From a virus, in IMG/VR virus record IMGVR_UViG_3300046723_000152, positions 1 through 48,645 of that record: a stretch of 48,645 nt of DNA. One strand, written 5' to 3'. Below are positions 1 through 48,645 of this stretch, piece after piece. The position numbers were made by a program, and so were the translations under genes. Within the stretch, counting starts at the first letter, position 1. Each line of letters begins with the position of its first letter. The notes under the pieces are model-generated. The model saw only the letters and a list, made by a program, of their open reading frames with translations, ran no database searches and was not told where the DNA came from.

Positions 1-92
1 TCGCCGGAGAGCAGCTCGAGGGCGCCAAGAAGGCGATCGCCGCGGCGAAGGAAGAGATCAAGCAGAAGAAGGTCGGCAAGGCGAAGAGCTGA
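1..92 (+). CDS. C-terminal end of a truncated gene
   Basis: Only the last 29 codons are present, reading in the frame that begins at base 3 and ending in TGA at 90-92. The visible tail is rich in Lys, Ala and Glu and should be a charged helix. It lies eight bases before the next start codon in the same direction, so it belongs to the same rightward operon. Too little is left to assign a family. If the window were a closed circle, the last bases of the window would put a TAG directly upstream in this frame, so direct end joining does not restore the gene. Confidence 0.55.
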   Translation, partial: AGEQLEGAKKAIAAAKEEIKQKKVGKAKS

Positions 93-99
93 GGATTCG

Positions 100-927
100 A
101 TGGAAACGCAAATTCAGGAATACAACTAGACGGCCGCAGCGCTAGCGGACCTCGCCAGCCGCTTCAAGGGCGTGATCTATGACGTCACCAAGCCAGCGGA
201 CATGGATGCAGCCAGAAAGGCCAGGGCGGAAATCCGGACCTATAGAACTGGGCTCGAGGCGAAGCGAGTCGAGATCAAGTCGCCCGCCCTGGAGCGCTGC
301 CGCCTGATCGATGCCGAGGCGAAGCGCATCACTGCGGCACTGGTCGAGCTCGAAGACCCGATCGACGCGCAGATCAAGGCCGAGGAGAACCGCAAGGAAG
401 CCGAGAAGCAAGCGGCCATACGGGCGGAGCAGGCGCGCATCGAGGCCGAGCAGCGAGCCATCAGGGAAGCTGAGGAGGGGCGCCTTGCTGCGGAGCGAAC
501 CGAGATCGCCCGTCGAAAGGCTGAACTGGACCGCGCTGAGCACGAAAGACTCTCTCTGGAGCGCCAAGCGCGCGAGCGGATTGAAGTCGAGGAGCGCGAG
601 GCGCGCGCCAGGATTCAAGCGGCAGAAGACGAGGCGAGGAAAGTCAGACTGGCGGAAGAAGATCGCCTGCGGGCCGAACGCGAGGCCGTGGACCGCGCCC
701 GCAGGGAGCAGGAAGAAAAGGCCATTGCGGAGCGCCGGGAAGCCGAACGGCAGGAACGTCTCGCGCAACAAGCGCGGGACGACGTAGCGCGGCAAAAACG
801 CCAGCAGGAGGTAGCACTAGCTGATGCCAGAGGAATGCTCGCGCTATTCGTCGAGCATTACGGAAAAATTGAGGAATTCGAGCAGATCGTCAAGGCGATC
901 AGAACTTACCAGCGGCAACCGAAATGA
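100..927 (+). CDS. DUF1351-like coiled-coil phage protein with an in-frame amber codon
   Basis: The ATG at 100 has a good ribosome site (GAGG at 91-94). Codon 10 (127-129) is TAG, after which the frame stays open to TGA at 925-927. The residues after the TAG (TAAALADL, then GVIYDVTKPADMD) continue a pattern I recall from phage DUF1351-like proteins, which usually have Gln or Lys where the amber lies. Residues after about 70 form a long Glu/Arg/Ala-rich coiled coil. Family members tend to sit in phage recombination or replication operons, and the function is unknown. Without suppression, a shorter product could start at GTG 172, but that start has only a weak ribosome site and would lose conserved residues. 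TAG is a normal stop elsewhere in the window, so this is a local event: mutation, sequencing error or programmed readthrough. Confidence 0.7.
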
Positions 928-1556
928 CCCCGCGCGACTTCCTCGAGGCGGCCCGCGTGCCGCACTCGCTCAAGCCTCAGCAGTTCGGCCTGTGGGAGAT
1001 CAAGCGCCTCGAATCGCCACTGGAGGACCTGATGCGCGCCGCCCGGCTGGAGCCAATCGGCTGGCCGGACTACACGGTCCTGATGCGCACCACGCTCAGT
1101 AATCTGCAACTCGAGGACGGCCACATCGTCATGGAGGATTCGGCGCGCGAGCTTCGCCGGCACCTGCCAATCTGGATGAGGGCCCGCGGCCGCGTGCTGA
1201 TCACGGGGCTCGGTCTCGGGTGCGTCGTGCGCGGCCTCCTCGCATCGCCCGCGGTCGAGCACGTCGACGTCGTCGAGATCGATCCGCTGATCATGCGCCA
1301 CGTCGGCGCCGAATTCCGAGGATCCACACGGTGCACGCTCCATCGCGCCGATGCGCTCAAATGGCAACCGCCAGCCGGCGCCAGCTGGGACTTCGCTTGG
1401 CACGATCTCTGGTTCGAGTCCTCCGCGGATCTGCACTGCGCCCACGTCATGCTCTTCCGGAAGTTCAAGCCGTGGATCGACCTGCCTCGCCAGGGCGCCT
1501 GGGCCTTTCCCCGCGAGATCGGCCGCCAGTTCCAGCTTCTCGGTGCACCGCGATGA
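924..1556 (+). CDS. SAM-dependent methyltransferase-fold protein (spermidine-synthase-like)
   Basis: The product has 210 residues. A Rossmann motif I (VLITGLGLGC, residues 91-100) and an acidic strand DVVEIDP (115-121) are the hallmarks of class I SAM-dependent methyltransferases and spermidine synthases. Genuine substrate residues cannot be picked out, and the C-terminal half (DFAWHDLWF) is unlike DNA methyltransferases, so a small-molecule or unknown substrate is as likely as DNA. The start overlaps the upstream stop as ATGA, and the end overlaps the next start in the same way, so it is translationally coupled in the rightward operon. Confidence 0.65.
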   Translation: MTPRDFLEAARVPHSLKPQQFGLWEIKRLESPLEDLMRAARLEPIGWPDYTVLMRTTLSNLQLEDGHIVMEDSARELRRHLPIWMRARGRVLITGLGLGCVVRGLLASPAVEHVDVVEIDPLIMRHVGAEFRGSTRCTLHRADALKWQPPAGASWDFAWHDLWFESSADLHCAHVMLFRKFKPWIDLPRQGAWAFPREIGRQFQLLGAPR

Positions 1557-1759
1557 ATGGCCCGGCCGACCCGATCGCCGTCAACACCACGTCGCCGGCG
1601 TTCCTCAAGGCGAAGGCGTCGCTCCCCGAGGATCTGCATCCCACGCTCGAGCAGATGTGCCGCGAGTACAAGTGCGCCGCACTCGAGACGATCGGCCAGC
1701 CCCTTTTCTCCCCGCGCGTGATCGCGAAGCTGATTCTGATGGGATGGAGAAGCCCATGA
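1553..1759 (+). CDS. Small hypothetical protein, 68 aa
   Basis: ATG at 1553 overlaps the TGA of the methyltransferase-like gene, and the stop overlaps the next start at 1756. The 68-residue product (MNGPADPIAV... ending ILMGWRSP) has no signal peptide or recognisable domain. Its place in an unbroken chain of ATGA overlaps is the main support that it is real. Function unknown. Confidence 0.6.
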   Translation: MNGPADPIAVNTTSPAFLKAKASLPEDLHPTLEQMCREYKCAALETIGQPLFSPRVIAKLILMGWRSP

Positions 1760-2121
1760 GGAATATCTCTTTCGCGCTGACCACGGCGCAATTCCGTGAT
1801 CGCTCGAAGTCGATAACTCGGCGCCGCGGCTGGTGGGATCTCGAGGTCGACGAGGAGCTGATGGGGGTCGAGAAGAGCCAAGGGCTGAAGAAGGGTGAGC
1901 GCGTTGTGAAGCTCGGCCAGATCCTGATCCGTGACGTGCGGATCGAGAAACTCAATCGCCTGGAGCTCGAGTCCGAATATGGCGCGCGGGAAATGATCCG
2001 CGAGGGCTTCCCCGGATTACCGCCCGCGGAGTTCGTCTACAACTTCTGCATATCCCACAAGTGCAAGCCGTGGGATGACGTCAATCGCATCGAGTTCGCC
2101 TACATGGGGCCGACGGCATGA
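1756..2121 (+). CDS. ASCH-domain-like phage protein
   Basis: The 121-residue product begins MRNISFALTTAQF, followed by a TRRRGWW core and a later KLGQILIRDVRIEKLN strand pattern. This layout (N-terminal strand, Thr-Arg-Arg core, ending VNRIEFAYM) matches phage ASCH-domain proteins, a PUA-like fold thought to bind RNA or modified bases. The start is taken at 1756, where ATGA overlaps the upstream stop; ATG 1744 is an alternative. The gene is coupled to 2118 by another ATGA overlap. Biochemical role unknown. Confidence 0.65.
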   Translation: MRNISFALTTAQFRDRSKSITRRRGWWDLEVDEELMGVEKSQGLKKGERVVKLGQILIRDVRIEKLNRLELESEYGAREMIREGFPGLPPAEFVYNFCISHKCKPWDDVNRIEFAYMGPTA

Positions 2122-2522
2122 ACGCCCCGGCCAACATCAGGGCGATCAATCTCATGAAGGATAGGCCGCGCGCCTTCACCGCGGCCGAGAAGGCCCTGAT
2201 TGGCAAGGTGCACGGCTACATGCCGGCTCAGCAGCTGCTCGAGATCCTGAACGAACGCCTCGCCGCCGATCTCGGGCCCGACGAACCGCAGCACACCATG
2301 GAGCAGCTCTACGCGGAGATCGGAGACTCAGGCGCCATGCCCGCCGGCGGCCACGACTGGTCGAGCCTGCGCAAGCTCGTCGCGAAGGCGCGCCGCGATG
2401 GCGTGCTGGAGCGCGTCACGCGCCAGGTGATCGACGACTTCGCCGTCGTGTTCTCGCTCAACGCGCGCCAGGTCCTCAACCTCCATGATGTCCTGCTGAA
2501 GGCGAAGGACGCGGACGAATGA
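2118..2522 (+). CDS. Hypothetical protein, 134 aa
   Basis: No family recognised. The 134-residue product is mostly helical in appearance and soluble, with an HDWSSLRKLVAKARRDGV stretch near residue 75 that could pack as a winged-helix, and an acidic C-terminus. It is coupled by ATGA overlaps to the ASCH-like gene upstream and to the HerA-like ATPase gene downstream. By position it may assist that ATPase, but this is inference only. Confidence 0.6.
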   Translation: MNAPANIRAINLMKDRPRAFTAAEKALIGKVHGYMPAQQLLEILNERLAADLGPDEPQHTMEQLYAEIGDSGAMPAGGHDWSSLRKLVAKARRDGVLERVTRQVIDDFAVVFSLNARQVLNLHDVLLKAKDADE

Positions 2523-3463
2523 AGCGCACCGTCATCATCCGTAAGGAGCTCGAGGGCGCGATCCTGGACTTCGGCAGCGTCGCGATCGACCTGTCGGAAT
2601 ACGCCACGACCGGGCTGCGCATGGTCGCCGTGGGCCCGAGCGGCATCGGCAAGACCAACGCCGGCCTGCTGGTGGCCGAGCAGCTCTCCCGCCAGGGCTG
2701 GGTGTCTATCCTGATCGATCCAGAGGGCGAGCTCGAGTCCATGTACGGCGATGCGGTCCGCGGCGTCAGCGAGCTGCGCGAGCGCCTGGCGAAGCGCGAT
2801 CAGCCGATCCTGGTCGTGTCGGCGAGGGACGCCTCGGAGTTCATCCCCTACGGCCGCATGATCCTCGAGGCGGCCGAGCAGGACCGCAAGCCGATCTTCG
2901 TGATGATGGACGAGGGACAGGCGTTCAGCGCGCCGAAGAAGCGCAAGGGCGACATCGGCGAGGCCTCCGACATCGTCAACCAGTTCGCCGAGCGCGGCCG
3001 CAAACGCGCCCTGGATCTCTTTCTCACGGCGCTGCGCTTCACCGGATCCCTCCACCGCTCGATCTTCGGCACGAAGAACCTGTCCCTGATCGGTTGCCAG
3101 GAGGATCCGACGGCCTGGGCCGCGCTCGCGCCGCAGTTCCGCTCCTCCAAGATCGAGTTCGGAGATCTCACCGCGCTCGCGCCGGGAGAATTCTTCTGCT
3201 TCAGCCGCGCCGGCGCCGAGAAGGTGCGCATGCCGATGGCCGAGGCGCTCAAGCGCGTCGCGCCCAAGGCGAAAGCCGCGAAGCCCAAGCTGCCGACCAC
3301 CTTCAGCCAATGGGACCGCGCCATGCGCGACGTGCCCACGCCCAGGCTGCGCGCCCTCACGCCGCCCCTGGTTGCCCTGCTCGGCGCCGTCGCCGGCCTC
3401 TCACCGCAGCAGATGCTCTCGGGCGACCGAGCCCTGCAGGACGAGCTGGGGACAAGACGATGA
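2519..3463 (+). CDS. HerA/FtsK-type P-loop ATPase
   Basis: The product has 314 residues. Walker A is GPSGIGKT (39-46) and Walker B is KPIFVMMDEG (about 124-133). After them comes an ERGRKRALDLFL segment of the kind that carries the arginine finger and sensor in HerA/FtsK ATPases. Such proteins form hexameric rings that translocate or remodel DNA; HerA itself works with the NurA nuclease, but no NurA-like gene is seen here. The C-terminal 80 residues are basic and Pro/Ala-rich. The gene overlaps both neighbours, and a second HerA-type ATPase lies 3.7 kb downstream in the same operon. Possible roles are replication, recombination or segregation of phage DNA; none is shown. Confidence 0.72.
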   Translation: MKRTVIIRKELEGAILDFGSVAIDLSEYATTGLRMVAVGPSGIGKTNAGLLVAEQLSRQGWVSILIDPEGELESMYGDAVRGVSELRERLAKRDQPILVVSARDASEFIPYGRMILEAAEQDRKPIFVMMDEGQAFSAPKKRKGDIGEASDIVNQFAERGRKRALDLFLTALRFTGSLHRSIFGTKNLSLIGCQEDPTAWAALAPQFRSSKIEFGDLTALAPGEFFCFSRAGAEKVRMPMAEALKRVAPKAKAAKPKLPTTFSQWDRAMRDVPTPRLRALTPPLVALLGAVAGLSPQQMLSGDRALQDELGTRR

Positions 3464-5379
3464 TTGCCTGGCAGCGCTTCATCCTCGAGCATGGCTGGCG
3501 CACGCCCTCGCACGAGCTCGCCGCGGTGCTCGGCCGCTCGATCGAGGAGGTCCTGCGGATCCGCGAAACTGGTGCGTGCTCGAGGCAGAAGAAAACGAAG
3601 CGCTTCGTGGAACTCTTCTCGCTCTGGCGCGGCCGCACGCCACGTGATGACGAATGGCCGATGCCTCGGAAAGCCGGCCGGCGCGGCGCCTACGAATGGC
3701 AGGCTCCGGATCTCGCCGTGGTCGCGAGCCTGGTCGGGCGTCTCGGTAAGGCGGAGATCTCGAAGATCATGACCGAGCGCCTCCGCAAGCGCACCGGCGA
3801 TCGCCGCGCCGTGCGCTCGCATCACAGCGTGCAGATGGCGATCAACCACCGCCTGGGCATGGTCACGACCGATGTCGTAGGCGGCATGACGATCGCCGAG
3901 GCCGGTCGCGAAGTGGGTTCACGCGCGATCATCTACCAGTGCATCCGCTCGAAGCAGCTGCGCCCGTTTCGCGTGGGGCGCCTCTGGGTGATACCGCGCG
4001 CGTCCTGGGAGGCCTGGAAGAAAACGAGGATCTTCCCGCCGAAGGGATATGTCCAGCTGAGCAAGATCCGGCGGCCGCTCGGGATCCGCAGCGACAAGCT
4101 GTCCGAGTGGGCGCGCGCCGGCTATATCCCCACCGCGGTGCGCTGCAATCCCTTCGGCCTCGATATTCATTCCACACGGTTCGGCACCTGGTTCATCGAT
4201 CCGAAGCTCGCGAGAAAGCTCGTCGCCGATCGACGCGCCGGCAGGCCGATGCCCTGGCACGGGAAGCCTGAGCCTGGCAATCTCGCCGTGACCTGGCGCA
4301 AGCTGCGCGCGCGCCTGCACCCGAAGGCCTGCAGCACCTGCGCGCAGATCTGGGGCCCGGAGGGTGCACCGCATTCCTACGATGACTACCTGCGCAGATA
4401 TCCGCCGCTTGCCCTCGGCGCGAAACGGCACCTCACGCGCAAATGGACGCCGGGCATGACGCCGGCGGAGGCCGCGCGCTTTGTCGGATGCGGGCCCTCG
4501 AGGGTTGCGCGCGCGATCGCGAATGGAGTGCTGAGCGCGACTCGCCGGGGGCGCCGCATCTATCTCTCGCGGACCGATGCGACGCACTGGCGCGCGCGCA
4601 GGTGCCCAACGGGAGACAGCGACAAGTGCTGGATCTCACTCGCGACCGCCAGCAAGCAATACCTGTTCACGCGCCGGCAGCTGCGGCGATTCATCGCCGA
4701 TCGCAAGCTGCTCGCGAAGATCGGCACCAACGGTCCGATGCGCGGTGAGACCTACGTCTCGAGGCATATGTGCGGGCAGTTGCGCCAGGCGATCGGATTC
4801 TCAGAGGATGAGGCGGCGCGCCGCGTCGGTGTCTCGATCGAGAGGCTGCGGATCCTGCTGCACGGATGCCAGTGGCGCGATCAGACGAAAGGAATCCCGC
4901 TTGCGACCGTGCGCGCACTGCAGCAGCGGTACGAATCGCAGGAAGGCTACACGCTCGCGCAAGCCGCGGCTGAGCTCGGCGTCTCCGAGAAGTGGATCCA
5001 TGATCGAAAGCTCGACGGCACGATCAGGATCTCGAGGACCAGGTGGGACCGCCGGCGGATCTACATCAGCAAGCCGCAGTTCAAACGGCTGCTCGAGGCG
5101 AAGCGGCATCCTGTGAAGCGCGAACGGTTCGGCGCGAACTGGCTTTTCCTGAGCGCGGCCGCGACGGAGGCAGGCGTCTCCAACGCGACCCTGCACAAGT
5201 GGTCGGAGGACGGCGAAGTGAAGCGCCGGCGATCGCGGCTCGGCTGGCGCTATCACCGCAGATCCGTGCGCGCTCGAGCACGACTCTACTGGCAATCCGT
5301 CCGCTTTCGTCGCGCCGTGCCGCCGGTCTGGATACCTCCCGGGCACGCGAGCGCGCAGCTCGAGGCGAGGGCCGCATGA
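3460..5379 (+). CDS. Tandem helix-turn-helix (excisionase/MerR-like) DNA-binding protein, 639 aa
   Basis: This large basic protein is built from repeated small helix-turn-helix units. Each has a TxAEAAxxxG turn, a second helix, then a basic wing and a final W/F-containing strand. I count about seven, near residues 143-185, 197-253, 332-378, 391-440, 446-487, 497-545 and 562-606; the clearest begin MTIAEAGREVG, MTPAEAARFVG and YTLAQAAAELGV. Single units of this type occur in excisionases and MerR-like proteins. A string of them suggests cooperative binding along DNA, as a nucleoid-like or partition factor or an excision architect. The ATG at 3460 overlaps the HerA-like gene's stop, so the two are likely made together. 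No enzymatic motif seen. Confidence 0.65.
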   Translation: MIAWQRFILEHGWRTPSHELAAVLGRSIEEVLRIRETGACSRQKKTKRFVELFSLWRGRTPRDDEWPMPRKAGRRGAYEWQAPDLAVVASLVGRLGKAEISKIMTERLRKRTGDRRAVRSHHSVQMAINHRLGMVTTDVVGGMTIAEAGREVGSRAIIYQCIRSKQLRPFRVGRLWVIPRASWEAWKKTRIFPPKGYVQLSKIRRPLGIRSDKLSEWARAGYIPTAVRCNPFGLDIHSTRFGTWFIDPKLARKLVADRRAGRPMPWHGKPEPGNLAVTWRKLRARLHPKACSTCAQIWGPEGAPHSYDDYLRRYPPLALGAKRHLTRKWTPGMTPAEAARFVGCGPSRVARAIANGVLSATRRGRRIYLSRTDATHWRARRCPTGDSDKCWISLATASKQYLFTRRQLRRFIADRKLLAKIGTNGPMRGETYVSRHMCGQLRQAIGFSEDEAARRVGVSIERLRILLHGCQWRDQTKGIPLATVRALQQRYESQEGYTLAQAAAELGVSEKWIHDRKLDGTIRISRTRWDRRRIYISKPQFKRLLEAKRHPVKRERFGANWLFLSAAATEAGVSNATLHKWSEDGEVKRRRSRLGWRYHRRSVRARARLYWQSVRFRRAVPPVWIPPGHASAQLEARAA

Positions 5380-7196
5380 AAGCATCCGACTTCAAACCCG
5401 ACGACGCCGTTCTCTATGTTCCCAGTCACGCGCACGGCGATCGCCGGCATCCGGATTGCGAGCACGGCGTCGTCAGGAGCCAGAACGGGAGCAACGTATT
5501 CGTGCGCTATTGGAAAAACGGAGTGCTGCAGAGCACTGCGCAGTCGACGAGCCCGGAGGACCTGGTGAAAGGAGGAGAGAAGCTTATGACCGTCGCCGAA
5601 GAAATGGCAGCTGCCCGCGAGAAAATCGCGCCGCCCTCGCACGAGGAGCTGCTCAAGCAGGCGCGCTGGATGGTCCTTCACCCGGATACCCCAGCAAGCC
5701 AGCGCCCGATGCTTATGGCGCTGCTTCGGGAGATCGACCTGCTCGAGCTATATCGCAAGGGCCTGAGCTATGACGGCAACGGCCACCCGCATTTCGATCG
5801 GGCGATCGCCGCCCGCGCTGCCGAGGCTAGGATTGATCGCGGCGATGCAGTCAATCTAGCGATGGACTGGCTGGAGAATAGGCCGACGCTGACGCCGAAT
5901 GGGATTCAGGCCCTTTGCAACGCGGTCATGCTCATGGACAAGACCCTCTCCTCCCGCCCCGCGATCATCGAGGAATGCGCGAGGGTGTGCGATGAGCAGT
6001 ACGAGAAGCACAAGCACTATTTCAGCGTCGGGCCCGGGTTAGCTACGGCCTGCGCCACCGCCATCCGAGCCCTCGCTCCAGGGGGGCAGAATGCAGCGCC
6101 GCAGGCTGGGCGGAAACCGTGCTGGTTCATCGAACGCAAAGAAGACCCGCGCTGGATCGAACCGTGGCCGAGTCGGAATTGGACAAACGATCCGCTTGCC
6201 GCTCGCGTGTTTAAGTCAAAAGCAGATGCTGAATTGTGTATCAAAGAAGGGCAAGTCTATGGAAGCGAAGCCTTTGCGACTGAGCATGCGTGGCTCGACG
6301 CCCCTCCCGCCCCCGCAGAGGTAGCCGAGGGTGCGGGGGAGGACGACCCAATTAAAGAGGTTCAGCTTCTTCGGAGAGCACACGAGACAGATTACATAAA
6401 CGATGGTGGGCATTTAGCTGACGAGCAGCGTGATATTCAGTATTCCGATATGTGCGCTCTAGCCTTATCACTCGCCACAAAACTGAAGCTCTCCTCCCGC
6501 CCCGCGATCGTCGAGGGCTGGCATGGCGGCACAGTAGAGAGCATCTCTGAATACTTCGCCAAGCCGTGCATCGTGGAGAACTTGGCAGCCGCGCATCCCG
6601 TCCTGCTCGTCAGGCAGATGGCGAACGAGATTCTTAGGCTACGCGCCCTCGCGCCAGGGGGACAGAATGCAGCCTTACCGTCAGGTGAGTTCACCAACCG
6701 TAAGCCCGAAGCTCATGGCGAGGGGCCTGCGGTGGCTGCACCGGATGAGCTAGACCGGCATCTTGAGGGCGAGCATCACGCTATCCGAGCGCAGAGTATC
6801 GACAGCCCAATGAATGCCTGCTCGCTCAAGGAAACCTGCCTGTGGCTGAAGAAGATCGCCCTCTCTGCCCCACCCACCCCCGCAGAGGTAGCCGAGGGTG
6901 CGGGGGAGGACTTGCGGAAGCTAGCGCTGAATCTTCCGGTATTCGACAAGAACCGAAACCAGTTCACAGTCGCAATGATGCAAGTAGCGATGGAGCAGGC
7001 AGCGAATTGCATCACTGACTTGCTCGCCCTCCGTGCCGCCCCCTCGCTGTCGATAGACTTCGATCTGCTGCAAACGCTCCAGATGCGGTGCAACTACATC
7101 ATCAATGGCTACAGCGACGCAAAATTAGAAGCCAAAGAAATGGGACGCCTGATCGGAGAGGCCCTCCTAGCGAAGGTGCGAGAGGCGGGGAAGTGA
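5376..7196 (+). CDS. KOW-like module fused to an internally duplicated Ea22-like protein
   Basis: The first 65 residues (AVLYVPSHAHGD... GVVRSQNG... FVRYWKN... SPEDL) match a small phage KOW-like protein that is often a separate gene. The rest resembles Ead/Ea22-like accessory proteins of phages, with the recurring signatures LSSRPAI, ALAPGGQNAA and PAEVAEGAGED each occurring twice. At DNA level a 35-base block at 6310-6344 recurs exactly at 6877-6911, and a 21-base block at 5946-5966 recurs at 6489-6509. A strong internal ribosome site (AAGGAGGAGAG before ATG 5586) lies in frame, so the second part may also be made alone. Coupled by ATGA to 3460 and by GTGA to 7193. Function unknown. Confidence 0.65.
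   Translation: MKASDFKPDDAVLYVPSHAHGDRRHPDCEHGVVRSQNGSNVFVRYWKNGVLQSTAQSTSPEDLVKGGEKLMTVAEEMAAAREKIAPPSHEELLKQARWMVLHPDTPASQRPMLMALLREIDLLELYRKGLSYDGNGHPHFDRAIAARAAEARIDRGDAVNLAMDWLENRPTLTPNGIQALCNAVMLMDKTLSSRPAIIEECARVCDEQYEKHKHYFSVGPGLATACATAIRALAPGGQNAAPQAGRKPCWFIERKEDPRWIEPWPSRNWTNDPLAARVFKSKADAELCIKEGQVYGSEAFATEHAWLDAPPAPAEVAEGAGEDDPIKEVQLLRRAHETDYINDGGHLADEQRDIQYSDMCALALSLATKLKLSSRPAIVEGWHGGTVESISEYFAKPCIVENLAAAHPVLLVRQMANEILRLRALAPGGQNAALPSGEFTNRKPEAHGEGPAVAAPDELDRHLEGEHHAIRAQSIDSPMNACSLKETCLWLKKIALSAPPTPAEVAEGAGEDLRKLALNLPVFDKNRNQFTVAMMQVAMEQAANCITDLLALRAAPSLSIDFDLLQTLQMRCNYIINGYSDAKLEAKEMGRLIGEALLAKVREAGK
5568..5588 (+). promoter_or_regulatory. Internal ribosome binding site and in-frame ATG
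   Basis: The sequence AAAGGAGGAGAG (about 5568-5579) precedes ATG 5586 by a normal spacing, inside and in frame with the 5376-7196 gene. It is a stronger ribosome site than the one at the outer start and marks the junction between the KOW-like module and the Ea22-like part. It suggests that both a fused 606-residue product and a 536-residue product are made. Confidence 0.5.
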
Positions 7197-8953
7197 AGAA
7201 CATGCTGAAACTCGCGAAGGATCTGGTGCTACCGCTCGAAGCGGTGACGCAGACAATCGCGATCCTCGCGAAGCGGAGAGCAGGCAAGAGCTACACGATG
7301 CGGCGCCTGGTCGAGCAGTTGTTCCAAGCCGGGCAGCAAGTCGTGCTCGTCGACCCGAAGGGCGACCAGTGGGGTGTCCGTTCCTCGGCCGACGGTAAGG
7401 CTCCAGGTCTGCCGATCGTGATCCTGGGCGGTGAGCGCGGCGATGTGCCGCTCGAACCGAACTCAGGTGAGGTTGTCGCAAAGCTCGTTGTCGAGGAGCG
7501 GGTCAGCGTCCTGCTCGACCTCTCTACCTTCCGTAAGCACGAGGTCGCCACCTTCATGACCGCGTTCATGGAGAACCTGTACCGACTGAAGGCGCGCGAG
7601 ATTTACCGGACGCCGATGATGCTCGTGATCGACGAGGCGGACGCCATCGCTCCGCAGAAACCGCAAAAGGGCGAGGAGCGCATGCTGGGTGCCGCCGAGG
7701 ACATCGTGCGCCGCGGTGGGCAGCGCGGCATCGGCTGCGTGCTGGTGACGCAGCGCTCGGCGGTGCTGAACAAGAACGTCCTCACCCAGGCGCAGATGCT
7801 GGTCGCCCTGCGCACAATCGCGCCGCAGGATCTCGCGGCGATGAATGCCTGGATCGATGTGCATGGAACGCCGGAACAGCGCAAGACCCTGATGGAGTCG
7901 CTGCCCTCCCTTCCGATCGGTGATGCCTGGTTCTGGTCCCCTGGTTGGCCGACGGCCGAGGGCATCTTCAAGCGCACCCACGTCCTGCCGATCGAGACCT
8001 TCGATTCCGGCAAGAGCCCCGAGCCCGGTGTAAAGCCCGTCGAACCGAAGAACCTGGCCGACGTCGACCTCGATGCGCTCAAGGGCCAGATGGCCGCGAC
8101 GATCGAGAAGGCGAAGGCCGACGACCCGAAGCGCTTGAAAGCCAGAATCGCCGAGCTCGAGCGCGCCGCCAAAAAACCACAGGCCGCAGACGGGCCAACG
8201 CCAGCGTGGCGCGCCGAGTACGAGGCGGCGCACGCGCGGGACACGGCAGTAGCGCACGCTTCCGGCTTGCAGGAAGGGCTGCGCAAGGCCCTACCGCGCC
8301 TGCGCCAGGCATCGGCCGCGCTCTCCGAGGCCACGAGGTCGCTCGATGCAGCAATGGCCGAAGCCGAGCGCGAGCCGGCCCCTGCTGCGGTGTATGTCAA
8401 ACGTCATACATCTGGCGTACGGCCGCGCACGAACGGAAGCGGCCGACAGTCGGGGCACGTACCCGTTGAGGGCGTCAGCCGGTCCCAGCAGCGCATCCTT
8501 GACTCCCTGGAATCCCTGGAGGGCATGGGAATCGCCCAGCCGAGCAAGGAGCAGCTCGCGCTCTGGGCGGAGGTCTCGCCCACGAGCGGGGGCTATTTCA
8601 ACAATCTGGGGACCCTCAGAAGCGCCGGTTTGATCGAATACCCCTCCGGGGGCCTGGTCAGGCTCACGGAGGCCGGTAGGAAGGCCGCCCAGGCCTCGGA
8701 ACCGATGAGCGTCGAGGAAATGCAGGAGTCACTCTGCCGCAAGATCGGGGCGTCCAAGGCGGCCATCGTCCGCGCCCTGATCGAGATCTACCCGAAGTCG
8801 ATCGCGAAGGACGATTTGGCTGGGAAGATTGGGGTATCCCCGACCTCGGGCGGGTACTTCAACAACCTGGGCTCGCTGCGCACCCTCGGCGTGATCGACT
8901 ATCCCACGCCCGGGCAGGCCGTCGCGCTGCCGGTGCTATTCCTGGAAGCCTGA
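7193..8953 (+). CDS. HerA-type ATPase with tandem C-terminal winged helices
   Basis: The product has 586 residues from the GTG at 7193, which overlaps the upstream stop; ATG 7202 is an alternative. The P-loop KRRAGKSYT (about 27-35) lacks the usual first glycine. VVLVDPKGDQWG follows, then Walker B MLVIDEAD (143-150) and the RGGQRGIGCVLVTQR sensor segment (174-188), which are typical of HerA-like DUF87/DUF853 phage ATPases. Residues 300-420 are a charged coiled coil. The C-terminal 130 residues hold two winged-helix units sharing SPTSGGYFNNLG, LR and IxYP, a clear tandem duplication. The protein probably acts on DNA as a ring ATPase. No cognate nuclease is adjacent. Confidence 0.75.
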   Translation: MKNMLKLAKDLVLPLEAVTQTIAILAKRRAGKSYTMRRLVEQLFQAGQQVVLVDPKGDQWGVRSSADGKAPGLPIVILGGERGDVPLEPNSGEVVAKLVVEERVSVLLDLSTFRKHEVATFMTAFMENLYRLKAREIYRTPMMLVIDEADAIAPQKPQKGEERMLGAAEDIVRRGGQRGIGCVLVTQRSAVLNKNVLTQAQMLVALRTIAPQDLAAMNAWIDVHGTPEQRKTLMESLPSLPIGDAWFWSPGWPTAEGIFKRTHVLPIETFDSGKSPEPGVKPVEPKNLADVDLDALKGQMAATIEKAKADDPKRLKARIAELERAAKKPQAADGPTPAWRAEYEAAHARDTAVAHASGLQEGLRKALPRLRQASAALSEATRSLDAAMAEAEREPAPAAVYVKRHTSGVRPRTNGSGRQSGHVPVEGVSRSQQRILDSLESLEGMGIAQPSKEQLALWAEVSPTSGGYFNNLGTLRSAGLIEYPSGGLVRLTEAGRKAAQASEPMSVEEMQESLCRKIGASKAAIVRALIEIYPKSIAKDDLAGKIGVSPTSGGYFNNLGSLRTLGVIDYPTPGQAVALPVLFLEA

Positions 8954-9285
8954 TGTTCACCCAGGCCGGCATCAACACGCACCCCGTCGCCGTCGTCTGC
9001 TTCGCGCGCGTATCGCGCAACAGGCGCGGCGGAGGCATGCGCTGGTGCTGGCTCATGCGCTGGGCGAGCGGCGACATGGCCTGGTGCTCGAGCACGATGG
9101 CGAGCTGGGGAGAGCAGGTGCACTTCCACAATGTGTTCGAGCTCGATCACGGCGTCTGGGGCCCGAGCTGGCCCACGGATCCGGCCGCCGGCGCGCGCCA
9201 TTGGATCGAGAAGGGAGTCGCGCCAGACGCGAACAGCTGGAAGGCAGAGCTGCAGGTCGAGGCGCTCCAGGAACAGCACGCGTGA
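8953..9285 (+). CDS. Hypothetical protein, 110 aa
   Basis: ATG at 8953 shares its A with the upstream TGA, and the stop overlaps the GTG of the DUF4224 gene at 9282. The product is rich in Trp, Arg and Met in its first half (RGGGMRWCWLMRWASGDMAW) and acidic later. No family recognised. Being wedged in a coupled operon supports that it is translated. Function unknown. Confidence 0.55.
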   Translation: MFTQAGINTHPVAVVCFARVSRNRRGGGMRWCWLMRWASGDMAWCSSTMASWGEQVHFHNVFELDHGVWGPSWPTDPAAGARHWIEKGVAPDANSWKAELQVEALQEQHA

Positions 9286-9533
9286 CGCCCTATCTCACCG
9301 ACGCCGAGATCGAGCACATCACCGAGCCTCTCACCCAGGGCGCAGCGCGGATCCGCTTCTTCGAAAAGCTCGGCTGCAAGGTGAAGCAGCGGCCGAATGG
9401 CCAGCCCCTCGTCGGCCGCGTCGAATACGAAGCCGTGATGACCAGCCGCAGGAACGCGCAGCTCCCGCCCGCCGCCGGCGAGCTCGTGCGCCCCGATTGG
9501 GCCAAGCTCCGAGCGGCTCGTCATCGAGCGTGA
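9282..9533 (+). CDS. DUF4224 family protein
   Basis: The 83-residue product begins with GTG at 9282, which overlaps the upstream stop. The pattern YLTDAEIEHITEPLTQGAA, then IRFFEKLGCKV and NGQPLV, is that of DUF4224. These small proteins are encoded in many phages just upstream of tyrosine integrases and are often guessed to be excisionase-like or integration cofactors. The integrase starts 295 bases downstream, which fits. The C-terminal tail (RPDWAKLRAARHRA) is basic. Confidence 0.75.
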   Translation: MTPYLTDAEIEHITEPLTQGAARIRFFEKLGCKVKQRPNGQPLVGRVEYEAVMTSRRNAQLPPAAGELVRPDWAKLRAARHRA

Positions 9534-9549
9534 TAGGCTGGCCGCCCCC

Positions 9550-9822
9550 ATGAGCACCGAAAAAACCTGCGGCACATGCCGATTCAGCGAAGGAGAGGAT
9601 CACCGAGACGCTCCGGACGATCTGCCTGATGGATATTTCGTCTGCACGTTGATCAAGCATGAACAGGTCGCGCCCTATCGGAGTAAAGACCGAGCGGAAT
9701 TTACTGGCCTCGGCGCTTTCGTGACCGATGCCAGCGGCTATTTCGCGGCACTTTGCGTAGAAGCCGATTTCGGCTGCAACAAGTGGCAACCGAAAATAGA
9801 CCCAGTTCCGGGACAAAACTAG
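9550..9822 (+). CDS. Small cysteine-rich protein, possible metal binder
   Basis: The 90-residue protein has CGTCRF near the N-terminus and further cysteines (FVCTL, ALCVEADFGC) that could bind zinc or an iron-sulphur cluster. The gene ends in TAG at 9820-9822, evidence that amber is normally a stop in this genome. It lies between the DUF4224 gene and the integrase, with only five bases to the integrase ATG. Function unknown. Confidence 0.6.
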   Translation: MSTEKTCGTCRFSEGEDHRDAPDDLPDGYFVCTLIKHEQVAPYRSKDRAEFTGLGAFVTDASGYFAALCVEADFGCNKWQPKIDPVPGQN

Positions 9823-9827
9823 CACAG

Positions 9828-10913
9828 ATGGGACGCCGCAGAAAAGACGGTAATCCCCTCGGCCTCGAGCCGCGCGTCTACGCGCACCATGGCCAGTTCA
9901 TCTATCGGCACCGCGACGGCACGGCCGAGCAGCTCGGCAAGGACGTCGCTCGCGCGAACGCGCGCGCCAAGATCTACAACGATCCGGATCATCGCTTCGG
10001 CACCCTCGGCTATTTCCTCGATCTCTACATCGCCGAGGCTGAGGCTGGAAGACTCCTCCGGAAGAAGAAGCCACGCACGATCGCCGACTACAAGGTGCAC
10101 GCGCCTTTCCTGAAATCGGTGTTCGAGCAGCTGCTCCCGACCGACCTGGTGCGACAGCCGGAGCTGCTCGCGGAATACCGCGATCGTCGCAAGGCCAAGG
10201 TCCGCGCGAATCGCGAGCTCTCTCTCCTGTCCGCGATGTATGCATGGCTCATCGAGAAAGGCTACTCCCCGGGCCTCAATGTGAATCCAGTGGGCAACGT
10301 CGCGCGCAATCCTGAGAAGCCGAAGGAGCGCTATGTGGAAGATGCTGACGCCGGCGCCGTTGCTGCGATCGCGCTCCGATCCGTGTGCATGGCCATGCGC
10401 CTGGTCTATATCACGCTGCAGCGCCCGGCTGACATTCTCGCTCTCTCGCCTCAGTCACTCACAACGAAGACCGTCGGCGGGGTCGCAAAGCGCGTGCTCT
10501 CCGTGACACAAGGAAAGACAGGACGCACAGTCAATATCGAGCTGACGGACGAGCTCGAGGAAACGCTCTATATGCTGTCTCCCGATCGCGAGCCCGGGAA
10601 GATGAAGATCTCGGAATCGGTGACGAAGCTCGTAAAGACCTTCGTGCACACCTCCGACGGATCAAGGTATTCGGATGACGGAATGCGCGCGATGCTGCGG
10701 CGCTATTGCTTGAAGTGCGGAGTCTCGACCTTTGGGCTGATGGATCTCCGTGCGAAGGGCGCGACGGATATGTATCTCAACGGTATCCCGCTCGAGCGCA
10801 TCCAGATGCTCATGGGCCACAAGTCGGTTGTGACGACGGAGATCTATATCAAGCGGCTCCTGGCGCTCGTGCGGATCGCCCAGCCGAACCGGGTTAAAAC
10901 CGGGTTCGCGTGA
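9828..10913 (+). CDS. int: Tyrosine recombinase (phage integrase)
   Basis: The 361-residue protein has an N-terminal arm/SAM-like DNA-binding half and a C-terminal catalytic half. Visible catalytic residues are R199 (LQRPADIL), K230 (QGKTGR), R308 (DLRAKGATDMY), H331 (MGHKSVVTT) and the nucleophile Y340 (TEIYIK). The His usually three residues before the second Arg is Met here, a known kind of variation. The start at ATG 9828 gives a normal N-terminus (MGRRRKDG). It should integrate the phage at the tRNA-Asn core found 130 bases downstream. An imperfect inverted repeat overlaps its 3' end (10886-10909). Confidence 0.95.
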   Translation: MGRRRKDGNPLGLEPRVYAHHGQFIYRHRDGTAEQLGKDVARANARAKIYNDPDHRFGTLGYFLDLYIAEAEAGRLLRKKKPRTIADYKVHAPFLKSVFEQLLPTDLVRQPELLAEYRDRRKAKVRANRELSLLSAMYAWLIEKGYSPGLNVNPVGNVARNPEKPKERYVEDADAGAVAAIALRSVCMAMRLVYITLQRPADILALSPQSLTTKTVGGVAKRVLSVTQGKTGRTVNIELTDELEETLYMLSPDREPGKMKISESVTKLVKTFVHTSDGSRYSDDGMRAMLRRYCLKCGVSTFGLMDLRAKGATDMYLNGIPLERIQMLMGHKSVVTTEIYIKRLLALVRIAQPNRVKTGFA

Positions 10914-11045
10914 AGATCGGTGAAGGAGAATATACAGTGACCGCTCATAGCGAGCCGTACAGGTCGAAATGGCGGAATAATTTTCACCGAGCTTTCGACG
11001 TTGTGGCCTCAGAATTCGCTGGCTTACGTCGTTTGCGCCCTCTGT
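10914..11045 (+). other. Integrase-to-attP spacer
   Basis: A stretch of about 130 bases without a convincing gene lies between the integrase stop and the tRNA-Asn core. It probably holds arm-type integrase and excisionase sites, as is usual beside attP, but I could not see clear direct repeats. Confidence 0.4.
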
Positions 11046-11090
11046 CTGTTAATCCGCAGGTCCCAGGTTCGAGCCCTGGTCGGGGAGCCA
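11046..11090 (+). other. attP core: 3' half of tRNA-Asn(GUU)
   Basis: From CTGTTAA (anticodon loop with GTT) onward, the 45 bases read as the 3' half of a tRNA-Asn. They comprise the 3' anticodon strand TCCGC, a variable loop, a T arm CCAGG-TTCGAGC-CCTGG, an acceptor strand ending TCGGGGA, a G discriminator and CCA. The bases before the loop do not pair with the anticodon stem, so no complete tRNA is present. This is the standard signature of a phage that integrates at the anticodon loop and rebuilds the 3' end of the host tRNA. With the integrase beside it and phage genes on both sides, it is best read as attP. The host tRNA-Asn should begin TCCCCGA. Confidence 0.85.
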
Positions 11091-11113
11091 AAAACAACGA
11101 GTTGGAGAGGAGG

Positions 11114-11557
11114 ATGACTCGGACGCGTCGAAGAATATTCACCACTGGTGAAAATCTTCTGTGCGTCTGCGCGCTCGCCTTCGCTCACACGAGCGCATTC
11201 GCTGCAGACCCCTGGAGCACTGGAGACACCGTGCGAGAGGTGATCAACGCATCGCTGCTCGTGACCGATTGGGCGCAGACCCGTTATGCCGTGCAGCATC
11301 CGTGCGGTCAATACGAATTCTGCACCGACCCCAATCATGAACATGGCTATGCCAGATATTTCATCAGCGAACATCCCACCCTCGGACAAGTGGACGCCTA
11401 TTTCGCAGCGAGCATCGTTCTGCACGCCGCAATTTCATATGTCCTTCCACGCGGTTGGCGCGATGGCTGGCAATACGGCACGGCCGTCCTCGAGCTGAGG
11501 ACTGTAATCAGGAATCACCATGCTGGGATCGACATCGGGTTGAGCTTCCCGATTTGA
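11114..11557 (+). CDS. Secreted or envelope-associated protein with signal peptide
   Basis: The 147-residue protein has an excellent ribosome site (GGAGAGGAGG at 11104-11113). An N-terminal signal peptide has its hydrophobic core at LLCVCALAFAHTSAFA and likely cleavage after AFA-A. The mature part contains LLVTDWAQTRYA, EHGYARYFISEHPTLGQVDAYF and a WRDGWQYGTAVLE segment, and ends in a strand-like DIGLSFPI. I recall proteins of this shape in phages and in bacterial genomes as envelope proteins of unknown role. As a single gene next to attP it looks like a moron expressed from the prophage, perhaps altering the host surface. The gene converges on 11563 with five bases between. Confidence 0.65.
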   Translation: MTRTRRRIFTTGENLLCVCALAFAHTSAFAADPWSTGDTVREVINASLLVTDWAQTRYAVQHPCGQYEFCTDPNHEHGYARYFISEHPTLGQVDAYFAASIVLHAAISYVLPRGWRDGWQYGTAVLELRTVIRNHHAGIDIGLSFPI

Positions 11558-11562
11558 CATTT

Positions 11563-11862
11563 TTACTGTTTCGGCAAATAAATCCCGAAGAGCTTCACTA
11601 TGCTTTCGGTGACCTGGCCAGTCTCGAGCAGCTTCTTCGCCCGCACCTTCACGTTGAAGAGCTCCCAGGTCGCCGGGTGCATGCGCCGATTGTCCTGGCC
11701 GTCCGATTCCCAGTTCTGCCAGCTCTTGAGCGCCGAGTGCACGAGCTCGCCCGCTTGCGTTTGCGTGAGGCCGGCAGCCTCGCGCGCGCGCTGGATCTCG
11801 GCCGGTTTCGGATTCGCGCTGAAGCCGCGATTGGTCTGGCTTCGGTTGGGATGGTTGCTCAT
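11563..11862 (-). CDS. XRE-type helix-turn-helix regulator
   Basis: The 99-residue product starts at ATG 11862, with AGAGGG upstream on the minus strand. Its core, AEIQRAREAAGLTQTQAGEL, is a Cro/CI-type helix-turn-helix, followed by SWQNWE, typical of XRE regulators, and PATWELFNVKV. It lies at the end of the leftward unit that begins at the promoter near 13140, where a palindromic operator lies between the -35 and -10 boxes. It is therefore a candidate repressor of its own unit; this link is inferred. Confidence 0.75.
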   Translation of the reverse strand: MSNHPNRSQTNRGFSANPKPAEIQRAREAAGLTQTQAGELVHSALKSWQNWESDGQDNRRMHPATWELFNVKVRAKKLLETGQVTESIVKLFGIYLPKQ

Positions 11863-11939
11863 GGTCCGCCCTCTTCTGGTTGCGATCGTTTGACGATCTG
11901 GCGCACGTGCGCTCGGTCGATAGAGAATAACATTCGTCC

Positions 11940-12224
11940 TCATGATGTTTCCCGCCAAGGCGCAAGCGCGCGCTCGAGCTCATCCAGATCGACATCCAGC
12001 TCGCCGGCGGCCGATCGAGGCGCCCTCGCCTTCTGCGGCCACACGGATTCGAAGATCACGGTAAGCGGGATCCGCTTCCGCTGCTGTGTGTCCTTCAGGT
12101 GCACCTCGAGCGAATCTGGTAGGCCGCGCTCAGGCTCCGCCGGCAGCAGCGTGACATTGCCCAAGCGGCCGTTGATGACGATCGAGGTTTCGCGTCGGAC
12201 GGGTGAATCGAGTTTCGTGGTCAT
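11940..12224 (-). CDS. Hypothetical protein, 94 aa
   Basis: ATG at 12224 has GGAGG six bases upstream on the minus strand, better than the TTG further out. The product has a beta-rich first half (SIVINGRLGNVTLLPAE) and an acidic C-terminal half (ELDVDLDELERAL). It could be a small DNA mimic or regulator, but no family is recognised. It lies between the SprT-like and XRE genes and is probably co-transcribed with them. Confidence 0.55.
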   Translation of the reverse strand: MTTKLDSPVRRETSIVINGRLGNVTLLPAEPERGLPDSLEVHLKDTQQRKRIPLTVIFESVWPQKARAPRSAAGELDVDLDELERALAPWRETS

Positions 12225-12262
12225 GAAGTCCTCCAACTGCCCCAGAACCCCGAGGCGCGGGA

Positions 12263-12285
12263 GAGTCCCGGAAAACCCGGGACTC
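12263..12285 (-). other. Nine-base-pair hairpin between two genes
   Basis: GAGTCCCGG and CCGGGACTC form a perfect stem with a five-base loop in the 78-base gap between the SprT-like gene and the 94-residue ORF. There is no T run on either strand, so it is more likely an RNA-processing or stability element than an intrinsic terminator. Confidence 0.45.
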
Positions 12286-12302
12286 CGTTGAGGTTTCGGA
12301 TT

Positions 12303-12977
12303 TCAATGCGTCCCGGCCGCGGCGATCTCGGCCTTCGAGAATTCGCGCGCGAACGGTGTATTGCAGTCGTTGCAGGTCGCACGGAACTCATCGCGCGAAA
12401 CGCGGGCGATCACACCGCAGCCGCAGACGAACTTGCGAAGGCGCGAGCCCGAGCCGACGCCGCGTGATTTGCCGCCCTTCGCGCCGACTCCTGCGCCGCA
12501 GCCGCGCAGCTTGATCTGGAGCGGCGTGCCGTTCGGATTGATGCCACCGAACGGAGTCGGGCACCCGTCGGTCGGCTGCGGAAGCGCGGCGATCGCTTCG
12601 CGGATGTCGGAGGAGAAGCACGCGAGGGAATATTTGGTGCCAGCCGCGCGCACGAACTGCAGGCCAAGGCGCTCGCACGCTTCCTGCCAGCCCTTGCCGT
12701 GGCCCTTACCCATTCCGGCGAGCACATGACCGAGTTCGTGCAGCGTTGTGCCTGCGACTTGAACCGGAGAGTCCTCGCCGAAAGCGCAAATCTCGGCGAA
12801 GGCATGCTCGTGACCGTTTTTCCAGCAGCCGAAATAGGTGACGCCGCGCGTGGCCTTGGATCCGGCGCCGTAGACCAGCTTCGCATCGAGGGCGGCGGCG
12901 CGCTCCTCTGCGGTTAAACGCTGAACGGCGATCTGACGGACGGCTTGGATGAACTGCTCGTGGGTGAAGGATTGCAT
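12303..12977 (-). CDS. SprT-like zinc metalloprotease
   Basis: The 224-residue protein has a TTLHELGHVLAG motif with HELGH at 80-84 (metal ligands and catalytic Glu), and a downstream GHGKGWQEAC segment as in SprT/Spartan-like proteases. A C-terminal zinc-ribbon-like group (C185, C187, C202, C205) precedes a final TPFAREF. Eukaryotic Spartan removes DNA-protein crosslinks; phage members are uncharacterised. The start at ATG 12977 has AAGGAG on the minus strand. It is the first protein gene after the promoter and tRNA-like gene at 13033-13140, and could be expressed from the prophage. Confidence 0.75.
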   Translation of the reverse strand: MQSFTHEQFIQAVRQIAVQRLTAEERAAALDAKLVYGAGSKATRGVTYFGCWKNGHEHAFAEICAFGEDSPVQVAGTTLHELGHVLAGMGKGHGKGWQEACERLGLQFVRAAGTKYSLACFSSDIREAIAALPQPTDGCPTPFGGINPNGTPLQIKLRGCGAGVGAKGGKSRGVGSGSRLRKFVCGCGVIARVSRDEFRATCNDCNTPFAREFSKAEIAAAGTH

Positions 12978-13032
12978 CTTCTACTCCTTGGCCCCTGATT
13001 CCCGAGGCGCGGTATTGCGGGGCGCTGCTTTG

Positions 13033-13101
13033 TGGAGGCGGCGGGAGTCGAACCCGCTTGGTCTGGATCTAGAGCCCTACCTGGTTACCGAACCCACCCC
13101 C
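13033..13101 (-). tRNA. Compact tRNA-like gene with CUA loop and tmRNA-like acceptor/T arm
   Basis: On the minus strand a 5' GGGGGTG pairs over seven positions with CGCCTCC, including a G3:U70 wobble and discriminator A. The T arm is perfect (GCGGG-TTCGACT-CCCGC). A 4-bp D stem GGTT/AACC has only a four-base loop. The anticodon loop is CTCTAGA (anticodon CUA, reads UAG) on a weak stem with one A-A mismatch and U-G wobbles, and the variable region is short. G3:U70 with A73 are alanine-identity elements shared by tRNA-Ala and tmRNA, and the acceptor and T arm closely resemble tmRNA 3' ends. CCA is not encoded (the 3' bases are ACA). A near-consensus promoter lies just upstream. It may be an amber suppressor or a tmRNA-domain mimic; a decayed ssrA fragment is the alternative. 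Confidence 0.55.
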
Positions 13102-13106
13102 TACAA

Positions 13107-13136
13107 TTCACACGATACGCTCAATGGGCGTATATG
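13107..13136 (+). promoter_or_regulatory. Possible divergent promoter
   Basis: On the plus strand TTCACA (13107-13112) is followed after 18 bases by TATATG (13131-13136), over the same palindrome as the leftward promoter. It is weaker than the leftward one, but a rightward terminator at 13305-13333 implies rightward transcription here. Confidence 0.4.
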
Positions 13137-13140
13137 TCAA
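13112..13140 (-). promoter_or_regulatory. Sigma70-type promoter for the tRNA-like/SprT/XRE unit
   Basis: On the minus strand TTGACA (13140-13135), a 17-base spacer and TATCGT (13117-13112) make a near-consensus promoter. Transcription should start near 13105, four bases before the 5' end of the tRNA-like gene, and proceed leftward into the SprT-like and XRE genes. Confidence 0.7.
13115..13133. promoter_or_regulatory. Palindromic operator inside the promoter
   Basis: ATACGC (13115-13120) and GCGTAT (13128-13133) form a perfect inverted repeat with a seven-base centre. It occupies most of the -35/-10 spacer of the leftward promoter and overlaps its -10 box. A dimeric repressor bound here would block transcription; the XRE protein at 11563-11862 is a natural candidate. 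Confidence 0.6.
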
Positions 13141-13142
13141 GG

Positions 13143-13333
13143 GGTAGATCAAACTATTTTCGAGAGGAGTGCTGCGAGGGGTGGCCGCCGGGGGGGCGGG
13201 CTGGCGGTGGGCCAGGCTTGGAGGGGGACGGTAAAGCGCCCTTGACCGCGGGTAATACACGGGGGATACTTCGGCCTTCTAGAGCCGACCTGGTACCACT
13301 GAAGAGCCCCGCCGCGAGCGGGGCTTTTCTTTT
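13143..13333 (+). ncRNA. Candidate short rightward RNA ending at a strong terminator
   Basis: About 190 bases lie between the possible divergent promoter and an intrinsic terminator on the plus strand. No convincing ORF with a ribosome site is visible, and all flanking genes point the other way, so an untranslated or antisense RNA is the simplest reading. It is GC-rich with several potential hairpins. Rests on inference only. Confidence 0.3.
13305..13333 (+). terminator. Rho-independent terminator, plus strand
   Basis: AGCCCCGC (13305-13312) pairs with GCGGGGCT (13318-13325) and is followed by TTTCTTTT on the plus strand. The minus strand has no T run on its side, so it serves rightward transcription even though both flanking genes are leftward. 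Confidence 0.7.
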
Positions 13334-13337
13334 GGGG

Positions 13338-13589
13338 CTATCCGACCGGTGCCGCGCCGGGCGCCGCGACCTTGGCAGCGATGGCCACATGCAGAGCCGC
13401 GAGGTCCGCGTTGTCGGTCTGGAACAAGCCGGCGATCTCCTCCGGCGTCGGATCCCTGTTCTGAGCTTGGGCGTTCTGCACGACCGCGCTCGCCTGCTGG
13501 AGCGATACCGCGAGCTCGGCAACGGCCGCCGCGATCGCCGCTGCCCTGGCGATCAGAAGTGCTGTACCTGTAAGGGCTACTGCTGACAT
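13338..13589 (-). CDS. Small hydrophobic helical protein near the lysis genes
   Basis: The 83-residue product starts with good spacing behind AGGAGA on the minus strand. The N-terminal 35 residues are Ala-rich and hydrophobic (ALLIARAAAIAAAVAELAV) and may form one membrane or amphipathic helix. The rest is helical (NRDPTPEEIAGLF...). I recall small proteins like this beside holin genes, with no assigned function. The gene ends in TAG. Confidence 0.6.
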   Translation of the reverse strand: MSAVALTGTALLIARAAAIAAAVAELAVSLQQASAVVQNAQAQNRDPTPEEIAGLFQTDNADLAALHVAIAAKVAAPGAAPVG

Positions 13590-13616
13590 TTCGGTTCTCC
13601 TCGGATTCGAAAAAAG

Positions 13617-14390
13617 TTACTTCCCGACGGTCTGGTAGTAGACCGCCAGTTGGTTGAGGACCACGCTCACCAGTTGCAACTGCTGAAGTGGCGTCGTGGC
13701 CTTGTTGCAGGAGATCGTCTGCACCGCGAGCGCCGCGACCTGGATAGTCGAACCGGGACTCGCCGGCGCCTGAACGACCCCCTGAACCGTAGCCGTCGGG
13801 CAGCCGGAGAGTGCCAGGTTCGAAGCATTCAGCCCGACCTGGGTCTTGTCGAGGTATCCGGCGACCTCGTCCGCCTGGGCAGCAGTGATGCTGCCGCTGG
13901 CGAGCGCATTTGCCGTGCTCTTCACCAGGCCATCGTGAAGCGAAACGGCATAGACCACCTGGTCCGCGGTGCTCGTCGCAGGAGCGAGTCCAAGGGAGGA
14001 GCATCCGAGGAACATCGACATGACCGCGAGCAGCAGGAGCACAAACGAGAGCCGCGCGAACCCTGCCTGCTTCGGAGCCGCGACGGCCTCAGGTCCAGCA
14101 GGCGCAGCTGGCTTGCTTTTGCCGATGGTGATATTGCCAAGTCTGCCCGCGAGATTCGCGAGGCCGTTATTCAGCGCGACGACAGCGCCGACGAGCGATC
14201 CCAGGATCGCGACAACCCACGGCGTAGCGGTCCCGATCGCGACCGTGACGAAGCCGCCCAGGGCCTGCTCGAGCGAGGGCGATGAGAGGTCGATTCCCTT
14301 GGTTTTGAGGTAGGCCACGACCGCGGGCGCGAGCGTCGATCCGACGCCCGTCACGAAGGCCGTGGTCAGCGTGCTAGGTTGGTCCTGCAT
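13617..14390 (-). CDS. Membrane protein with internal lipobox (possible spanin or lipoprotein fusion)
   Basis: The 257-residue product has N-terminal hydrophobic segments (FVTVAIGTATPWVVAILGSL and neighbours) and then a Pro/Ala linker. Near residues 110-130 comes what looks like a complete lipoprotein signal: basic AR, a hydrophobic run FVLLLLAVMSMF and the lipobox LGCSS. The downstream part (VYAVSLHDGLVKSTANALASG...) resembles lipoproteins I recall from phage lysis regions. It looks like a fusion of a small membrane protein and a lipoprotein, with an ATG (MSMF) inside the second signal as a possible internal start. Its place next to the holin-like gene suggests envelope disruption, but no spanin pair is proven. 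Confidence 0.55.
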   Translation of the reverse strand: MQDQPSTLTTAFVTGVGSTLAPAVVAYLKTKGIDLSSPSLEQALGGFVTVAIGTATPWVVAILGSLVGAVVALNNGLANLAGRLGNITIGKSKPAAPAGPEAVAAPKQAGFARLSFVLLLLAVMSMFLGCSSLGLAPATSTADQVVYAVSLHDGLVKSTANALASGSITAAQADEVAGYLDKTQVGLNASNLALSGCPTATVQGVVQAPASPGSTIQVAALAVQTISCNKATTPLQQLQLVSVVLNQLAVYYQTVGK

Positions 14391-14405
14391 CTGCGTTCTC
14401 CTTGA

Positions 14406-14828
14406 TTATTGCGGTTTGAAAAATCTGGTGCGGATCCAGTCCAGGCCACGAGAGCCAGAGAATCCTGCGATGCCGACCAGGACGAATAGAGTCATTTCAG
14501 GAGGCGCCGAGTCGAGGCCGATCCATTTGGGCGAGCTCTTCGCGAGGAAGTAGGCCATGACGCCGGCGAGCTCGGCCGCGAAGAAGCTCTGCACAATCTC
14601 AAGGCGCGTCTTCAGCAGATTGCCGCCGTTCAGTGTGATGTCGACCCAGCCGGCGAGCTTGGGAAGATCCGACGCGACCCACCCGAGCAGAGCGAAGCCG
14701 GCGAGCCAGATGTAAGTCGCGAAGTGCACCTTCTCAGGATCGAGATCCGATACTTGCGCCTGCGCTATCTGCGCAAGGAACACGGTCATCAGCGTCGCTC
14801 CGAATAGCCTTACCCCTCTCCCGTCCAT
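14406..14828 (-). CDS. Holin-like membrane protein
   Basis: The 140-residue protein has about three to four hydrophobic segments: LFGATLMTVFLAQIAQA (perhaps a signal or first helix), FATYIWLAGFALLGWVA, FFAAELAGVMAYFLA and MTLFVLVGIAGFSG. It has a basic C-terminus (RTRFFKPQ). Size, topology and position next to other small membrane genes and a DUF5675 gene fit the phage LydA/holin superfamily, which permeabilises the inner membrane at lysis. No endolysin could be recognised in this block. It ends in TAA. Confidence 0.65.
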   Translation of the reverse strand: MDGRGVRLFGATLMTVFLAQIAQAQVSDLDPEKVHFATYIWLAGFALLGWVASDLPKLAGWVDITLNGGNLLKTRLEIVQSFFAAELAGVMAYFLAKSSPKWIGLDSAPPEMTLFVLVGIAGFSGSRGLDWIRTRFFKPQ

Positions 14829-14844
14829 TGCGGCCTCCGTCTGT

Positions 14845-15321
14845 TCAACGCTTGAAGATCATCGTGCTGGTTGGAATGCTCTCATCGACGGCGAGCCGCA
14901 CGCGAAAGTTTTCCCAGAAGATCCATCCCTGCATCGCGAAGGTCGATGGCGCGATGATGATCAGGACGAAGACCGTCTCCCAGACGTGCGTGTCGATCAT
15001 CATCTTCACGATCCAGAGCCATACGAGCGCGGACAATCCAGAGACGAACAGGCGCGCTTTCGCCGAATGCAGCAGCTGCGAGAGCGTCCAGCGACGACCG
15101 TAAAACCATTCCACGAACGCCGCGATGCATTGGGATGAACCGACGACGCCCAGCATCACGAGCCACCAGATCACGCTGTCGTGGTTCTCGAGCAGAACCT
15201 CGCGCAGCAGGCCTCGGCCGAGGCCTCCCGACAGGGCCCACGCGATCGCCATCAGTCCCAAGTAGAACTCAAGCGGCAACAGGAATCGGCTCGCAACCTT
15301 TTTGACAGGTCCAGACATCAT
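14845..15321 (-). CDS. Multi-pass membrane protein, 158 aa
   Basis: GGAGGTTG on the minus strand sits six bases before ATG 15321 and overlaps the upstream stop. The product has about four hydrophobic segments (LEFYLGLMAIAWAL, VIWWLVMLGVVG, LFVSGLSALVWLWIV, ETVFVLIIIAPSTF). Between the holin-like gene and the DUF5675 gene, it may act in lysis or superinfection control. No family recognised. Confidence 0.6.
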   Translation of the reverse strand: MMSGPVKKVASRFLLPLEFYLGLMAIAWALSGGLGRGLLREVLLENHDSVIWWLVMLGVVGSSQCIAAFVEWFYGRRWTLSQLLHSAKARLFVSGLSALVWLWIVKMMIDTHVWETVFVLIIIAPSTFAMQGWIFWENFRVRLAVDESIPTSTMIFKR

Positions 15322-15322
15322 T

Positions 15323-15793
15323 TCAACCTCCGGATGGGAACTGCTCTTCGATAAGCAGCTGAAACTGAGCGACGTCCCGTTGCGCCGCCATGAATTCCGC
15401 GAAAGTAGCGCGGCTCTCGGTGACCATCTCGTCCGGGCCGTCGACGCCATCGCGGTCTTCGCCCGTCAGGATGATTTTCTTACCTACGCAAAAACAGCCC
15501 TTGGAGCTGTCGCCCCAGTTGCCCCAGTGAAAGAGGATCCCGCTGTGCCCCGCGACGCCGAGCACCGCAAATGTTTCGAAATCTTCGGTCATGCCGTCGA
15601 GCCGATGCGGCCCGCGCGCGCATTCGTAAGCGCCAGCGCGAACCTTTGGGCGCCAGGTGCCATCGGGCTGCTTGTAGGCGTGCGTGACGAACACGCAAAG
15701 AGGGCGCGCCTCGCCGTCAGCCGTATCGTCCAATAGGATCCATCCGAAGATCCCGTCCGAACGGGCCTCGGTATATTTGAGCCTGAGATTCAA
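15323..15793 (-). CDS. DUF5675 family protein
   Basis: The 156-residue product contains the DUF5675 pattern AGAYECARGPHRL, then ETFAVLGVAGHSGILFHWGN and SSKGCFCVGKK. His, Asp and Cys residues in these motifs could form a catalytic or metal site, and the family is often encoded near phage lysis genes, though its activity is not established. It overlaps the stop of the hub/receptor gene upstream and is tightly coupled to the membrane gene downstream. Confidence 0.75.
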   Translation of the reverse strand: MNLRLKYTEARSDGIFGWILLDDTADGEARPLCVFVTHAYKQPDGTWRPKVRAGAYECARGPHRLDGMTEDFETFAVLGVAGHSGILFHWGNWGDSSKGCFCVGKKIILTGEDRDGVDGPDEMVTESRATFAEFMAAQRDVAQFQLLIEEQFPSGG

Positions 15794-18700
15794 AGGCTGC
15801 CGCTTGCGACTATGTAGGTGCTCGTGCCGCCCGAGTTTCCGCCGACGCCTATGGCTCTCCGGCCGGACCAGGCTAGCCCGAAAACGTACTTATTGCTGCC
15901 GCCGGGATTCGCCGCTCTTCTCCAGTTCGAACCGTCATCGGAGAGCTTCATGCTCGTGACCACCGAGCCAAGACCGTCCACGCCTCCGGCGACCAAGACC
16001 GCGCCCGTAGAAACCAGCGACCTAAAGTCGTCTCCACTGGCGAAACTGTTTGAGACATTGCTCCAATTGTCACCGTCAAAACTCGAAAGGATTAGAGGTG
16101 GTGTAGTCGATACATGATCGCCGACGGCGATCCAGCGCAGAGTCGCTTTGTGCCAGGCCACGCTATATAGGCTAGCTGCAGATGCAGGAACGCTCGCGGC
16201 CTGCGCCCATGTTATGCCGTCGTCGCTGAAAGCTATGGACGGCGTGCCGGCGTTCGAATCTCCGACCGCCACATAGCGCTTGCCATTCCAGGCAACGGCG
16301 CGCAGCCTAACTGTGCTGCTATTGGTTCGCACCGTCCAGGTAACACCATCTGGACTCGTTAGCGTGTAGGCGCTGCCGCTTGATGCATTGCCTACTGCGA
16401 CGAACTTGTCGCCGAAGCAGACACCGTTCAGTCCGGCCGTGGTCGTACCTCTCGCCGTCCAGGTGACAGCGTCAGCGCTCGAATACGCATTCTGGACGCC
16501 GGCGGATCCGCCGACCGCGACGATGATCGATCCGGAGGCCGCCAAGCCTTGGATCGCGGATGTCATGCCGTTCGACTGGTTCGTAAGCACCAGGTCGTTT
16601 GCGAACGTATAGAGTAACGGGTTGCTGGTCACGATGTCGCCGGCCGCCACGAACTTCTGAAGGAATCCGACCCATGCGACGGCATGCAGGATCTTCGCGG
16701 TAGCCTGGTCCAGCACGGCTATCCAGCTGCTCAAGACCGAACTCTCGAGATCTCCGCCAAGGACAGTCGGATTGTCCTGAACTGCGGCGGGGTTACCGGG
16801 CACATACTGAACGCGCGAGCCGCCGCGCGCGCCGGACATATCCGGGAGCGGGAACGCAATTCCGTCTCCGGTGCCGACGTAGTAAGAGTAAAGATTGAGC
16901 GCGCCTTGAAAGTCAAACTCTGTACTCGGCGACGGAAGCGTGGCAGCGACAATGGGCGTCGATCCATTCCTCGCAACGAATCCTGTTGTCAGGCCAGTCG
17001 CGATGGTGCTGGCCCCGTCGAGGATGATCAGTAAGCCGCCCGGAGCTCCGCCGGCGCCGCTGCCGCCGTACATAAAATAGTTCCCGACGTCCAGGGAGTC
17101 GCCTGGGAATCCGTCTGCGCCGCTCGTGTCTATCTGCCCGGCGACGCCGAAAGAGATTCCCTTGCATGTGATGAGGATGCCGCCGCCGCCGGCGCCCCCA
17201 ACGCCTCCGCGCACGCCGGCGCCCCCGATCTTTCGCGGATCGCCGAGCAGCGGATTGCCGCTATTCGCCCATACGCCGGTCGATCCGGAAGAGCCACGAA
17301 GATCATTCGGGACTCCGGAAAGATTGGCGCCGTCCCACGAGAGGACGAAGACGGGCATCGTCGGATTGTTCCCCTGAACAACGTCGCCGCGAATCGAGTT
17401 GGCGATCACGCCGTCGATGTAAGCGCCGCCTCCGGCCTCAGTTGATCCGATGAAGCCCTGCGTGCCAAGGTTGGTGGTGTAGCTGGATGGATCTCGTGAC
17501 AAGGGCGCAACCTTCGAGGCACCAAGAATCCCGGCACCCTTACCAGTCATCCTGCCGTTCACGGTGAGAAATCCGTTCACGCGCAGCCAGATATTTTGCG
17601 TCCAGTTGATGAGCACGGACGCGTCTATCTGCAAATCGCCGTTGTAGTAGTAGACGGCAGAGGTCGAAAGCAGCGACGTCGAACCCTGAAGAGTGCCGCC
17701 GGCGGTGACATGCCCTGGGCTCGACCCCGCGATCGTGATCACGCTGGCGAGCGATGTTCCGGTTCCTGTATACCAACCAGACGTAAGAACGGACGCATCC
17801 GCCGTCGCGGCAACCGCGTCCGGCGCGCGCGAGGTTGCCATGAGCTTGAAGGAGAGCTTCCCGGTCTCCCATTCGATGCTGACATTCTGGATCTCGAAAG
17901 AGCGATCGAGCGAGACGATTTGTCCGGACGAAGACGCGATGTAGTCGCGGATGTTCGCCAGTTTCACGCGAGCTATCTCGCCTACCTCGAGCCCGTTTTG
18001 CGTCGCGTACGTCGAGATGTCTAGCCTGAGCGGCGGCGAGCTGTACCGATCACGGAAGGCGTCGAATCTGCCTTGCAGCATCGCGGCCGTGTGCCTGCTG
18101 CCATAGAGGCCGCGGAACGCGAGCGTCAGAACATCGGCCGTCTGGTAAATCTCCGTCGACCCCTCATCGATCAGGAAATTCTGACGCGTGAAATCGTCCT
18201 GGACGAGCTCGTAATTCCAGTCGATCTCGAGGACATTGTGCAGGGAAACGAAATCGTGCAGCAGGTCTCCATAGCTCACGACGTTCGTCTCGTCGAACTG
18301 CGCTGAATAGGCCGCCCCAGTCAGGATGTTCGACATGCGCTTCAGGCCTAGCGAGCCATCGGCATAGACCGGCATGAAGACACCAAGCAAGAGCGCGAGC
18401 TCTGTCTCGAGGAACTTCTTCCCGTCGGTCTTCTTCATCGCCTGGAAGAAGACGTTGAATCCAAGATCGTCGTCGATCGCGCTGTAGAGATCGTCCTTGT
18501 TCAGATAGTCTGAGAGCCGGACGAGGCTTGGATCGACGCCAAGATTCCACGAGGTCGGAAGCATGGATCCTGCGCGCGCGGCTGAGGTCGTGACTGCATA
18601 GGGCAGCGCGAGCGGGCCTACATTGAGCTGCTCGGCCCAGAGCAGCACGCCCGAGGTTCCGTCGCCTGCATAGTTCGAAGGGCCGCCGTTCGACTGCGCC

Positions 18701-19929
18701 ATGTAGGTGATGCCGACCACCAGATTGACCGAGGTCGAAACGCCGGTGACGCTGCAACGATAGAAGCCGCCCGGGACTGGCGTGATCGTCGCGGCGCCGA
18801 GTGCGTTCCCGATGATGCCGGCTGAAATATCGAAATAGACCGAAGACCACGCAGTTGTTCCGTCCTGCACCTGCAGGATGATCCAGTTACGGCCGGCGGC
18901 CTTGGCGCAGACCGAATAGGTATATTGGACAGGGGCCGTAGCCTTCGAGAGATTCTGAGCGATCGAATGCGAGGTGCTCGTGTTGTCCTCGACGAGCTTG
19001 TCCGCGGTGACCGTTCCGTCCGGAGCGGCTCCGGCATTCGCGCTGACTGACGAGGCGGTCTTCGTCCAGGCCGCATTGTCCAGAGTCTGCGATTGCGGGA
19101 AGAGGTTCTCCGTCCCGAGGATATTCCCCGTGAGGACCGCATACATCAATTTGAGCGCCGGCAGCTCGAGATAGACGAATTCGTCTACCTTCGGCTGCTG
19201 ATCAGCGGTCGACGTGGGATCAACCGGGTGGTCCGCGGCGAGCGTATTCAAAACGCCTCGAGCGCAACCAGTGAACGAAGTCGGCGTCGTCGCGGTAGCG
19301 CGGATGACCTCGTCATTCAACTTGAAATAGAGAACGGTCGCGTTCGGCGCATCGCTATACGTCGAGCCGTGCTCGAGGAGCTCGAAGTCGGTTGTCGAAA
19401 CCACATTGATCGTGGTGTCTGCCGCCAGAACGCTCGCGGTGATCGTGGTGCTCGCGACGTCGAAGATGTTGTTCCGCAGCTGCCGCTGCACGTCCAGGCA
19501 TCGAATCGAATACGCGCCGTCCTTGTAGGAGGCGTCCTGAACCATCTGAGTCTGGACAAGGGAATAATCCGACCAGGCCAGCCCGGCGTACCCGACATAA
19601 AGCCTCACGCGCTGTGACCTGGTCGAACGCCCGAGGGCGAGCTGTCCGCCCAGCGCGAGAGTCACGGATCCAGAGCGATCGACAAGAGAGAAGTTGAAAT
19701 TCCCGATCGACGCGTTGGCCGTGTCTGGATTGAGCGTCTGGCTGGTGCCGGAAAGCGCCTGTACGACGTTCGATATGGCGACTGCGCCCGCCGGCAAAGC
19801 CGCATCGGTGTGCGAGGTGAAATATCGGAGCACTGTTGCCCCGAGATCGAACGCCATCTCGATCACGTAGCGCGGCTCCTTCGAGAGAGCGCGATTCGCG
19901 GCCGCGAAGACTGCGGTGTCTGTCCTCAC
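15790..19929 (-). CDS. Giant tail hub/receptor-binding protein with C-terminal beta-propeller, 1379 aa
   Basis: The N-terminal third (residues 1-280) has a baseplate/hub look (RYVIEMAFD, FNFSLVDRSG, YKDGAYSIRCLDVQRQL). A jelly-roll carbohydrate-binding-like domain follows (about 285-450; NLFPQSQTLDNAAW, GFYRCSVTG), then a return to hub-like sequence (470-720). Next is a Gly-rich region (about 850-990; GGAGVRGGVGGAGGGG). The C-terminal 300 residues hold about seven repeats of the form VAWxGxxxVAVGD, with WT/WS in each blade, a likely beta-propeller. It is the last and largest tail gene, so it probably forms the tail tip and binds the host. It starts at GTG 19929, four bases after the previous stop. 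Confidence 0.75.
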   Translation of the reverse strand: MRTDTAVFAAANRALSKEPRYVIEMAFDLGATVLRYFTSHTDAALPAGAVAISNVVQALSGTSQTLNPDTANASIGNFNFSLVDRSGSVTLALGGQLALGRSTRSQRVRLYVGYAGLAWSDYSLVQTQMVQDASYKDGAYSIRCLDVQRQLRNNIFDVASTTITASVLAADTTINVVSTTDFELLEHGSTYSDAPNATVLYFKLNDEVIRATATTPTSFTGCARGVLNTLAADHPVDPTSTADQQPKVDEFVYLELPALKLMYAVLTGNILGTENLFPQSQTLDNAAWTKTASSVSANAGAAPDGTVTADKLVEDNTSTSHSIAQNLSKATAPVQYTYSVCAKAAGRNWIILQVQDGTTAWSSVYFDISAGIIGNALGAATITPVPGGFYRCSVTGVSTSVNLVVGITYMAQSNGGPSNYAGDGTSGVLLWAEQLNVGPLALPYAVTTSAARAGSMLPTSWNLGVDPSLVRLSDYLNKDDLYSAIDDDLGFNVFFQAMKKTDGKKFLETELALLLGVFMPVYADGSLGLKRMSNILTGAAYSAQFDETNVVSYGDLLHDFVSLHNVLEIDWNYELVQDDFTRQNFLIDEGSTEIYQTADVLTLAFRGLYGSRHTAAMLQGRFDAFRDRYSSPPLRLDISTYATQNGLEVGEIARVKLANIRDYIASSSGQIVSLDRSFEIQNVSIEWETGKLSFKLMATSRAPDAVAATADASVLTSGWYTGTGTSLASVITIAGSSPGHVTAGGTLQGSTSLLSTSAVYYYNGDLQIDASVLINWTQNIWLRVNGFLTVNGRMTGKGAGILGASKVAPLSRDPSSYTTNLGTQGFIGSTEAGGGAYIDGVIANSIRGDVVQGNNPTMPVFVLSWDGANLSGVPNDLRGSSGSTGVWANSGNPLLGDPRKIGGAGVRGGVGGAGGGGILITCKGISFGVAGQIDTSGADGFPGDSLDVGNYFMYGGSGAGGAPGGLLIILDGASTIATGLTTGFVARNGSTPIVAATLPSPSTEFDFQGALNLYSYYVGTGDGIAFPLPDMSGARGGSRVQYVPGNPAAVQDNPTVLGGDLESSVLSSWIAVLDQATAKILHAVAWVGFLQKFVAAGDIVTSNPLLYTFANDLVLTNQSNGMTSAIQGLAASGSIIVAVGGSAGVQNAYSSADAVTWTARGTTTAGLNGVCFGDKFVAVGNASSGSAYTLTSPDGVTWTVRTNSSTVRLRAVAWNGKRYVAVGDSNAGTPSIAFSDDGITWAQAASVPASAASLYSVAWHKATLRWIAVGDHVSTTPPLILSSFDGDNWSNVSNSFASGDDFRSLVSTGAVLVAGGVDGLGSVVTSMKLSDDGSNWRRAANPGGSNKYVFGLAWSGRRAIGVGGNSGGTSTYIVASGSL

Positions 19930-19933
19930 GGAA

Positions 19934-21877
19934 TCAGGTCAGAAGCAGGAGGTTGAACGAGAGCTTGAACTTGCTCGGGCCGATGCGGGCCTCCTGATAG
20001 CCGTCATCATCGAGCACGGCCGGGACGATCGCGCCTGGGACGGCGATGGTGCCGTATCGATCGAACTGCATCACCTCACCGGCAAAGGACGAAGCGAGCA
20101 TCTCTCGCCATTGCGGCATGGAAGTTTCATCGATCAGATCCCCGCTCGGCGGTCCCAGGGCTGTTACCGCCATACGTACCTCGCGCCTGGTGTAGACGAC
20201 CTCGGGCTGGCCGCCGCCCAGGGCGGTCTGCGACGCCCTGATCGCCTTCGCGCTGCGATCTGAGACCTCTGAATAGAACTCGAGTTGATAGGTCTGGCCG
20301 AAGCCGCGTTTATAGCCAGTGATGAGCACGGGCGTCGTGCGCACTAGGGCGGCAGGTGTCCCGCCGCTCGTGTTGATCGTCCAGGTTTCTCCTGTATAGG
20401 AGACGACGGAGGTTGCCCCTGCAGCGGCGCGTCCCGGATTGAAGACCGCCGCCACCGTGCCGTTGATGCCATTGCGCATCTCCGCGTAGTAGTACTTGCC
20501 GGAAAAGAACGTCGCAAGTCCGGCGCTCTCGGTGCCTAGCTCAACCGGAGAAGTTCCGTCGAAGATGCTCGTCGCCGTGGCCTGCGTCACCGTAGCGCCG
20601 AGCTGTGTCCACGTTCCAAGTCCGGTCGTCGGGTCGTAGTCGTCGCTGGTGTAGAAGACGAAGGTGCGGCCGCTCGCGCCATTGTTGACGTCAAACGTCA
20701 CGCGCACCCAGTGAGCGCTCCCCGCCGAGAACCCTACGGCGGCAGTTGAAGTAGCGCTCTTTAGAGCGGTGCCGTTCTCCGTCCAAAAGAAGGAGAGGAA
20801 TCCGCTCAGGTCCATCACCCAGGCGTAGGAATAATTCGAGCCCACGTTGTCCTTGACGATGATCGCCTGCGATCCAGACCCAGTCGCCCAAAGATTGGGA
20901 GCGATCTTCGAGCGGAAGTCGATGTCTCCGGTAAAACTTACAGCCGCGCTGTCTGGCGTAGTCACGTTGTTCCCGGCGATACCCGGTATGCTCAGATATT
21001 CCGCGCCCTCGTCGAAAAGCTGCGGCCCTTGCAGCAACGCCGGCGGCGTGCCAGAGCTGTTGATCGTCCACGTTTCTCCGGTCGCGGCCACGAAGGTCGT
21101 CGCGCCGCGCGACGCGCGAGTCGGGTCGAACGCAGCCACGATTGGTCCGCCGATGCCATTGCGAACCTCGGCGTAGTAGATGCTTCCAACGACGAGAGAA
21201 TTTCCGACAAACAGGGCTCCAGTGCCGTTGTGAATCGCGCCCGATGTAATGGTGATATTGGTGCCCAGCTGCGTGAACACCACGCCATCTGTGCTGGTGA
21301 AGAACTGGACGACACCGCTGCCCGAATTGTAAGTGGCCTTGAACCAGCCGATGACGCCGTCGACAAATGGCACCGGCGCAGAACTGGTTGCGATGCGGCC
21401 GCTCGTCGTTACCCCATCGCTCGTGTATTGAAAATTCAGTGTGCCGGCGGAGCCGATAAAGATGACGTAATCCCGATTTGTGCTTGCGTCGTCTTTTCCG
21501 ATGAGCTGCCAGTTTCCGGATTGCGTCCAATCTGGCAGAACGGCGCGCGCCGTAAGCTCTATGCTGCCTGTGACGCTCGCCGCTGCGCTGTCGGGAGTGC
21601 TGGCAAAATTTCCCGCGACGCCCGGCAACCTCAGATGATCGATCGGCGGCGTGAGCGTCAGGATCTTCCCCGAGGTCGAATTGGCCTTCACCTGGTACCA
21701 TCCTGAGCTGCGCGTGAAGCCAGAGACCTGCACCCACTGGTCCTGGACGAAACCGGAAAGCACGGATGAAAGCGCATTGATCGAATCGTCGGCGGCGGAG
21801 GTGAACGCGTCCGTGATCGAGAGCGCAGGGCCGAGAGTCTCGATGTCGCGCTTGGCGGTATAGGCGATCGTGCCCAT
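19934..21877 (-). CDS. Distal tail protein carrying two LamG-like insertions, 647 aa
   Basis: The first 80 and last 130 residues resemble a distal-tail type protein (ITGYKRGFGQTYQLEFYSE, EVMQFDRYGTIAVPG). Between them lie two related domains of about 200 residues, near 82-285 and 292-510. Each opens with LPGVAGN or IPGIAGN, then TPDSAA, contains YYAE(V/M)RNGI, and closes with GETWTIN(S/T). They look like concanavalin/LamG-type carbohydrate-binding modules that duplicated inside the host protein. The gene lies between the tape-measure and hub genes, the usual distal-tail position. Confidence 0.75.
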   Translation of the reverse strand: MGTIAYTAKRDIETLGPALSITDAFTSAADDSINALSSVLSGFVQDQWVQVSGFTRSSGWYQVKANSTSGKILTLTPPIDHLRLPGVAGNFASTPDSAAASVTGSIELTARAVLPDWTQSGNWQLIGKDDASTNRDYVIFIGSAGTLNFQYTSDGVTTSGRIATSSAPVPFVDGVIGWFKATYNSGSGVVQFFTSTDGVVFTQLGTNITITSGAIHNGTGALFVGNSLVVGSIYYAEVRNGIGGPIVAAFDPTRASRGATTFVAATGETWTINSSGTPPALLQGPQLFDEGAEYLSIPGIAGNNVTTPDSAAVSFTGDIDFRSKIAPNLWATGSGSQAIIVKDNVGSNYSYAWVMDLSGFLSFFWTENGTALKSATSTAAVGFSAGSAHWVRVTFDVNNGASGRTFVFYTSDDYDPTTGLGTWTQLGATVTQATATSIFDGTSPVELGTESAGLATFFSGKYYYAEMRNGINGTVAAVFNPGRAAAGATSVVSYTGETWTINTSGGTPAALVRTTPVLITGYKRGFGQTYQLEFYSEVSDRSAKAIRASQTALGGGQPEVVYTRREVRMAVTALGPPSGDLIDETSMPQWREMLASSFAGEVMQFDRYGTIAVPGAIVPAVLDDDGYQEARIGPSKFKLSFNLLLLT

Positions 21878-21878
21878 G

Positions 21879-23915
21879 TCAGGATTGCAGGATCGCGGCC
21901 TGGCGCGAGTTCTGGCCGATGATCACGATGTCGCGGTTGTCCACCGCGTCCTTTATCTGCGGGATTACCTCATCCTGCACGAGCTTCCGGATACCATCGT
22001 CACCCAGAACGCCGCTATTCGTGATGTTGACGTTCACCACGGTTTGCGACGATGCCGGCAAGCTGGTGGCTGGCGCCGTCGATCCAATGCCGGGCGTGGT
22101 GGCGATGGGATTGGACACGGATCCCGCACTCGCGCCTCCTGATCCAACTTGGGAGGCCTGGGCGATTCCGGTCGCTGCGATAAGCGCGATCTGAATTGCT
22201 CCCAAGGATTGTATTTGCGCTGCCAGCGCGGCACCGGCGACGGGACCAAGGCCGATCGGAGGAGGAGCAAACGCGGCCATGGACGCGACGGCGGTCTGCT
22301 GAATCACCTGCGCGATCGCGAGCGCCTTTTGGATAGCGATCACTGCGATGGCCGCTGCTTTCGACTTGCCTGCGAATACCTGGAGGAAGTCGGCCGCGAG
22401 CTGCCAGGTGTTCATCTCCAAGTTCGTGACGATCATGGCCTTCTGCCGTTGCTGCTCCTGTTCCTGATATATCGCTGTCGCACGCGCATCCTGGTAACGG
22501 GCGAATACCAGCATGCTCTGGCCCTGCCAATAGTCGTCGGTGATGAACTCCTTTTCCCGGGCTTCATTCAGGAGCGACTGTTCCTGCGTATAGCGTTGCT
22601 CGATGATCTGGAGCGCGGTCTGATTGTGCGTTAGGAGCGCGCTGAGCTGAGCGGCAAGCGCCGCGTTGTATTGGTCTTTGGGCGTGATACCGAGATCTCC
22701 GCCGCCTTGATTCATGGCCGCTCGCTGCGCTGCGATCTGCTTCGCCGCGGAGTCCATTTCTGTTTTCATGCGAGCCACGAAGGCGACGAACTTGTCGTGC
22801 GGCAGGCCCTGGGCGATCAGGTCGTTCAGCTCCTTCTGTACCGAGTCGCCGACGTCGAAGAATCCTTGGGCGAGCGAATGAAGGTCATCGCCTATGTCGC
22901 CAGCGTTCTGCTGCACCGCGCGCGCCGCCTCTCCCATCGCTCCTGGGAGTCTAGCCGCCCACTTCGTGATCGGGTTGTCGGAGACAGCCTTCGCTATCAT
23001 GGAGAACGACTCGAGAGTCGCGCCCGTGAAATCGGCCAGCACGACCTTGATCGCCATATAGGCGTATTTCACGCCCTGGAGCGCGTTCAGGAGATATCCG
23101 ATCGCCTCGACCGTGAACCCGGTGCTCTCCACGACCTGATCACGGAAGCCATTCGCTTCCTTGGAAGCGTCCGCGAAGCCGTTCGCCAAGCCAGCAATCA
23201 TCGGCGCGAGGTTGAGGGCGATCGTAGTGAAGAGACCCTTGCCGGCTGCGTCGGCCCGCTTCATGGCGTCGTTCGCGAGCTCGATCTTGGCCGCGTCGAC
23301 GCGATCGAGCGCCAGGCCCCAAGCCTTCGTATCCTCTTCGGCCTCCTGGAAAGCCTTGGAGCCCTCTGCGACTAGACCCGCCATCTGTCCAGCCTGACGG
23401 CCCATGACCGCCTGCGCGGTCGCGTTCCTGACCGTCGCGTTCTCCATTTTCCCAAGACGATCGATCACGAGCGAGAGCTGCTGGTCCATCGGGAGCTTCA
23501 GGAACGTCGACACCTCGATCCCGAGGCGTTGATACGCGAGCCTCGAGGCCTCAGTGCCCTGCATCGCGTCCACGCTGCTCTTCGCAATTCCTTTCAGGGC
23601 ATTCGATAGACCGTCCTGCGAAACGCCGGCGAGGTCCGCGGCGTGCTGCATGCCGATCAGGGTTTCTGTAGCGATCCCGAAGCGGTCTGAGAGCTTAGCT
23701 GCCTGGTCGGCTGCGTTGGCCGCGTTCTTCGTCAGGTCAGCGAACCCGGCGATCGAGAGCCCGACCCCCAGGCTCGCGAACATGCTCTTGAGGCTGCCGA
23801 CCGCGTCGCTCATGCTCTTGGTCGCGTCTCCGACCATCGCTTTCGCCTTGGCCATATCATCGGCCAGGCGCGCGATATTCGCGCTCATCTGGATTTCAAG
23901 GGAACCGGCGATCAT
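21879..23915 (-). CDS. Tail tape measure protein
   Basis: The 678-residue protein is mainly helical with coiled coils in the first half (NIARLADDMAKAKAMVGDATKS). Hydrophobic Ala/Gly-rich segments follow (AAAIAVIAIQKALAIAQVIQQ; GLGPVAGAALAAQIQ), with a short C-terminal strand region (QTVVNVNITNSG). This is the standard layout of siphophage tape measures, and the gene follows the G/GT chaperones and precedes the distal tail gene. At about 1.5 angstrom per residue it would set a tail near 100 nm. It begins at ATG 23915, overlapping the GT stop by ATGA. Confidence 0.9.
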   Translation of the reverse strand: MIAGSLEIQMSANIARLADDMAKAKAMVGDATKSMSDAVGSLKSMFASLGVGLSIAGFADLTKNAANAADQAAKLSDRFGIATETLIGMQHAADLAGVSQDGLSNALKGIAKSSVDAMQGTEASRLAYQRLGIEVSTFLKLPMDQQLSLVIDRLGKMENATVRNATAQAVMGRQAGQMAGLVAEGSKAFQEAEEDTKAWGLALDRVDAAKIELANDAMKRADAAGKGLFTTIALNLAPMIAGLANGFADASKEANGFRDQVVESTGFTVEAIGYLLNALQGVKYAYMAIKVVLADFTGATLESFSMIAKAVSDNPITKWAARLPGAMGEAARAVQQNAGDIGDDLHSLAQGFFDVGDSVQKELNDLIAQGLPHDKFVAFVARMKTEMDSAAKQIAAQRAAMNQGGGDLGITPKDQYNAALAAQLSALLTHNQTALQIIEQRYTQEQSLLNEAREKEFITDDYWQGQSMLVFARYQDARATAIYQEQEQQRQKAMIVTNLEMNTWQLAADFLQVFAGKSKAAAIAVIAIQKALAIAQVIQQTAVASMAAFAPPPIGLGPVAGAALAAQIQSLGAIQIALIAATGIAQASQVGSGGASAGSVSNPIATTPGIGSTAPATSLPASSQTVVNVNITNSGVLGDDGIRKLVQDEVIPQIKDAVDNRDIVIIGQNSRQAAILQS

Positions 23916-24361
23916 AGGGCGGCGAGCTTTCTCATGGAACGTTTGAGCGCGTTTGCAGAGGCGCGCGGATCCGCCTCATGCTTCCAAGGCGGCTGGCGAT
24001 TGGCGTCGGTAGCCAGAGCGGCCTCGACCAGATATTCGTTAGAGAGTCGGCGCAAGAAAGAGATCTGCCACGGCTCGAGCTCGACGCCCGTGTTCTGTTG
24101 CCAAGCGAGGATCTCTGCGTGGGTAAGCACTGATTGGCCTGTGACAGGGCCCGCGCCCCAGAGGTAGTCGAGGATGAATTCTGCGTCCTCGACCGGTGGA
24201 AGATCCGGCTCATAGGTCGGATCCTCGAGGTCGAACCGCACCTGCTCGATGCGCGAGAGCAATTGCTGCGGCTTCGAGGATTCGTCCTGCCTCCGCGGGA
24301 CCGCGTTGAGCCATGCGACGAAGCGAACTCGCCGGCTCAGGTCGCCGTAGAGGCCTTCGTA
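23912..24361 (-). CDS. Tail assembly chaperone, T domain made by -1 frameshift (gpGT)
   Basis: The frame is open from the slippery site at 24361 to TGA at 23912-23914 and reads YEGLYGDLSRRVRFVAWLNA before a Pro/Asp/Glu-rich helical tail. No good start lies at its head; TTG 24262 is the first possible one. It is in the -1 frame relative to the G gene, as in lambda-type G/GT pairs, so it is expressed as a fusion of about 282 residues (133 from G plus 149). Such proteins chaperone tape measure and tail tube before assembly. The stop overlaps the tape-measure start. Confidence 0.85.
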   Translation of the reverse strand, partial: YEGLYGDLSRRVRFVAWLNAVPRRQDESSKPQQLLSRIEQVRFDLEDPTYEPDLPPVEDAEFILDYLWGAGPVTGQSVLTHAEILAWQQNTGVELEPWQISFLRRLSNEYLVEAALATDANRQPPWKHEADPRASANALKRSMRKLAAL

Positions 24362-24759
24362 AAATTTGCCTTCTCCCGATGGAAGACCTCGACCTGATCG
24401 GAGAGGAGATAGCCGATATCTGGATCGGAATAGATCGCGATCGCGAGCTGCTCCCCGGTCAAATTGGGGAAGAGCTCTTTCGCGAGATTGTCAGAGAATC
24501 CGCGGGTGACGTCGGCCGCGAACTTCGCTTTGTCACGCGAGACCTCATCGCCTGATTTCTTCATTTTTCCTTTGCGCTGGATCATATCCATCGCTTCGCC
24601 CTGGGAGCGCGCGAGCGCGCGCATGTGCGCCCTCGAGCCAGGCCCATAGATCTCGGCCGTGCACGGCTTGCCGTCAGCTCCCAGCATCACCTCTTCGTTC
24701 GCGTCCTTGAAAATCAGAACGGCGGCCTCGGTCAGACCATACTGCTTGCGAATATCCAT
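24337..24759 (-). CDS. Tail assembly chaperone G
   Basis: The 140-residue protein starts at ATG 24759 behind GAGGTGATC on the minus strand and stops at TGA 24337-24339. Acidic and helical, it lies between the tail tube and tape-measure genes, which is diagnostic for the G chaperone. Near its end, codons GCA AAT TTT contain the slippery heptamer that sends part of the ribosomes into the T frame. Confidence 0.85.
   Translation of the reverse strand: MDIRKQYGLTEAAVLIFKDANEEVMLGADGKPCTAEIYGPGSRAHMRALARSQGEAMDMIQRKGKMKKSGDEVSRDKAKFAADVTRGFSDNLAKELFPNLTGEQLAIAIYSDPDIGYLLSDQVEVFHREKANFTKASTAT
24361..24367 (-). other. Programmed -1 frameshift site AAATTTT
   Basis: On the minus strand the G frame reads GC-A-AAT-TTT-ACG. 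The heptamer A AAT TTT is a textbook X XXY YYZ slippery sequence. After slippage the next codons are TAC GAA GGC, leading into the long T frame. The G stop is 24 bases downstream, which fits known tail chaperone frameshift sites. Confidence 0.85.
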
Positions 24760-24848
24760 CGGATCACCTCATTAAAATTTAGAATTTACGTCCGCGCTTA
24801 TTGGGCACAGCCTCTGCGGCCAATGCCTTCGCGGTTCCTTTTGAAGCG

Positions 24849-24909
24849 CCCTGATTTCGCATCAGGGAACGACGCAGCCGCCACCGCCTCGACTGAACGA
24901 GGCGGTGGC
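24849..24909. other. Two hairpins in the tail-tube/chaperone gap
   Basis: The 206-base gap between 24760 and 24965 holds a perfect 12-bp stem (24880-24891 with 24898-24909) and a 7-bp stem CCCTGAT/ATCAGGG (24849-24855 with 24861-24867). Neither has a T run, so they may pause transcription or protect the abundant tail-tube mRNA rather than terminate it. No ORF with a ribosome site is seen in the gap. Confidence 0.5.
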
Positions 24910-24965
24910 GCGCGTCGCGACTTCTAGCACGGAGAAACGAGCCGCGCACCCGAGGAACGGCTTTC

Positions 24966-25535
24966 CTACGGCTGCGGGATGATGACCGGCTTGCGGCAGA
25001 TTTCGAGATCGACGTTCACCTTCTGGACGTCGTTCACCGTGCCGTCGGCGTATTCGAACTTGGTCACCAGCACGTCGAGATAGTGGAACTCGCCATCCGG
25101 ATACCGCAGCTCGATCGAGTAGTGGATGCTGCCGTTCTCCGATGCCGTCTTCAGCAGGACCTGGCCGGCATCGCCCGGGACGCTGCCCATCGAGAGCGAC
25201 ATCGTGCCGTAGTCCTTCGATCCCTTGATCTTGTTGACGGTCGCAGTGTCGATGGGCGTGAACTTGGTCACCGTGGCCGCCATGCCGTGATTGCCGATCG
25301 ACTCGACTTTGCCGACCGTCGTGAAGAGCATTGCGGAGGCGTCGTAGCCAGCAGTGTCGAACGTCGCCGGCAGCTGCGCCGAGATCCCGATGATCGCGCC
25401 GGCGATGGATTCGATATCGGTGCGCTGGATCTCGAGCAGCAAACCTGTCGAGCGCAGGTATTCGAAGGCCAGATCGTTCAGCTTTTCGCCGAGCGCGGCG
25501 ATAATGGACAGCAAGAAGAGCGTGATTCGTTTCAT
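24966..25535 (-). CDS. Major tail (tube) protein
   Basis: The 189-residue protein has IGISAQLPATFDTAGYDA, VGKVESIGNHGMAATVTKFTPI and a KGSKDYGTM strand, a pattern shared by siphophage tail tube proteins. The gene lies just upstream of the G/GT chaperones. The first 35 residues (MKRITLFLLSIIAALGEKLND...) are an odd hydrophobic extension before the usual start of the fold. Still, the ATG at 25535 has the only good ribosome site (AAGGGG). It ends in TAG, followed in frame by a second TAG 13 codons later. Two terminators lie directly upstream. Confidence 0.8.
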   Translation of the reverse strand: MKRITLFLLSIIAALGEKLNDLAFEYLRSTGLLLEIQRTDIESIAGAIIGISAQLPATFDTAGYDASAMLFTTVGKVESIGNHGMAATVTKFTPIDTATVNKIKGSKDYGTMSLSMGSVPGDAGQVLLKTASENGSIHYSIELRYPDGEFHYLDVLVTKFEYADGTVNDVQKVNVDLEICRKPVIIPQP

Positions 25536-25563
25536 GGCTCATTTCCCCTTTCGCGGGTTGATT

Positions 25564-25586
25564 AAAAAAAGCCCGCCTCGGGCGGG
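25564..25586 (-). terminator. Rho-independent terminator upstream of the tail tube gene
   Basis: On the minus strand CCCGCC-CGA-GGCGGG (25586-25572) is followed by C and a run of seven T. It is the second of two terminators in tandem between the head-completion genes and the tail tube gene. Confidence 0.85.
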
Positions 25587-25600
25587 GTTACGGTTCTTGG

Positions 25601-25629
25601 AAAAAGAAAAGGGCCGCAAGCTGCGGCCC
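25601..25629 (-). terminator. Rho-independent terminator, first of a tandem pair
   Basis: GGGCCGCA and TGCGGCCC form an 8-bp stem with a three-base loop, followed on the minus strand by TTTTCTTTTT. It ends the head-completion/glycan cassette transcript just after the 25658 gene. It matches the terminator after TerL in both stem and T-run sequence. Confidence 0.85.
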
Positions 25630-25630
25630 C

Positions 25631-25642
25631 TCGTTTAAACGA
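25631..25642. repeat. Palindrome TCGTTTAAACGA, copy 1
   Basis: A perfect 12-base palindrome directly precedes the terminator stem on the minus strand. The same 12 bases in the same position before a similar terminator occur at 45885-45896. It may be a protein-binding site or part of a conserved terminator cassette. Confidence 0.7.
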
Positions 25643-25657
25643 CTTCGCCTGTTGTGA

Positions 25658-26086
25658 TCAGGCGTTGAACTTGACGATGAAGTCCCTCGACTGCGTATAG
25701 AGCGCGGTCGTCTCATCCGAGAGATCCGGGCCCTCGAGGTCCGGGAGGATGCTGTCCACCAGGACGCCGTTGATCGCGCCGCGCGCATTCCTGCAGGCCG
25801 CCATGACCAGGGCGAGCAGCTGCTTCACTGCCGGGTATCCGGCGCCAGCGGGCGCGCCCTCAGTACCTTTGACGAGCGCTGTGATCTGCACGCGTTCGCT
25901 CTGCATGAACCGCGGGTCTGTCATGCCAATAGTGAGCATCGGCACCCCGCTGATCTCCTTCACAGAAAGCGCCGGCATCTGCAAGTTGATCGGCGCGTCG
26001 CCCGCGAAGATGTGATCCTCGGCCACGGCCGCGAGCACGCCCTGGTCGTGCGCCAGCAAATACCTGATGACCGCGACGCCGCTCAT
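25658..26086 (-). CDS. Tail completion/minor tail protein (DUF3168-like)
   Basis: The 142-residue product starts at ATG 26086, overlapping the gp10-like gene. The pattern AVIRYLLAHDQGVLAAVAEDHIFAGDAP, then RVQITALVKGTEG and YPAVKQLLALV, resembles siphophage tail completion proteins of the DUF3168 type, which cap the tail at the neck. It sits between the gp10-like and tail tube genes, as expected. Confidence 0.75.
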   Translation of the reverse strand: MSGVAVIRYLLAHDQGVLAAVAEDHIFAGDAPINLQMPALSVKEISGVPMLTIGMTDPRFMQSERVQITALVKGTEGAPAGAGYPAVKQLLALVMAACRNARGAINGVLVDSILPDLEGPDLSDETTALYTQSRDFIVKFNA

Positions 26087-26583
26087 TGATCGGCCTCGAT
26101 CGAGATATCGGACGTGTCCAGCCCCTCTTTCGTTGCGAGGCGCTCCTTCATATATTCGGCGGCCGCGACGACGGCAGAGCTCGCCTGCCCGTCCAATGCC
26201 GGGCGCATGAAAGGGTGCGGCGCTGCGCCTGGATGTACGACGCCCTCCACGATCTGGCCGTCCGGAAAGCGCAAGCCGTGTCCAGGCTGACCGCCGATGA
26301 AGTGCGCCTTCGTACCGTACTCGACCCATTTCGCGACAAACGCATGCGGGCCTGTGGCCTTGATATTGGCGGTCACGAGACCGCCCTGGGCGCGGGTACC
26401 GACCTTCAAGCCCGCGGCGAGCTCGCCAGACACCGAATGGATGCCTTGGCGCGCCGCCGGGAGCACGACCATCATGCCGGCGCGGAGCGCGCCGCGCATC
26501 ACGTTGCGCTCGACCTTTGGCGTGAGCTGGTCCAGGAACTCCTGCAGGTCCGATAGGCCTGTGACGTTGATGTCCTCGCTCAC
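26083..26583 (-). CDS. HK97 gp10-like neck/tail protein
   Basis: The 166-residue product starts at GTG 26583, overlapping the upstream stop. It has GLSDLQEFLDQLTPKVERN, then LRAGMMVVLPAARQ, a WVEYGTKAH strand and a C-terminal HPFMRPALD motif. This series is characteristic of the HK97 gp10 family, which acts in head-tail joining and tail completion. Confidence 0.85.
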   Translation of the reverse strand: MSEDINVTGLSDLQEFLDQLTPKVERNVMRGALRAGMMVVLPAARQGIHSVSGELAAGLKVGTRAQGGLVTANIKATGPHAFVAKWVEYGTKAHFIGGQPGHGLRFPDGQIVEGVVHPGAAPHPFMRPALDGQASSAVVAAAEYMKERLATKEGLDTSDISIEADQ

Positions 26584-26981
26584 GACGAATAGCGCTCGCA
26601 GAAGACCTCGATCATCGTTTTCCTGCCCTCCGCGGTCACCTGCGCCGGGCCGCCGATGATCTGATAGACGGTGTCGGCGTCGTCCCCGTGGACGGTGATG
26701 CGCATCGACGAGTCGATATCATCGCGATACCGCATCCGGATCCTGGCCTGGTTGCGAGCGATCACCGCCCCGAGGGCGATCCCCTCGGCGCGGCTCGGGA
26801 GAGATTCCTGCACCTCGGCCCAGGACTTGACCGCGGCCGAGGGATTCGATGGATCCCGATCCAATGGTGCCCAGGCGACCTTTTGCGTCCCGAACTTGGC
26901 ATCGTTTGTGACGAACTCGGGGTCGCCGGCGACGGCCTTCCGCTCGATCGTGATCTGCCGATCTAGAGCGCCTGCCCTCAC
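26580..26981 (-). CDS. Head-tail joining (head closure) protein
   Basis: The 133-residue product starts at GTG 26981, overlapping the upstream TGA as GTGA. It reads VRAGALDRQITIERKAV, WAEVQESLPSRAEG, ARNQARIRMRYRDDID and VYQIIGGPAQV, the standard signature of small phage head-tail joining proteins. It follows directly after the methyltransferase cassette, although the connector gene it normally neighbours is more than 5 kb away at 32113. Confidence 0.85.
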   Translation of the reverse strand: MRAGALDRQITIERKAVAGDPEFVTNDAKFGTQKVAWAPLDRDPSNPSAAVKSWAEVQESLPSRAEGIALGAVIARNQARIRMRYRDDIDSSMRITVHGDDADTVYQIIGGPAQVTAEGRKTMIEVFCERYSS

Positions 26982-28201
26982 GCTGCGATCCTCGGTTTCG
27001 CCGCGGCCGCACGGCGCCGCGCGTTGATCGCCTCGCTGCCTGCTAGGAGCACCAGCTCGTGCTCCCAGTTCGACGCCAGCGGCTCGACCTTGCCGAATAC
27101 CTCGCTCACCCACCGGATCCACTCGGAGCGCGTCAGCAGCGTCACATGCGCATTGCGGCCGTCCGGAAGCTTCGCGCGCGCGAGCTTGGTCGAGATCGTG
27201 AAGACCGCGGTCGCGCCCTTTTGCCTGACCTCGCCCAGAACGCGATCGACCCCGGACATCGGGATGTGCTCGAGCACGTCGCAGCAGAAGATGAGATCGA
27301 AGACCCCGGCCGGCATGCTCTTGAAGGTCGGGATCGCAGGGTCGTAGCGCGCGATCCTGCGCTCTCCGTCGCGCCAGAAGTGGGCCACCAGGTCGCTCCG
27401 GCCGCAGCCGTAATCCAGGATTGAGGCGGGCTGCAGATCTCGCACGATCTCTGCCACCGCGTCCAGATGCAGTTCGGCCGAGGAGCTCCCGTAATGCCGG
27501 CTGGCGTGGATCTCCTGGTAGGCCAGCAGGTGGTCGTGATAGTCCGGGAGATCCCGTTTAAACGCAAAGGCGCCGATCGCCTCGCGCCCGGCGGCGATCT
27601 CGTGATCGCTTCCCTCGAGGAACCTGAATCCGTGGAGCGCCATCCAGTCGACGAATCCGTTCCTGGTCCAGTAGTAAAGGTGCTCGCCCGGGCGATAGTG
27701 CTTCGAGGCCCTGATGCTCCTCAGGTCCTCGAAGATCGGGACTGAGGCAAAGAGTAAGGCGCCCTTCTTCACCTGCTGCAGGCGCAGCTGCGGATCCTCG
27801 AGGTGCTCGATGGTGTCCCAGAGGGTCACGGCATCGAACTGGAATGGGTCGTCCGCATACAGGCGTGCGTCTGTGAGCGCCTTCGCCGCCTCCGGGATGA
27901 CCTCGTAGCCCTTCGCCTCGAAGCCCGAGGCCTTCGCTTGAAGCAGAAACTCACCTGTTCCGGCGCCGACATCGAGCAGGCTCGCGCCCGCCGGCAGCTG
28001 GCGCTGCAGCATGGCGCAGCGGCCGGCGTTCACCGCCTTGGCGATCGCCGTCCCCTCGTAGGCCTGCACCTTCGCCAAGTACTCGGAACCGTAGAGCACG
28101 CGGCCTGCGCGCATATCTGCCTGGTAGGCTACGCCGTGGCGCTCGCAAAGCATCAGATCGGCGTCGACCTCGGCGTCCCAGCGCTTGATGAGTCTATCCA
28201 C
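26978..28201 (-). CDS. Tandem SAM methyltransferase, 407 aa
   Basis: Two class I methyltransferase domains lie in one chain. The first has motif I SLLDVGAGTGEF with LWDTIEHLEDP; the second has ASILDYGCGRSDL with FCCDVLEHIPM. Both look complete at the SAM-binding loop. The GTG at 28201 overlaps the end of the upstream gene. The C-terminus (AINARRRAAAAKPRIAA) is basic. Such proteins often methylate sugars or metabolites, and in this cassette a glycan target is the simplest idea. It is the last gene of the inserted block, coupled to the head-tail joining gene by GTGA. Confidence 0.75.
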   Translation of the reverse strand: MDRLIKRWDAEVDADLMLCERHGVAYQADMRAGRVLYGSEYLAKVQAYEGTAIAKAVNAGRCAMLQRQLPAGASLLDVGAGTGEFLLQAKASGFEAKGYEVIPEAAKALTDARLYADDPFQFDAVTLWDTIEHLEDPQLRLQQVKKGALLFASVPIFEDLRSIRASKHYRPGEHLYYWTRNGFVDWMALHGFRFLEGSDHEIAAGREAIGAFAFKRDLPDYHDHLLAYQEIHASRHYGSSSAELHLDAVAEIVRDLQPASILDYGCGRSDLVAHFWRDGERRIARYDPAIPTFKSMPAGVFDLIFCCDVLEHIPMSGVDRVLGEVRQKGATAVFTISTKLARAKLPDGRNAHVTLLTRSEWIRWVSEVFGKVEPLASNWEHELVLLAGSEAINARRRAAAAKPRIAA

Positions 28202-28802
28202 GCTTCGCTTCCCAGTAGGCGAGGCAGTCGAATTTCGCCCAGACAACTTCATTCTTCGGTAGCGAGTGCACAAGATTCCAGACCGCTGGCTGGAGCGGCC
28301 ACGCCTCATGGAAGAGCACGCGACCGCAGCGTTTCACCAAGTCGAAATCAGTCTGCGTGTCATTCGTGTGGTCGCCGTCCTGGTAGCAGAAGTCGAACTT
28401 CAGTCCCTTTACCACAGCAGCCTTGTGCGCGTTATCGTCTGCGTTGACGAAACGCAAATTCTTGATTTCCAGGTGCGCGATGATCCTGTCTCGCATCTTG
28501 ATGTCCTCGCCACGATCGCGCGTGACCCCGATCACCTCTTCGAAGTATTGCGACATGATCGCGGCCGTGATGCCGTAAAACGATCCGATCTCGAGGCAGA
28601 TTTTCCCGAGGAAGGTCGCTTCGCGGAGATCCACGAGGAAGCTCTCGAACTCAGCGCACGCGCTGCAGCGTCCGAATGCGGCTTTGCCGAACTGCCGCAT
28701 GATCTCCTTCATGAATGGCGATGCGAAGGGGCCACTCTTGATCGATTCGACATCGAGCGGCGTCTTCAGCTCGACGTCGGGCTGGATGCGCTCATTCAGC
28801 AT
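28194..28802 (-). CDS. Class I methyltransferase (Methyltransf_24-like)
   Basis: The 202-residue product starts at ATG 28802. It has KICLEIGSFYGITAAIM (SAM loop), a conserved acidic FDFCYQDGDHTNDTQTDFDLV block (DxDH type) and RCGRVLFHEA. This is the Methyltransf_24 pattern often found in sugar-modifying enzymes. It is similar in plan to the neighbouring 28796-29353 product (DFDLVKRCGRVLFH against DFELVKRCGRVLFH), so the two look like diverged tandem duplicates. It ends in TAG. Confidence 0.75.
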   Translation of the reverse strand: MLNERIQPDVELKTPLDVESIKSGPFASPFMKEIMRQFGKAAFGRCSACAEFESFLVDLREATFLGKICLEIGSFYGITAAIMSQYFEEVIGVTRDRGEDIKMRDRIIAHLEIKNLRFVNADDNAHKAAVVKGLKFDFCYQDGDHTNDTQTDFDLVKRCGRVLFHEAWPLQPAVWNLVHSLPKNEVVWAKFDCLAYWEAKRG

Positions 28803-29353
28803 GGCGCCGTCCACAAAGCGAAGATGTCCATCACCTGGATCTGCTCCTTCGGAAGTGCATTGACGAAGTCGTACACATGGTCCTGGCCGCGCACGCCGCC
28901 GCGGTCGTAGTCGTGAAACAGAACCCGGCCGCAACGCTTCACGAGCTCGAAGTCGTCCCGGATCCGCTCGTCATGGGCGCCATCGACGAAGGCCAGATCG
29001 AACTCGAGGCCCGCGACGACCCGCGCCTTGTCCTCGTCATCATCGACGAGGACGAGCTCCACGTTGGTCACGCCCAAGGACGCCCAGAAAGCCCTGCGAT
29101 CGAACTTCTCTCCCATCGCCTCGATCTTCCCGTGCACCAGGTCGATCGTGACCACGCGATCGCAATAGCGGGAGATCTCTGCAGCCGAGACGCCCTTGTA
29201 GGTGCCGATCTCGAGGACGGTGCCGTAACCTTTGCCCTCGAGGACTCGTTTAAACACGCCCGCGCCGCCGCGGATGTTCATGGCGCTTCGCTTCAGGACG
29301 CCGGCGCCGTGGATCTTGGCGATCCGCTCGCGCATCTCGAACTCGTTCAGCAT
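28796..29353 (-). CDS. Class I methyltransferase, paralogue of the next gene
   Basis: The 185-residue product has TVLEIGTYKGVSAAEISRY (SAM loop), VVTIDL and FDLAFVDGAHDERIRDDFEL, and then KRCGRVLFHDYD. This is the same architecture and partly the same words as the 28194-28802 product, pointing to duplication. Substrate unknown; in this cassette a sugar or lipid-linked glycan is plausible. Starts and stops overlap those of both neighbours. Confidence 0.75.
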   Translation of the reverse strand: MLNEFEMRERIAKIHGAGVLKRSAMNIRGGAGVFKRVLEGKGYGTVLEIGTYKGVSAAEISRYCDRVVTIDLVHGKIEAMGEKFDRRAFWASLGVTNVELVLVDDDEDKARVVAGLEFDLAFVDGAHDERIRDDFELVKRCGRVLFHDYDRGGVRGQDHVYDFVNALPKEQIQVMDIFALWTAPC

Positions 29354-29916
29354 GGAAGAATGTTCGCGGTCATTCCGCTGTCAACGTTGGTTTTCTCCGG
29401 AACGAAACCGACTACTGAAAAGCTCCACATCATGTCGCGCTCGCTTTGGATCACGCTCACGAAGCCGAGATCGCGCAGCATCTGGGCGACATCGTCAGGA
29501 CGGAAAAGGTGCAAATGCTTTCGACAGTTCTGCGGTCGCCAGTACGCCATGTCCGGATGCGGCAAAAACAGATAAAGCACGCCGCCGGCGCGCAGCCTGG
29601 TCTTCCAGTGCTCGATCGCGGCCACCGGGTTCGCGAGGTGCTCGAGGCAATGGGATGAAAAGACGTAGTCCCAGATGCCCTCAGGGAGAGCGCAGGCGTC
29701 TTTCCCGTCCGCCAGATCAATCGGGCGTGCGCCCTTCAGCGGCCATTTCCCGCATCCCACGTCCAGGCCGATCCCGCGGCAGAACTGCTTCGCGATCGGC
29801 TCGATGAACTGCATCGCGTTGCCGTGCTTCAGGTAGTCCGGATACAGCTGGCCGCGATATTCGAATAGTTCGACGACCTCGGAACCGATGTTCCGGTTTT
29901 TCACGACGGCGCTCAT
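29347..29916 (-). CDS. Class I methyltransferase (Methyltransf_11-like)
   Basis: The 189-residue product has GIGLDVGCGKWPLKGARPIDL (motif I), IWDYVFSSHCLEHLANP (motif II) and LRAGGVLYLFLPHPD. This combination is common in enzymes of glycan biosynthesis clusters. ATG 29916 overlaps the stop of the sialyltransferase-like gene. Confidence 0.75.
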   Translation of the reverse strand: MSAVVKNRNIGSEVVELFEYRGQLYPDYLKHGNAMQFIEPIAKQFCRGIGLDVGCGKWPLKGARPIDLADGKDACALPEGIWDYVFSSHCLEHLANPVAAIEHWKTRLRAGGVLYLFLPHPDMAYWRPQNCRKHLHLFRPDDVAQMLRDLGFVSVIQSERDMMWSFSVVGFVPEKTNVDSGMTANILPC

Positions 29917-30599
29917 GCGGCCGCCCGCGCCTGCATCAATCCGGCGAGCTTAGAATCGAATGTAATCGGGCGCGCGACTGAGTTTTCTCTAAGCCATTTC
30001 GCCTCAATCCCGGGCCGATGCCCAATCGGGTCCGACGGATCGCCGGCCTTCCAGCGCTCGTCGACATTGTGGATCCCGGAGCTGAAGAAGTCGAAGCCGG
30101 TCAGGTAGGCGTTCTTGGGCTCGCAAGCCAGCACGTCGAGAATCGCGGCGAACCCGGTCGACGGAATATGGCGCCCGAGCAACTCGAAGGATCTGAGGAA
30201 ATGCTCGACCGTCGGCACGAACGTATCGCAGAACCAGAAGCGCGTGGCCGCGCGCACCGAGTAGATATACCGGAAGTCGATCCCGGCCTGCTTGTAGTTG
30301 CGCTCATGCCATTCAGATTCCAGCGCTTTGGCGTCGGGGCATTTACACATGCAGAGTTGCACGCGGTCGTGCTCGAGCTCATCTCGAGTCTTCCGGATCG
30401 AATTGCCATAGAACGAATAGTGCACATCGCAACGCGCGCCCGCGGCCGCCCCCAGCTTGTAATTGTTGACCCGGATGACGACGTCGTGCGAGTCGATGAA
30501 GCCCGGGGTGTTCTCGAGAACGGAGGGCGCGCTACCGACGATCGCCACGCTCTTCCCGCGCAACCGCTCGGCGACCTCAGAAAAGCTCACGAAACGCAC
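29913..30599 (-). CDS. Glycosyltransferase family 29 (sialyltransferase)-like protein
   Basis: The 228-residue product starts at GTG 30599. KSVAIVGSAPSVLENTPG followed by DSHDVVIRVNNYKL is the sialylmotif-L-like signature of GT29 enzymes. IPSTGFAAILDVLACE and YLTGFDFFSSGIHNVDE fit the sialylmotif S/III region with a His. Bacterial and phage members may transfer sialic acid or another nucleotide-activated sugar; the donor cannot be read from sequence. It is embedded between a GT9-like gene and methyltransferases, all overlapping. Confidence 0.7.
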   Translation of the reverse strand: MRFVSFSEVAERLRGKSVAIVGSAPSVLENTPGFIDSHDVVIRVNNYKLGAAAGARCDVHYSFYGNSIRKTRDELEHDRVQLCMCKCPDAKALESEWHERNYKQAGIDFRYIYSVRAATRFWFCDTFVPTVEHFLRSFELLGRHIPSTGFAAILDVLACEPKNAYLTGFDFFSSGIHNVDERWKAGDPSDPIGHRPGIEAKWLRENSVARPITFDSKLAGLMQARAAA

Positions 30600-31359
30600 G
30601 CGTTGCTCCTTTGATTTGCTCTACCGGCCAGTCGTCCACGACCCAGCACGATGTGTCCTTGCTGAGCACTTTCTGCGGCGTGATGCTCGAGATGTAGTAA
30701 TGCCTAGCAGGCGACATTCCATCGGCCGCCCAAACCACAAGGAGCGGCTTGTCGAACATTTCGGCGAGCGGCACGCAGAATGAAACCTGCGCGACGAATC
30801 CGTCCGCGATCTTCCCCAGGTCCATGAGGTCAGACACGGAGGTGCCGCCGTTCAAGCTGATGTCGGCCTTGATCGGATAGACCTGCTCGGCCTTTCCGAT
30901 TTGCACCAAGAAGCAGCCATCCAATGCGGCCAGCGCGGCGTGGAACGCGGAACTGCTGGGCAACAGCTCGGCGCCAAATCCATCCTTGCGCTCCATCGGC
31001 GTGCGCCCGCCATGCACGATGACGATGGGGCGAGCATCGGCCTTCTCCTTGAGCCCTTCGACCAGTTTGTGATTGCGTACCGTCCAGTCGATCGATAGCG
31101 GGATATCGCTTCCGAGACCGGCGGAAATCGCCATGTCCTGAAATTGATTCGAGCCCTTAACCAGCTTGCGAGTGGTGTAATGCGCAAGCGTGGTCACCCC
31201 GAAGCGGTCGAACGGCTCGACCTTGACTTCAAGCCCAATGAAGGCATCAGGATAGTTGGAGCGAACGGTCACCGGCTCTCCGCCGCGCAGCATTTCCGCA
31301 GCTATGGAGCGCAGATAGAAACTGTCGCCCAAGCCTGAACCGGCGCGAATGATGTTCAC
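30577..31359 (-). CDS. Glycosyltransferase family 9 (heptosyltransferase)-like protein
   Basis: The 260-residue product begins MNIIRAGSGLGDSFYLRSIA, the N-terminal GDxxL loop of GT9-type enzymes. It later has ARPIVIVHGGRTP (second-domain nucleotide-sugar strand) and a FVAQVSFCVPLAEMFDKPLLVVWAA segment corresponding to the donor-binding region. Family 9 transfers heptose to lipopolysaccharide, but short phage members are uncharacterised. It overlaps the GT29-like gene by 23 bases. Confidence 0.65.
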   Translation of the reverse strand: MNIIRAGSGLGDSFYLRSIAAEMLRGGEPVTVRSNYPDAFIGLEVKVEPFDRFGVTTLAHYTTRKLVKGSNQFQDMAISAGLGSDIPLSIDWTVRNHKLVEGLKEKADARPIVIVHGGRTPMERKDGFGAELLPSSSAFHAALAALDGCFLVQIGKAEQVYPIKADISLNGGTSVSDLMDLGKIADGFVAQVSFCVPLAEMFDKPLLVVWAADGMSPARHYYISSITPQKVLSKDTSCWVVDDWPVEQIKGATRAFRELF

Positions 31360-31384
31360 GATTCCCCAAAATTGGCACAGTCTG

Positions 31385-32116
31385 TCAAGCGATAGCCTCC
31401 TCGAGCGTCATTTTCGGAAACGAGTCGATCGCCGAACGAAGATTGCAGTTGATGACCGTGATGCCGGCGGCCACGATCTCGCGCTCCGCGGCCGAGAAAG
31501 AGCGCCGCATGCTCTCGAAGAAAAGCTGCCACGGCACGCTGCGGGGGTTTTCCCCGAACCAATGGCTGCGCCCTGCCTCGTCTTGCGCGCCGTCGAATCC
31601 AAAAAGCAGGATCTTCTTCGCTCCGGCTAGGATCGCGAGATTCAGCGCCTGATATCCGCTGTTTCTTCCGGAAGCGAGCATCTTGGGATCGAGCGAGATC
31701 CCGCCGCCATGCTCGTCGCCCTGCGCCGCGCGCTTGCAGCGCAGGATGTGCACGCAATCATCGGTGATGTTCGATCCGCTCCACAGGAGGCTGCATTTCT
31801 GTCCGGCAAAGCTCGCGAACCTGGCCCGCACATTCTCGGCCGTCATGCCAATCATAGGACGCGCGATGCCGTCCGTCTGCCAGCGCCACCATTGCGAGTC
31901 GGCGAAATGGCAGACGTCCGCGTACGGCGCGAGCAGGTATGCGTCGTTCACCGCGATCGCCTTGAACGAGCTGGACCCGGTTCGGAGCCTGCCAACGTCG
32001 ACGAAGGCCTCGCGCGTGAGGCTCGGGCCGCCGGCGAGGATCGCCACGGTCGCAGCTTCCCACTCACGGACGACTTCGCTGAATCTCTCGCCCGGGATCC
32101 TGCGAAGGATGCTCAT
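31385..32116 (-). CDS. MptE/DUF115-like sugar-related protein
   Basis: The 243-residue product starts at ATG 32116, overlapping the connector gene's stop. It has ATVAILAGGPSLTREA (a GGPS loop), AIAVNDAYLLAPYADVCHFAD, GYQALNLAILAGAKKILLFGFDG and HWFGENP. This is the layout of DUF115/MptE-like proteins, which recur in bacterial surface-glycan clusters and in phages beside glycosyltransferases, plausibly transferring or handling activated sugars. It is the first gene of the inserted cassette. Confidence 0.65.
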   Translation of the reverse strand: MSILRRIPGERFSEVVREWEAATVAILAGGPSLTREAFVDVGRLRTGSSSFKAIAVNDAYLLAPYADVCHFADSQWWRWQTDGIARPMIGMTAENVRARFASFAGQKCSLLWSGSNITDDCVHILRCKRAAQGDEHGGGISLDPKMLASGRNSGYQALNLAILAGAKKILLFGFDGAQDEAGRSHWFGENPRSVPWQLFFESMRRSFSAAEREIVAAGITVINCNLRSAIDSFPKMTLEEAIA

Positions 32117-32769
32117 CCGATCCCGAGGTCGCCGCGCTCGCGGTCGATCAGATTGCATGCGGCCGCGACGAGCTTGTCCATCATGGCCGGATCGCGGTCA
32201 TAGTGAGCCTCGGCGTGCAGCAGGATCGCCTGCTTGAACTTCCGCGGGATAACGTCGACGTCCGAATATCCGGCCGTGAACTCGACCTTGAAAATACCCT
32301 GCGACCAATTGGCGCCGTTCTGCGGCAGGATCCGCGGCCAGCGAGAGAGTTCGTCCGCCAGGGAGAATTGATCGTCCGAGATGTCGGTCTCCGCGCGCGT
32401 CACTGGATCGATCGAAACGAACTTGTCGATCGAGATCAAAGGCGATCGGCGCAGCAGGAGATCTCCCGTGCGCGGGAACGTGAAGTCTCCCCAGAACGGA
32501 CCGTAGAATGGGCTGCGCACCGAATCTAGGACGAGAGGCCACATCCAGCCGCGGAAGTTGTCGATCGTCAGGCGCCATTGCTGCTCCATGAGCGCTCGGC
32601 TCGTCTCCGACTCCACCCATTCCCTCGCCGCGATCCCCAGATTCGTGATATAGCTGTCCTCGTCCGTGTTCGAGGCATACGTCCGCAGCTGAGCTTTCAG
32701 ATCCGTGAGCGTGACCGGCTCGTCGTCCGGATCCGCGATCCGCTCGAGCACGAATAGCGAGGTCCTCAT
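32113..32769 (-). CDS. Head-tail connector protein (gp6-like)
   Basis: The 218-residue product has EPVTLTDLKAQLRT (start of the connector fold), DSYITNLGIAAREWVE, SRALMEQQWRL and a C-terminal IPRKFKQAILLHAEAHYDRD, hallmarks of the HK97 gp6-like/YqbG connector family that binds the portal ring. The rest of the neck genes are displaced by the glycan cassette. Confidence 0.85.
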   Translation of the reverse strand: MRTSLFVLERIADPDDEPVTLTDLKAQLRTYASNTDEDSYITNLGIAAREWVESETSRALMEQQWRLTIDNFRGWMWPLVLDSVRSPFYGPFWGDFTFPRTGDLLLRRSPLISIDKFVSIDPVTRAETDISDDQFSLADELSRWPRILPQNGANWSQGIFKVEFTAGYSDVDVIPRKFKQAILLHAEAHYDRDPAMMDKLVAAACNLIDRERGDLGIG

Positions 32770-33980
32770 CGGAGCGCCACTGGGGCCGCCTTGCGCACTT
32801 CCTTCGGCGGCCGAAATCCGTCCCTGCCGCGCTTCACCATCAGCTTCCAGTCGTCAGAGGTCTCGGGCTCGCTCTGCGTCGCGCGCTCGCAGTGCCAGCT
32901 TGAACCGTTCCATGTGACGATGTCCCCTCGCTCATAGGCGCCAGGGGTCCAGACGTTTCGGTACTTCAGGATGTCGGTCTTGAGCTCGTGGACGACCTCG
33001 GCGCCGTTCGTGTATTTGCTCACGATCCGGATTGTCCTGCCCCCATCGGCCGACTCGATCGCCAGCGGCGCGATCCCGTTCATGCATACCGCCCAGCCCG
33101 CGCGCTCGAGTGTGAGCCCTTCGAGGGGATCTGTCTGGCGCAGCGCCCTGACCATACCGTTCCGATAGTCCGCGAAGGTTCCCCGCGGATAGCTGCGTTT
33201 CGAGTCGATTTCCGGCAGAGGCTCGATCTGCGCGGCGTCGCGACCATCGTCCCCGTCCTGAGCGCGCGGGAGTTTCGCCAGGGCCTTTTCTACGGTCTCT
33301 GCGACCAGCAGCGCGACCGACTCGTGGCTCGCGGGCTTCCCGTCCTGGCCCGGCGCGCCGTCCTTGCCGTCCTTCGGTTTGAGGATCTCTACGGCGTCCT
33401 TGACCCAGGACGCGACGTGCGACTTGAGCATGGCCATATCGACGCTGACGCCCGAATCTCCGCGCTCCCCCTTCTCGCCGTCCTTGGGCTTCGGGAGCTT
33501 TTCCACCTCGGCTCGCAGCGCGGTCATCAGGCGCTCCAGGATCGCCGCCTCATCCGCGCCGGGACCTCGCTCGCCCTTTTCCCCTGGCTCGCCCCGTTGC
33601 CCTTCCAGGGGCGCCGGCATAGCAGCCACGGCGCGATCGACCTCGGCCGCGACGATCCCTCTCAGTTGCTCCGGATCCGGCCCGTGGCCACGTTCGCCGC
33701 GCTCGCCGTCCTTGGGGCGCGGGATCTCGTCGACCAGGCGTTTCGCCTCGAGCACGAGCTTCGCGAGCAGCTGCTCGACGTCGACAGCGGGCTGGCTGTC
33801 GCCCTTGGGGCCAGGATCGCCGCGCTCGCCCTTCTGGCCTTGGCTCGCCGCCGGTAGGCTCCGGATCGCGAGTTCGAGCTCGGCGAGCTTCTTCGTAACC
33901 GGCTCGATCGCTTTTCCGACGTACATACGAACCGCCTGGATCAACCGGGCTGCGCGCGCCTCTGCCTGTCCCTTATCCAT
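32766..33980 (-). CDS. Collagen-like tail fibre with C-terminal carbohydrate-binding module
   Basis: The 404-residue protein has five or six short Gly-X-Y collagen segments (GQKGERGDPGPKG, GQRGEPGEKGERG, KDGEKGERGDSG, KDGKDGAPGQDG and others). They alternate with heptad-like helical stretches such as VEQLLAKLVLEAKRLVDEI, a trimeric fibre design. The C-terminal 90 residues include YERGDIVTWNGSSWHCERAT, a CBM5/12 chitin-binding-like module likely to contact surface sugars. It sits directly beside the connector gene. Likely a virion fibre. Confidence 0.8.
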   Translation of the reverse strand: MDKGQAEARAARLIQAVRMYVGKAIEPVTKKLAELELAIRSLPAASQGQKGERGDPGPKGDSQPAVDVEQLLAKLVLEAKRLVDEIPRPKDGERGERGHGPDPEQLRGIVAAEVDRAVAAMPAPLEGQRGEPGEKGERGPGADEAAILERLMTALRAEVEKLPKPKDGEKGERGDSGVSVDMAMLKSHVASWVKDAVEILKPKDGKDGAPGQDGKPASHESVALLVAETVEKALAKLPRAQDGDDGRDAAQIEPLPEIDSKRSYPRGTFADYRNGMVRALRQTDPLEGLTLERAGWAVCMNGIAPLAIESADGGRTIRIVSKYTNGAEVVHELKTDILKYRNVWTPGAYERGDIVTWNGSSWHCERATQSEPETSDDWKLMVKRGRDGFRPPKEVRKAAPVALR

Positions 33981-33981
33981 G

Positions 33982-34296
33982 TCAGCGCTCCCGAATCTTC
34001 AAATAGATGCTGCGGTCATCCTGCCGGCCGCCGACAGTTTGGATATGACAGACCACGGCATGCGTCTTCTTCACCGTGCCGCCAGACAAAAAGGCGATCA
34101 CCTTCTTGCCAGTACCGTCAAGCTGACTGGCCTGAACGGTGACCGGGGAATCCGGCGTCACGGTGAAGGTGTTGATGCTATCGCTGACATCGTTGAGCCA
34201 GTCGGTGAAGTCCCACGTGTAATCAAGCGTCGCATCCTTGTCTTTAAGAATGGTCGGCTTCAGAGGGTTGCCAAGATCGTAGGTATCAGTTGTCAT
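33982..34296 (-). CDS. Fibre-tail adaptor-like protein
   Basis: The 104-residue product reads KDKDATLDYTWDFTDWL, NTFTVTPDSPVTVQ, VIAFLSGGTVKKTH and TVGGRQDDRSIYLKI, an all-beta pattern matching small phage fibre-tail adaptor proteins. The downstream collagen-like fibre gene supports this. ATG 34296 follows the previous TGA immediately. Confidence 0.75.
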   Translation of the reverse strand: MTTDTYDLGNPLKPTILKDKDATLDYTWDFTDWLNDVSDSINTFTVTPDSPVTVQASQLDGTGKKVIAFLSGGTVKKTHAVVCHIQTVGGRQDDRSIYLKIRER

Positions 34297-35421
34297 TCAG
34301 ATTTCCAGATTTCGTCCTTGCATCGGTACGGCGTACTCGCGATCCTCTGCCGGAATGAGCAACTCTCGATCTTGCGCAGAAATAAGCAACTCTCGATCCT
34401 GCGCCGAAATTATCAGCACGCGCTCAGGTGCAGGGTGGTCGAAATTGAAAACATTCTTGATGTCAAGGAAGAGTGTTCCCTGCCCGAAAAGAAGAGCCCG
34501 GGCAGCAAGCGCAAGCGATCCTTGCGCAATAAGCATTCCGGAGCCAGAAAGCGTCGATGCTATCTGGCATAGCTGCAAGAGCTTCGCGGAAAGGTTTCCC
34601 GTGCCAGCGAGCAAAGCGTTTCCGAACTTCTGCGGCAAGAGGTTGCTGGTCACCGAGCCGATACCCGGAAGCGTCGCCCGAACCAGAAGCAAGCCCGGCG
34701 CGTTCGCTGTCATGGCTCCTACGCCGCCAAGCAACGCGCTTATCGCGAACAATTCAAGAACTGCCGCGGAGAGCGTTCCGATTCCCGCCAGCGAGGCCGC
34801 GATCCCGATCCCTGCGCCGGGTACCTTCAAATCGGCGTTGATCGCGCCAAGGCCAGCTAGCGCCGACCTGATTTGCGCCAGCTCCAGCAGCGCGGCCGAC
34901 AAGCCGCCTGTGCCAGCAAGAAGTTCGATCAGGAACTTCTGCGGCAGAAGATTGCCGGAGAGCGAGCCAATCCCCGCTAGTGCCGCCTGCAGGGCGAAGA
35001 GCCCAAGCACCGCCGCGTTGATAGACCCGACACCGGGAAGCGTCGCGGATACCTGGAAGAGTCCAAGCGCGACAGCGTTGAGCGATCCTACGCCTGGCAG
35101 CGTCGCTGAAATCGCATAGAGCGCGACCACACTCGCAGACAGCGAGCCCGTTCCGATGAGCGTCGCGGCGATCTGCTGCGCCGCGCCGCCTGCGCTCGCG
35201 CGCAACGGAATGATAGTGTTCCACGCGGCCGCGCTCTGGAGCTTTACTTCCGTGTTCAGAACGAAGAAGGGCTGCCTGAACTGCGCGATCTCGACAAAGA
35301 GGTCAGCCGAGAGAGTCCCCACTCCAGCGAGCAACTGCACTGGGCGAAAGACCGCACCGGACGTGACGGCGACAGTCCCTACCGCCGTCTGGCCTGTAAT
35401 CTTAAATGTGGCGACGGCCAT
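34297..35421 (-). CDS. Period-20 repeat virion protein, 374 aa
   Basis: From about residue 88 to 318 there are twelve repeats of 20 residues centred on a GxG turn (for example ATLPGVGSLNAVALGLFQVS), interrupted once by a three-residue insert. The strictness suggests a beta-solenoid or stacked turn structure. A larger unit with LLPQKF recurs 105 residues later, showing recent segment duplication. The C-terminus carries three nine-residue repeats of the LLISAQDRE type. It lies in the fibre block and may be a fibre shaft. Family not established. Confidence 0.65.
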   Translation of the reverse strand: MAVATFKITGQTAVGTVAVTSGAVFRPVQLLAGVGTLSADLFVEIAQFRQPFFVLNTEVKLQSAAAWNTIIPLRASAGGAAQQIAATLIGTGSLSASVVALYAISATLPGVGSLNAVALGLFQVSATLPGVGSINAAVLGLFALQAALAGIGSLSGNLLPQKFLIELLAGTGGLSAALLELAQIRSALAGLGAINADLKVPGAGIGIAASLAGIGTLSAAVLELFAISALLGGVGAMTANAPGLLLVRATLPGIGSVTSNLLPQKFGNALLAGTGNLSAKLLQLCQIASTLSGSGMLIAQGSLALAARALLFGQGTLFLDIKNVFNFDHPAPERVLIISAQDRELLISAQDRELLIPAEDREYAVPMQGRNLEI

Positions 35422-35426
35422 TTATT

Positions 35427-35825
35427 TCACAGCGCCGTGAAGAGCGCAGAACCCACGGCGCACGTGAAACCGCTGAGCGAACTAGGCCGAGTCGCTGCGC
35501 TCAGCAGCCCCGCCCAGAGCATATTGCCGGCGCCGACCGCCTGCGTGTCCCACATCTGGTAGCCGGAAACCGTGCTCGCATACGTAATAGCGGAGTACGA
35601 AACGGTCGCGTTGTTGCTCTCTGAACCTCCCGGCGAGGCGCCGGCGCCGAACGCTATCGTGACTCGGGTGTAGCCGCTGCCCGTAGCCAGCTCGGAAGCC
35701 GAGACACTCGTCGGCGAACCGTACGAGAGCCCAAGCCAGTGCTGCGCGGGCTGGGTCGCCGCTGCGCCACCAAGCAGCCAATCGAGGCAAAGCTTCCGCG
35801 CAAAAACGGAAAGATTGTTCGCCAT
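35427..35825 (-). CDS. Phage tail fibre/virion protein, paralogue of 37847-38242
   Basis: The 132-residue product has ARKLCLDWLLGGAAATQP, LGLSYGSPTS, GYTRVTIAFGAGASPGGS and a GNMLWAGLL C-terminal strand. The 37847-38242 product has the same motifs in the same order, so these are duplicated genes of one virion protein family that I recall being annotated as tail-fibre-like. ATG 35825; the stop lies just before the period-20 repeat gene. Confidence 0.7.
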   Translation of the reverse strand: MANNLSVFARKLCLDWLLGGAAATQPAQHWLGLSYGSPTSVSASELATGSGYTRVTIAFGAGASPGGSESNNATVSYSAITYASTVSGYQMWDTQAVGAGNMLWAGLLSAATRPSSLSGFTCAVGSALFTAL

Positions 35826-35838
35826 GAGCTACCAAGGA

Positions 35839-36339
35839 TCAAAGCGGCTCGATCTTGATATGGCCGCCCATCGCGCCAGGCGTGCCGCCGGTGAACGCGT
35901 TCAGCGAGAGTTCCCCGAGAGACGCCGCGTTCCCGAGCAGACTCATGTCAGCCTCCTGCGCCGGCCGCCAGAGGATGACGCCGCCCCACGCATTGAACGA
36001 GAGGTTGAGCAGCATCCCAAGCGTCGCGCTGCGCTGCGGCTTTAGCGTCGCGGCCGCAACGTAGGGCAGCGGAGGCGCCGACAGCGCGGCGACGGCCGGA
36101 TCGTCGGCCGCCATCCTTGGCGCTGTGAGAGAGCCCGTCGCGATCTGCGAGGTACGACCGAAGACTAGGATAGTCGGAGAGTGCGCCGCCGCCTGGCCGC
36201 CCATGTATATCTCGGCGACGTTGACGCGCTGCGTGGACGATCCTCCACGAATGGTCAAGTGCGTATTGTCCGCCAAGTCCGCCGCGTCTGCCGCGGCAGT
36301 CGGAGTAAAAGTTGGGAGAGCTACCGTGAGCTTTGACAT
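35839..36339 (-). CDS. Hypothetical virion protein, 166 aa
   Basis: ATG 36339 has AGGAGA seven bases upstream on the minus strand; that site overlaps the TAG of the zinc-ribbon gene. The product has an ADLADNTHLTIRGGSSTQRVNVAEIYMG beta region and a C-terminal NLSFNAWGGVILWRPAQ. Its place among fibre genes suggests a structural role. No family recognised. Confidence 0.55.
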   Translation of the reverse strand: MSKLTVALPTFTPTAAADAADLADNTHLTIRGGSSTQRVNVAEIYMGGQAAAHSPTILVFGRTSQIATGSLTAPRMAADDPAVAALSAPPLPYVAAATLKPQRSATLGMLLNLSFNAWGGVILWRPAQEADMSLLGNAASLGELSLNAFTGGTPGAMGGHIKIEPL

Positions 36340-36349
36340 TGTGTTTCTC

Positions 36350-36670
36350 CTAGCCTGTTGAACTCTTCGCTGCTTTTTCTTGCAACTCCTCGATAACTCG
36401 CTCGAAAGTTTTGCACTCGCCGCCGCTCGCCATGAGGATCGCTGCGCACTGGTCGCAGAGGTAGCTCCTGCAGCCCTGGCATCTATAGCGCAGCGCCGTG
36501 CGCTCCCTGCGTATCACCACCACTGCCTGGCAGTGCTTGCACGAATACGTCGGAGCCTCGAAGAACATTCCGCGACCCATCGGCATGCCGCGAGACATTC
36601 CCTCCGGCAGCCCAGGGCTATCGCGGTGGTCTACCATGAGGTAACCCTCTTTTGCGCGCTCTGAGGTCAT
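36350..36670 (-). CDS. Zinc-ribbon-like small protein
   Basis: The 106-residue product has CKHC, CQGC and a CDQC pair within a YSCKHCQAVVVIRRER... block, enough cysteines for two zinc sites, followed by a helical tail. The start may be ATG 36670 (overlapping the previous stop) or ATG 36637 (MVDHRD). The gene ends in TAG. Function unknown; similar small cysteine proteins recur in phage structural operons. Confidence 0.6.
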   Translation of the reverse strand: MTSERAKEGYLMVDHRDSPGLPEGMSRGMPMGRGMFFEAPTYSCKHCQAVVVIRRERTALRYRCQGCRSYLCDQCAAILMASGGECKTFERVIEELQEKAAKSSTG

Positions 36671-37845
36671 AGCGCGAACATCGACTGCGGCCTGATCGTG
36701 TTCGGGGGCACCGTTATGGGGTCAATCTCTGTGACCTGCAGGTCGTTCGTGATCGCCGTCCCGTTGCCGCTGAACCAGAGCATCTTGCCGGTGAATGCGG
36801 CATATACCAAAGAGCGGAACGGCTCCGTGGTGACATTGCCGCCATCCGCGTATGCCGGCGGCGTATCTCCGGTCAGAGTAATGGCATCAACTGTCGCAGT
36901 GCCTGCCCCGTGGTTCACGACCAACCGCTCGAGAGTCAGGCCGCCTGTATCCTCGAACCGGTAGAACTTTCCGTCTGGCGGGTAGAAACACCAGATAGTT
37001 CCGTTCGGATTGTTCAGCGCACCGGTAACCGTCAGATTTTTCCATCCAGACGTCACCGCACCCAGGTCAAGCGATCTCAGCGTATTAGCGTTCGAATCGT
37101 GGTAGACCATGATGCGATTGGTCGTGTCCAGCATCGCAACGCCGCCCGTCATGGTGCTGGGAAAACTATAGTTCGCCGACGTAGTGAAGGTGTTGCTGCC
37201 TCCGGCAAGATCCAGGTAATGAAGCTGCTGAAAATTGTGGAAGTCGGTCGTCAGGCTGTAAATCTTCTGGTCGCCCACATCATAGAGCGCAACTCCGTTG
37301 CCTTGCGACGATGAGAATGCATCATTGACGCTCGCAGTGAACCTCGTATACAGACCTGTGGCGCAGTCAAACGCGTGGCATCCGCCCGACTGATCCGACT
37401 GCTGGCACGTCGACTGCCTGCACAGGTAGAGGATCGTGCCCTTGGTGCCGACATTGATCGCAACTGCGGTCGCGTAGGGGTGCGTCGGGCTAGGAACTGG
37501 CCCCGTCGGTCCGGTCAGCTCGAAGTAGGGCGCACCGCTGGTACTGGCATCAGACCAGTCAGCGGCGGCACCTGTGCTGTTCAGCTCGGTAAAACCGCTG
37601 TTGACGCAGGCAACGAAGTGGAACTGATTGTCGTCGTAAGACCAGATCAGCGCGCCGAGGTTGCTTGCCGAGAGGTGGCCACCGGTGCACACCCACACCA
37701 TGGCCCCCTTGGTGCCGTAGTATGGATTCCAGACACCTGAGCCGAACGCGCCAAAGCACGTCGCGGCCCAGTTGCCTGCGCTGTGCGTTGCTGTCGGGCG
37801 AACGCTCTCGCTGCTGTTGGTAGCGAGAAACCTCGAAATCGGCAC
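36667..37845 (-). CDS. Putative beta-propeller receptor-binding protein, 392 aa
   Basis: Starting at GTG 37845, the product has repeating beta-strand blocks: AMVWVCTGGHLSASN, GTILYLCRQ, QKIYSLTTDF, NRIMVYHDSNAN and GKFYRFEDTGG. Each is near-periodic and ends in a turn, consistent with a six- or seven-bladed propeller. It lies between the two tail-fibre paralogues, so a host-recognition role is plausible. Confidence 0.6.
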   Translation of the reverse strand: MPISRFLATNSSESVRPTATHSAGNWAATCFGAFGSGVWNPYYGTKGAMVWVCTGGHLSASNLGALIWSYDDNQFHFVACVNSGFTELNSTGAAADWSDASTSGAPYFELTGPTGPVPSPTHPYATAVAINVGTKGTILYLCRQSTCQQSDQSGGCHAFDCATGLYTRFTASVNDAFSSSQGNGVALYDVGDQKIYSLTTDFHNFQQLHYLDLAGGSNTFTTSANYSFPSTMTGGVAMLDTTNRIMVYHDSNANTLRSLDLGAVTSGWKNLTVTGALNNPNGTIWCFYPPDGKFYRFEDTGGLTLERLVVNHGAGTATVDAITLTGDTPPAYADGGNVTTEPFRSLVYAAFTGKMLWFSGNGTAITNDLQVTEIDPITVPPNTIRPQSMFAL

Positions 37846-37846
37846 G

Positions 37847-38242
37847 TCAGGCGAGTGAGATCGTCAGCGCCCCGGACGCGAGAACCAGCGAGTCGCCCGA
37901 AGCGACAGTCCGCGCCGTAGCGAGCAAACCGTACCAGAGCAGATTCCCAGAACCGCCCTGAAGCACCGTATCCCATATATTGATGCCCGAAACAGAGGCA
38001 GCGGTGGTGAATGAGTAGGTGAGCGCCGACGCATTCGTCACCGAGCCTCCGGGCGACGCGGCGGCACCGAACGCCATCGTCTGGCGCGTGTAGCCGAAGG
38101 TCGTCGCGATCTCCGAGCCAGAGGTGCTGGTCGGTGATCCAAGCGAGAGCCCGATGGCGCGCGTGGTGGGCTGCGTCGCCGCCGCACCGCCGAGCACCCA
38201 GTCGAGCATCAGTTTTTCAGCAAACGCAGAAATTGCAGCCAT
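37847..38242 (-). CDS. Phage tail fibre/virion protein, paralogue of 35427-35825
   Basis: The 131-residue product has AEKLMLDWVLGGAAATQP, IGLSLGSPTSTSGSE, GYTRQTMAFGAAASPGGS and GNLLWYGLL, mirroring the 35427-35825 protein throughout. Duplication of the gene with intervening fibre genes suggests two related attachment points or fibre types on the virion. The TAG of the GT9-like gene lies seven bases before its ATG. Confidence 0.7.
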   Translation of the reverse strand: MAAISAFAEKLMLDWVLGGAAATQPTTRAIGLSLGSPTSTSGSEIATTFGYTRQTMAFGAAASPGGSVTNASALTYSFTTAASVSGINIWDTVLQGGSGNLLWYGLLATARTVASGDSLVLASGALTISLA

Positions 38243-38248
38243 GATCGC

Positions 38249-39361
38249 CTACCCCCGTTGCGTTGATAAGATTTGCTTCACCGTCTCTATCACCTGCTCT
38301 ACAGAGATGTCGCTGATGCAGGCCGCGCCGTTCTTGTCGCGGTTCGGCACGCACGTCGTTCCATCGTCGTGGAGACGGTGGCACGGCCAGCACGGCACTC
38401 GCCCCTGATCGGCGTGCAGCGTGGTGGTGTTCTTCCAGTATTTCGTGATGTTGTCTTCGCTCGCGTGCGAGAGCAGCATCACCTTCGGCATGTCGCGCCT
38501 GGCGACGGCCCACATCGGACCCGTATCGGGGCCAACCACGATGTCGCACGCCTGCGCCTGCACGCACACCCTGCGTATTCCCCAGTTCGGATTGGCTGGA
38601 TCGGCCGAGAGAGCTAGATGCAGCCCCTTCGAAGAGCCGAGATTCTTCTCGACCTCTCCCTGGATAAGACGCGCGTGCTCGAGGTCCTTACCCGGCGCGC
38701 CCATCATAATGACGGGGATGCCAGTTTCCTTGAGCAGCTTGGTGATGATTATGTCGGCCTGCGGATGGACTTTGTCGAGCCTGGTGCCAGTGATAACCCA
38801 CCCGATCACCGGCCCATCCCCTGCGACCTGTCGCTTCGTCTCCTGCGCCTTGGCAACTTCCTCATCGGTGGGAAAGAAGTTTGGATCTATCTCCTCGTAT
38901 GGAACCTCGCAGATGTCGTGCACGATCTCAAGGTAGCTCTTGGCCGACATCTTTCGCCGCATCGAAGCAGGCCACCAGAACGGAGACTGCACTTTGATGA
39001 AGGCGCCAATCGTCTCGCACGAGTGCGAGAGGTTGGCGAAGAATGCGTACTCCTTGGCGCGACTCTGGAACCAGGCCTGCCACGAATGGCCGTCGCCCCA
39101 GTTCGGGTCTCCTGGATCCCGCACACCGAGCTTATTGATGAACGGGTTGTTCTCGAAGACGACGTGCGCAGGCTTGGAGGTCATCACCTCCACATTGCCG
39201 AACCTGCGCTTCAGGCCGGGCAGCACCGACGAAGCGATGATGTTGTCGCCGACTCCGCCCATGCGGCAGATCATCGCCCACCGCGCGACGTCGGACTTCG
39301 CGGCAATCTCAGGCTCTCTGATCTGCTGCGCGAAGTCGGCGGAGACAACATTTACGCTCAA
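38249..39361 (-). CDS. Glycosyltransferase family 9-like protein, 370 aa
   Basis: The start is probably TTG 39361, which overlaps the FkbM-like gene's stop. The product has MGGVGDNIIASSVLPGLKRR (GDxxxA loop of GT9), VIGWVITGTRLDKVHPQAD, VIMMGAPGKDLEHARLIQGE and the C-terminal ACDIVVGPDTGPMWAVA donor-binding motif of ADP-heptose-type transferases. A late cysteine group (VPCWPCHRLHDDGTTC) follows. With the FkbM-like gene it forms a second sugar-modifying pair, inside the fibre block. It ends in TAG. Confidence 0.8.
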   Translation of the reverse strand: MSVNVVSADFAQQIREPEIAAKSDVARWAMICRMGGVGDNIIASSVLPGLKRRFGNVEVMTSKPAHVVFENNPFINKLGVRDPGDPNWGDGHSWQAWFQSRAKEYAFFANLSHSCETIGAFIKVQSPFWWPASMRRKMSAKSYLEIVHDICEVPYEEIDPNFFPTDEEVAKAQETKRQVAGDGPVIGWVITGTRLDKVHPQADIIITKLLKETGIPVIMMGAPGKDLEHARLIQGEVEKNLGSSKGLHLALSADPANPNWGIRRVCVQAQACDIVVGPDTGPMWAVARRDMPKVMLLSHASEDNITKYWKNTTTLHADQGRVPCWPCHRLHDDGTTCVPNRDKNGAACISDISVEQVIETVKQILSTQRG

Positions 39362-40209
39362 TGCAGCGTCTCCGAGAGAAGCTCGACCCTTGGAAGATCG
39401 CACGGCATCTTCTTCTCCTCCGGCAGGCACAGCATGTTGATGCTCACCGTGCTGCCGTAATCATTGATCTCGTTCTTGTTAAAGTTCTGCGGGTTGAAAA
39501 GCGCAGGTAGGTGCCAATATATCGCGTACCCCATGAGGCGAAGCTGCGCAATCAGCGCCGCCTTCTTCTCCTCGCGGTCATTCTCCACATAGAGCACCGG
39601 GCGCAGCCTCTTGATCGTCTGCGCCGCGCCCTTCAGAACGTCGCCCTCCATCCCCTCTACGTCGATCTTGATCAAGTCGCAGCGCACGAAGTTGCAGCCA
39701 TCGAGTGTCTGCACCTGCACCGGTTCTCCGACATCCTTCGCGAGAGAGACGGCGCCGAAATTGCCGGGCGCAGCGTAGTCGATGGGCGGCACATAGGCGA
39801 TTCCAGCCTCCGCTCCGAGCGCCATCCTCTCGGCAATGACATTCCAGATTCCATTGATGGCCAGGTTGCCGCACAGCATCTGGTGGATGATCCGCTGCGG
39901 CTCGAACGCGAAGACGCGACCGGCATTCGTGACGCACTGCGCGAGCGCGAGCGTGTGGCAGCCGATGTTGGCGCCGACCTCGACGACAATGTCCCCGGGC
40001 TTCACATACCCCTGCAGAACCCTGGACTCGTCCTCGGCATACTCACCGTAGCGCTCCAGCGCCCCGCCGAGGTAGAAGTCATGCGGAAAGAATGCCATCA
40101 GTCCGTAGCGGCACTTTCGAATGTGGATCTCGGCGCGAGGCTGTTGTTGTTTCTCTTGCGATGCCGCGCCATCTGCTTTCAGCGAGGCGCTGATTTGAAA
40201 CTCTGACAC
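39358..40209 (-). CDS. FkbM-family methyltransferase
   Basis: The 283-residue product starts at GTG 40209 behind AGGAGA. GDIVVEVGANIGCHTLALA (SAM loop), GRVFAFEPQ and DLIKIDVEGMEGDVLKGA are the diagnostic FkbM motifs. These enzymes usually O-methylate sugars, often on polysaccharides or glycoconjugates. With the downstream GT9-like gene it forms a pair that could decorate fibres or host surface sugars. Confidence 0.85.
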   Translation of the reverse strand: MSEFQISASLKADGAASQEKQQQPRAEIHIRKCRYGLMAFFPHDFYLGGALERYGEYAEDESRVLQGYVKPGDIVVEVGANIGCHTLALAQCVTNAGRVFAFEPQRIIHQMLCGNLAINGIWNVIAERMALGAEAGIAYVPPIDYAAPGNFGAVSLAKDVGEPVQVQTLDGCNFVRCDLIKIDVEGMEGDVLKGAAQTIKRLRPVLYVENDREEKKAALIAQLRLMGYAIYWHLPALFNPQNFNKNEINDYGSTVSINMLCLPEEKKMPCDLPRVELLSETLH

Positions 40210-40229
40210 TTTGGTTCTCCTATTTTTGG

Positions 40230-40481
40230 CTACGCTCGGCTCCAGATGCCGTCCTGCAACGTTCCGCGCCATTCGTCATCGCCTTCGCCTAGCACCAGAG
40301 GCTGCGAGACAGTTATGCTGCCGTCCGCGTTCTCCTTCACCCGGTCTGCAGGCAAGGCATCGACCACGTGATGAGGCATGCCAGGCGGCTTGCCCATCCA
40401 TATTCCATCGACTAGGCCGTAATCGCCCGGCATGAACTTGCTTTCCCCATTGTTGCGCCTTCCCTTTATGTTCACAGGCAT
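40230..40481 (-). CDS. Hypothetical protein, 83 aa
   Basis: The start is taken as ATG 40481, 12 bases after GGAGGAGG, rather than the GTG that abuts that site. The product is small and charged (NIKGRRNNGESKFMPGDYG..., ending WSRA) and the gene ends in TAG. It lies between the Tat-signal gene and the FkbM-like gene. No family recognised. Confidence 0.5.
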   Translation of the reverse strand: MPVNIKGRRNNGESKFMPGDYGLVDGIWMGKPPGMPHHVVDALPADRVKENADGSITVSQPLVLGEGDDEWRGTLQDGIWSRA

Positions 40482-40482
40482 G

Positions 40483-40872
40483 TTAGATAACACCTCCTCC
40501 GTCGTCTGCCACCAGCGAGAGCCCGGTGATGAAGCCGCTCACGTCGCCAACGCCGTCGTAGACGAAGGCCCGGCCGTTAAAGGTGATGCCCGGCGGCAGC
40601 GGCGGACCGACCAGCACGATATTGACCGCACCGGTAACGTACTGGGTGATGTCAACGGTCTTGGGCTGCCCGTGGAAGAAGCGCAGCAGGTCCGGCGGGA
40701 AAGGTTTGATCCACACTGGGCCCCCAGCGGCATGCACCGAGAGATTGCTCGGCGCAACGAGCTGCGCGGCGGCCGCGACTGGCAGCAGACCGAGCGCCGC
40801 GCTCGCGCGAAGGAACGCGCGGCGATTCAGAAACCGAGCAGCTCGAGCAGCCAATCGATGAATCTCTGCCAC
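40483..40872 (-). CDS. Exported protein with Tat-type signal
   Basis: The 129-residue product starts at GTG 40872. NRRAFLRASAALGL has the twin-arginine RRxFLR pattern followed by a hydrophobic stretch and AAAAQ, a convincing Tat signal, which is very unusual for a gene in a virion block. The mature part is beta-rich, with a GPPLPPGITFNGRAFVYDG Ig-like segment. The neighbouring 40886 gene product is Sec-exported and shares GPPLP, so the two may be related by duplication and may coat the envelope or the virion. Confidence 0.6.
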   Translation of the reverse strand: MAEIHRLAARAARFLNRRAFLRASAALGLLPVAAAAQLVAPSNLSVHAAGGPVWIKPFPPDLLRFFHGQPKTVDITQYVTGAVNIVLVGPPLPPGITFNGRAFVYDGVGDVSGFITGLSLVADDGGGVI

Positions 40873-40885
40873 AACGACCGCTTCG

Positions 40886-41329
40886 CTACTGGACCTTGAG
40901 GTTGGTCGGGCTGCTCAGGTCCAAGATAAAAGCCGCCGAGGCGCTCACCGCAGCGCATCCCGATCCGACAGCTGTTCCGGTACAGGCGCGCACGACGATG
41001 AGCGTGCTCTGCCCGGCTGCGTTCGGCACGAGCGCCGCCGGAAGCGGAGGACCGACCTTGTAGAGATTCAGGCTCGGCTGGGTCGGATCCGCGGCCTTGC
41101 TCGTGATGCTCACCGGCGCGAAACCTGTCGACGCGGAGGTGCACGCGACCGGCGTGGCACCGACCGCGACGCACATTTCGAAGTGCGAGACAAGCGTGTC
41201 CTGGTTGGCGGGGAAGTTGAACGACATCGTCCCGCCTTCGATGGTGACATGCGTCACCTGCGCTTCCGCAAGCGACGGCGCCACTGCAAGCGCCAGAATC
41301 GCGGCCGCGATCAAAGCCAGCTTCTTCAT
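40886..41329 (-). CDS. Secreted protein with Sec signal
   Basis: The 147-residue product has the classic signal MKKLALIAAAILALAVAPSLAEAQ with an AEA-Q cleavage site. The mature part is beta-rich, has four Cys that could form disulphides (for example CVAVGATPVACTS and the CTGTAVGSGC pair), and contains GPPLPAALVPNAAG like the adjacent Tat-signal protein. It overlaps the previous gene as ATGA and ends in TAG. Possibly an envelope or virion decoration protein. Confidence 0.65.
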   Translation of the reverse strand: MKKLALIAAAILALAVAPSLAEAQVTHVTIEGGTMSFNFPANQDTLVSHFEMCVAVGATPVACTSASTGFAPVSITSKAADPTQPSLNLYKVGPPLPAALVPNAAGQSTLIVVRACTGTAVGSGCAAVSASAAFILDLSSPTNLKVQ

Positions 41330-41511
41330 GCTGCTCTCCTTTCAAGGTTGAGTTTCTTTTCCTGCTCTTCTTGCTGAAGACGCACTCCGCATGGACCTGA
41401 GCCGCATGTGAGCCACCCGGCGTATAGGCCGCCGGTCAGTTTCCCCGTAGCGCGCTTTTGACAGAATTGGCAACGGTAGATCAGGCGACGCCCTCGGCTG
41501 CTATTCGACAT
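41326..41511 (-). CDS. Small zinc-finger-like protein, 61 aa
   Basis: CQFCQKRATGK with a later CGSGPCGVR makes a plausible four-cysteine zinc site, followed by a charged helix (LQQEEQEKKL). It lies between the portal and secreted genes. Function unknown. Confidence 0.6.
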   Translation of the reverse strand: MSNSSRGRRLIYRCQFCQKRATGKLTGGLYAGWLTCGSGPCGVRLQQEEQEKKLNLERRAA

Positions 41512-41532
41512 CCTAGAGCGCCGCTGGAGATC

Positions 41533-42945
41533 TCACTGCGCAGACGCCTGTAGCTCTTCTGTTGCATCGTGCAGGCCATAGATCACGAGCTCGTCGGAGA
41601 GAGCAGAAGCATCCTGCTCCGCAGGCTCATTCGCGGGCCCACTGCCTCCAGCTGCGCCTGAGCTGGCGGTCGTCTCGAACGGATCCGCCTTCGCATCGCG
41701 CTTCGCGAGTGCGGCCAGGCTGAAGTTCTGCTGTTGCATGTATGGCGTTTCGCCGCCGGCAGTCGGGGGCAAGTTCAGGCGTTTGCGCGATTCGTTCGGC
41801 GCCTTTATGCCGCCCTTCACCGCTTCGGCCTCGGCCGTCACCAGTGCTGTGTTGTCCATCCGCAGCAGTGCATCGAGGTCGAGCTCGGTGTGCTTGTCGC
41901 TCGGGAGCTCGAGGCCTTCATCCAGGCATGCTTCGATCGACTCGACTTGGGCCTGAATGCAGTCCGTGAAATAGACGATGCCCAGGAGCTCGACTGTGCT
42001 ACCGCGCGGGACGTCGCCTCCGAGCTTGAACATTGGCATGTGGAAGGCGCGCGCGACGTCTTCGACGGTGAATTTGAGCTGCTCGATCAGCTGCGCGTCC
42101 ATCGCCGAAAGACCCTTGGGCATCGGCTTGTATTCGAGGCCGACGCCGGTGACCAGGACGCGTCCGAGGTTGCCGTTCCCGAACTTCTCTTCGAAGTCCT
42201 TCTTCATCCTGGCGGCCGTCTCGTCGTCGATCTTGTTAGGCGACGTGAAATGGCCGCTCGGGCTGGCCATGTTTTTGATGATCGCTATGCTATTGGCCTG
42301 GATCTTGTTGCCCATCGTGGCCGATTGGCCGCAAGCGTAAATTGGCGACACGCCGACTAGCGGATGGAAGAGACACGTCATCCGATCATGGATGATTTCG
42401 CTTGCGGGGAACGCGGGCTCGTCTGAGCCAACACCGGCCAGGTCATCGCGCATCAACTGATAGAAGACGCTCCCGTCCTCCGCGATCAGCGTCTTCACGC
42501 GCTGCGAATCGAGAACGTGCAGAGCGCGCACCATGCCGCGCTGCGGTTCGCGCTCCTTCAGGACGTATGCGTTGCCATGCAGCAGCTTTTGCGTGATCCA
42601 CTGCTCTACAAACTGGAACCGCGTCTGGTAATCGTTCGGCTTCTGCAGAACCGCGACGAAGGGACCGGTCGTTATCTCGGTGTCGATGCCGTCGTCGCCC
42701 TCCGCCTTAAGGCAGATTTCGCACTTGGCGACGTCCGACGAAATGAGGGAGACGCACGAGTAGACGGCGGAAAAAGCGAGGATGTTCTTCGGCGCATCCA
42801 GCACCAGGCTCGCCTGCCAAGCGCCAGCCCATGCCTCGCGGATGATCCCGAACCAGCCGCCGCTGCCGCCGGCGGTCGAATCCACGTAAGTCAGGGCCTT
42901 GGTGCGCCGGTAAGTCTCGGCGACGACCTTGAAGATATTGATCAT
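41533..42945 (-). CDS. HK97-type portal protein
   Basis: The 470-residue protein has AFSAVYSCVSLISSDVAKC, FQFVEQWITQKLLHGNAYVLKER, VSPIYACGQSATMGNKIQANS and ENRxxSxxRVLVTG-like segments (GRVLVTGVGLEYKPM, ARAFHMPMFKLGG). These are the HK97 portal signature. It forms the dodecameric ring at the packaging vertex. Unusually it follows the capsid gene instead of lying between TerL and the protease. ATG 42945. Confidence 0.9.
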   Translation of the reverse strand: MINIFKVVAETYRRTKALTYVDSTAGGSGGWFGIIREAWAGAWQASLVLDAPKNILAFSAVYSCVSLISSDVAKCEICLKAEGDDGIDTEITTGPFVAVLQKPNDYQTRFQFVEQWITQKLLHGNAYVLKEREPQRGMVRALHVLDSQRVKTLIAEDGSVFYQLMRDDLAGVGSDEPAFPASEIIHDRMTCLFHPLVGVSPIYACGQSATMGNKIQANSIAIIKNMASPSGHFTSPNKIDDETAARMKKDFEEKFGNGNLGRVLVTGVGLEYKPMPKGLSAMDAQLIEQLKFTVEDVARAFHMPMFKLGGDVPRGSTVELLGIVYFTDCIQAQVESIEACLDEGLELPSDKHTELDLDALLRMDNTALVTAEAEAVKGGIKAPNESRKRLNLPPTAGGETPYMQQQNFSLAALAKRDAKADPFETTASSGAAGGSGPANEPAEQDASALSDELVIYGLHDATEELQASAQ

Positions 42946-43010
42946 CTGGACCAGGAGCTCCTGGAGTTACGTCTTTTCGCGGCCAGCTCCCTGAATCGGA
43001 ACAGGCCTCG

Positions 43011-43034
43011 AAAAAACCCCGGCCGGAGCCGGGG
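43011..43034 (-). terminator. Rho-independent terminator after the capsid gene
   Basis: On the minus strand CCCCGGC-TCCG-GCCGGGG is followed by TTTTTT. It separates the protease-capsid gene from the portal gene, so the capsid unit has terminators on both sides. Confidence 0.85.
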
Positions 43035-43060
43035 GAAGATTCCACCTACGGAGGAGTTCG

Positions 43061-45670
43061 TTACGAGACGTACGCCGCGTCTTTGATGTACTGCACCGCG
43101 ATGGGACGCCGCTTGACCCAGTTGACGAAGCGTGTGGCGCGAAGCGCGACCGAATTCGTCTGGAACATCGAGACGACGGTCGTAGGCGTCGGGCCACCGC
43201 TCGCCGCGGTCGACTGGTTGGTCGGGTTGTCCAGCATCTGCAGCGAAGCCTCTGCGCTCGCGTCGATCGTCACCTGGCCGTCATCGGCCAGCATGATCTC
43301 GGGCGCGTTCAAGAGGATGATCATCTGCCCCTCGCCGACTACCGGGCTGCCGATCATCTGGCAGCTTTGCGAGGTCACGACCGGCAGACCGAAGAATGTT
43401 CCGCCGTTCATGTTGATGGTGTTTCCCGGGCCCTGGAAGAGCGACTGGCCGAGCGCGTTCAGCATGAGGCTGATCGCCAGAGCCTGCGTCGGCGTCATGA
43501 TCCATACGCCTCCGCTCGGGTCGAGATTGGCCTGGATCCAGATGTTGAAAAGCGTCTGGACGTCGGTCCTCAGCGTCGCACCCGTGGTTCCGGTTGCGGC
43601 CGTCGGGTTCACGCCATTGGTGATGGACGCGGGCGAGACGTTCGCGGACGCCGCCACATCCGGGGACACGAACTGAGTATCGACGAACTGCGACACCGCT
43701 TTCGCGAGGTCGTTGCGCACCAGCAACTCAGCGCTCGGGGCGGACGATCGGATCAGCTCCGCATCGAGAACGACGATTCCTGCCGCCTTTGCGATGCCCA
43801 GCGTGACGGCGTTCGTCGCCATCTTCGAGACGGCCGCCGGGAAGCCTTGCCCGACCCACCCTGCCGATGTGCCCGAGGTCGCGCCTGCGACGCGAACGTT
43901 GAAAGGTACGTTCGTGAGCCCGGGGATCCGGCCGATGATTGTCATCGGGCGCAGGAAATTGATGAAGTCGTTCACCAGGTTCTGGTTGTAGACGAGCTCC
44001 GACGCCCAGCTCGCGGTCGTTGTGTCGCCTGCGGCTACCGCGGCCAGGAGCACCTGCGCGACTTCGGGTGTCTGATCCTGCCATTGCTTGTTGTTCTGCG
44101 CGATCGCGAGGGCGCCCGTAAGGCTTCCCTTCGCCATCGCGAGCGCGCGCACATATCGCGTGAAGGGGATCGCCTTGTCGACGCGCGAATTCACAGTGAT
44201 GTAGCTCTGATGCTCCCTGGCCGGAGCCCCGCGTTGCGAGGACGATTTCGCCGGATCCGCGCCGGCAGAGCCGTCCGCGCCCGCAGCTTTCGCGTTGACA
44301 GCTGTCGCACTGACCGCCATGCGTTTCTCGTGATCACGCTGGCGCTGCAGATGTCCGTCGATGGTGTCGACGTCGGTGGCCAGGCCGTCGTATTCCTGCT
44401 GCTCGGCCTCGGTGAGGGTTCTCCCCTCCTGATTCGAGAGCTCCATGAGCGCGTCCATCCGCGCCATGTGTGCCGCTCGTTTCGCCTCGTAGGAGGCGAT
44501 CTGCTCTTTCATGCTGGGTTTCACGGTGCTTCCTTTCAGTAAAACAGTGCCGCGTGGACCCGAAGCGCCGGGAGAGGAGCTCATCCGCACCGCGAAGGAC
44601 CGCCTCTCGCCTGACGCGGCGAGCGATCCCTGGTTGGCCGGATGATCGAAATGCGAGACGTTCTTGAAAGAATTCTTCGGCTTGTCTTTCTTCTTTGGCG
44701 GGTTCATGGCGATATCGGCGAACCCCTTGTCGACCGCGTCCTGCGGCGCGAGCCAGGTCTCCGCTTCCATCATCGTCATCACGTCCGCCACTTTTTGACC
44801 GGAGCGCCGCGCGTAGACCTCGGCGATCGCCGTGTCGATCTGATCGAGCAGGCTCGCGACTTGCTGCATGTCTTTCTTGTTCCCGACCACCATTCCCCAG
44901 GCGGAATGGATCATCAGGAACGCGGCCTCGCCCATCTCGATCCGGTCGCCGGCCATCGCGATGACGGAGGCCGCGGAGGCGGCAAGGCCGAGCACATGCA
45001 CGGTGACCTTCCCCGGGTACTCCCGAAGCAGGTTGTAAATCGCTACGCCCTCGAACGCGTCGCCGCCCGGTGAGTTGAGGACCACGCGCACGGGCGCACC
45101 CTCCATGCGCTTGAGTGCGTCCTTCACCATCGGCGCAGAAACCATGCCCATCCAGTCCGGGCCGATCTCATCGAGGATCGAGATCTCGCCTTCGTCGGCC
45201 GCCGGCGCGCTCTTCGCTGCGAGCTGCGGATCCCAGCGCTCGAGCGCCGATTGCGGAGTACGGAGCCTCAGGGCCTCGGACTTCTCGAGGTGGATGGACG
45301 GGAGCTTTGTCCTCAGGGATGCGCGCTGGCTCGCGCCGTCTTTCCCGTCGATCAGCTCCAGCAGCGTCGACGCAGCGGATTCGATCGCTGAATCTCCCTG
45401 AGCCGCGGCGCGCGATTTCGCGGCGATCACGCCGGCGCGATAGACCTCGCCGTCCTTGCCGAACGGATATCCGAAATGCGCCTTCGTGTCGCTCGGCTGG
45501 TCTGTGTGGACCGCGAGGTGATACTTGCCGAAGCTCTCCCAGTCGTCGCCCTTCGGCCCGAGCAGAGCATCGCCGTCGGAAGCGGAGAAACTCCACGAGC
45601 CCTTGTTCACCTTGCCCGCGGCGATCAGGTTCTTCGCGTGGGCGACGCCGGCGGCATTGACTGAGATCAT
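43061..45670 (-). CDS. Fused prohead protease and major capsid protein, 869 aa
   Basis: Residues 1-110 match an N-terminal phage domain with SWSFSASDGDALLG. Residues 160-330 are a ClpP-like serine protease: NSPGGDAFEG, GLAASAASVIAMAG with probable Ser232, and MIHSAWG with probable His255. Residues 383-450 are a coiled-coil delta domain, and 470-869 an HK97-fold capsid (for example VNDFINFLRPMTIIG). Normally these are two genes. A perfect internal ribosome site before GTG 44524 (residue 383, see separate entry) could yield a separate 487-residue capsid. The start ATG 45670 overlaps the small ORF by ATGA. It ends in TAA, with a terminator 27 bases later. Confidence 0.9.
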   Translation of the reverse strand: MISVNAAGVAHAKNLIAAGKVNKGSWSFSASDGDALLGPKGDDWESFGKYHLAVHTDQPSDTKAHFGYPFGKDGEVYRAGVIAAKSRAAAQGDSAIESAASTLLELIDGKDGASQRASLRTKLPSIHLEKSEALRLRTPQSALERWDPQLAAKSAPAADEGEISILDEIGPDWMGMVSAPMVKDALKRMEGAPVRVVLNSPGGDAFEGVAIYNLLREYPGKVTVHVLGLAASAASVIAMAGDRIEMGEAAFLMIHSAWGMVVGNKKDMQQVASLLDQIDTAIAEVYARRSGQKVADVMTMMEAETWLAPQDAVDKGFADIAMNPPKKKDKPKNSFKNVSHFDHPANQGSLAASGERRSFAVRMSSSPGASGPRGTVLLKGSTVKPSMKEQIASYEAKRAAHMARMDALMELSNQEGRTLTEAEQQEYDGLATDVDTIDGHLQRQRDHEKRMAVSATAVNAKAAGADGSAGADPAKSSSQRGAPAREHQSYITVNSRVDKAIPFTRYVRALAMAKGSLTGALAIAQNNKQWQDQTPEVAQVLLAAVAAGDTTTASWASELVYNQNLVNDFINFLRPMTIIGRIPGLTNVPFNVRVAGATSGTSAGWVGQGFPAAVSKMATNAVTLGIAKAAGIVVLDAELIRSSAPSAELLVRNDLAKAVSQFVDTQFVSPDVAASANVSPASITNGVNPTAATGTTGATLRTDVQTLFNIWIQANLDPSGGVWIMTPTQALAISLMLNALGQSLFQGPGNTINMNGGTFFGLPVVTSQSCQMIGSPVVGEGQMIILLNAPEIMLADDGQVTIDASAEASLQMLDNPTNQSTAASGGPTPTTVVSMFQTNSVALRATRFVNWVKRRPIAVQYIKDAAYVS
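44510..44539 (-). promoter_or_regulatory. Internal ribosome site and GTG for a separate capsid protein
   Basis: On the minus strand CTGAAAGGAAG precedes GTG (44524) by four bases; the codons GTG AAA CCC AGC ATG AAA begin the coiled-coil delta domain in frame. It lies exactly at the protease/capsid junction, so it may boost capsid over protease or be a relic of two separate genes. Confidence 0.6.
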
Positions 45671-45843
45671 GGTTGTGCTCCGTGCTGGGGATCTGGCTTG
45701 ACGTCATGGCGCTCTATGTGGAAGCGCTGGACGACAAATCGCTGCGTTTGCTGGCCGATGAGCGCGAACCGGACCCAGACGCTGATCGGCTTGGGCTCGA
45801 GGAAGCCCATGACGTCGTTCGCGCGCGCCTTCTGGATCGTCAT
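45667..45843 (-). CDS. Small head-region protein, 58 aa
   Basis: ATG 45843 begins MTIQKARANDVMGF, and the frame runs to a TGA that overlaps the protease-capsid ATG as ATGA. The product is basic and ends in DVKPDPQHGAQP. The coupling to the capsid gene supports it. Function unknown; possibly a small head or scaffold helper. Confidence 0.6.
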   Translation of the reverse strand: MTIQKARANDVMGFLEPKPISVWVRFALIGQQTQRFVVQRFHIERHDVKPDPQHGAQP

Positions 45844-45853
45844 GAGTGCTCCG

Positions 45854-45885
45854 GAAAAAGAAAAAGGCCGCGCGATGGCGGCCTT
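45854..45885 (-). terminator. Rho-independent terminator after TerL
   Basis: On the minus strand AAGGCCGC-CATCGC-GCGGCCTT is followed by TTTCTTTTT, between the TerL stop and the start of the small head ORF. Stem and T run closely match the terminator at 25601-25629. Confidence 0.85.
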
Positions 45886-45896
45886 CGTTTAAACGA
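45885..45896. repeat. Palindrome TCGTTTAAACGA, copy 2
   Basis: The same perfect 12-base palindrome as at 25631-25642, again between a stop codon and a terminator stem. The two copies with their terminators form a repeated regulatory module before the capsid and tail-tube units. Confidence 0.7.
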
Positions 45897-45905
45897 GCTT
45901 CGACT

Positions 45906-47708
45906 TCAGATGAAGAAGAGCTGCGGCTCCGTCTTCGGTGCTTCCGCTTCTCCGTTGAGCGCAAGGCCAATCGCCATCGCGAGCGCCACGATTCCGTCGA
46001 TCCGCCCTTTCGAGCGCAACTTGTCGAAGATCCGATTGTTCTTCGGATCGGGCTTCAATACCGCGCTCGCGCTATTCCAGCGCAGGCACGGGTTCAACTT
46101 CACGCGCAAGAGCCCTTTCATCACGAGGTCCTCGAGCAGCTCGACAGATCGCGGCATCCACAGATCCGGAGCCGGCTCTTCGCCAGAGGCCTTCGCTTTC
46201 TCCTTGCCTTCCTTGTCGCTCGCCTTGAAGTAGCCCTGCGAGTGCGGCACCAGGCGTAACTCGATCGCGGCCTCGGCGAGCTCCGTCTCAAAATATTTGA
46301 TGCGGTACGGGTCGAAGGCCTCGGAGTCGAAGTCGTAGATCTCCTTCAGCTCTCCGAGGCGCTGCGCGACGAATGCGTAGTCGACCGCTCTACCTGGTGT
46401 CGCCCGCACATGCCCCTGCTTCACCCAAACGTCGTAGGGCACCTTGTCTGCTTTCGAGCGCTCGGCGAGCGTGATTGCCGGCGTCCAGAATTCCACGAAC
46501 GCATCGACGCCGCCGTCCTCGCGCTGGAAAGCCATCGCGTGTGCGGTCAGATCTCGCGTGCCCGAAAGGTCGAGGCCGCCATAGCCGCGGCGCCCGCGCA
46601 GCTCCTCGAGGTCGAAATCTTTCTCGCAGGCGCGCCACAGGTCGCTGTCGATCCACGGGCTCTCGGCGTCCACCCATTGGCAGAAATTCAGCCTCCGGAC
46701 GATGCTTTCCTTGCTCGGCATCCCGCGCGCTTCGCTCACCTGGTCGCGCAGGTATCGAGTCTGGATCGAGACCCCGAGATTCGGGTTGGCCTTCGGCCAG
46801 CAGGCCTCGTCTACCATCGGGTCGTCGCCCTCATCAAGGCTGCAGACATAGGCGAACCAGGAATCGGAATCGGCGAGCGGCACCTGGCCTGAGAGCACGC
46901 GGTCGGAGTACTCGTGATGCTGGTAGCAGACCGTTGTCCGGTCGAAGCCGCTATTCGTGATCTCCAGGATGAGCGCGCTGCGGCGTCCCTTCGTTCCGGC
47001 GCGCATCTTGTTGCACACGAGATCGTTCGTGTGCTCGTGCACCTCGTCGATCCCGGCGTAGTGCACGCGCTTTCCGTCCAGGCCTCGCTTCTCGGCGCTG
47101 ATCGGCTTGTAGAAGCTCCCGGTCTTCCGATTGACCAGATTGTAGACTTCCTTCTCGCCGTGCTGCTCCACCAGCTCGCGCAGATCCTCGCTCGCCTGGA
47201 CCATGTTCACCGCGTCCCGGTATTGGATCTTCGCCTGATCCTTGACGGCGGCCGCGGCATAGCACTCGGCCTTTGGCTGACCGTCCGCGTTCTGCATGTA
47301 GAGGCCGATGCCTGCGGCCATCGGAGTCTTGCCGTTCCCCTTTCCGACCTCGATGTAACCCACCCGAAACCGGCGGGCCACGTCGTCCCAATACCACCCG
47401 AACAGGGACCCGACTACGAACTGCTGCCACAGGTCGAGCTTGAACGGCTCGGCATCCTCGAAATGGATGATCTCGTCGCCCGAGACCGGATCCTTCTCGA
47501 CGTCCGGCAGCCGCAGAACATCAGCGAAGAACTCGATCGCGCGGAGCGCCCGATCCGGCCTCCAGATCAGGCCTCGCCCGGGCCCGCGCTCCAGATCCGC
47601 CAGGTGCCGCTCGCCGGCCTTCCGTACGAGCGGCCCGGCCACGATGCGCCGGTCGACGACGGCCTGCGCGTACTGGAGGACTGGGTCAGCTGAAATACTT
47701 GCCGGCAT
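45906..47708 (-). CDS. terL: Terminase large subunit
   Basis: The 600-residue protein has Walker A-like VGKGNGKTPM (121-130), Walker B YAGIDEVHEH (217-226) and nuclease motif GGLDLSGTRDLTA (377-389) with Asp380 and Asp387. A second acidic Asp (GRIDGIVALAMA) lies near the C-terminus. This is the HK97-type terminase ATPase-nuclease that packages DNA into proheads. It overlaps the TerS stop by 23 bases and ends 20 bases before the terminator. Confidence 0.93.
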   Translation of the reverse strand: MPASISADPVLQYAQAVVDRRIVAGPLVRKAGERHLADLERGPGRGLIWRPDRALRAIEFFADVLRLPDVEKDPVSGDEIIHFEDAEPFKLDLWQQFVVGSLFGWYWDDVARRFRVGYIEVGKGNGKTPMAAGIGLYMQNADGQPKAECYAAAAVKDQAKIQYRDAVNMVQASEDLRELVEQHGEKEVYNLVNRKTGSFYKPISAEKRGLDGKRVHYAGIDEVHEHTNDLVCNKMRAGTKGRRSALILEITNSGFDRTTVCYQHHEYSDRVLSGQVPLADSDSWFAYVCSLDEGDDPMVDEACWPKANPNLGVSIQTRYLRDQVSEARGMPSKESIVRRLNFCQWVDAESPWIDSDLWRACEKDFDLEELRGRRGYGGLDLSGTRDLTAHAMAFQREDGGVDAFVEFWTPAITLAERSKADKVPYDVWVKQGHVRATPGRAVDYAFVAQRLGELKEIYDFDSEAFDPYRIKYFETELAEAAIELRLVPHSQGYFKASDKEGKEKAKASGEEPAPDLWMPRSVELLEDLVMKGLLRVKLNPCLRWNSASAVLKPDPKNNRIFDKLRSKGRIDGIVALAMAIGLALNGEAEAPKTEPQLFFI

Positions 47709-48018
47709 TCTTCGACTTCTTCGGCGCGCCTCCCTCGTCGTCCTTCCGTAGCCCGAGCTCGACGAGTTGCTTCTTCAACTCCTTCGTCTCAGTCGCATTC
47801 ATCGCCTTCCCTGACCTGAATTTCGCCATCAGGACGGCCGCCATCTCGAAGGTGAAGCGGTTTTCCTTCGTGTGGAGCGCGCTGCCGGTGCTCTCGAACA
47901 GATCCTTCCACGCCGCCTTCTGCGGCGCCTTGAAGTGGCTTGGCATGACGAGCTCGGGCGCAGTCCCTGGCGTCGATTCGGTCGCCGCCGGCTGCACCAG
48001 CTTCAGATTTTTTTCCAT
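47686..48018 (-). CDS. terS: Terminase small subunit
   Basis: The 110-residue product starts at ATG 48018, overlapping the HNH stop. Reading ELVMPSHFKAPQKAAWKDLFESTG, FEMAAVLMAKFRSGKAMNATETKEL and a charged C-terminal tail, it has the size and position of a P27-like small terminase, which recognises the packaging site. Confidence 0.8.
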   Translation of the reverse strand: MEKNLKLVQPAATESTPGTAPELVMPSHFKAPQKAAWKDLFESTGSALHTKENRFTFEMAAVLMAKFRSGKAMNATETKELKKQLVELGLRKDDEGGAPKKSKNAGKYFS

Positions 48019-48608
48019 CAGGCGCGCACCTCGCATTTCCCCCGCGCGATCGGCGCGGTTATAGGTGCGATCTTGTTCGACTTACGGATATTGCAGCCTC
48101 GGCATGCGCACTGGAGATTCTCATGGGTATGCTGCCCGCCCCTTGAGATCGGGACGACGTGATCGAGTTCCGGTGCACTGCGCTCCACGGTTCCGCGAAG
48201 CTCCTTCGGCGTATCCCCGCCACAGATCCTGCATCGCCAGCCATCGCGCTCGAAGATTCGGAACGGGTCTACGCGCTCGCCCCCGGGCGCGCAGCGGACC
48301 GCTGCCTTGCGCTTGGCGTTGTGAATGCGATTCGAAAGATCGCGATTCGAAGGCCGCTTGGCGCAATAACAGGCCCAGCACTTGGTCGATCGTGGCCATG
48401 TTGGTGCGCCGCAAACAGAGCACGAGCATCTCTTTGCCGCTTCGCTGGTATAGCGGCCCCTGTCGTAGGCACGAAGCTGCTCGCCATTCTTACGGCGATA
48501 ATCCCTGCGTCTACAAGTACCTGAGCAATAAGATGCCGGTCGGCCACGGCCCGATCTGGCAGGTATGGCCTCGCCGCAAGTGCATCTGGATTGCGAGAAA
48601 ATTTTCAC
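48018..48608 (-). CDS. HNH endonuclease
   Basis: The 196-residue protein starts at GTG 48608 (GAGGT on the minus strand). An N-terminal CTCGEAIPAR... CSGTC zinc finger and a middle CSCSVCG/CWACYC cysteine group precede the HNH motif: CRICGGDTPKELRG, ELDHVVPISRGGQHTHENLQ and CRGCNIRKSNK. HNH proteins encoded next to terminases often assist packaging cleavage. The end of the gene is coupled to TerS by ATGA. Confidence 0.85.
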   Translation of the reverse strand: MKIFSQSRCTCGEAIPARSGRGRPASYCSGTCRRRDYRRKNGEQLRAYDRGRYTSEAAKRCSCSVCGAPTWPRSTKCWACYCAKRPSNRDLSNRIHNAKRKAAVRCAPGGERVDPFRIFERDGWRCRICGGDTPKELRGTVERSAPELDHVVPISRGGQHTHENLQCACRGCNIRKSNKIAPITAPIARGKCEVRA

Positions 48609-48645
48609 CGATACCTCAAATTCTCAAATATTTTTCGGGCGTAGG

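Follow-up and report, generated by a model that had tools for sequence, protein, structure and literature searches.

The viral locus analysed here carries three coupled genes, g4, A1 and H, which form a conserved unit found in temperate tailed phages, plasmids and, likely, conjugative elements of Pseudomonadota. The two other large genes of the same operon, E and A2, are separate passengers. The association of a HerA/FtsK motor with a string of helix-turn-helix (HTH) units and a small protein across unrelated mobile elements suggests a generic job in the handling of mobile DNA. None of the annotation libraries used names such a job, and the module consists of just three genes.

The window, i.e. 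the whole stretch of DNA that was analysed (48,645 nucleotides), is a 48.6-kb virus record that belongs to a tailed phage according to its gene content (Pfam, PHROG). Its left end falls within the operon. The main features are the following:

2118-2522, + strand: g4, 134 aa, first gene of the trio, located outside the interval given by the earlier note
2519-3463, + strand: A1, 314-aa ATPase, predicted motor of the HerA/FtsK clade
3460-5379, + strand: H, 639 aa, tandem-HTH array
5376-7196, + strand: E, 606 aa, acidic, with internal repeats, no family match, locus-specific
7193-8953, + strand: A2, 586 aa, HerA/FtsK motor plus a C-terminal pair of winged helices
ending at 10913, + strand: tyrosine integrase, downstream of the trio
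21879-23915, - strand: tape measure (Pfam/PHROG searches)
41533-42945, - strand: portal (Pfam/PHROG searches)
43061-45670, - strand: protease/capsid protein (Pfam/PHROG searches)
45906-47708, - strand: terminase large subunit, lambda-type (phrog_9)

The window also carries several methyltransferase-like genes (924-1556, 26978-28309 and 39358-40272) with a generic weak resemblance to mad2, and a gene (12303-12977, - strand) for a protein with a HELGH metalloprotease-type motif (phrog_6361) that looks SprT-like by eye.

The earlier note on this DNA had described ORFs of 314, 639, 606 and 586 aa joined by 4-base overlaps, and both the coordinates and the junction sequences were confirmed (ATGA at 2519-2522, 3460-3463 and 5376-5379; GTGA at 7193-7196). 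The operon grouping that it drew from them was kept for A1 and H; it had missed the 134-aa g4, which is coupled to A1, and had included A2 and E, which lie outside the conserved unit. In the annotation of the Azospira plasmid pAZI09, both trio junctions are likewise 4-base overlaps. In L006, L007, L008 and L014, a gap of ~400 bases separates A1 from H, and the last three of these loci have a conserved ORF of about 128-180 aa in the gap.

A first A1 search found relatives in 14 viral contigs, and tblastn placed g4, A1 and H together and in the same order in each viral locus uncut by a contig end. Separate scans from A1, H and g4 reach the same viral contigs, 17 distinct ones once the window's siblings are merged, one of which is cut before g4; a recognisable terminase, from one of three families, occurs in nine of the 17. 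In bacterial genomes, the trio was present at 25/25 A1 loci, H being split or truncated in some. The gene order is constant across these loci and the plasmids, and g4 immediately precedes A1 wherever a viral, genome or plasmid locus is uncut. The genera concerned include Chromobacterium, Achromobacter, Acidovorax, Variovorax, Burkholderia, Acidocella, Rhodopila, Steroidobacter and others. A query with H only against 399 Burkholderiales genomes retrieved three carriers, all three of which also have g4 and A1. Three plasmids carry the trio (pTY921B, Azospira pAZI09 and a Variovorax plasmid), and conjugative elements are likely carriers as well, since an SXT-type TraD is encoded 36-41 kb from the trio in some genome contigs. 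No tblastn match to A1 or H was obtained in 50,697 deposited phage records.

The three proteins have diverged together (Mantel r of 0.81 for A1-H, 0.85 for A1-g4 and 0.69 for H-g4, with 0/2000 permutations as high). The tree of concatenated A1 and H has one well-supported group (100/98) with ten members from viral contigs and three from genomes; the other genome-borne members are found elsewhere. The linkage of the trio in every uncut locus examined is more than chance. Clustering of neighbouring ORFs revealed no constant fourth partner beyond a minority of loci.

A1 belongs to the HerA/FtsK clade by its predicted fold. Its AlphaFold2 model (pLDDT 82, pTM 0.73) aligns over residues 12-243 with the HerA of S. 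solfataricus (4d2i, chain 117-464; DALI-scale Z 20.3, rmsd 2.7, 216 residues), an alignment that is confined to the motor part, and aligns similarly with defence HerAs, VirB4, TcpA and FtsK; the top Foldseek match is STIV B204 (E 9.4e-9). The earlier note had proposed two HerA-type ATPases: A2 qualifies by Pfam cut-offs, and A1 does so by predicted fold, its sequence matches all being sub-threshold. An alignment of 34 homologues shows that the Walker A (G42-G44-K45-T46) and Walker B (D131 E132) residues are invariant, as are the arginines R159/R161/R163 and T170 A171. The P-loop begins near residue 39 and is preceded by about 36-38 residues without a HAS barrel; the model has no transmembrane helix in this region, so that the membrane anchor of the coupling proteins of type IV secretion systems (TcpA/TraD) is absent. 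In the HerA/FtsK clade, a sensor-1 glutamine ends core strand 4, with the arginine finger just upstream (PMC10853773). By sequence alignment, A1 has the invariant A171 rather than Q at this position and thus appears to be devoid of the usual sensor-1 glutamine of the clade, which is why DNA translocation by A1 should not be assumed.

H was described by the earlier note as a tandem-HTH protein, and rightly so: Pfam recognises four HTH_17 stretches, and the structural model (pLDDT 84, pTM 0.42) contains about ten HTH units, including winged ones of the MerR/Xis type. The low pTM is expected from a beads-on-a-string architecture. The protein is strongly basic (pI 11.4, 20% Arg+Lys) and has a conserved CxxC (C291/C294 in an alignment of 29). 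Its single units match structures of BldC, Xis (Pukovnik), MerR, RacA and TraN by fold, and H units match excisionase families by sequence (phrog_66, 7.5e-12; TIGR01764, 4.2e-13); Foldseek against the PDB gave no full-length match with E <0.001. Conservation is highest in the CxxC region (260-330) and in one recognition helix, that of the unit at ~197-260. Most predicted recognition helices are slightly below the protein average (2.39 vs 2.66 bits), i.e. not unusually conserved, and H homologues may therefore share no common target. As for g4, a weak resemblance to Pfam HARE-HTH (E=0.014, below the cut-off) and its sequence suggest a small helical protein. Neither g4 nor A1 is covered, above a curated threshold or along its whole length, by any family of Pfam, NCBIfam or PHROG.

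The neighbourhoods of the trio are highly variable and indicate no single role, but DNA handling or mobile-element conflict is a recurring context. Contig L103, which is 99.98% identical to the first 6067 bases of the window, extends the locus upstream and encodes a YqaJ-type recombination exonuclease (PF09588, 2.2e-15) on the same strand as the trio and a 362-aa neighbour that matches no Pfam family and could be an annealing protein; its DUF1376 gene lies on the opposite strand. From the exonuclease and the same-strand layout, with the integrase downstream, we infer that the operon resembles the lambda pL-type recombination-to-integrase operon. DUF1376 is a domain that we take to be associated with phage replication genes; involvement of the trio in replication initiation was considered and is unsupported, the DUF1376 protein sitting on the other strand. 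The earlier note had also stated that no NurA-like, Sir2 or other effector nuclease was present. This holds within the interval, no NurA, Sir2/DUF4297-type nuclease or effector being detected in the window operon (Pfam/PHROG/PADLOC) or recurrently in the conserved neighbours examined; beyond the left end of the window, L103 has the YqaJ-type recombination exonuclease. On pTY921B, the trio is located between ParB and SSB/topoisomerase genes, and on the Variovorax plasmid it adjoins gyrB-gyrA and a thymidylate synthase gene. An integrase is common beside the trio in phages, but is not constant (motif scan, PF00589 search), so that it was rejected as a rule. No cis site common to all trio loci emerged when the 500 bp on either side were examined for enriched k-mers, and no coding stretch of g4, A1 or H stood out by synonymous-site conservation. 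Separately, L013:2290-6183 holds, upstream of the trio, a gene for a 450-aa reverse transcriptase (PF00078), followed by a 170-aa gene and by one for a 672-aa protein that resembles ParB (phrog_7783). Equivalents occur in L009, L010, L011 and L040, the carriers being related phages and a prophage; this reverse transcriptase could be of the retroelement or the defence type.

The following model can be drawn for the trio, starting from what is observed: linkage, order, coupling and co-divergence of the genes, a motor fold with intact Walker motifs, and an HTH array. The products of g4, A1 and H would constitute a loader-plus-motor module acting on the element's own DNA, a reading that we judge to have an even chance of being right. 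H would use its string of about ten HTH units to bind double-stranded DNA over a long stretch, would choose or mark this DNA, and would place A1 on it. A1 would be a minimal HerA/FtsK-type ring ATPase, presumably hexameric, without its own DNA-reading domain, and would pump or clear DNA, most likely that of the element, possibly by translocating along it. The third subunit, g4, would probably be an adaptor or a regulator. The outcome would be the establishment, recombination or maintenance of the element in its host. Carriers as varied as phages, plasmids and conjugative elements speak against packaging and conjugation as purposes and in favour of a task shared by mobile double-stranded DNA in general, i.e. 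establishment, maintenance, recombination or protection. More tentatively, and with real doubt, the trio may be a self-contained DNA-placement machine common to phages, plasmids and conjugative elements, in which an HTH string selects DNA and a stripped-down ring without reader or nuclease moves it, for establishment or segregation in an undescribed way.

Other purposes can be envisaged for the same proteins. The trio might shield the incoming DNA of the element by removing or pushing aside the restriction or silencing proteins of the host. Its presence on phages and conjugative elements alike fits such counter-defence, and several loci neighbour anti-restriction, DarB-like, DNA methyltransferase, PAPS-reductase-like or DUF5131/Gp37 genes; yet no such neighbour is constant, several loci have none, and the libraries used linked none of the three proteins to a known anti-defence family. 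We regard this explanation as doubtful. Unlikely, and less probable than counter-defence, is superinfection exclusion by a system akin to MADS or to the HerA/FtsK capture systems but devoid of a nuclease. It would account for the PADLOC matches of A1 (1.6e-6) and A2 (9.8e-16) to mad8 and of 29/29 H homologues to mad1, a 60-aa HTH model, and for the precedent of capture systems that join HerA/FtsK motors with HTH proteins (PMC10853773). It would not account for the lack of a nuclease or other effector conserved with the trio, nor for the scarcity of other mad1-mad8 components, of which the PADLOC-scanned proteins gave only weak generic methyltransferase matches to mad2. Lower still in probability is an excision or recombination helper, in which H would be a covalent Xis-like string shaping att-type DNA and A1 would drive synapsis or dissociation. 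The excisionase-like units of H (by family and, for Pukovnik Xis, by fold) and the integrase or serine recombinase encoded soon after H in several phage loci speak for it. However, the type of recombinase varies by locus, none is annotated near the trio on pTY921B, and no tyrosine recombinase conserved in the vicinity emerged from the motif scan.

The earlier note had grouped A1 and A2, as two HerA rings, with the HTH protein between them into a single machine, and all the genes are indeed coupled in the window. Of its wider claim, a DNA-acting HTH array with a ring-type ATPase and no nuclease, apparently undescribed, the part concerning A1 and H (together with g4) stands and the two-ATPase machine does not. 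By the note's own refuting criterion, homologues scattered without each other, the grouping is refuted for A2 and E but not for A1 and H: A1 and H are always together in uncut loci, A2 mostly occurs without the trio, and E is locus-specific. A2 passes the Pfam cut-offs (HerA_C 5.1e-7, DUF87 1.7e-5) and consists of a motor, a linker and two C-terminal winged-helix repeats (alignment of 15). It keeps the TQR motif (T186 Q187 R188), and its P-loop begins at ~residue 27 after about 26 residues, with no HAS barrel and no room for a membrane anchor; its score against the NCBIfam HerA equivalog is 49.3 bits for a cut-off of 970. Relatives of A2 were found at at least 80 viral loci and, among the matches listed, 78/80 have no trio in the fetched flank, one of the two others being the window's sibling. 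A1 was found in 0/16 A2 phage records searched whole, an empty answer without positive control within those records, the same profile having recovered A1 in 22/22 trio genomes. Conversely, a profile search detected no strong full-length A2 in trio-bearing bacterial genomes. Most trio elements thus lack A2, and a two-ring machine is highly improbable. What remains of the proposed partnership comes from the phages: A2 relatives occur in six of the 17 distinct trio phages (none in the 11 others, some of which are fragments), far more than the 1-3/50,697 among phage records, and A2 directly follows H in L098. A2 may therefore be facultatively associated with the trio in phages, the background being phage records at large with unmatched hosts; A2 is mostly an independent passenger and, in some trio phages, a facultative companion. 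In L024 (3091-7435) and L025 (3120-7464), the A2 relative is encoded among the head genes, a short distance past the gene for the terminase large subunit.

E is locus-specific and outside the trio, as it is found only in the window's near-identical siblings. The earlier note had called it Ea22-like; neither Ead_Ea22 nor any other Pfam or NCBIfam family matches it up to E=1, nor does any PHROG better than 0.05. Sibling L016 lacks window positions 6345-6866, a part of E, and carries a chimeric ORF at 4708-5349. This ORF shares the first residues of A2, then diverges, and is followed by a complete A2, so that the E-A2 junction is interrupted.

HerA/FtsK motors act as hexameric rings on double-stranded DNA and usually accompany a nuclease, a capsid, a secretion channel or a division site. 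A1 has in common with HerA of the HerA-NurA translocase the motor fold, the Walker A/B motifs and the arginines, but it has no HAS barrel, no NurA-type partner and no match to the HerA equivalog (NCBIfam), and by alignment it has A171 where the clade usually has glutamine. Packaging ATPases of the STIV B204 type are, like A1, compact motors without HAS barrel; A1 was nevertheless rejected as a packaging motor, as its phage has its own lambda-type terminase (phrog_9) and the trio is also found on plasmids. A2 is similar to FtsK with its gamma winged helix (motor, linker, C-terminal winged helices) but is phage-borne and has no room for a membrane anchor. DNA partition systems ensure stable inheritance and act through a cis centromere site. 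Near the trio, the k-mer and synonymous-site analyses found no shared cis site.

The literature searched, to which subscription papers mostly did not belong, contains no description of the g4-A1-H trio, which looks undescribed, and H is represented in the families searched by single HTH domains only. Closest to the trio come DndFGH and the other HerA/FtsK capture systems, in which a HerA/FtsK motor is paired with multi-HTH proteins (PMC10853773) and of which a BREX-related version exists (PMC12839542). As with A1 and H, the motor and the multi-HTH proteins occur together on loci of mobile elements or of conflict, but these systems also possess nuclease domains and ATPases of the Orc/Cdc6 or D5 type, which the trio loci do not conserve. 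In MADS, compared here through PADLOC models, the mad8 model has the same length as A1 (314) and matches it weakly, and the units of H match mad1, but H is about ten times as long as mad1. Finally, the single units of H are alike in fold to the winged-HTH binders Xis, BldC and pIP501 TraN; these have one or two units each, whereas H strings together about ten.

Follow-up and report, generated by a model that had tools for sequence, protein, structure and literature searches.

Compact phage RNAs with alanine-type acceptors and variable anticodon loops, a candidate class of non-canonical tRNAs

The window analyzed here is the whole of an IMG/VR virus record, 48,645 bases long. Its minus strand carries, from 13101 to 13033, a 69-nt tRNA-like RNA that folds as a cloverleaf. 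The RNA, its parts, and its neighbors are as follows.

13033..13101, minus strand: compact alanine-type tRNA-like RNA, 69 nt, with G1 at 13101 and A73 at 13033 (sequence, covariance model, and covariation in 13 homologues)
13095..13101, minus strand: 5' half of the acceptor stem, GGGGGTG, with G3 at 13099; pairs with 13034-13040
13083..13094, minus strand: reduced D arm, GGTT-CGGT-AACC, without an 8/9 linker; 4-bp stem, which covaries, and 4-nt loop
13060..13081, minus strand: third (anticodon-like) arm, GGT-A-GGG / TCC-AG-ACC (sequence, covariation, and folding)
13068..13074, minus strand: 7-nt loop CTCTAGA, with the anticodon CUA at 13072-13070 (sequence and loop comparison)
13041..13057, minus strand: perfect T arm, GCGGG-TTCGACT-CCCGC (sequence and covariation)
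13034..13040, minus strand: 3' half of the acceptor stem, CGCCTCC, with U70 at 13036; the discriminator A73 is at 13033
13112..13140, minus strand: sigma-70 type promoter TTGACA-17-TATCGT; same layout upstream of the homologues
13115..13133, minus strand: operator-like palindrome ATACGCCCATTGAGCGTAT between -35 and -10, occurring once in the window
12989..13012, minus strand: leader hairpin element GCGCCTCGGG-AAT-CAGGGGC, immediately before the SprT ribosome-binding site
12303..12977, minus strand: SprT-like protein of 224 aa, encoded by the first gene after the RNA and kept next to it in 8 further phages
11940..12236, minus strand: 98-aa protein with homologues in the L002, L008, and L240 cassettes
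11563..11958, minus strand: XRE/HTH protein, candidate cassette repressor, kept across cassettes; HTH_31 match below the cut-off

All of the elements described in an earlier, sequence-only reading of this DNA (a 7-bp acceptor with G3:U70 and A73, a T arm, a D arm, the CTCTAGA loop, and a promoter) are present on the minus strand. G3 (13099) stands opposite U70 (13036) as a wobble within the 7-bp acceptor. That reading regarded the anticodon stem as weak; it is not simply so, as a 3-bp helix is followed by a small internal loop or bulge and then by 3 to 6 bp more. Canonical elongator features that are present include the 7-bp acceptor, a 5-bp T stem, and a 7-nt TTCRANN loop, whereas the two-base 8-9 linker is replaced by 0 to 1 nt and the D loop has just 4 to 5 nt. 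CCA is not encoded in the window RNA or in the cassette members read. The cloverleaf of the window RNA lies 1.3 kcal/mol above its minimum-energy fold; for most homologues, the exceptions being L002 and L009, the cloverleaf either is the minimum-energy fold or exceeds the minimum by no more than about 1.5 kcal/mol. Folded as a single sequence, the window RNA gives a z of -1.47, which is uninformative.

Neither ARAGORN nor Rfam calls the RNA. ARAGORN made zero tRNA or tmRNA calls in the window, and Rfam's tRNA model gave no match at the gathering score. Its tmRNA model matched at 33.5 bits, below the cut-off of 47, with the whole mRNA-like part deleted in the alignment. A covariance model built from the homologues (R1), with the window copy included in its building, scores that copy at 86.6 bits. 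Outside the window, too, ARAGORN found few of the compact RNAs. As standard tRNA finders mostly miss these mini-tRNAs, the class is likely under-counted.

The promoter proposed for the RNA is the sole TTGACA-N16-18-TATNNT site in the 48.6-kb window, where 0.01 would be expected. Ten nucleotides separate its -10 box from G1 of the RNA. A palindrome lies between -35 and -10 in 10 of 12 cassettes; the other two, L228 and L267, have another promoter. Its center is mostly CA(A/T)TG, and its arms change together (ATACGC..GCGTAT, ACACTCA..TGAGTGT, and ATACACCCA..TGGGTGTAT). In L019 and L020, the SprT promoter also bears a similar palindrome. The XRE protein is the natural candidate for a putative repressor acting at the palindrome.

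Related IMG/VR loci were reached via a D-arm pattern and via the neighboring SprT-like and XRE genes, and an architecture pattern added further ones. The alignment set comprises 13 distinct RNAs from 11 phages: the window, L002, L009, L019 (two), L020 (two), L021, L022, L228, L240, L260, and L267. The L008 RNA is identical to the L002 RNA and is counted once with it. The 12 distinct homologues other than the window copy come from unrelated IMG/VR phages and lie in a SprT/RadC-XRE cassette or adjoin its genes; the L260 contig stops at the RNA and is linked to the cassette by its palindromic promoter only. The operon order in the window, L002, L008, L009, L021, and L022 is the RNA first, then the SprT-like gene, then small genes including the 98-aa family, and finally XRE, with RadC taking the SprT-like place in L002 and L240. 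In L019 and L020, tandem RNAs run divergent from SprT and are driven by their own promoter. The SprT-like protein has a relative annotated as sprT-like in MW202512 (47% identity), and searches of Pfam and PHROG with the 98-aa protein gave no match. Outside the cassette, the phage genomes have little mutual similarity, which suggests that the cassette moves as one piece. Rather than being tied to one phage type, the RNA is found in a mobile cassette and in a wider set of phages. No relative of the cassette was found among cultivated phages, where the short matches inspected turned out to be either normal tRNAs or ssrA attachment sites, and scans of genome contigs for a host gave no match. The loci of XRE relatives without SprT (L012-L014 and L016-L018) have no such RNA.

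Several other elements were seen in these phages. A Mom-family DNA-modification gene (PF25680, 75 bits; L152:11525-12319, minus strand) lies on the same strand downstream of the L020 tandem mini-tRNAs. RT-15 RNA (Rfam RF03018, 150-160 bits) occurs at L009:750-932 and L260:587-801, both in mini-tRNA phages, and suggests a reverse transcriptase system nearby. The attP core of the window is the 3' half of a tRNA-Asn(GUU) at about 11046-11092 (plus strand), behind a tyrosine integrase gene (9753-10913), and is unrelated to the mini-tRNA. The leader element, in the form CC-GCGCCTCGGG-N1-7-CAGGGGC, is found in at least 120 IMG/VR phage contigs (L023-L141), mostly before ribosome-binding sites or start codons. 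It often precedes XRE genes starting M-x-NHP, with several copies per phage (three in L085), and forms a GCCTC/GGGGC hairpin that has no Rfam match. Possibly it is a widespread translational leader or recombination linker.

Pairwise identity among the 13 RNAs ranges from 52 to 93%, and 97% of the cells in their alignment are paired. Double-sided changes number 50, compared with 15.7 in shuffles (0 of 500 reach 50), and are seen at 13 of 21 pairs. For covariation, shuffles score 0.18 +/- 0.02 and the real alignment 0.52, again a value that none of the 500 reaches, and covariation is present in all arms. When the partner is shifted by one to three columns, pairing falls from 97% to at most 64%. 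Because the alignment had been fitted to the model, the pair counts are biased in favor of the structure, but the acceptor and T arms align without gaps and required no such fitting. Homologues whose stems do not covary would have spoken against the RNA; the opposite is seen, with strong covariation in the 13. These comparisons support the window locus as a genuine RNA gene with predicted alanine identity and its own promoter.

Four acceptor features, G1-C72, G2-C71, G3:U70, and A73, are invariant in all 13 RNAs, as is the GGT of the D loop, while acceptor pairs 4 to 7 vary among GC, CG, UA, UG, and AU forms. Alanyl-tRNA synthetase (AlaRS) uses G3:U70 as its main determinant and does not read the anticodon (PMC11415595). 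Because G3:U70 and the other fixed elements persist while pairs 4 to 7 change, recognition by AlaRS appears to be under selection. The cassettes of 7 phages found via relatives of the SprT protein all carry an RNA with G3:U70 and A73; no acceptor constraint entered that search, so the identity result is not circular for them, whereas L228, L240, L260, and L267 came from a pattern demanding U70 and are not independent evidence on G3:U70. An architecture scan of the whole IMG/VR collection gave at least 119 matches with U70 versus 3 contigs with C70; a GGGG start favors alanine tRNAs generally, so what this U70/C70 control establishes is the alanine type of the compact class and not an absence of compact RNAs with other identities. 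The predicted charging by AlaRS is well supported by these features.

The anticodons, in turn, vary: CUA and CUG occur in three RNAs each, UAA and UUA in two each, UUC and UUG in one each, and one is ambiguous. None is an alanine anticodon (NGC). The amber specificity that the sequence-only reading had attached to the RNA is thus not a property of the family, with CUA in only 3 of 13. The loop CUCUAGA is found in the window, L021, and one L020 copy; CUCUGGA in L002/L008; GUCUGGA in L240 and L260; CUUAAAA in one L019 copy and one L020 copy; GUUUAGA in L019; UUUUCGA in L022; GUUUGCA in L267; and GCUUACA in L228. The L009 loop is ambiguous, being either GUAUGGA (7 nt) or a 6-nt loop. Positions 34 to 36 vary, and around them the 7-nt loop has U33 in 12 of 13 (one C33), A38 in all 13, and a purine at 37 in 11 (two C37). 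Tandem RNAs of one phage differ in anticodon (UUA and UAA in L019, UAA and CUA in L020), and both of these phages combine a stop reader with a reader of UUA. Among the architecture-scan matches listed, copies within tRNA arrays mostly have UGC, an alanine anticodon, while no stand-alone copy with a confident 7-nt loop does. This pattern fits an alanine body that may have been kept while its anticodon was reassigned; since AlaRS reads the acceptor (G3:U70, A73) and ignores the anticodon, the anticodon would be freely exchangeable.

Other RNAs were also encountered. Stand-alone mini-tRNAs of the alanine type form a second group in the neighborhood of transposase genes of the IS1595 family (ISXO2-like), several of them convergent and within 50 to 250 bases:

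L169:2549-2616, L184:1825-1894, L188:12713-12780, L191:4961-5028, L198:12044-12111, L250:1024-1092, and L257:4719-4786: IS1595-associated mini-tRNAs

The tRNA arrays of phages L165, L174, L195, L199, L212, L229, L236, and L242 include compact tRNA-Ala(UGC) genes whose D arm is 11 nt long; most of these escape ARAGORN, although it calls their neighbors. Compact RNAs at L205:2971-3036 and L220:1914-1980 have a tmRNA-like GGTTTCGAC stretch without an mRNA-like domain. Host ssrA 3' ends are captured at L278:2989-3025 and L281:1745-1779 (Acinetobacter phage BUCT628 and a gut phage), which are likely tmRNA-gene attachment sites.

Schuntermann et al. (2023; cited in PMC11415595) reportedly described mistranslating bacterial tRNAs in which the acceptor specifies one amino acid and the anticodon another. 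Compared by description only, those tRNAs have the identity/anticodon mismatch in common with the mini-tRNAs but are host-encoded, whereas the mini-tRNAs are phage-encoded. Closest in working are the bacterial allo-tRNAs of Mukai et al. (2017), as described in PMC7609411, which are also non-canonical; some combine G3:U70 with an anticodon for a stop or a sense codon and insert Ala or Ser at amber codons in E. coli, alanine being inserted by those with G3:U70. The allo-tRNAs split the 12-bp branch 8/4 or 9/3, whereas the mini-tRNAs are 7/5 in 13 of 13, have a tiny D arm without an 8/9 linker, and sit in a putatively repressible phage cassette. Phage amber suppressor tRNAs for stop reassignment (for example, PMC10879173) are likewise phage-encoded with CUA but serve recoded genomes (UAG to Gln), while for the mini-tRNAs no recoded genes were found in the window, CUA is not conserved, and the identity is that of alanine. 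Defense-evading phage tRNAs (PMC10264068) also have diverging anticodon loops but are canonical with matching identity. With the tRNA-like domain of tmRNA, the mini-tRNAs share G3:U70, A73, and the T arm; that domain is alanine-charged, and mini-tRNA charging is predicted. They differ from tmRNA in having no mRNA-like domain or tag open reading frame, in having instead a closed 7-nt hairpin arm and a D stem, and in scoring under the Rfam cut-off. They differ from canonical tRNA-Ala in the anticodon (not NGC) and the D arm. The description of the sequence as tmRNA-like is not supported as it stood: with the homologues in view, it is no more tmRNA-like than tRNA-Ala-like. The literature searched, which covered few subscription papers, contained no published description of phage alanine mini-tRNAs. 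On sequence grounds, they may be a new class of non-canonical phage tRNAs.

In the explanation we favor, to which we give an even chance, the locus would make a compact non-canonical tRNA that is charged by AlaRS, has its anticodon set to a non-alanine codon (UAG here), is repressible, and inserts alanine. Transcription would start 2 to 4 nt upstream of G1, and a repressor, probably the XRE protein from the end of the same operon, would bind the palindrome that lies between -35 and -10 and so shut the promoter. Cleavage by RNase P, 3' processing, and CCA addition would yield a mature free RNA, which host AlaRS would load with alanine. EF-Tu would then bind the canonical acceptor-T helix of the charged RNA, and the ribosome would accept alanine at UAG when the RNA is expressed, perhaps to the benefit of the phage. 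More tentatively, and with the balance somewhat against it, there may be a broad and so far unrecognized class of phage mini alanine tRNAs with anticodons reassigned to stops and other non-alanine codons; these would be switched by repressors and exploit the anticodon blindness of AlaRS to reprogram decoding, for example through stop read-through or by corrupting host or competitor proteins.

No recoded gene with an internal in-frame TAG was found in the window, where TAG is the stop of 4 of 38 predicted genes. One of these, at 38249-39430, is followed two codons on and in the same frame by the start of a gene at 37847-38242 (window 38242-38251, minus strand), and amber read-through would fuse both; this coding-like extension, the only one behind a TAG-ended gene, is just the following gene, which has a start codon of its own, and the arrangement is likely a coincidence. 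TAG stops end 10 of 91 genes in the CUA phages versus 26 of 107 in the others (Fisher p = 0.017), a comparison that uses crude gene calls from few, non-independent phages and gives a weak hint in support of the suppressor reading. The carrier phages showed no avoidance of the sense codon that their RNA would read (CAG, GAA, or TTA). A CAG reader (L002, L240, L260) would meet about 30 codons per 1,000 in its own phage, as measured for L002, which argues against efficient decoding. As some members would misread common codons, decoding must be weak, time-restricted, or beside the point. Against the favored explanation also stand the lack of conservation of CUA, the body without an 8/9 linker or normal D loop, the two C37, the one C33, the ambiguous L009 loop, and the 1.3 kcal/mol by which another fold of the window copy is lower in energy than the cloverleaf.

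The strongest rival, though we rate it as fairly unlikely, is a mimic of the tmRNA or tRNA-Ala acceptor domain that would occupy AlaRS, EF-Tu, or SmpB without ever decoding, either as a competitor of trans-translation or as a drain on alanine charging. Conservation is highest in the acceptor, the T arm, and A73, the Rfam tmRNA model can be aligned over its full length (33.5 bits) once its mRNA part is deleted, and anticodon identity drifts freely, with two loops breaking R37. A mimic would not, however, account for tandem copies with unlike anticodons or for a D stem, which the tRNA-like domain of tmRNA lacks. Moreover, the 7-nt loop retains U33 (12 of 13) and A38 (13 of 13) though its other letters change, and because of this the evidence leans to a tRNA. 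An alanine-inserting amber suppressor and a mimic of the tmRNA tRNA-like domain were the two readings offered from the sequence alone, and they are still the leading pair, minus the amber specificity of the former. The RNA is probably real and switchable, and probably bends the genetic code or mimics a tRNA.

Rapid diversification of the loops among related cassettes and within tandem pairs would suit a bait or replacement directed against host anticodon nucleases or other tRNA-attacking defenses, with variable loops drawing or resisting cleavage, and phage tRNAs with altered loops do evade tRNA-targeting defenses (PMC10264068). This role is improbable, as it leaves the invariant G3:U70 unexplained, a replacement tRNA should keep an acceptor identity matched to its anticodon, and a PADLOC search of the cassette gave no match. 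In the window, L002, L008, L009, L021, and L022, the RNA directly precedes SprT or RadC and shares its strand, which would agree with a processing or regulatory leader at the 5' end of the SprT-XRE operon, at which RNase P/Z cuts control the downstream mRNA; but in L019 and L020 a promoter of their own drives the tandem RNAs in the direction leading away from SprT, and a leader needs no alanine identity element, which makes this quite implausible. Slimmer still is the prospect that the RNA supplies alanine to a non-ribosomal transferase (a GNAT-fold protein like Mom could be one): a Mom-family gene follows the L020 tandem RNAs on the same strand, but in that one cassette only, and a donor would not need varied anticodon loops. 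An inert piece of host ssrA or of a tRNA, picked up by the phage, would account for the tmRNA-like look of the acceptor and T arm, and in other phages (L278, L281) attachment sites do contain the 3' end of ssrA. We consider its chance close to nil: both acceptor halves are present and covary in the homologues, the RNA has its own promoter, and attP is the tRNA-Asn 3' half elsewhere (~11046-11092). An ssrA-fragment origin was rejected on the basis of the RNA's own 5' acceptor half, its covarying homologues, and the separate attP, and no continuous identical match to host ssrA was seen.

If the mini-tRNAs are not used in decoding, they would be a covarying phage family of mimics of the tRNA-Ala/tmRNA acceptor domain. 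If they are charged and used, as in the alanine-inserting tRNA that we favor, they would be natural, regulated phage mistranslators built on the G3:U70 identity rule. They would then offer a new reason for phages to carry tRNAs, as well as ready-made minimal tRNA bodies.

Follow-up and report, generated by a model that had tools for sequence, protein, structure and literature searches.

Virion glycosylation has so far been documented for a few mycobacteriophages. In Che8, Rita and cluster O the glycosyltransferases adjoin an O-methyltransferase, a neighbourhood that recalls the locus described here, and their reported targets are proteins of the capsid and tail tube (PMC11600133, PMC11256854). 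These phages have different hosts from our virus, however, and in Maravista the glycosylation genes are close to the 3' genome end, whereas ours lie in a neck operon.

Homologues of the first, or lead, gene of our cassette (phrog_4603) occur in annotated phages, namely PAJU2 and IME307 of Pseudomonas (ORF010-012) and the Dolichocephalovirinae of Caulobacter and Brevundimonas, at 28-29% identity to ours. In PAJU2 the space between Hc1 and Ne1 holds the lead gene, another gene and a methyltransferase, a shorter set in a different slot; this phage also has a relative of the collagen-slot protein of our virus. In CcrColossus the lead gene directly follows a tail protein and is accompanied by a methyltransferase gene and by one annotated as a family 9 glycosyltransferase. 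The GT29-like gene was undetected in the fetched regions of all these phages. We found no reported function for their phrog_4603-led gene sets, and no paper in the open-access literature that connects virion glycosylation with a Maf-like gene of a phage. Similar sugar cassettes are known in a few other phages, and the one reported here is a new variant.

Sugar genes within the neck operon

The window, by which we mean the whole stretch of 48,645 nucleotides analysed (IMG/VR record IMGVR_UViG_3300046723_000152), contains the following genes, listed in the order of transcription.

39358-40272, minus strand: methyltransferase of the FkbM family, further upstream in this operon (Methyltransf_21, E 2.9e-14, above cut-off; phrog_8156, E 3.5e-23)
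38249-39430, minus strand: another GT9 glycosyltransferase, likewise encoded upstream in this operon (Pfam Glyco_transf_9, PF01075, 24.8 bits, over the cut-off of 22)
37847-38242, minus strand: paralogue of the Gp80-like protein, adjoining the upstream sugar pair (phrog_240, E 4.8e-17)
35427-35825, minus strand: Gp80-like (podophage GP4 fibre I) protein (Pfam PF23140, E 3.4e-19)
32766-33980, minus strand: collagen-like protein whose C-terminal region is CBM5/12-like, encoded between portal and Ad1; considered below as an acceptor
32113-32769, minus strand: Ad1-type head-tail connector, left flank of the cassette (phrog_442, E 4.4e-16)
31385-32116, minus strand: lead glycosyltransferase, Maf-catalytic-domain-like, 243 aa (phrog_4603 profile, E 3.1e-32)
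30577-31359, minus strand: short GT9-like glycosyltransferase (GT-B), 260 aa (predicted structure against GT9 structures)
29913-30599, minus strand: GT29-like (sialyltransferase-like) protein, 228 aa (Pfam, sub-threshold)
29347-29916, minus strand: methyltransferase (Methyltransf_23, E 3.3e-11)
28796-29353, minus strand: methyltransferase (Methyltransf_24, E 1.1e-7)
28194-28802, minus strand: weak Methyltransf_24-like protein (E 0.012)
26978-28252, minus strand: two-domain methyltransferase (Methyltransf_23 in two stretches, E 1.2e-23)
26580-26981, minus strand: Hc1 head closure protein, right flank (Phage_HCP, E 2.6e-12)

In our reading of the ORFs, seven sugar and methyl genes thus run from 32116 to 26978, bounded by the connector gene Ad1 and the head-closure gene Hc1, and a Ne1 gene lies near the cassette (phrog_5, E 2.3e-18). 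The original prediction had placed seven genes here, encoding DUF115-, GT9- and GT29-like proteins and four methyltransferases. The ORFs lie at those positions, and Pfam, PHROG and structure models support the kinds of enzyme, three glycosyltransferase-like and four methyltransferase-like. What had been missed is that the FkbM methyltransferase and second GT9 gene upstream belong to the same operon, which brings the sugar gene set to nine. The 37847-38242 protein next to this pair is considered a paralogue of the one at 35427-35825 as both match the same relatives. Among the methyltransferases, the weak Methyltransf_24-like protein is a paralogue of its neighbour at 28796-29353 (38% identity), and separate halves of the two-domain protein match phrog_6564 and phrog_24759.

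The cassette is coupled to the neck genes at both ends, as had been claimed: the lead gene (ATG at 32116) overlaps Ad1 by 4 nt, and the two-domain methyltransferase overlaps Hc1, whose start is the GTG at 26981 judging from the translation, also by 4 nt. Within the cassette, GT9 and GT29 overlap by 23 nt, GT29 and the first methyltransferase by 4 nt, and the next two methyltransferase junctions by 7 nt each; the last methyltransferase overlaps its predecessor by 59 or 8 nt, depending on whether it starts at the ATG at 28252 or the GTG at 28201. The predicted continuous overlap fails only between the lead gene and GT9, where a 25-nt gap forms the sole uncoupled junction. Scans for promoters (1 found, 3.0 expected) and terminators (16 found, 11.3 expected) gave no usable signal. 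The predicted location and operon structure are upheld.

Three glycosyltransferase-like proteins

The lead protein matches phrog_4603, labelled 'alpha-2,3-sialyltransferase'. Its structure was predicted with pLDDT 91.7, and the top PDB match of the model was the flagellin O-glycosyltransferase Maf (5mu5; Foldseek E 2.3e-5; VIA Z 16.7, 195 residues, rmsd 3.3), and the aligned part of 5mu5 was limited to residues 256-511, the Maf central catalytic domain. Scores against sialyltransferases were lower (Z 11.7 for Cst-I, 9.8 for human ST8SiaIII). The protein itself stays under the Pfam cut-off for MptE-like/PF01973 (21.2 bits against 34.6), but 13 of its 15 relatives matched this family at E<=0.01, the best at 1.5e-7; PF01973 is described in PMC11339370 as the Maf_flag10 domain. 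As modelled, the lead protein carries a Maf-like catalytic-domain fold. The family comprises single-domain proteins of 243-257 aa that lack Maf's other two domains, and the window has no flagellin. Maf acts in the cytoplasm ahead of export (PMC4065374), and the C. botulinum Maf accepts CMP-KDO (PMC11339370).

The second protein matched no Pfam family, PF01075 included, and no PHROG profile. A single-sequence search of viral contigs confirmed no relative of it; its relatives were instead gathered from the neighbours of other genes, and one of these 11 matched PF01075 (E 0.0034). Its model nevertheless has the GT-B fold of GT9 enzymes, with Z 16.8 against 3tov and 1psw, and TibC, labelled a heptosyltransferase, was also among the matches (Z 15.6). 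TibC glycosylates a protein. The fold common to the model and TibC, WaaF and WaaC (Z 14.8-16.8) is accompanied by only about 10-12% identity, and the window protein is shorter.

The third protein falls just under the cut-off for Glyco_transf_29 (PF00777; E 2.3e-4, 21.1 bits against 23), and three of 11 relatives matched that family at E<=0.01. D36, R43, N45, P146, T148, G149, H177, H194 and E199 were invariant across the 11 aligned rows; we take the corresponding DxxxxxxRxN, PxTG, H177 and H194-x4-E199 to be sialylmotif-like residues. PDB sequence-profile searches with the Maf-like, GT9-like and GT29-like families returned weak matches only.

These folds also bear on the main rival explanation, that late in infection the enzymes modify sugars of the host surface (LPS core), which would keep released progeny from sticking to debris or bar superinfection of infected cells. 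The GT9 fold is that of LPS heptosyltransferases, the lead protein resembles Cst-I and CstII in fold, late expression would fit, and soluble cytoplasmic core-LPS transferases exist. However, the lead enzyme is closer to a protein glycosyltransferase than to LPS sialyltransferases, and the membrane flippase and membrane glucosyltransferases of Gtr-type O-antigen conversion modules are absent from the nine sugar-cassette proteins, none of which has a transmembrane-like stretch (maximum Kyte-Doolittle 19-window value 1.36). We hold LPS modification to be unlikely, also in view of the distribution described below.

Recurrence in related viruses

The sampled relatives were the best 80 of 153, of at least 568 and of at least 594, a choice of best-scoring rows that biases the sample toward close relatives. 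The 258 loci formed 214 clusters at 30% shared 25-mers, 129 of which were excluded from the table of 85 loci because portal or Hc1/Ne1 lay outside the stretch. Of these 85 non-redundant loci, all of which have portal and neck genes, 45 carried the lead gene, and the portal tree calls for no fewer than 15 changes in its state. The cassette is therefore a recurrent accessory module rather than a one-off.

Ad1 and Hc1 are normally adjacent, as had been supposed: their ends lie a median of 349 nt apart (range 320-1639) in 39 loci that lack the lead gene, as against 4443 nt (range 1507-9465) in the 19 loci with the lead gene in that slot. The description of the cassette as wedged between connector and head-tail joining genes holds for the window, but in relatives this is one of several slots within the portal/head-neck block. 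When contigs were sampled by the lead gene only (67 non-redundant), portal or neck genes in the fetched flanks lay on the lead-gene strand in 65 and on the opposite strand in none. GT9 directly precedes GT29 in 21 of 23 GT29-bearing contigs. The genes are conserved under purifying selection, with dN/dS of 0.05-0.40 for glycosyltransferases and 0.01-0.19 for methyltransferases in computable pairs.

This distribution argues further against LPS modification, as the cassette keeps to the portal-neck block, away from lysogenic-conversion genes. Moreover, host genomes of the class seldom contain strong relatives (GT29-like in 1 of 369, Maf-like in 1 of 274), so that the genes were not seen within a common host LPS locus.

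The variable slot, always within the head-neck block, would also suit a lead protein that is itself a virion component, either a carried enzyme or a structural protein of Maf-like fold, whose target would be the next host or the particle itself. The depositors of PAJU2 named its homologue ORF010 'structural protein', a label borne by only 4 of the 24 genes within its first 22 kb. The label also speaks for the virion glycosylation proposed below, but could mean a non-catalytic role. On the other hand, the lead gene is missing from 19 of 33 portal-sampled loci and hence is not needed for assembly, and its company of further transferases and methyltransferases suits a pathway better than a structural part. 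We regard a virion component as quite improbable.

Candidate acceptors and a proposed role

The earlier suggestion left a choice between a virion glycan and host sugars. As the lead enzyme matches Maf, which O-glycosylates protein in the cytoplasm, virion proteins are the favoured site of the glycan, and we infer the virion rather than the host surface to be the target. Phage DNA can be glycosylated, but DNA or a small molecule is a very improbable acceptor here, since the cassette sits in a late structural operon and the window proteins that were scanned include no recognisable hydroxymethylase or other base-hypermodification enzyme.

The collagen-like neighbour was proposed as acceptor because the lead gene often follows it, a candidacy to which co-occurrence gave no support. 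The collagen-like gene is present in all 33 portal-sampled complete loci and the lead gene in 14; a collagen-like copy was undetected in six of 31 other lead-gene loci. Independent pairs on the portal tree, where the trait hardly ever differs, showed no association of the two genes, and the tendency to longer collagen runs with the lead gene was not significant (p 0.072). With the lead gene, Ser+Thr content was higher in the capsid protein and lower in the portal protein (p 0.0012 each, kinship and multiple tests ignored); we treat these differences as a lead only.

On balance we think it probable, if narrowly, that the cassette is a late-operon accessory module whose enzymes attach a glycan to a virion protein and methylate that glycan. 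The Maf-like lead enzyme would act in the cytoplasm, ahead of particle assembly, and add the first sugar to Ser/Thr of a subunit of the capsid, neck, tail or fibre from a CMP-activated donor that may be host CMP-Kdo or CMP-nonulosonate. The GT9- and GT29-like enzymes would then lengthen the glycan, GT9 perhaps from ADP-heptose, and the methyltransferases would cap its hydroxyls, thereby altering how the particle adsorbs, how stable it is or how it is recognised. Among the window proteins scanned we recognised none that synthesises a donor; the phage would not need one, since Gram-negative hosts already produce CMP-Kdo and ADP-heptose for their LPS. More tentatively, it is possible that the virus uses its own relative of the flagellin Maf system to O-glycosylate its virion subunits in the cytoplasm, drawing on these LPS precursors as donors and adding several methyl caps, and that HK97-like phages of Gram-negative bacteria have repeatedly gained and lost the module in their head-neck operons.

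PAJU2 is a cultured relative in which the role of the cassette is directly testable. If our explanation is true, it would suggest that glycosylation of the particle is far more widespread than the mycobacteriophage examples, extending to phages linked to Gram-negative hosts, and the cassettes would be a source of compact protein O-glycosyltransferases with methylating partners.

The cassette in the window and its enzymes

The window, a 48,645-nt viral record in IMG/VR, is laid out as a temperate siphophage, with tyrosine integrase, terminase, fused protease-capsid, portal, neck and tail genes. Open reading frame calls, together with Pfam and PHROG, bore out the original prediction that seven genes for glycosyltransferases and methyltransferases, here the cassette, lie on the minus strand between the Ad1 connector and Hc1 head-closure genes. 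They were also said to overlap continuously; cassette junctions do overlap by 4-59 nt, but a 25-nt gap separates the lead gene from the GT9-like gene. Two more such genes lie upstream in the same operon, and the head-neck operon therefore carries nine sugar-related genes.

Genes flanking and accompanying the cassette
32769-32113, minus strand: Ad1 connector, one flank of the cassette
26981-26580, minus strand: Hc1 head-closure gene, the other flank
40272-39358, minus strand: FkbM methyltransferase, upstream in the same operon, between portal and fibre-like genes
39430-38249, minus strand: second GT9 glycosyltransferase, likewise upstream in the same operon between portal and fibre-like genes, above the Pfam cut-off

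Locus L116 has a 72% identical relative of this second GT9 (64-1095), and there, as here, the next gene is Gp80-like. The block from portal to collagen-like gene (34297-38242) consists of fibre-like or unknown genes, including two Gp80-like paralogues and a 374-aa protein built of repeated 'LAGIGSLSA'-like units; its 392-aa protein had no family match and no relative among the fetched loci.

The lead gene belongs to a family already catalogued as phrog_4603 and named alpha-2,3-sialyltransferase (PHROG profile match). We modelled its protein with AlphaFold2 from 17 relatives (pLDDT 91.7). The first match was Magnetospirillum Maf (5mu5) both in Foldseek (E 2.3e-5) and in VIA-align, where the model fell onto Maf residues 256-511 with Z 16.7 over 195 residues; Cst-I (11.7), archaeal HPPK (11.6) and human ST8SiaIII (9.8) scored lower. 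Judged by this predicted model, the closest solved structure is Maf and no sialyltransferase, despite the family name. PF01973 was matched at E<=0.01 by 13 of 15 relatives of the lead protein, the window protein itself lying under the curated cut-off. The lead protein departs from Maf in two defining features, this cut-off and the three-domain architecture, and is not a member. PMC11339370 equates PF01973 with the Maf_flag10 domain, describes Maf as placing nonulosonic acids on flagellin Ser/Thr, and reports that one Maf accepts CMP-KDO; PMC4065374 places Maf action in the cytoplasm.

The second cassette protein (model pLDDT 91.5) is, by its predicted fold, a compact GT9, scoring Z 16.8 against both 3tov and 1psw, and 15.6 against TibC. 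The third resembles GT29 at a Pfam E of 2.3e-4, under the cut-off, and by Pfam is not a member; residues invariant in its family alignment are sialylmotif-like. The cassette's methyltransferases fall into the Methyltransf_23 and Methyltransf_24 kinds, and the gene at 28194, a weak methyltransferase match (E 0.012), is a paralogue of the neighbouring one. Purifying selection was evident among computable pairs, several with synonymous distances near or past saturation (dN/dS 0.05-0.40 for glycosyltransferases, 0.01-0.19 for methyltransferases).

Recurrence within the head-neck block

The cassette is accessory, and its position shifts inside the head-neck block. Among 85 non-redundant loci with a portal gene and, downstream of it, Hc1 or Ne1, the lead gene was present in 45 and absent from 40; when loci were sampled by portal alone (n=33), 14 had it and 19 had none. 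The first lead gene of the 45 lay in Ad1/Hc1 (19), collagen-slot/Ad1 (15) or portal/Ad1 (6), and more rarely in Hc1/Ne1 (2), collagen-slot/Hc1 (2) or before the portal (1). From Ad1 end to Hc1 end, the median was 349 nt without the lead gene (39 loci) versus 4443 nt with it in this slot (19 loci). On the portal tree, a quick one with two long branches flagged, state changes numbered at least 15 for the lead gene, 8 for its slot and 7 for the GT29-like gene. Named phages that have a related portal and lack a cassette at the site include Salmonella FSL SP-016, Enterobacteria PPompW_132418, Stenotrophomonas SOVA965, Rhizobium RHph_X2_26 and Moraxella Mcat1.

Within the fetched flanks of 67 non-redundant contigs sampled by the lead gene alone, portal or neck genes lay on the same strand in 65 and on the opposite strand in none; the remaining two showed the lead gene only.

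Locus L017 (2161-6103) has Hc1 splitting the cassette, with GT9, GT29 and methyltransferases before it and the lead gene after. At L183 (6360-8338), a trio like that of Pseudomonas phage PAJU2 (lead gene, ORF011-like, methyltransferase) lies further upstream than the usual slots, flanked by the capsid and portal genes.

With the GT29-like protein as sole query, a scan recovered 12 viral contigs at 57-72% identity. Across all fetched loci its gene occurred in 23 non-redundant contigs, with the GT9-like gene directly 5' in 21. Locus L002 keeps the window's gene order at the same place, minus one methyltransferase; in its gene at 8492-9382 a cysteine-rich, zinc-ribbon-like tail, without a Pfam match, replaces the second methyltransferase domain and is reminiscent of Lar-type restriction-alleviation proteins. 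The GT29-like gene also occurs in prophage-like loci of two betaproteobacterial MAG contigs, which suggests betaproteobacterial hosts. Both families are rare in sampled betaproteobacterial genomes: strong matches came from a single, already-known MAG (1/369 for GT29-like, plus three weak partial matches; 1/274 for the lead family).

Possible sugar donors and acceptor

Nucleotide-sugar synthesis genes were not recognised among the window proteins scanned. Gram-negative hosts make CMP-Kdo and ADP-heptose for LPS; the lead enzyme may use the former and the GT9 the latter, in which case the host would supply both.

We favour a glycan on a virion protein because the lead protein's predicted fold is Maf-like, no membrane protein was recognised among the window's sugar-gene products, the association with head-neck genes is fixed, and a label in PAJU2 points the same way. 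The original PAJU2 record (L265, AP009624.1) gives 'structural protein' to 4 of the 24 genes in its first 22 kb: ORF003 (capsid), ORF010, ORF015 (major tail protein by RefSeq annotation) and ORF023. ORF010 (7780-8349) is the lead-transferase homologue. Its label could stem from detection in virions. A transferase inside a virion would be unusual.

As to the acceptor, the first candidate considered was the collagen-like neighbour with its CBM5/12-like end. It occurred in all 33 portal-sampled loci, cassette or not, and its presence is thus uninformative; independent pairs on the portal tree gave no link to the lead gene either. In the unrelated CcrColossus, too, the gene right before the lead homologue encodes a large tail protein whose CBM5/12 match is sub-threshold. 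Capsid Ser+Thr averaged 0.149 with the lead gene versus 0.137 without (p 0.0012, uncorrected), which makes the capsid a lead and no more.

The collagen-like protein (32766-33980) is 96% identical to its counterpart in L008 (1813-3036), the cassette and Ad1 proteins just 57-89%, a pattern that, read from sequence, points to mosaic exchange of head parts.

PAJU2's three genes were already public, their function unexplained in the literature examined. In mycobacteriophages, according to PMC11600133 and PMC11256854, virions are glycosylated by glycosyltransferases encoded beside an O-methyltransferase. If our best explanation, Maf-like O-glycosylation of a virion protein, is right, the cassette would work alike.
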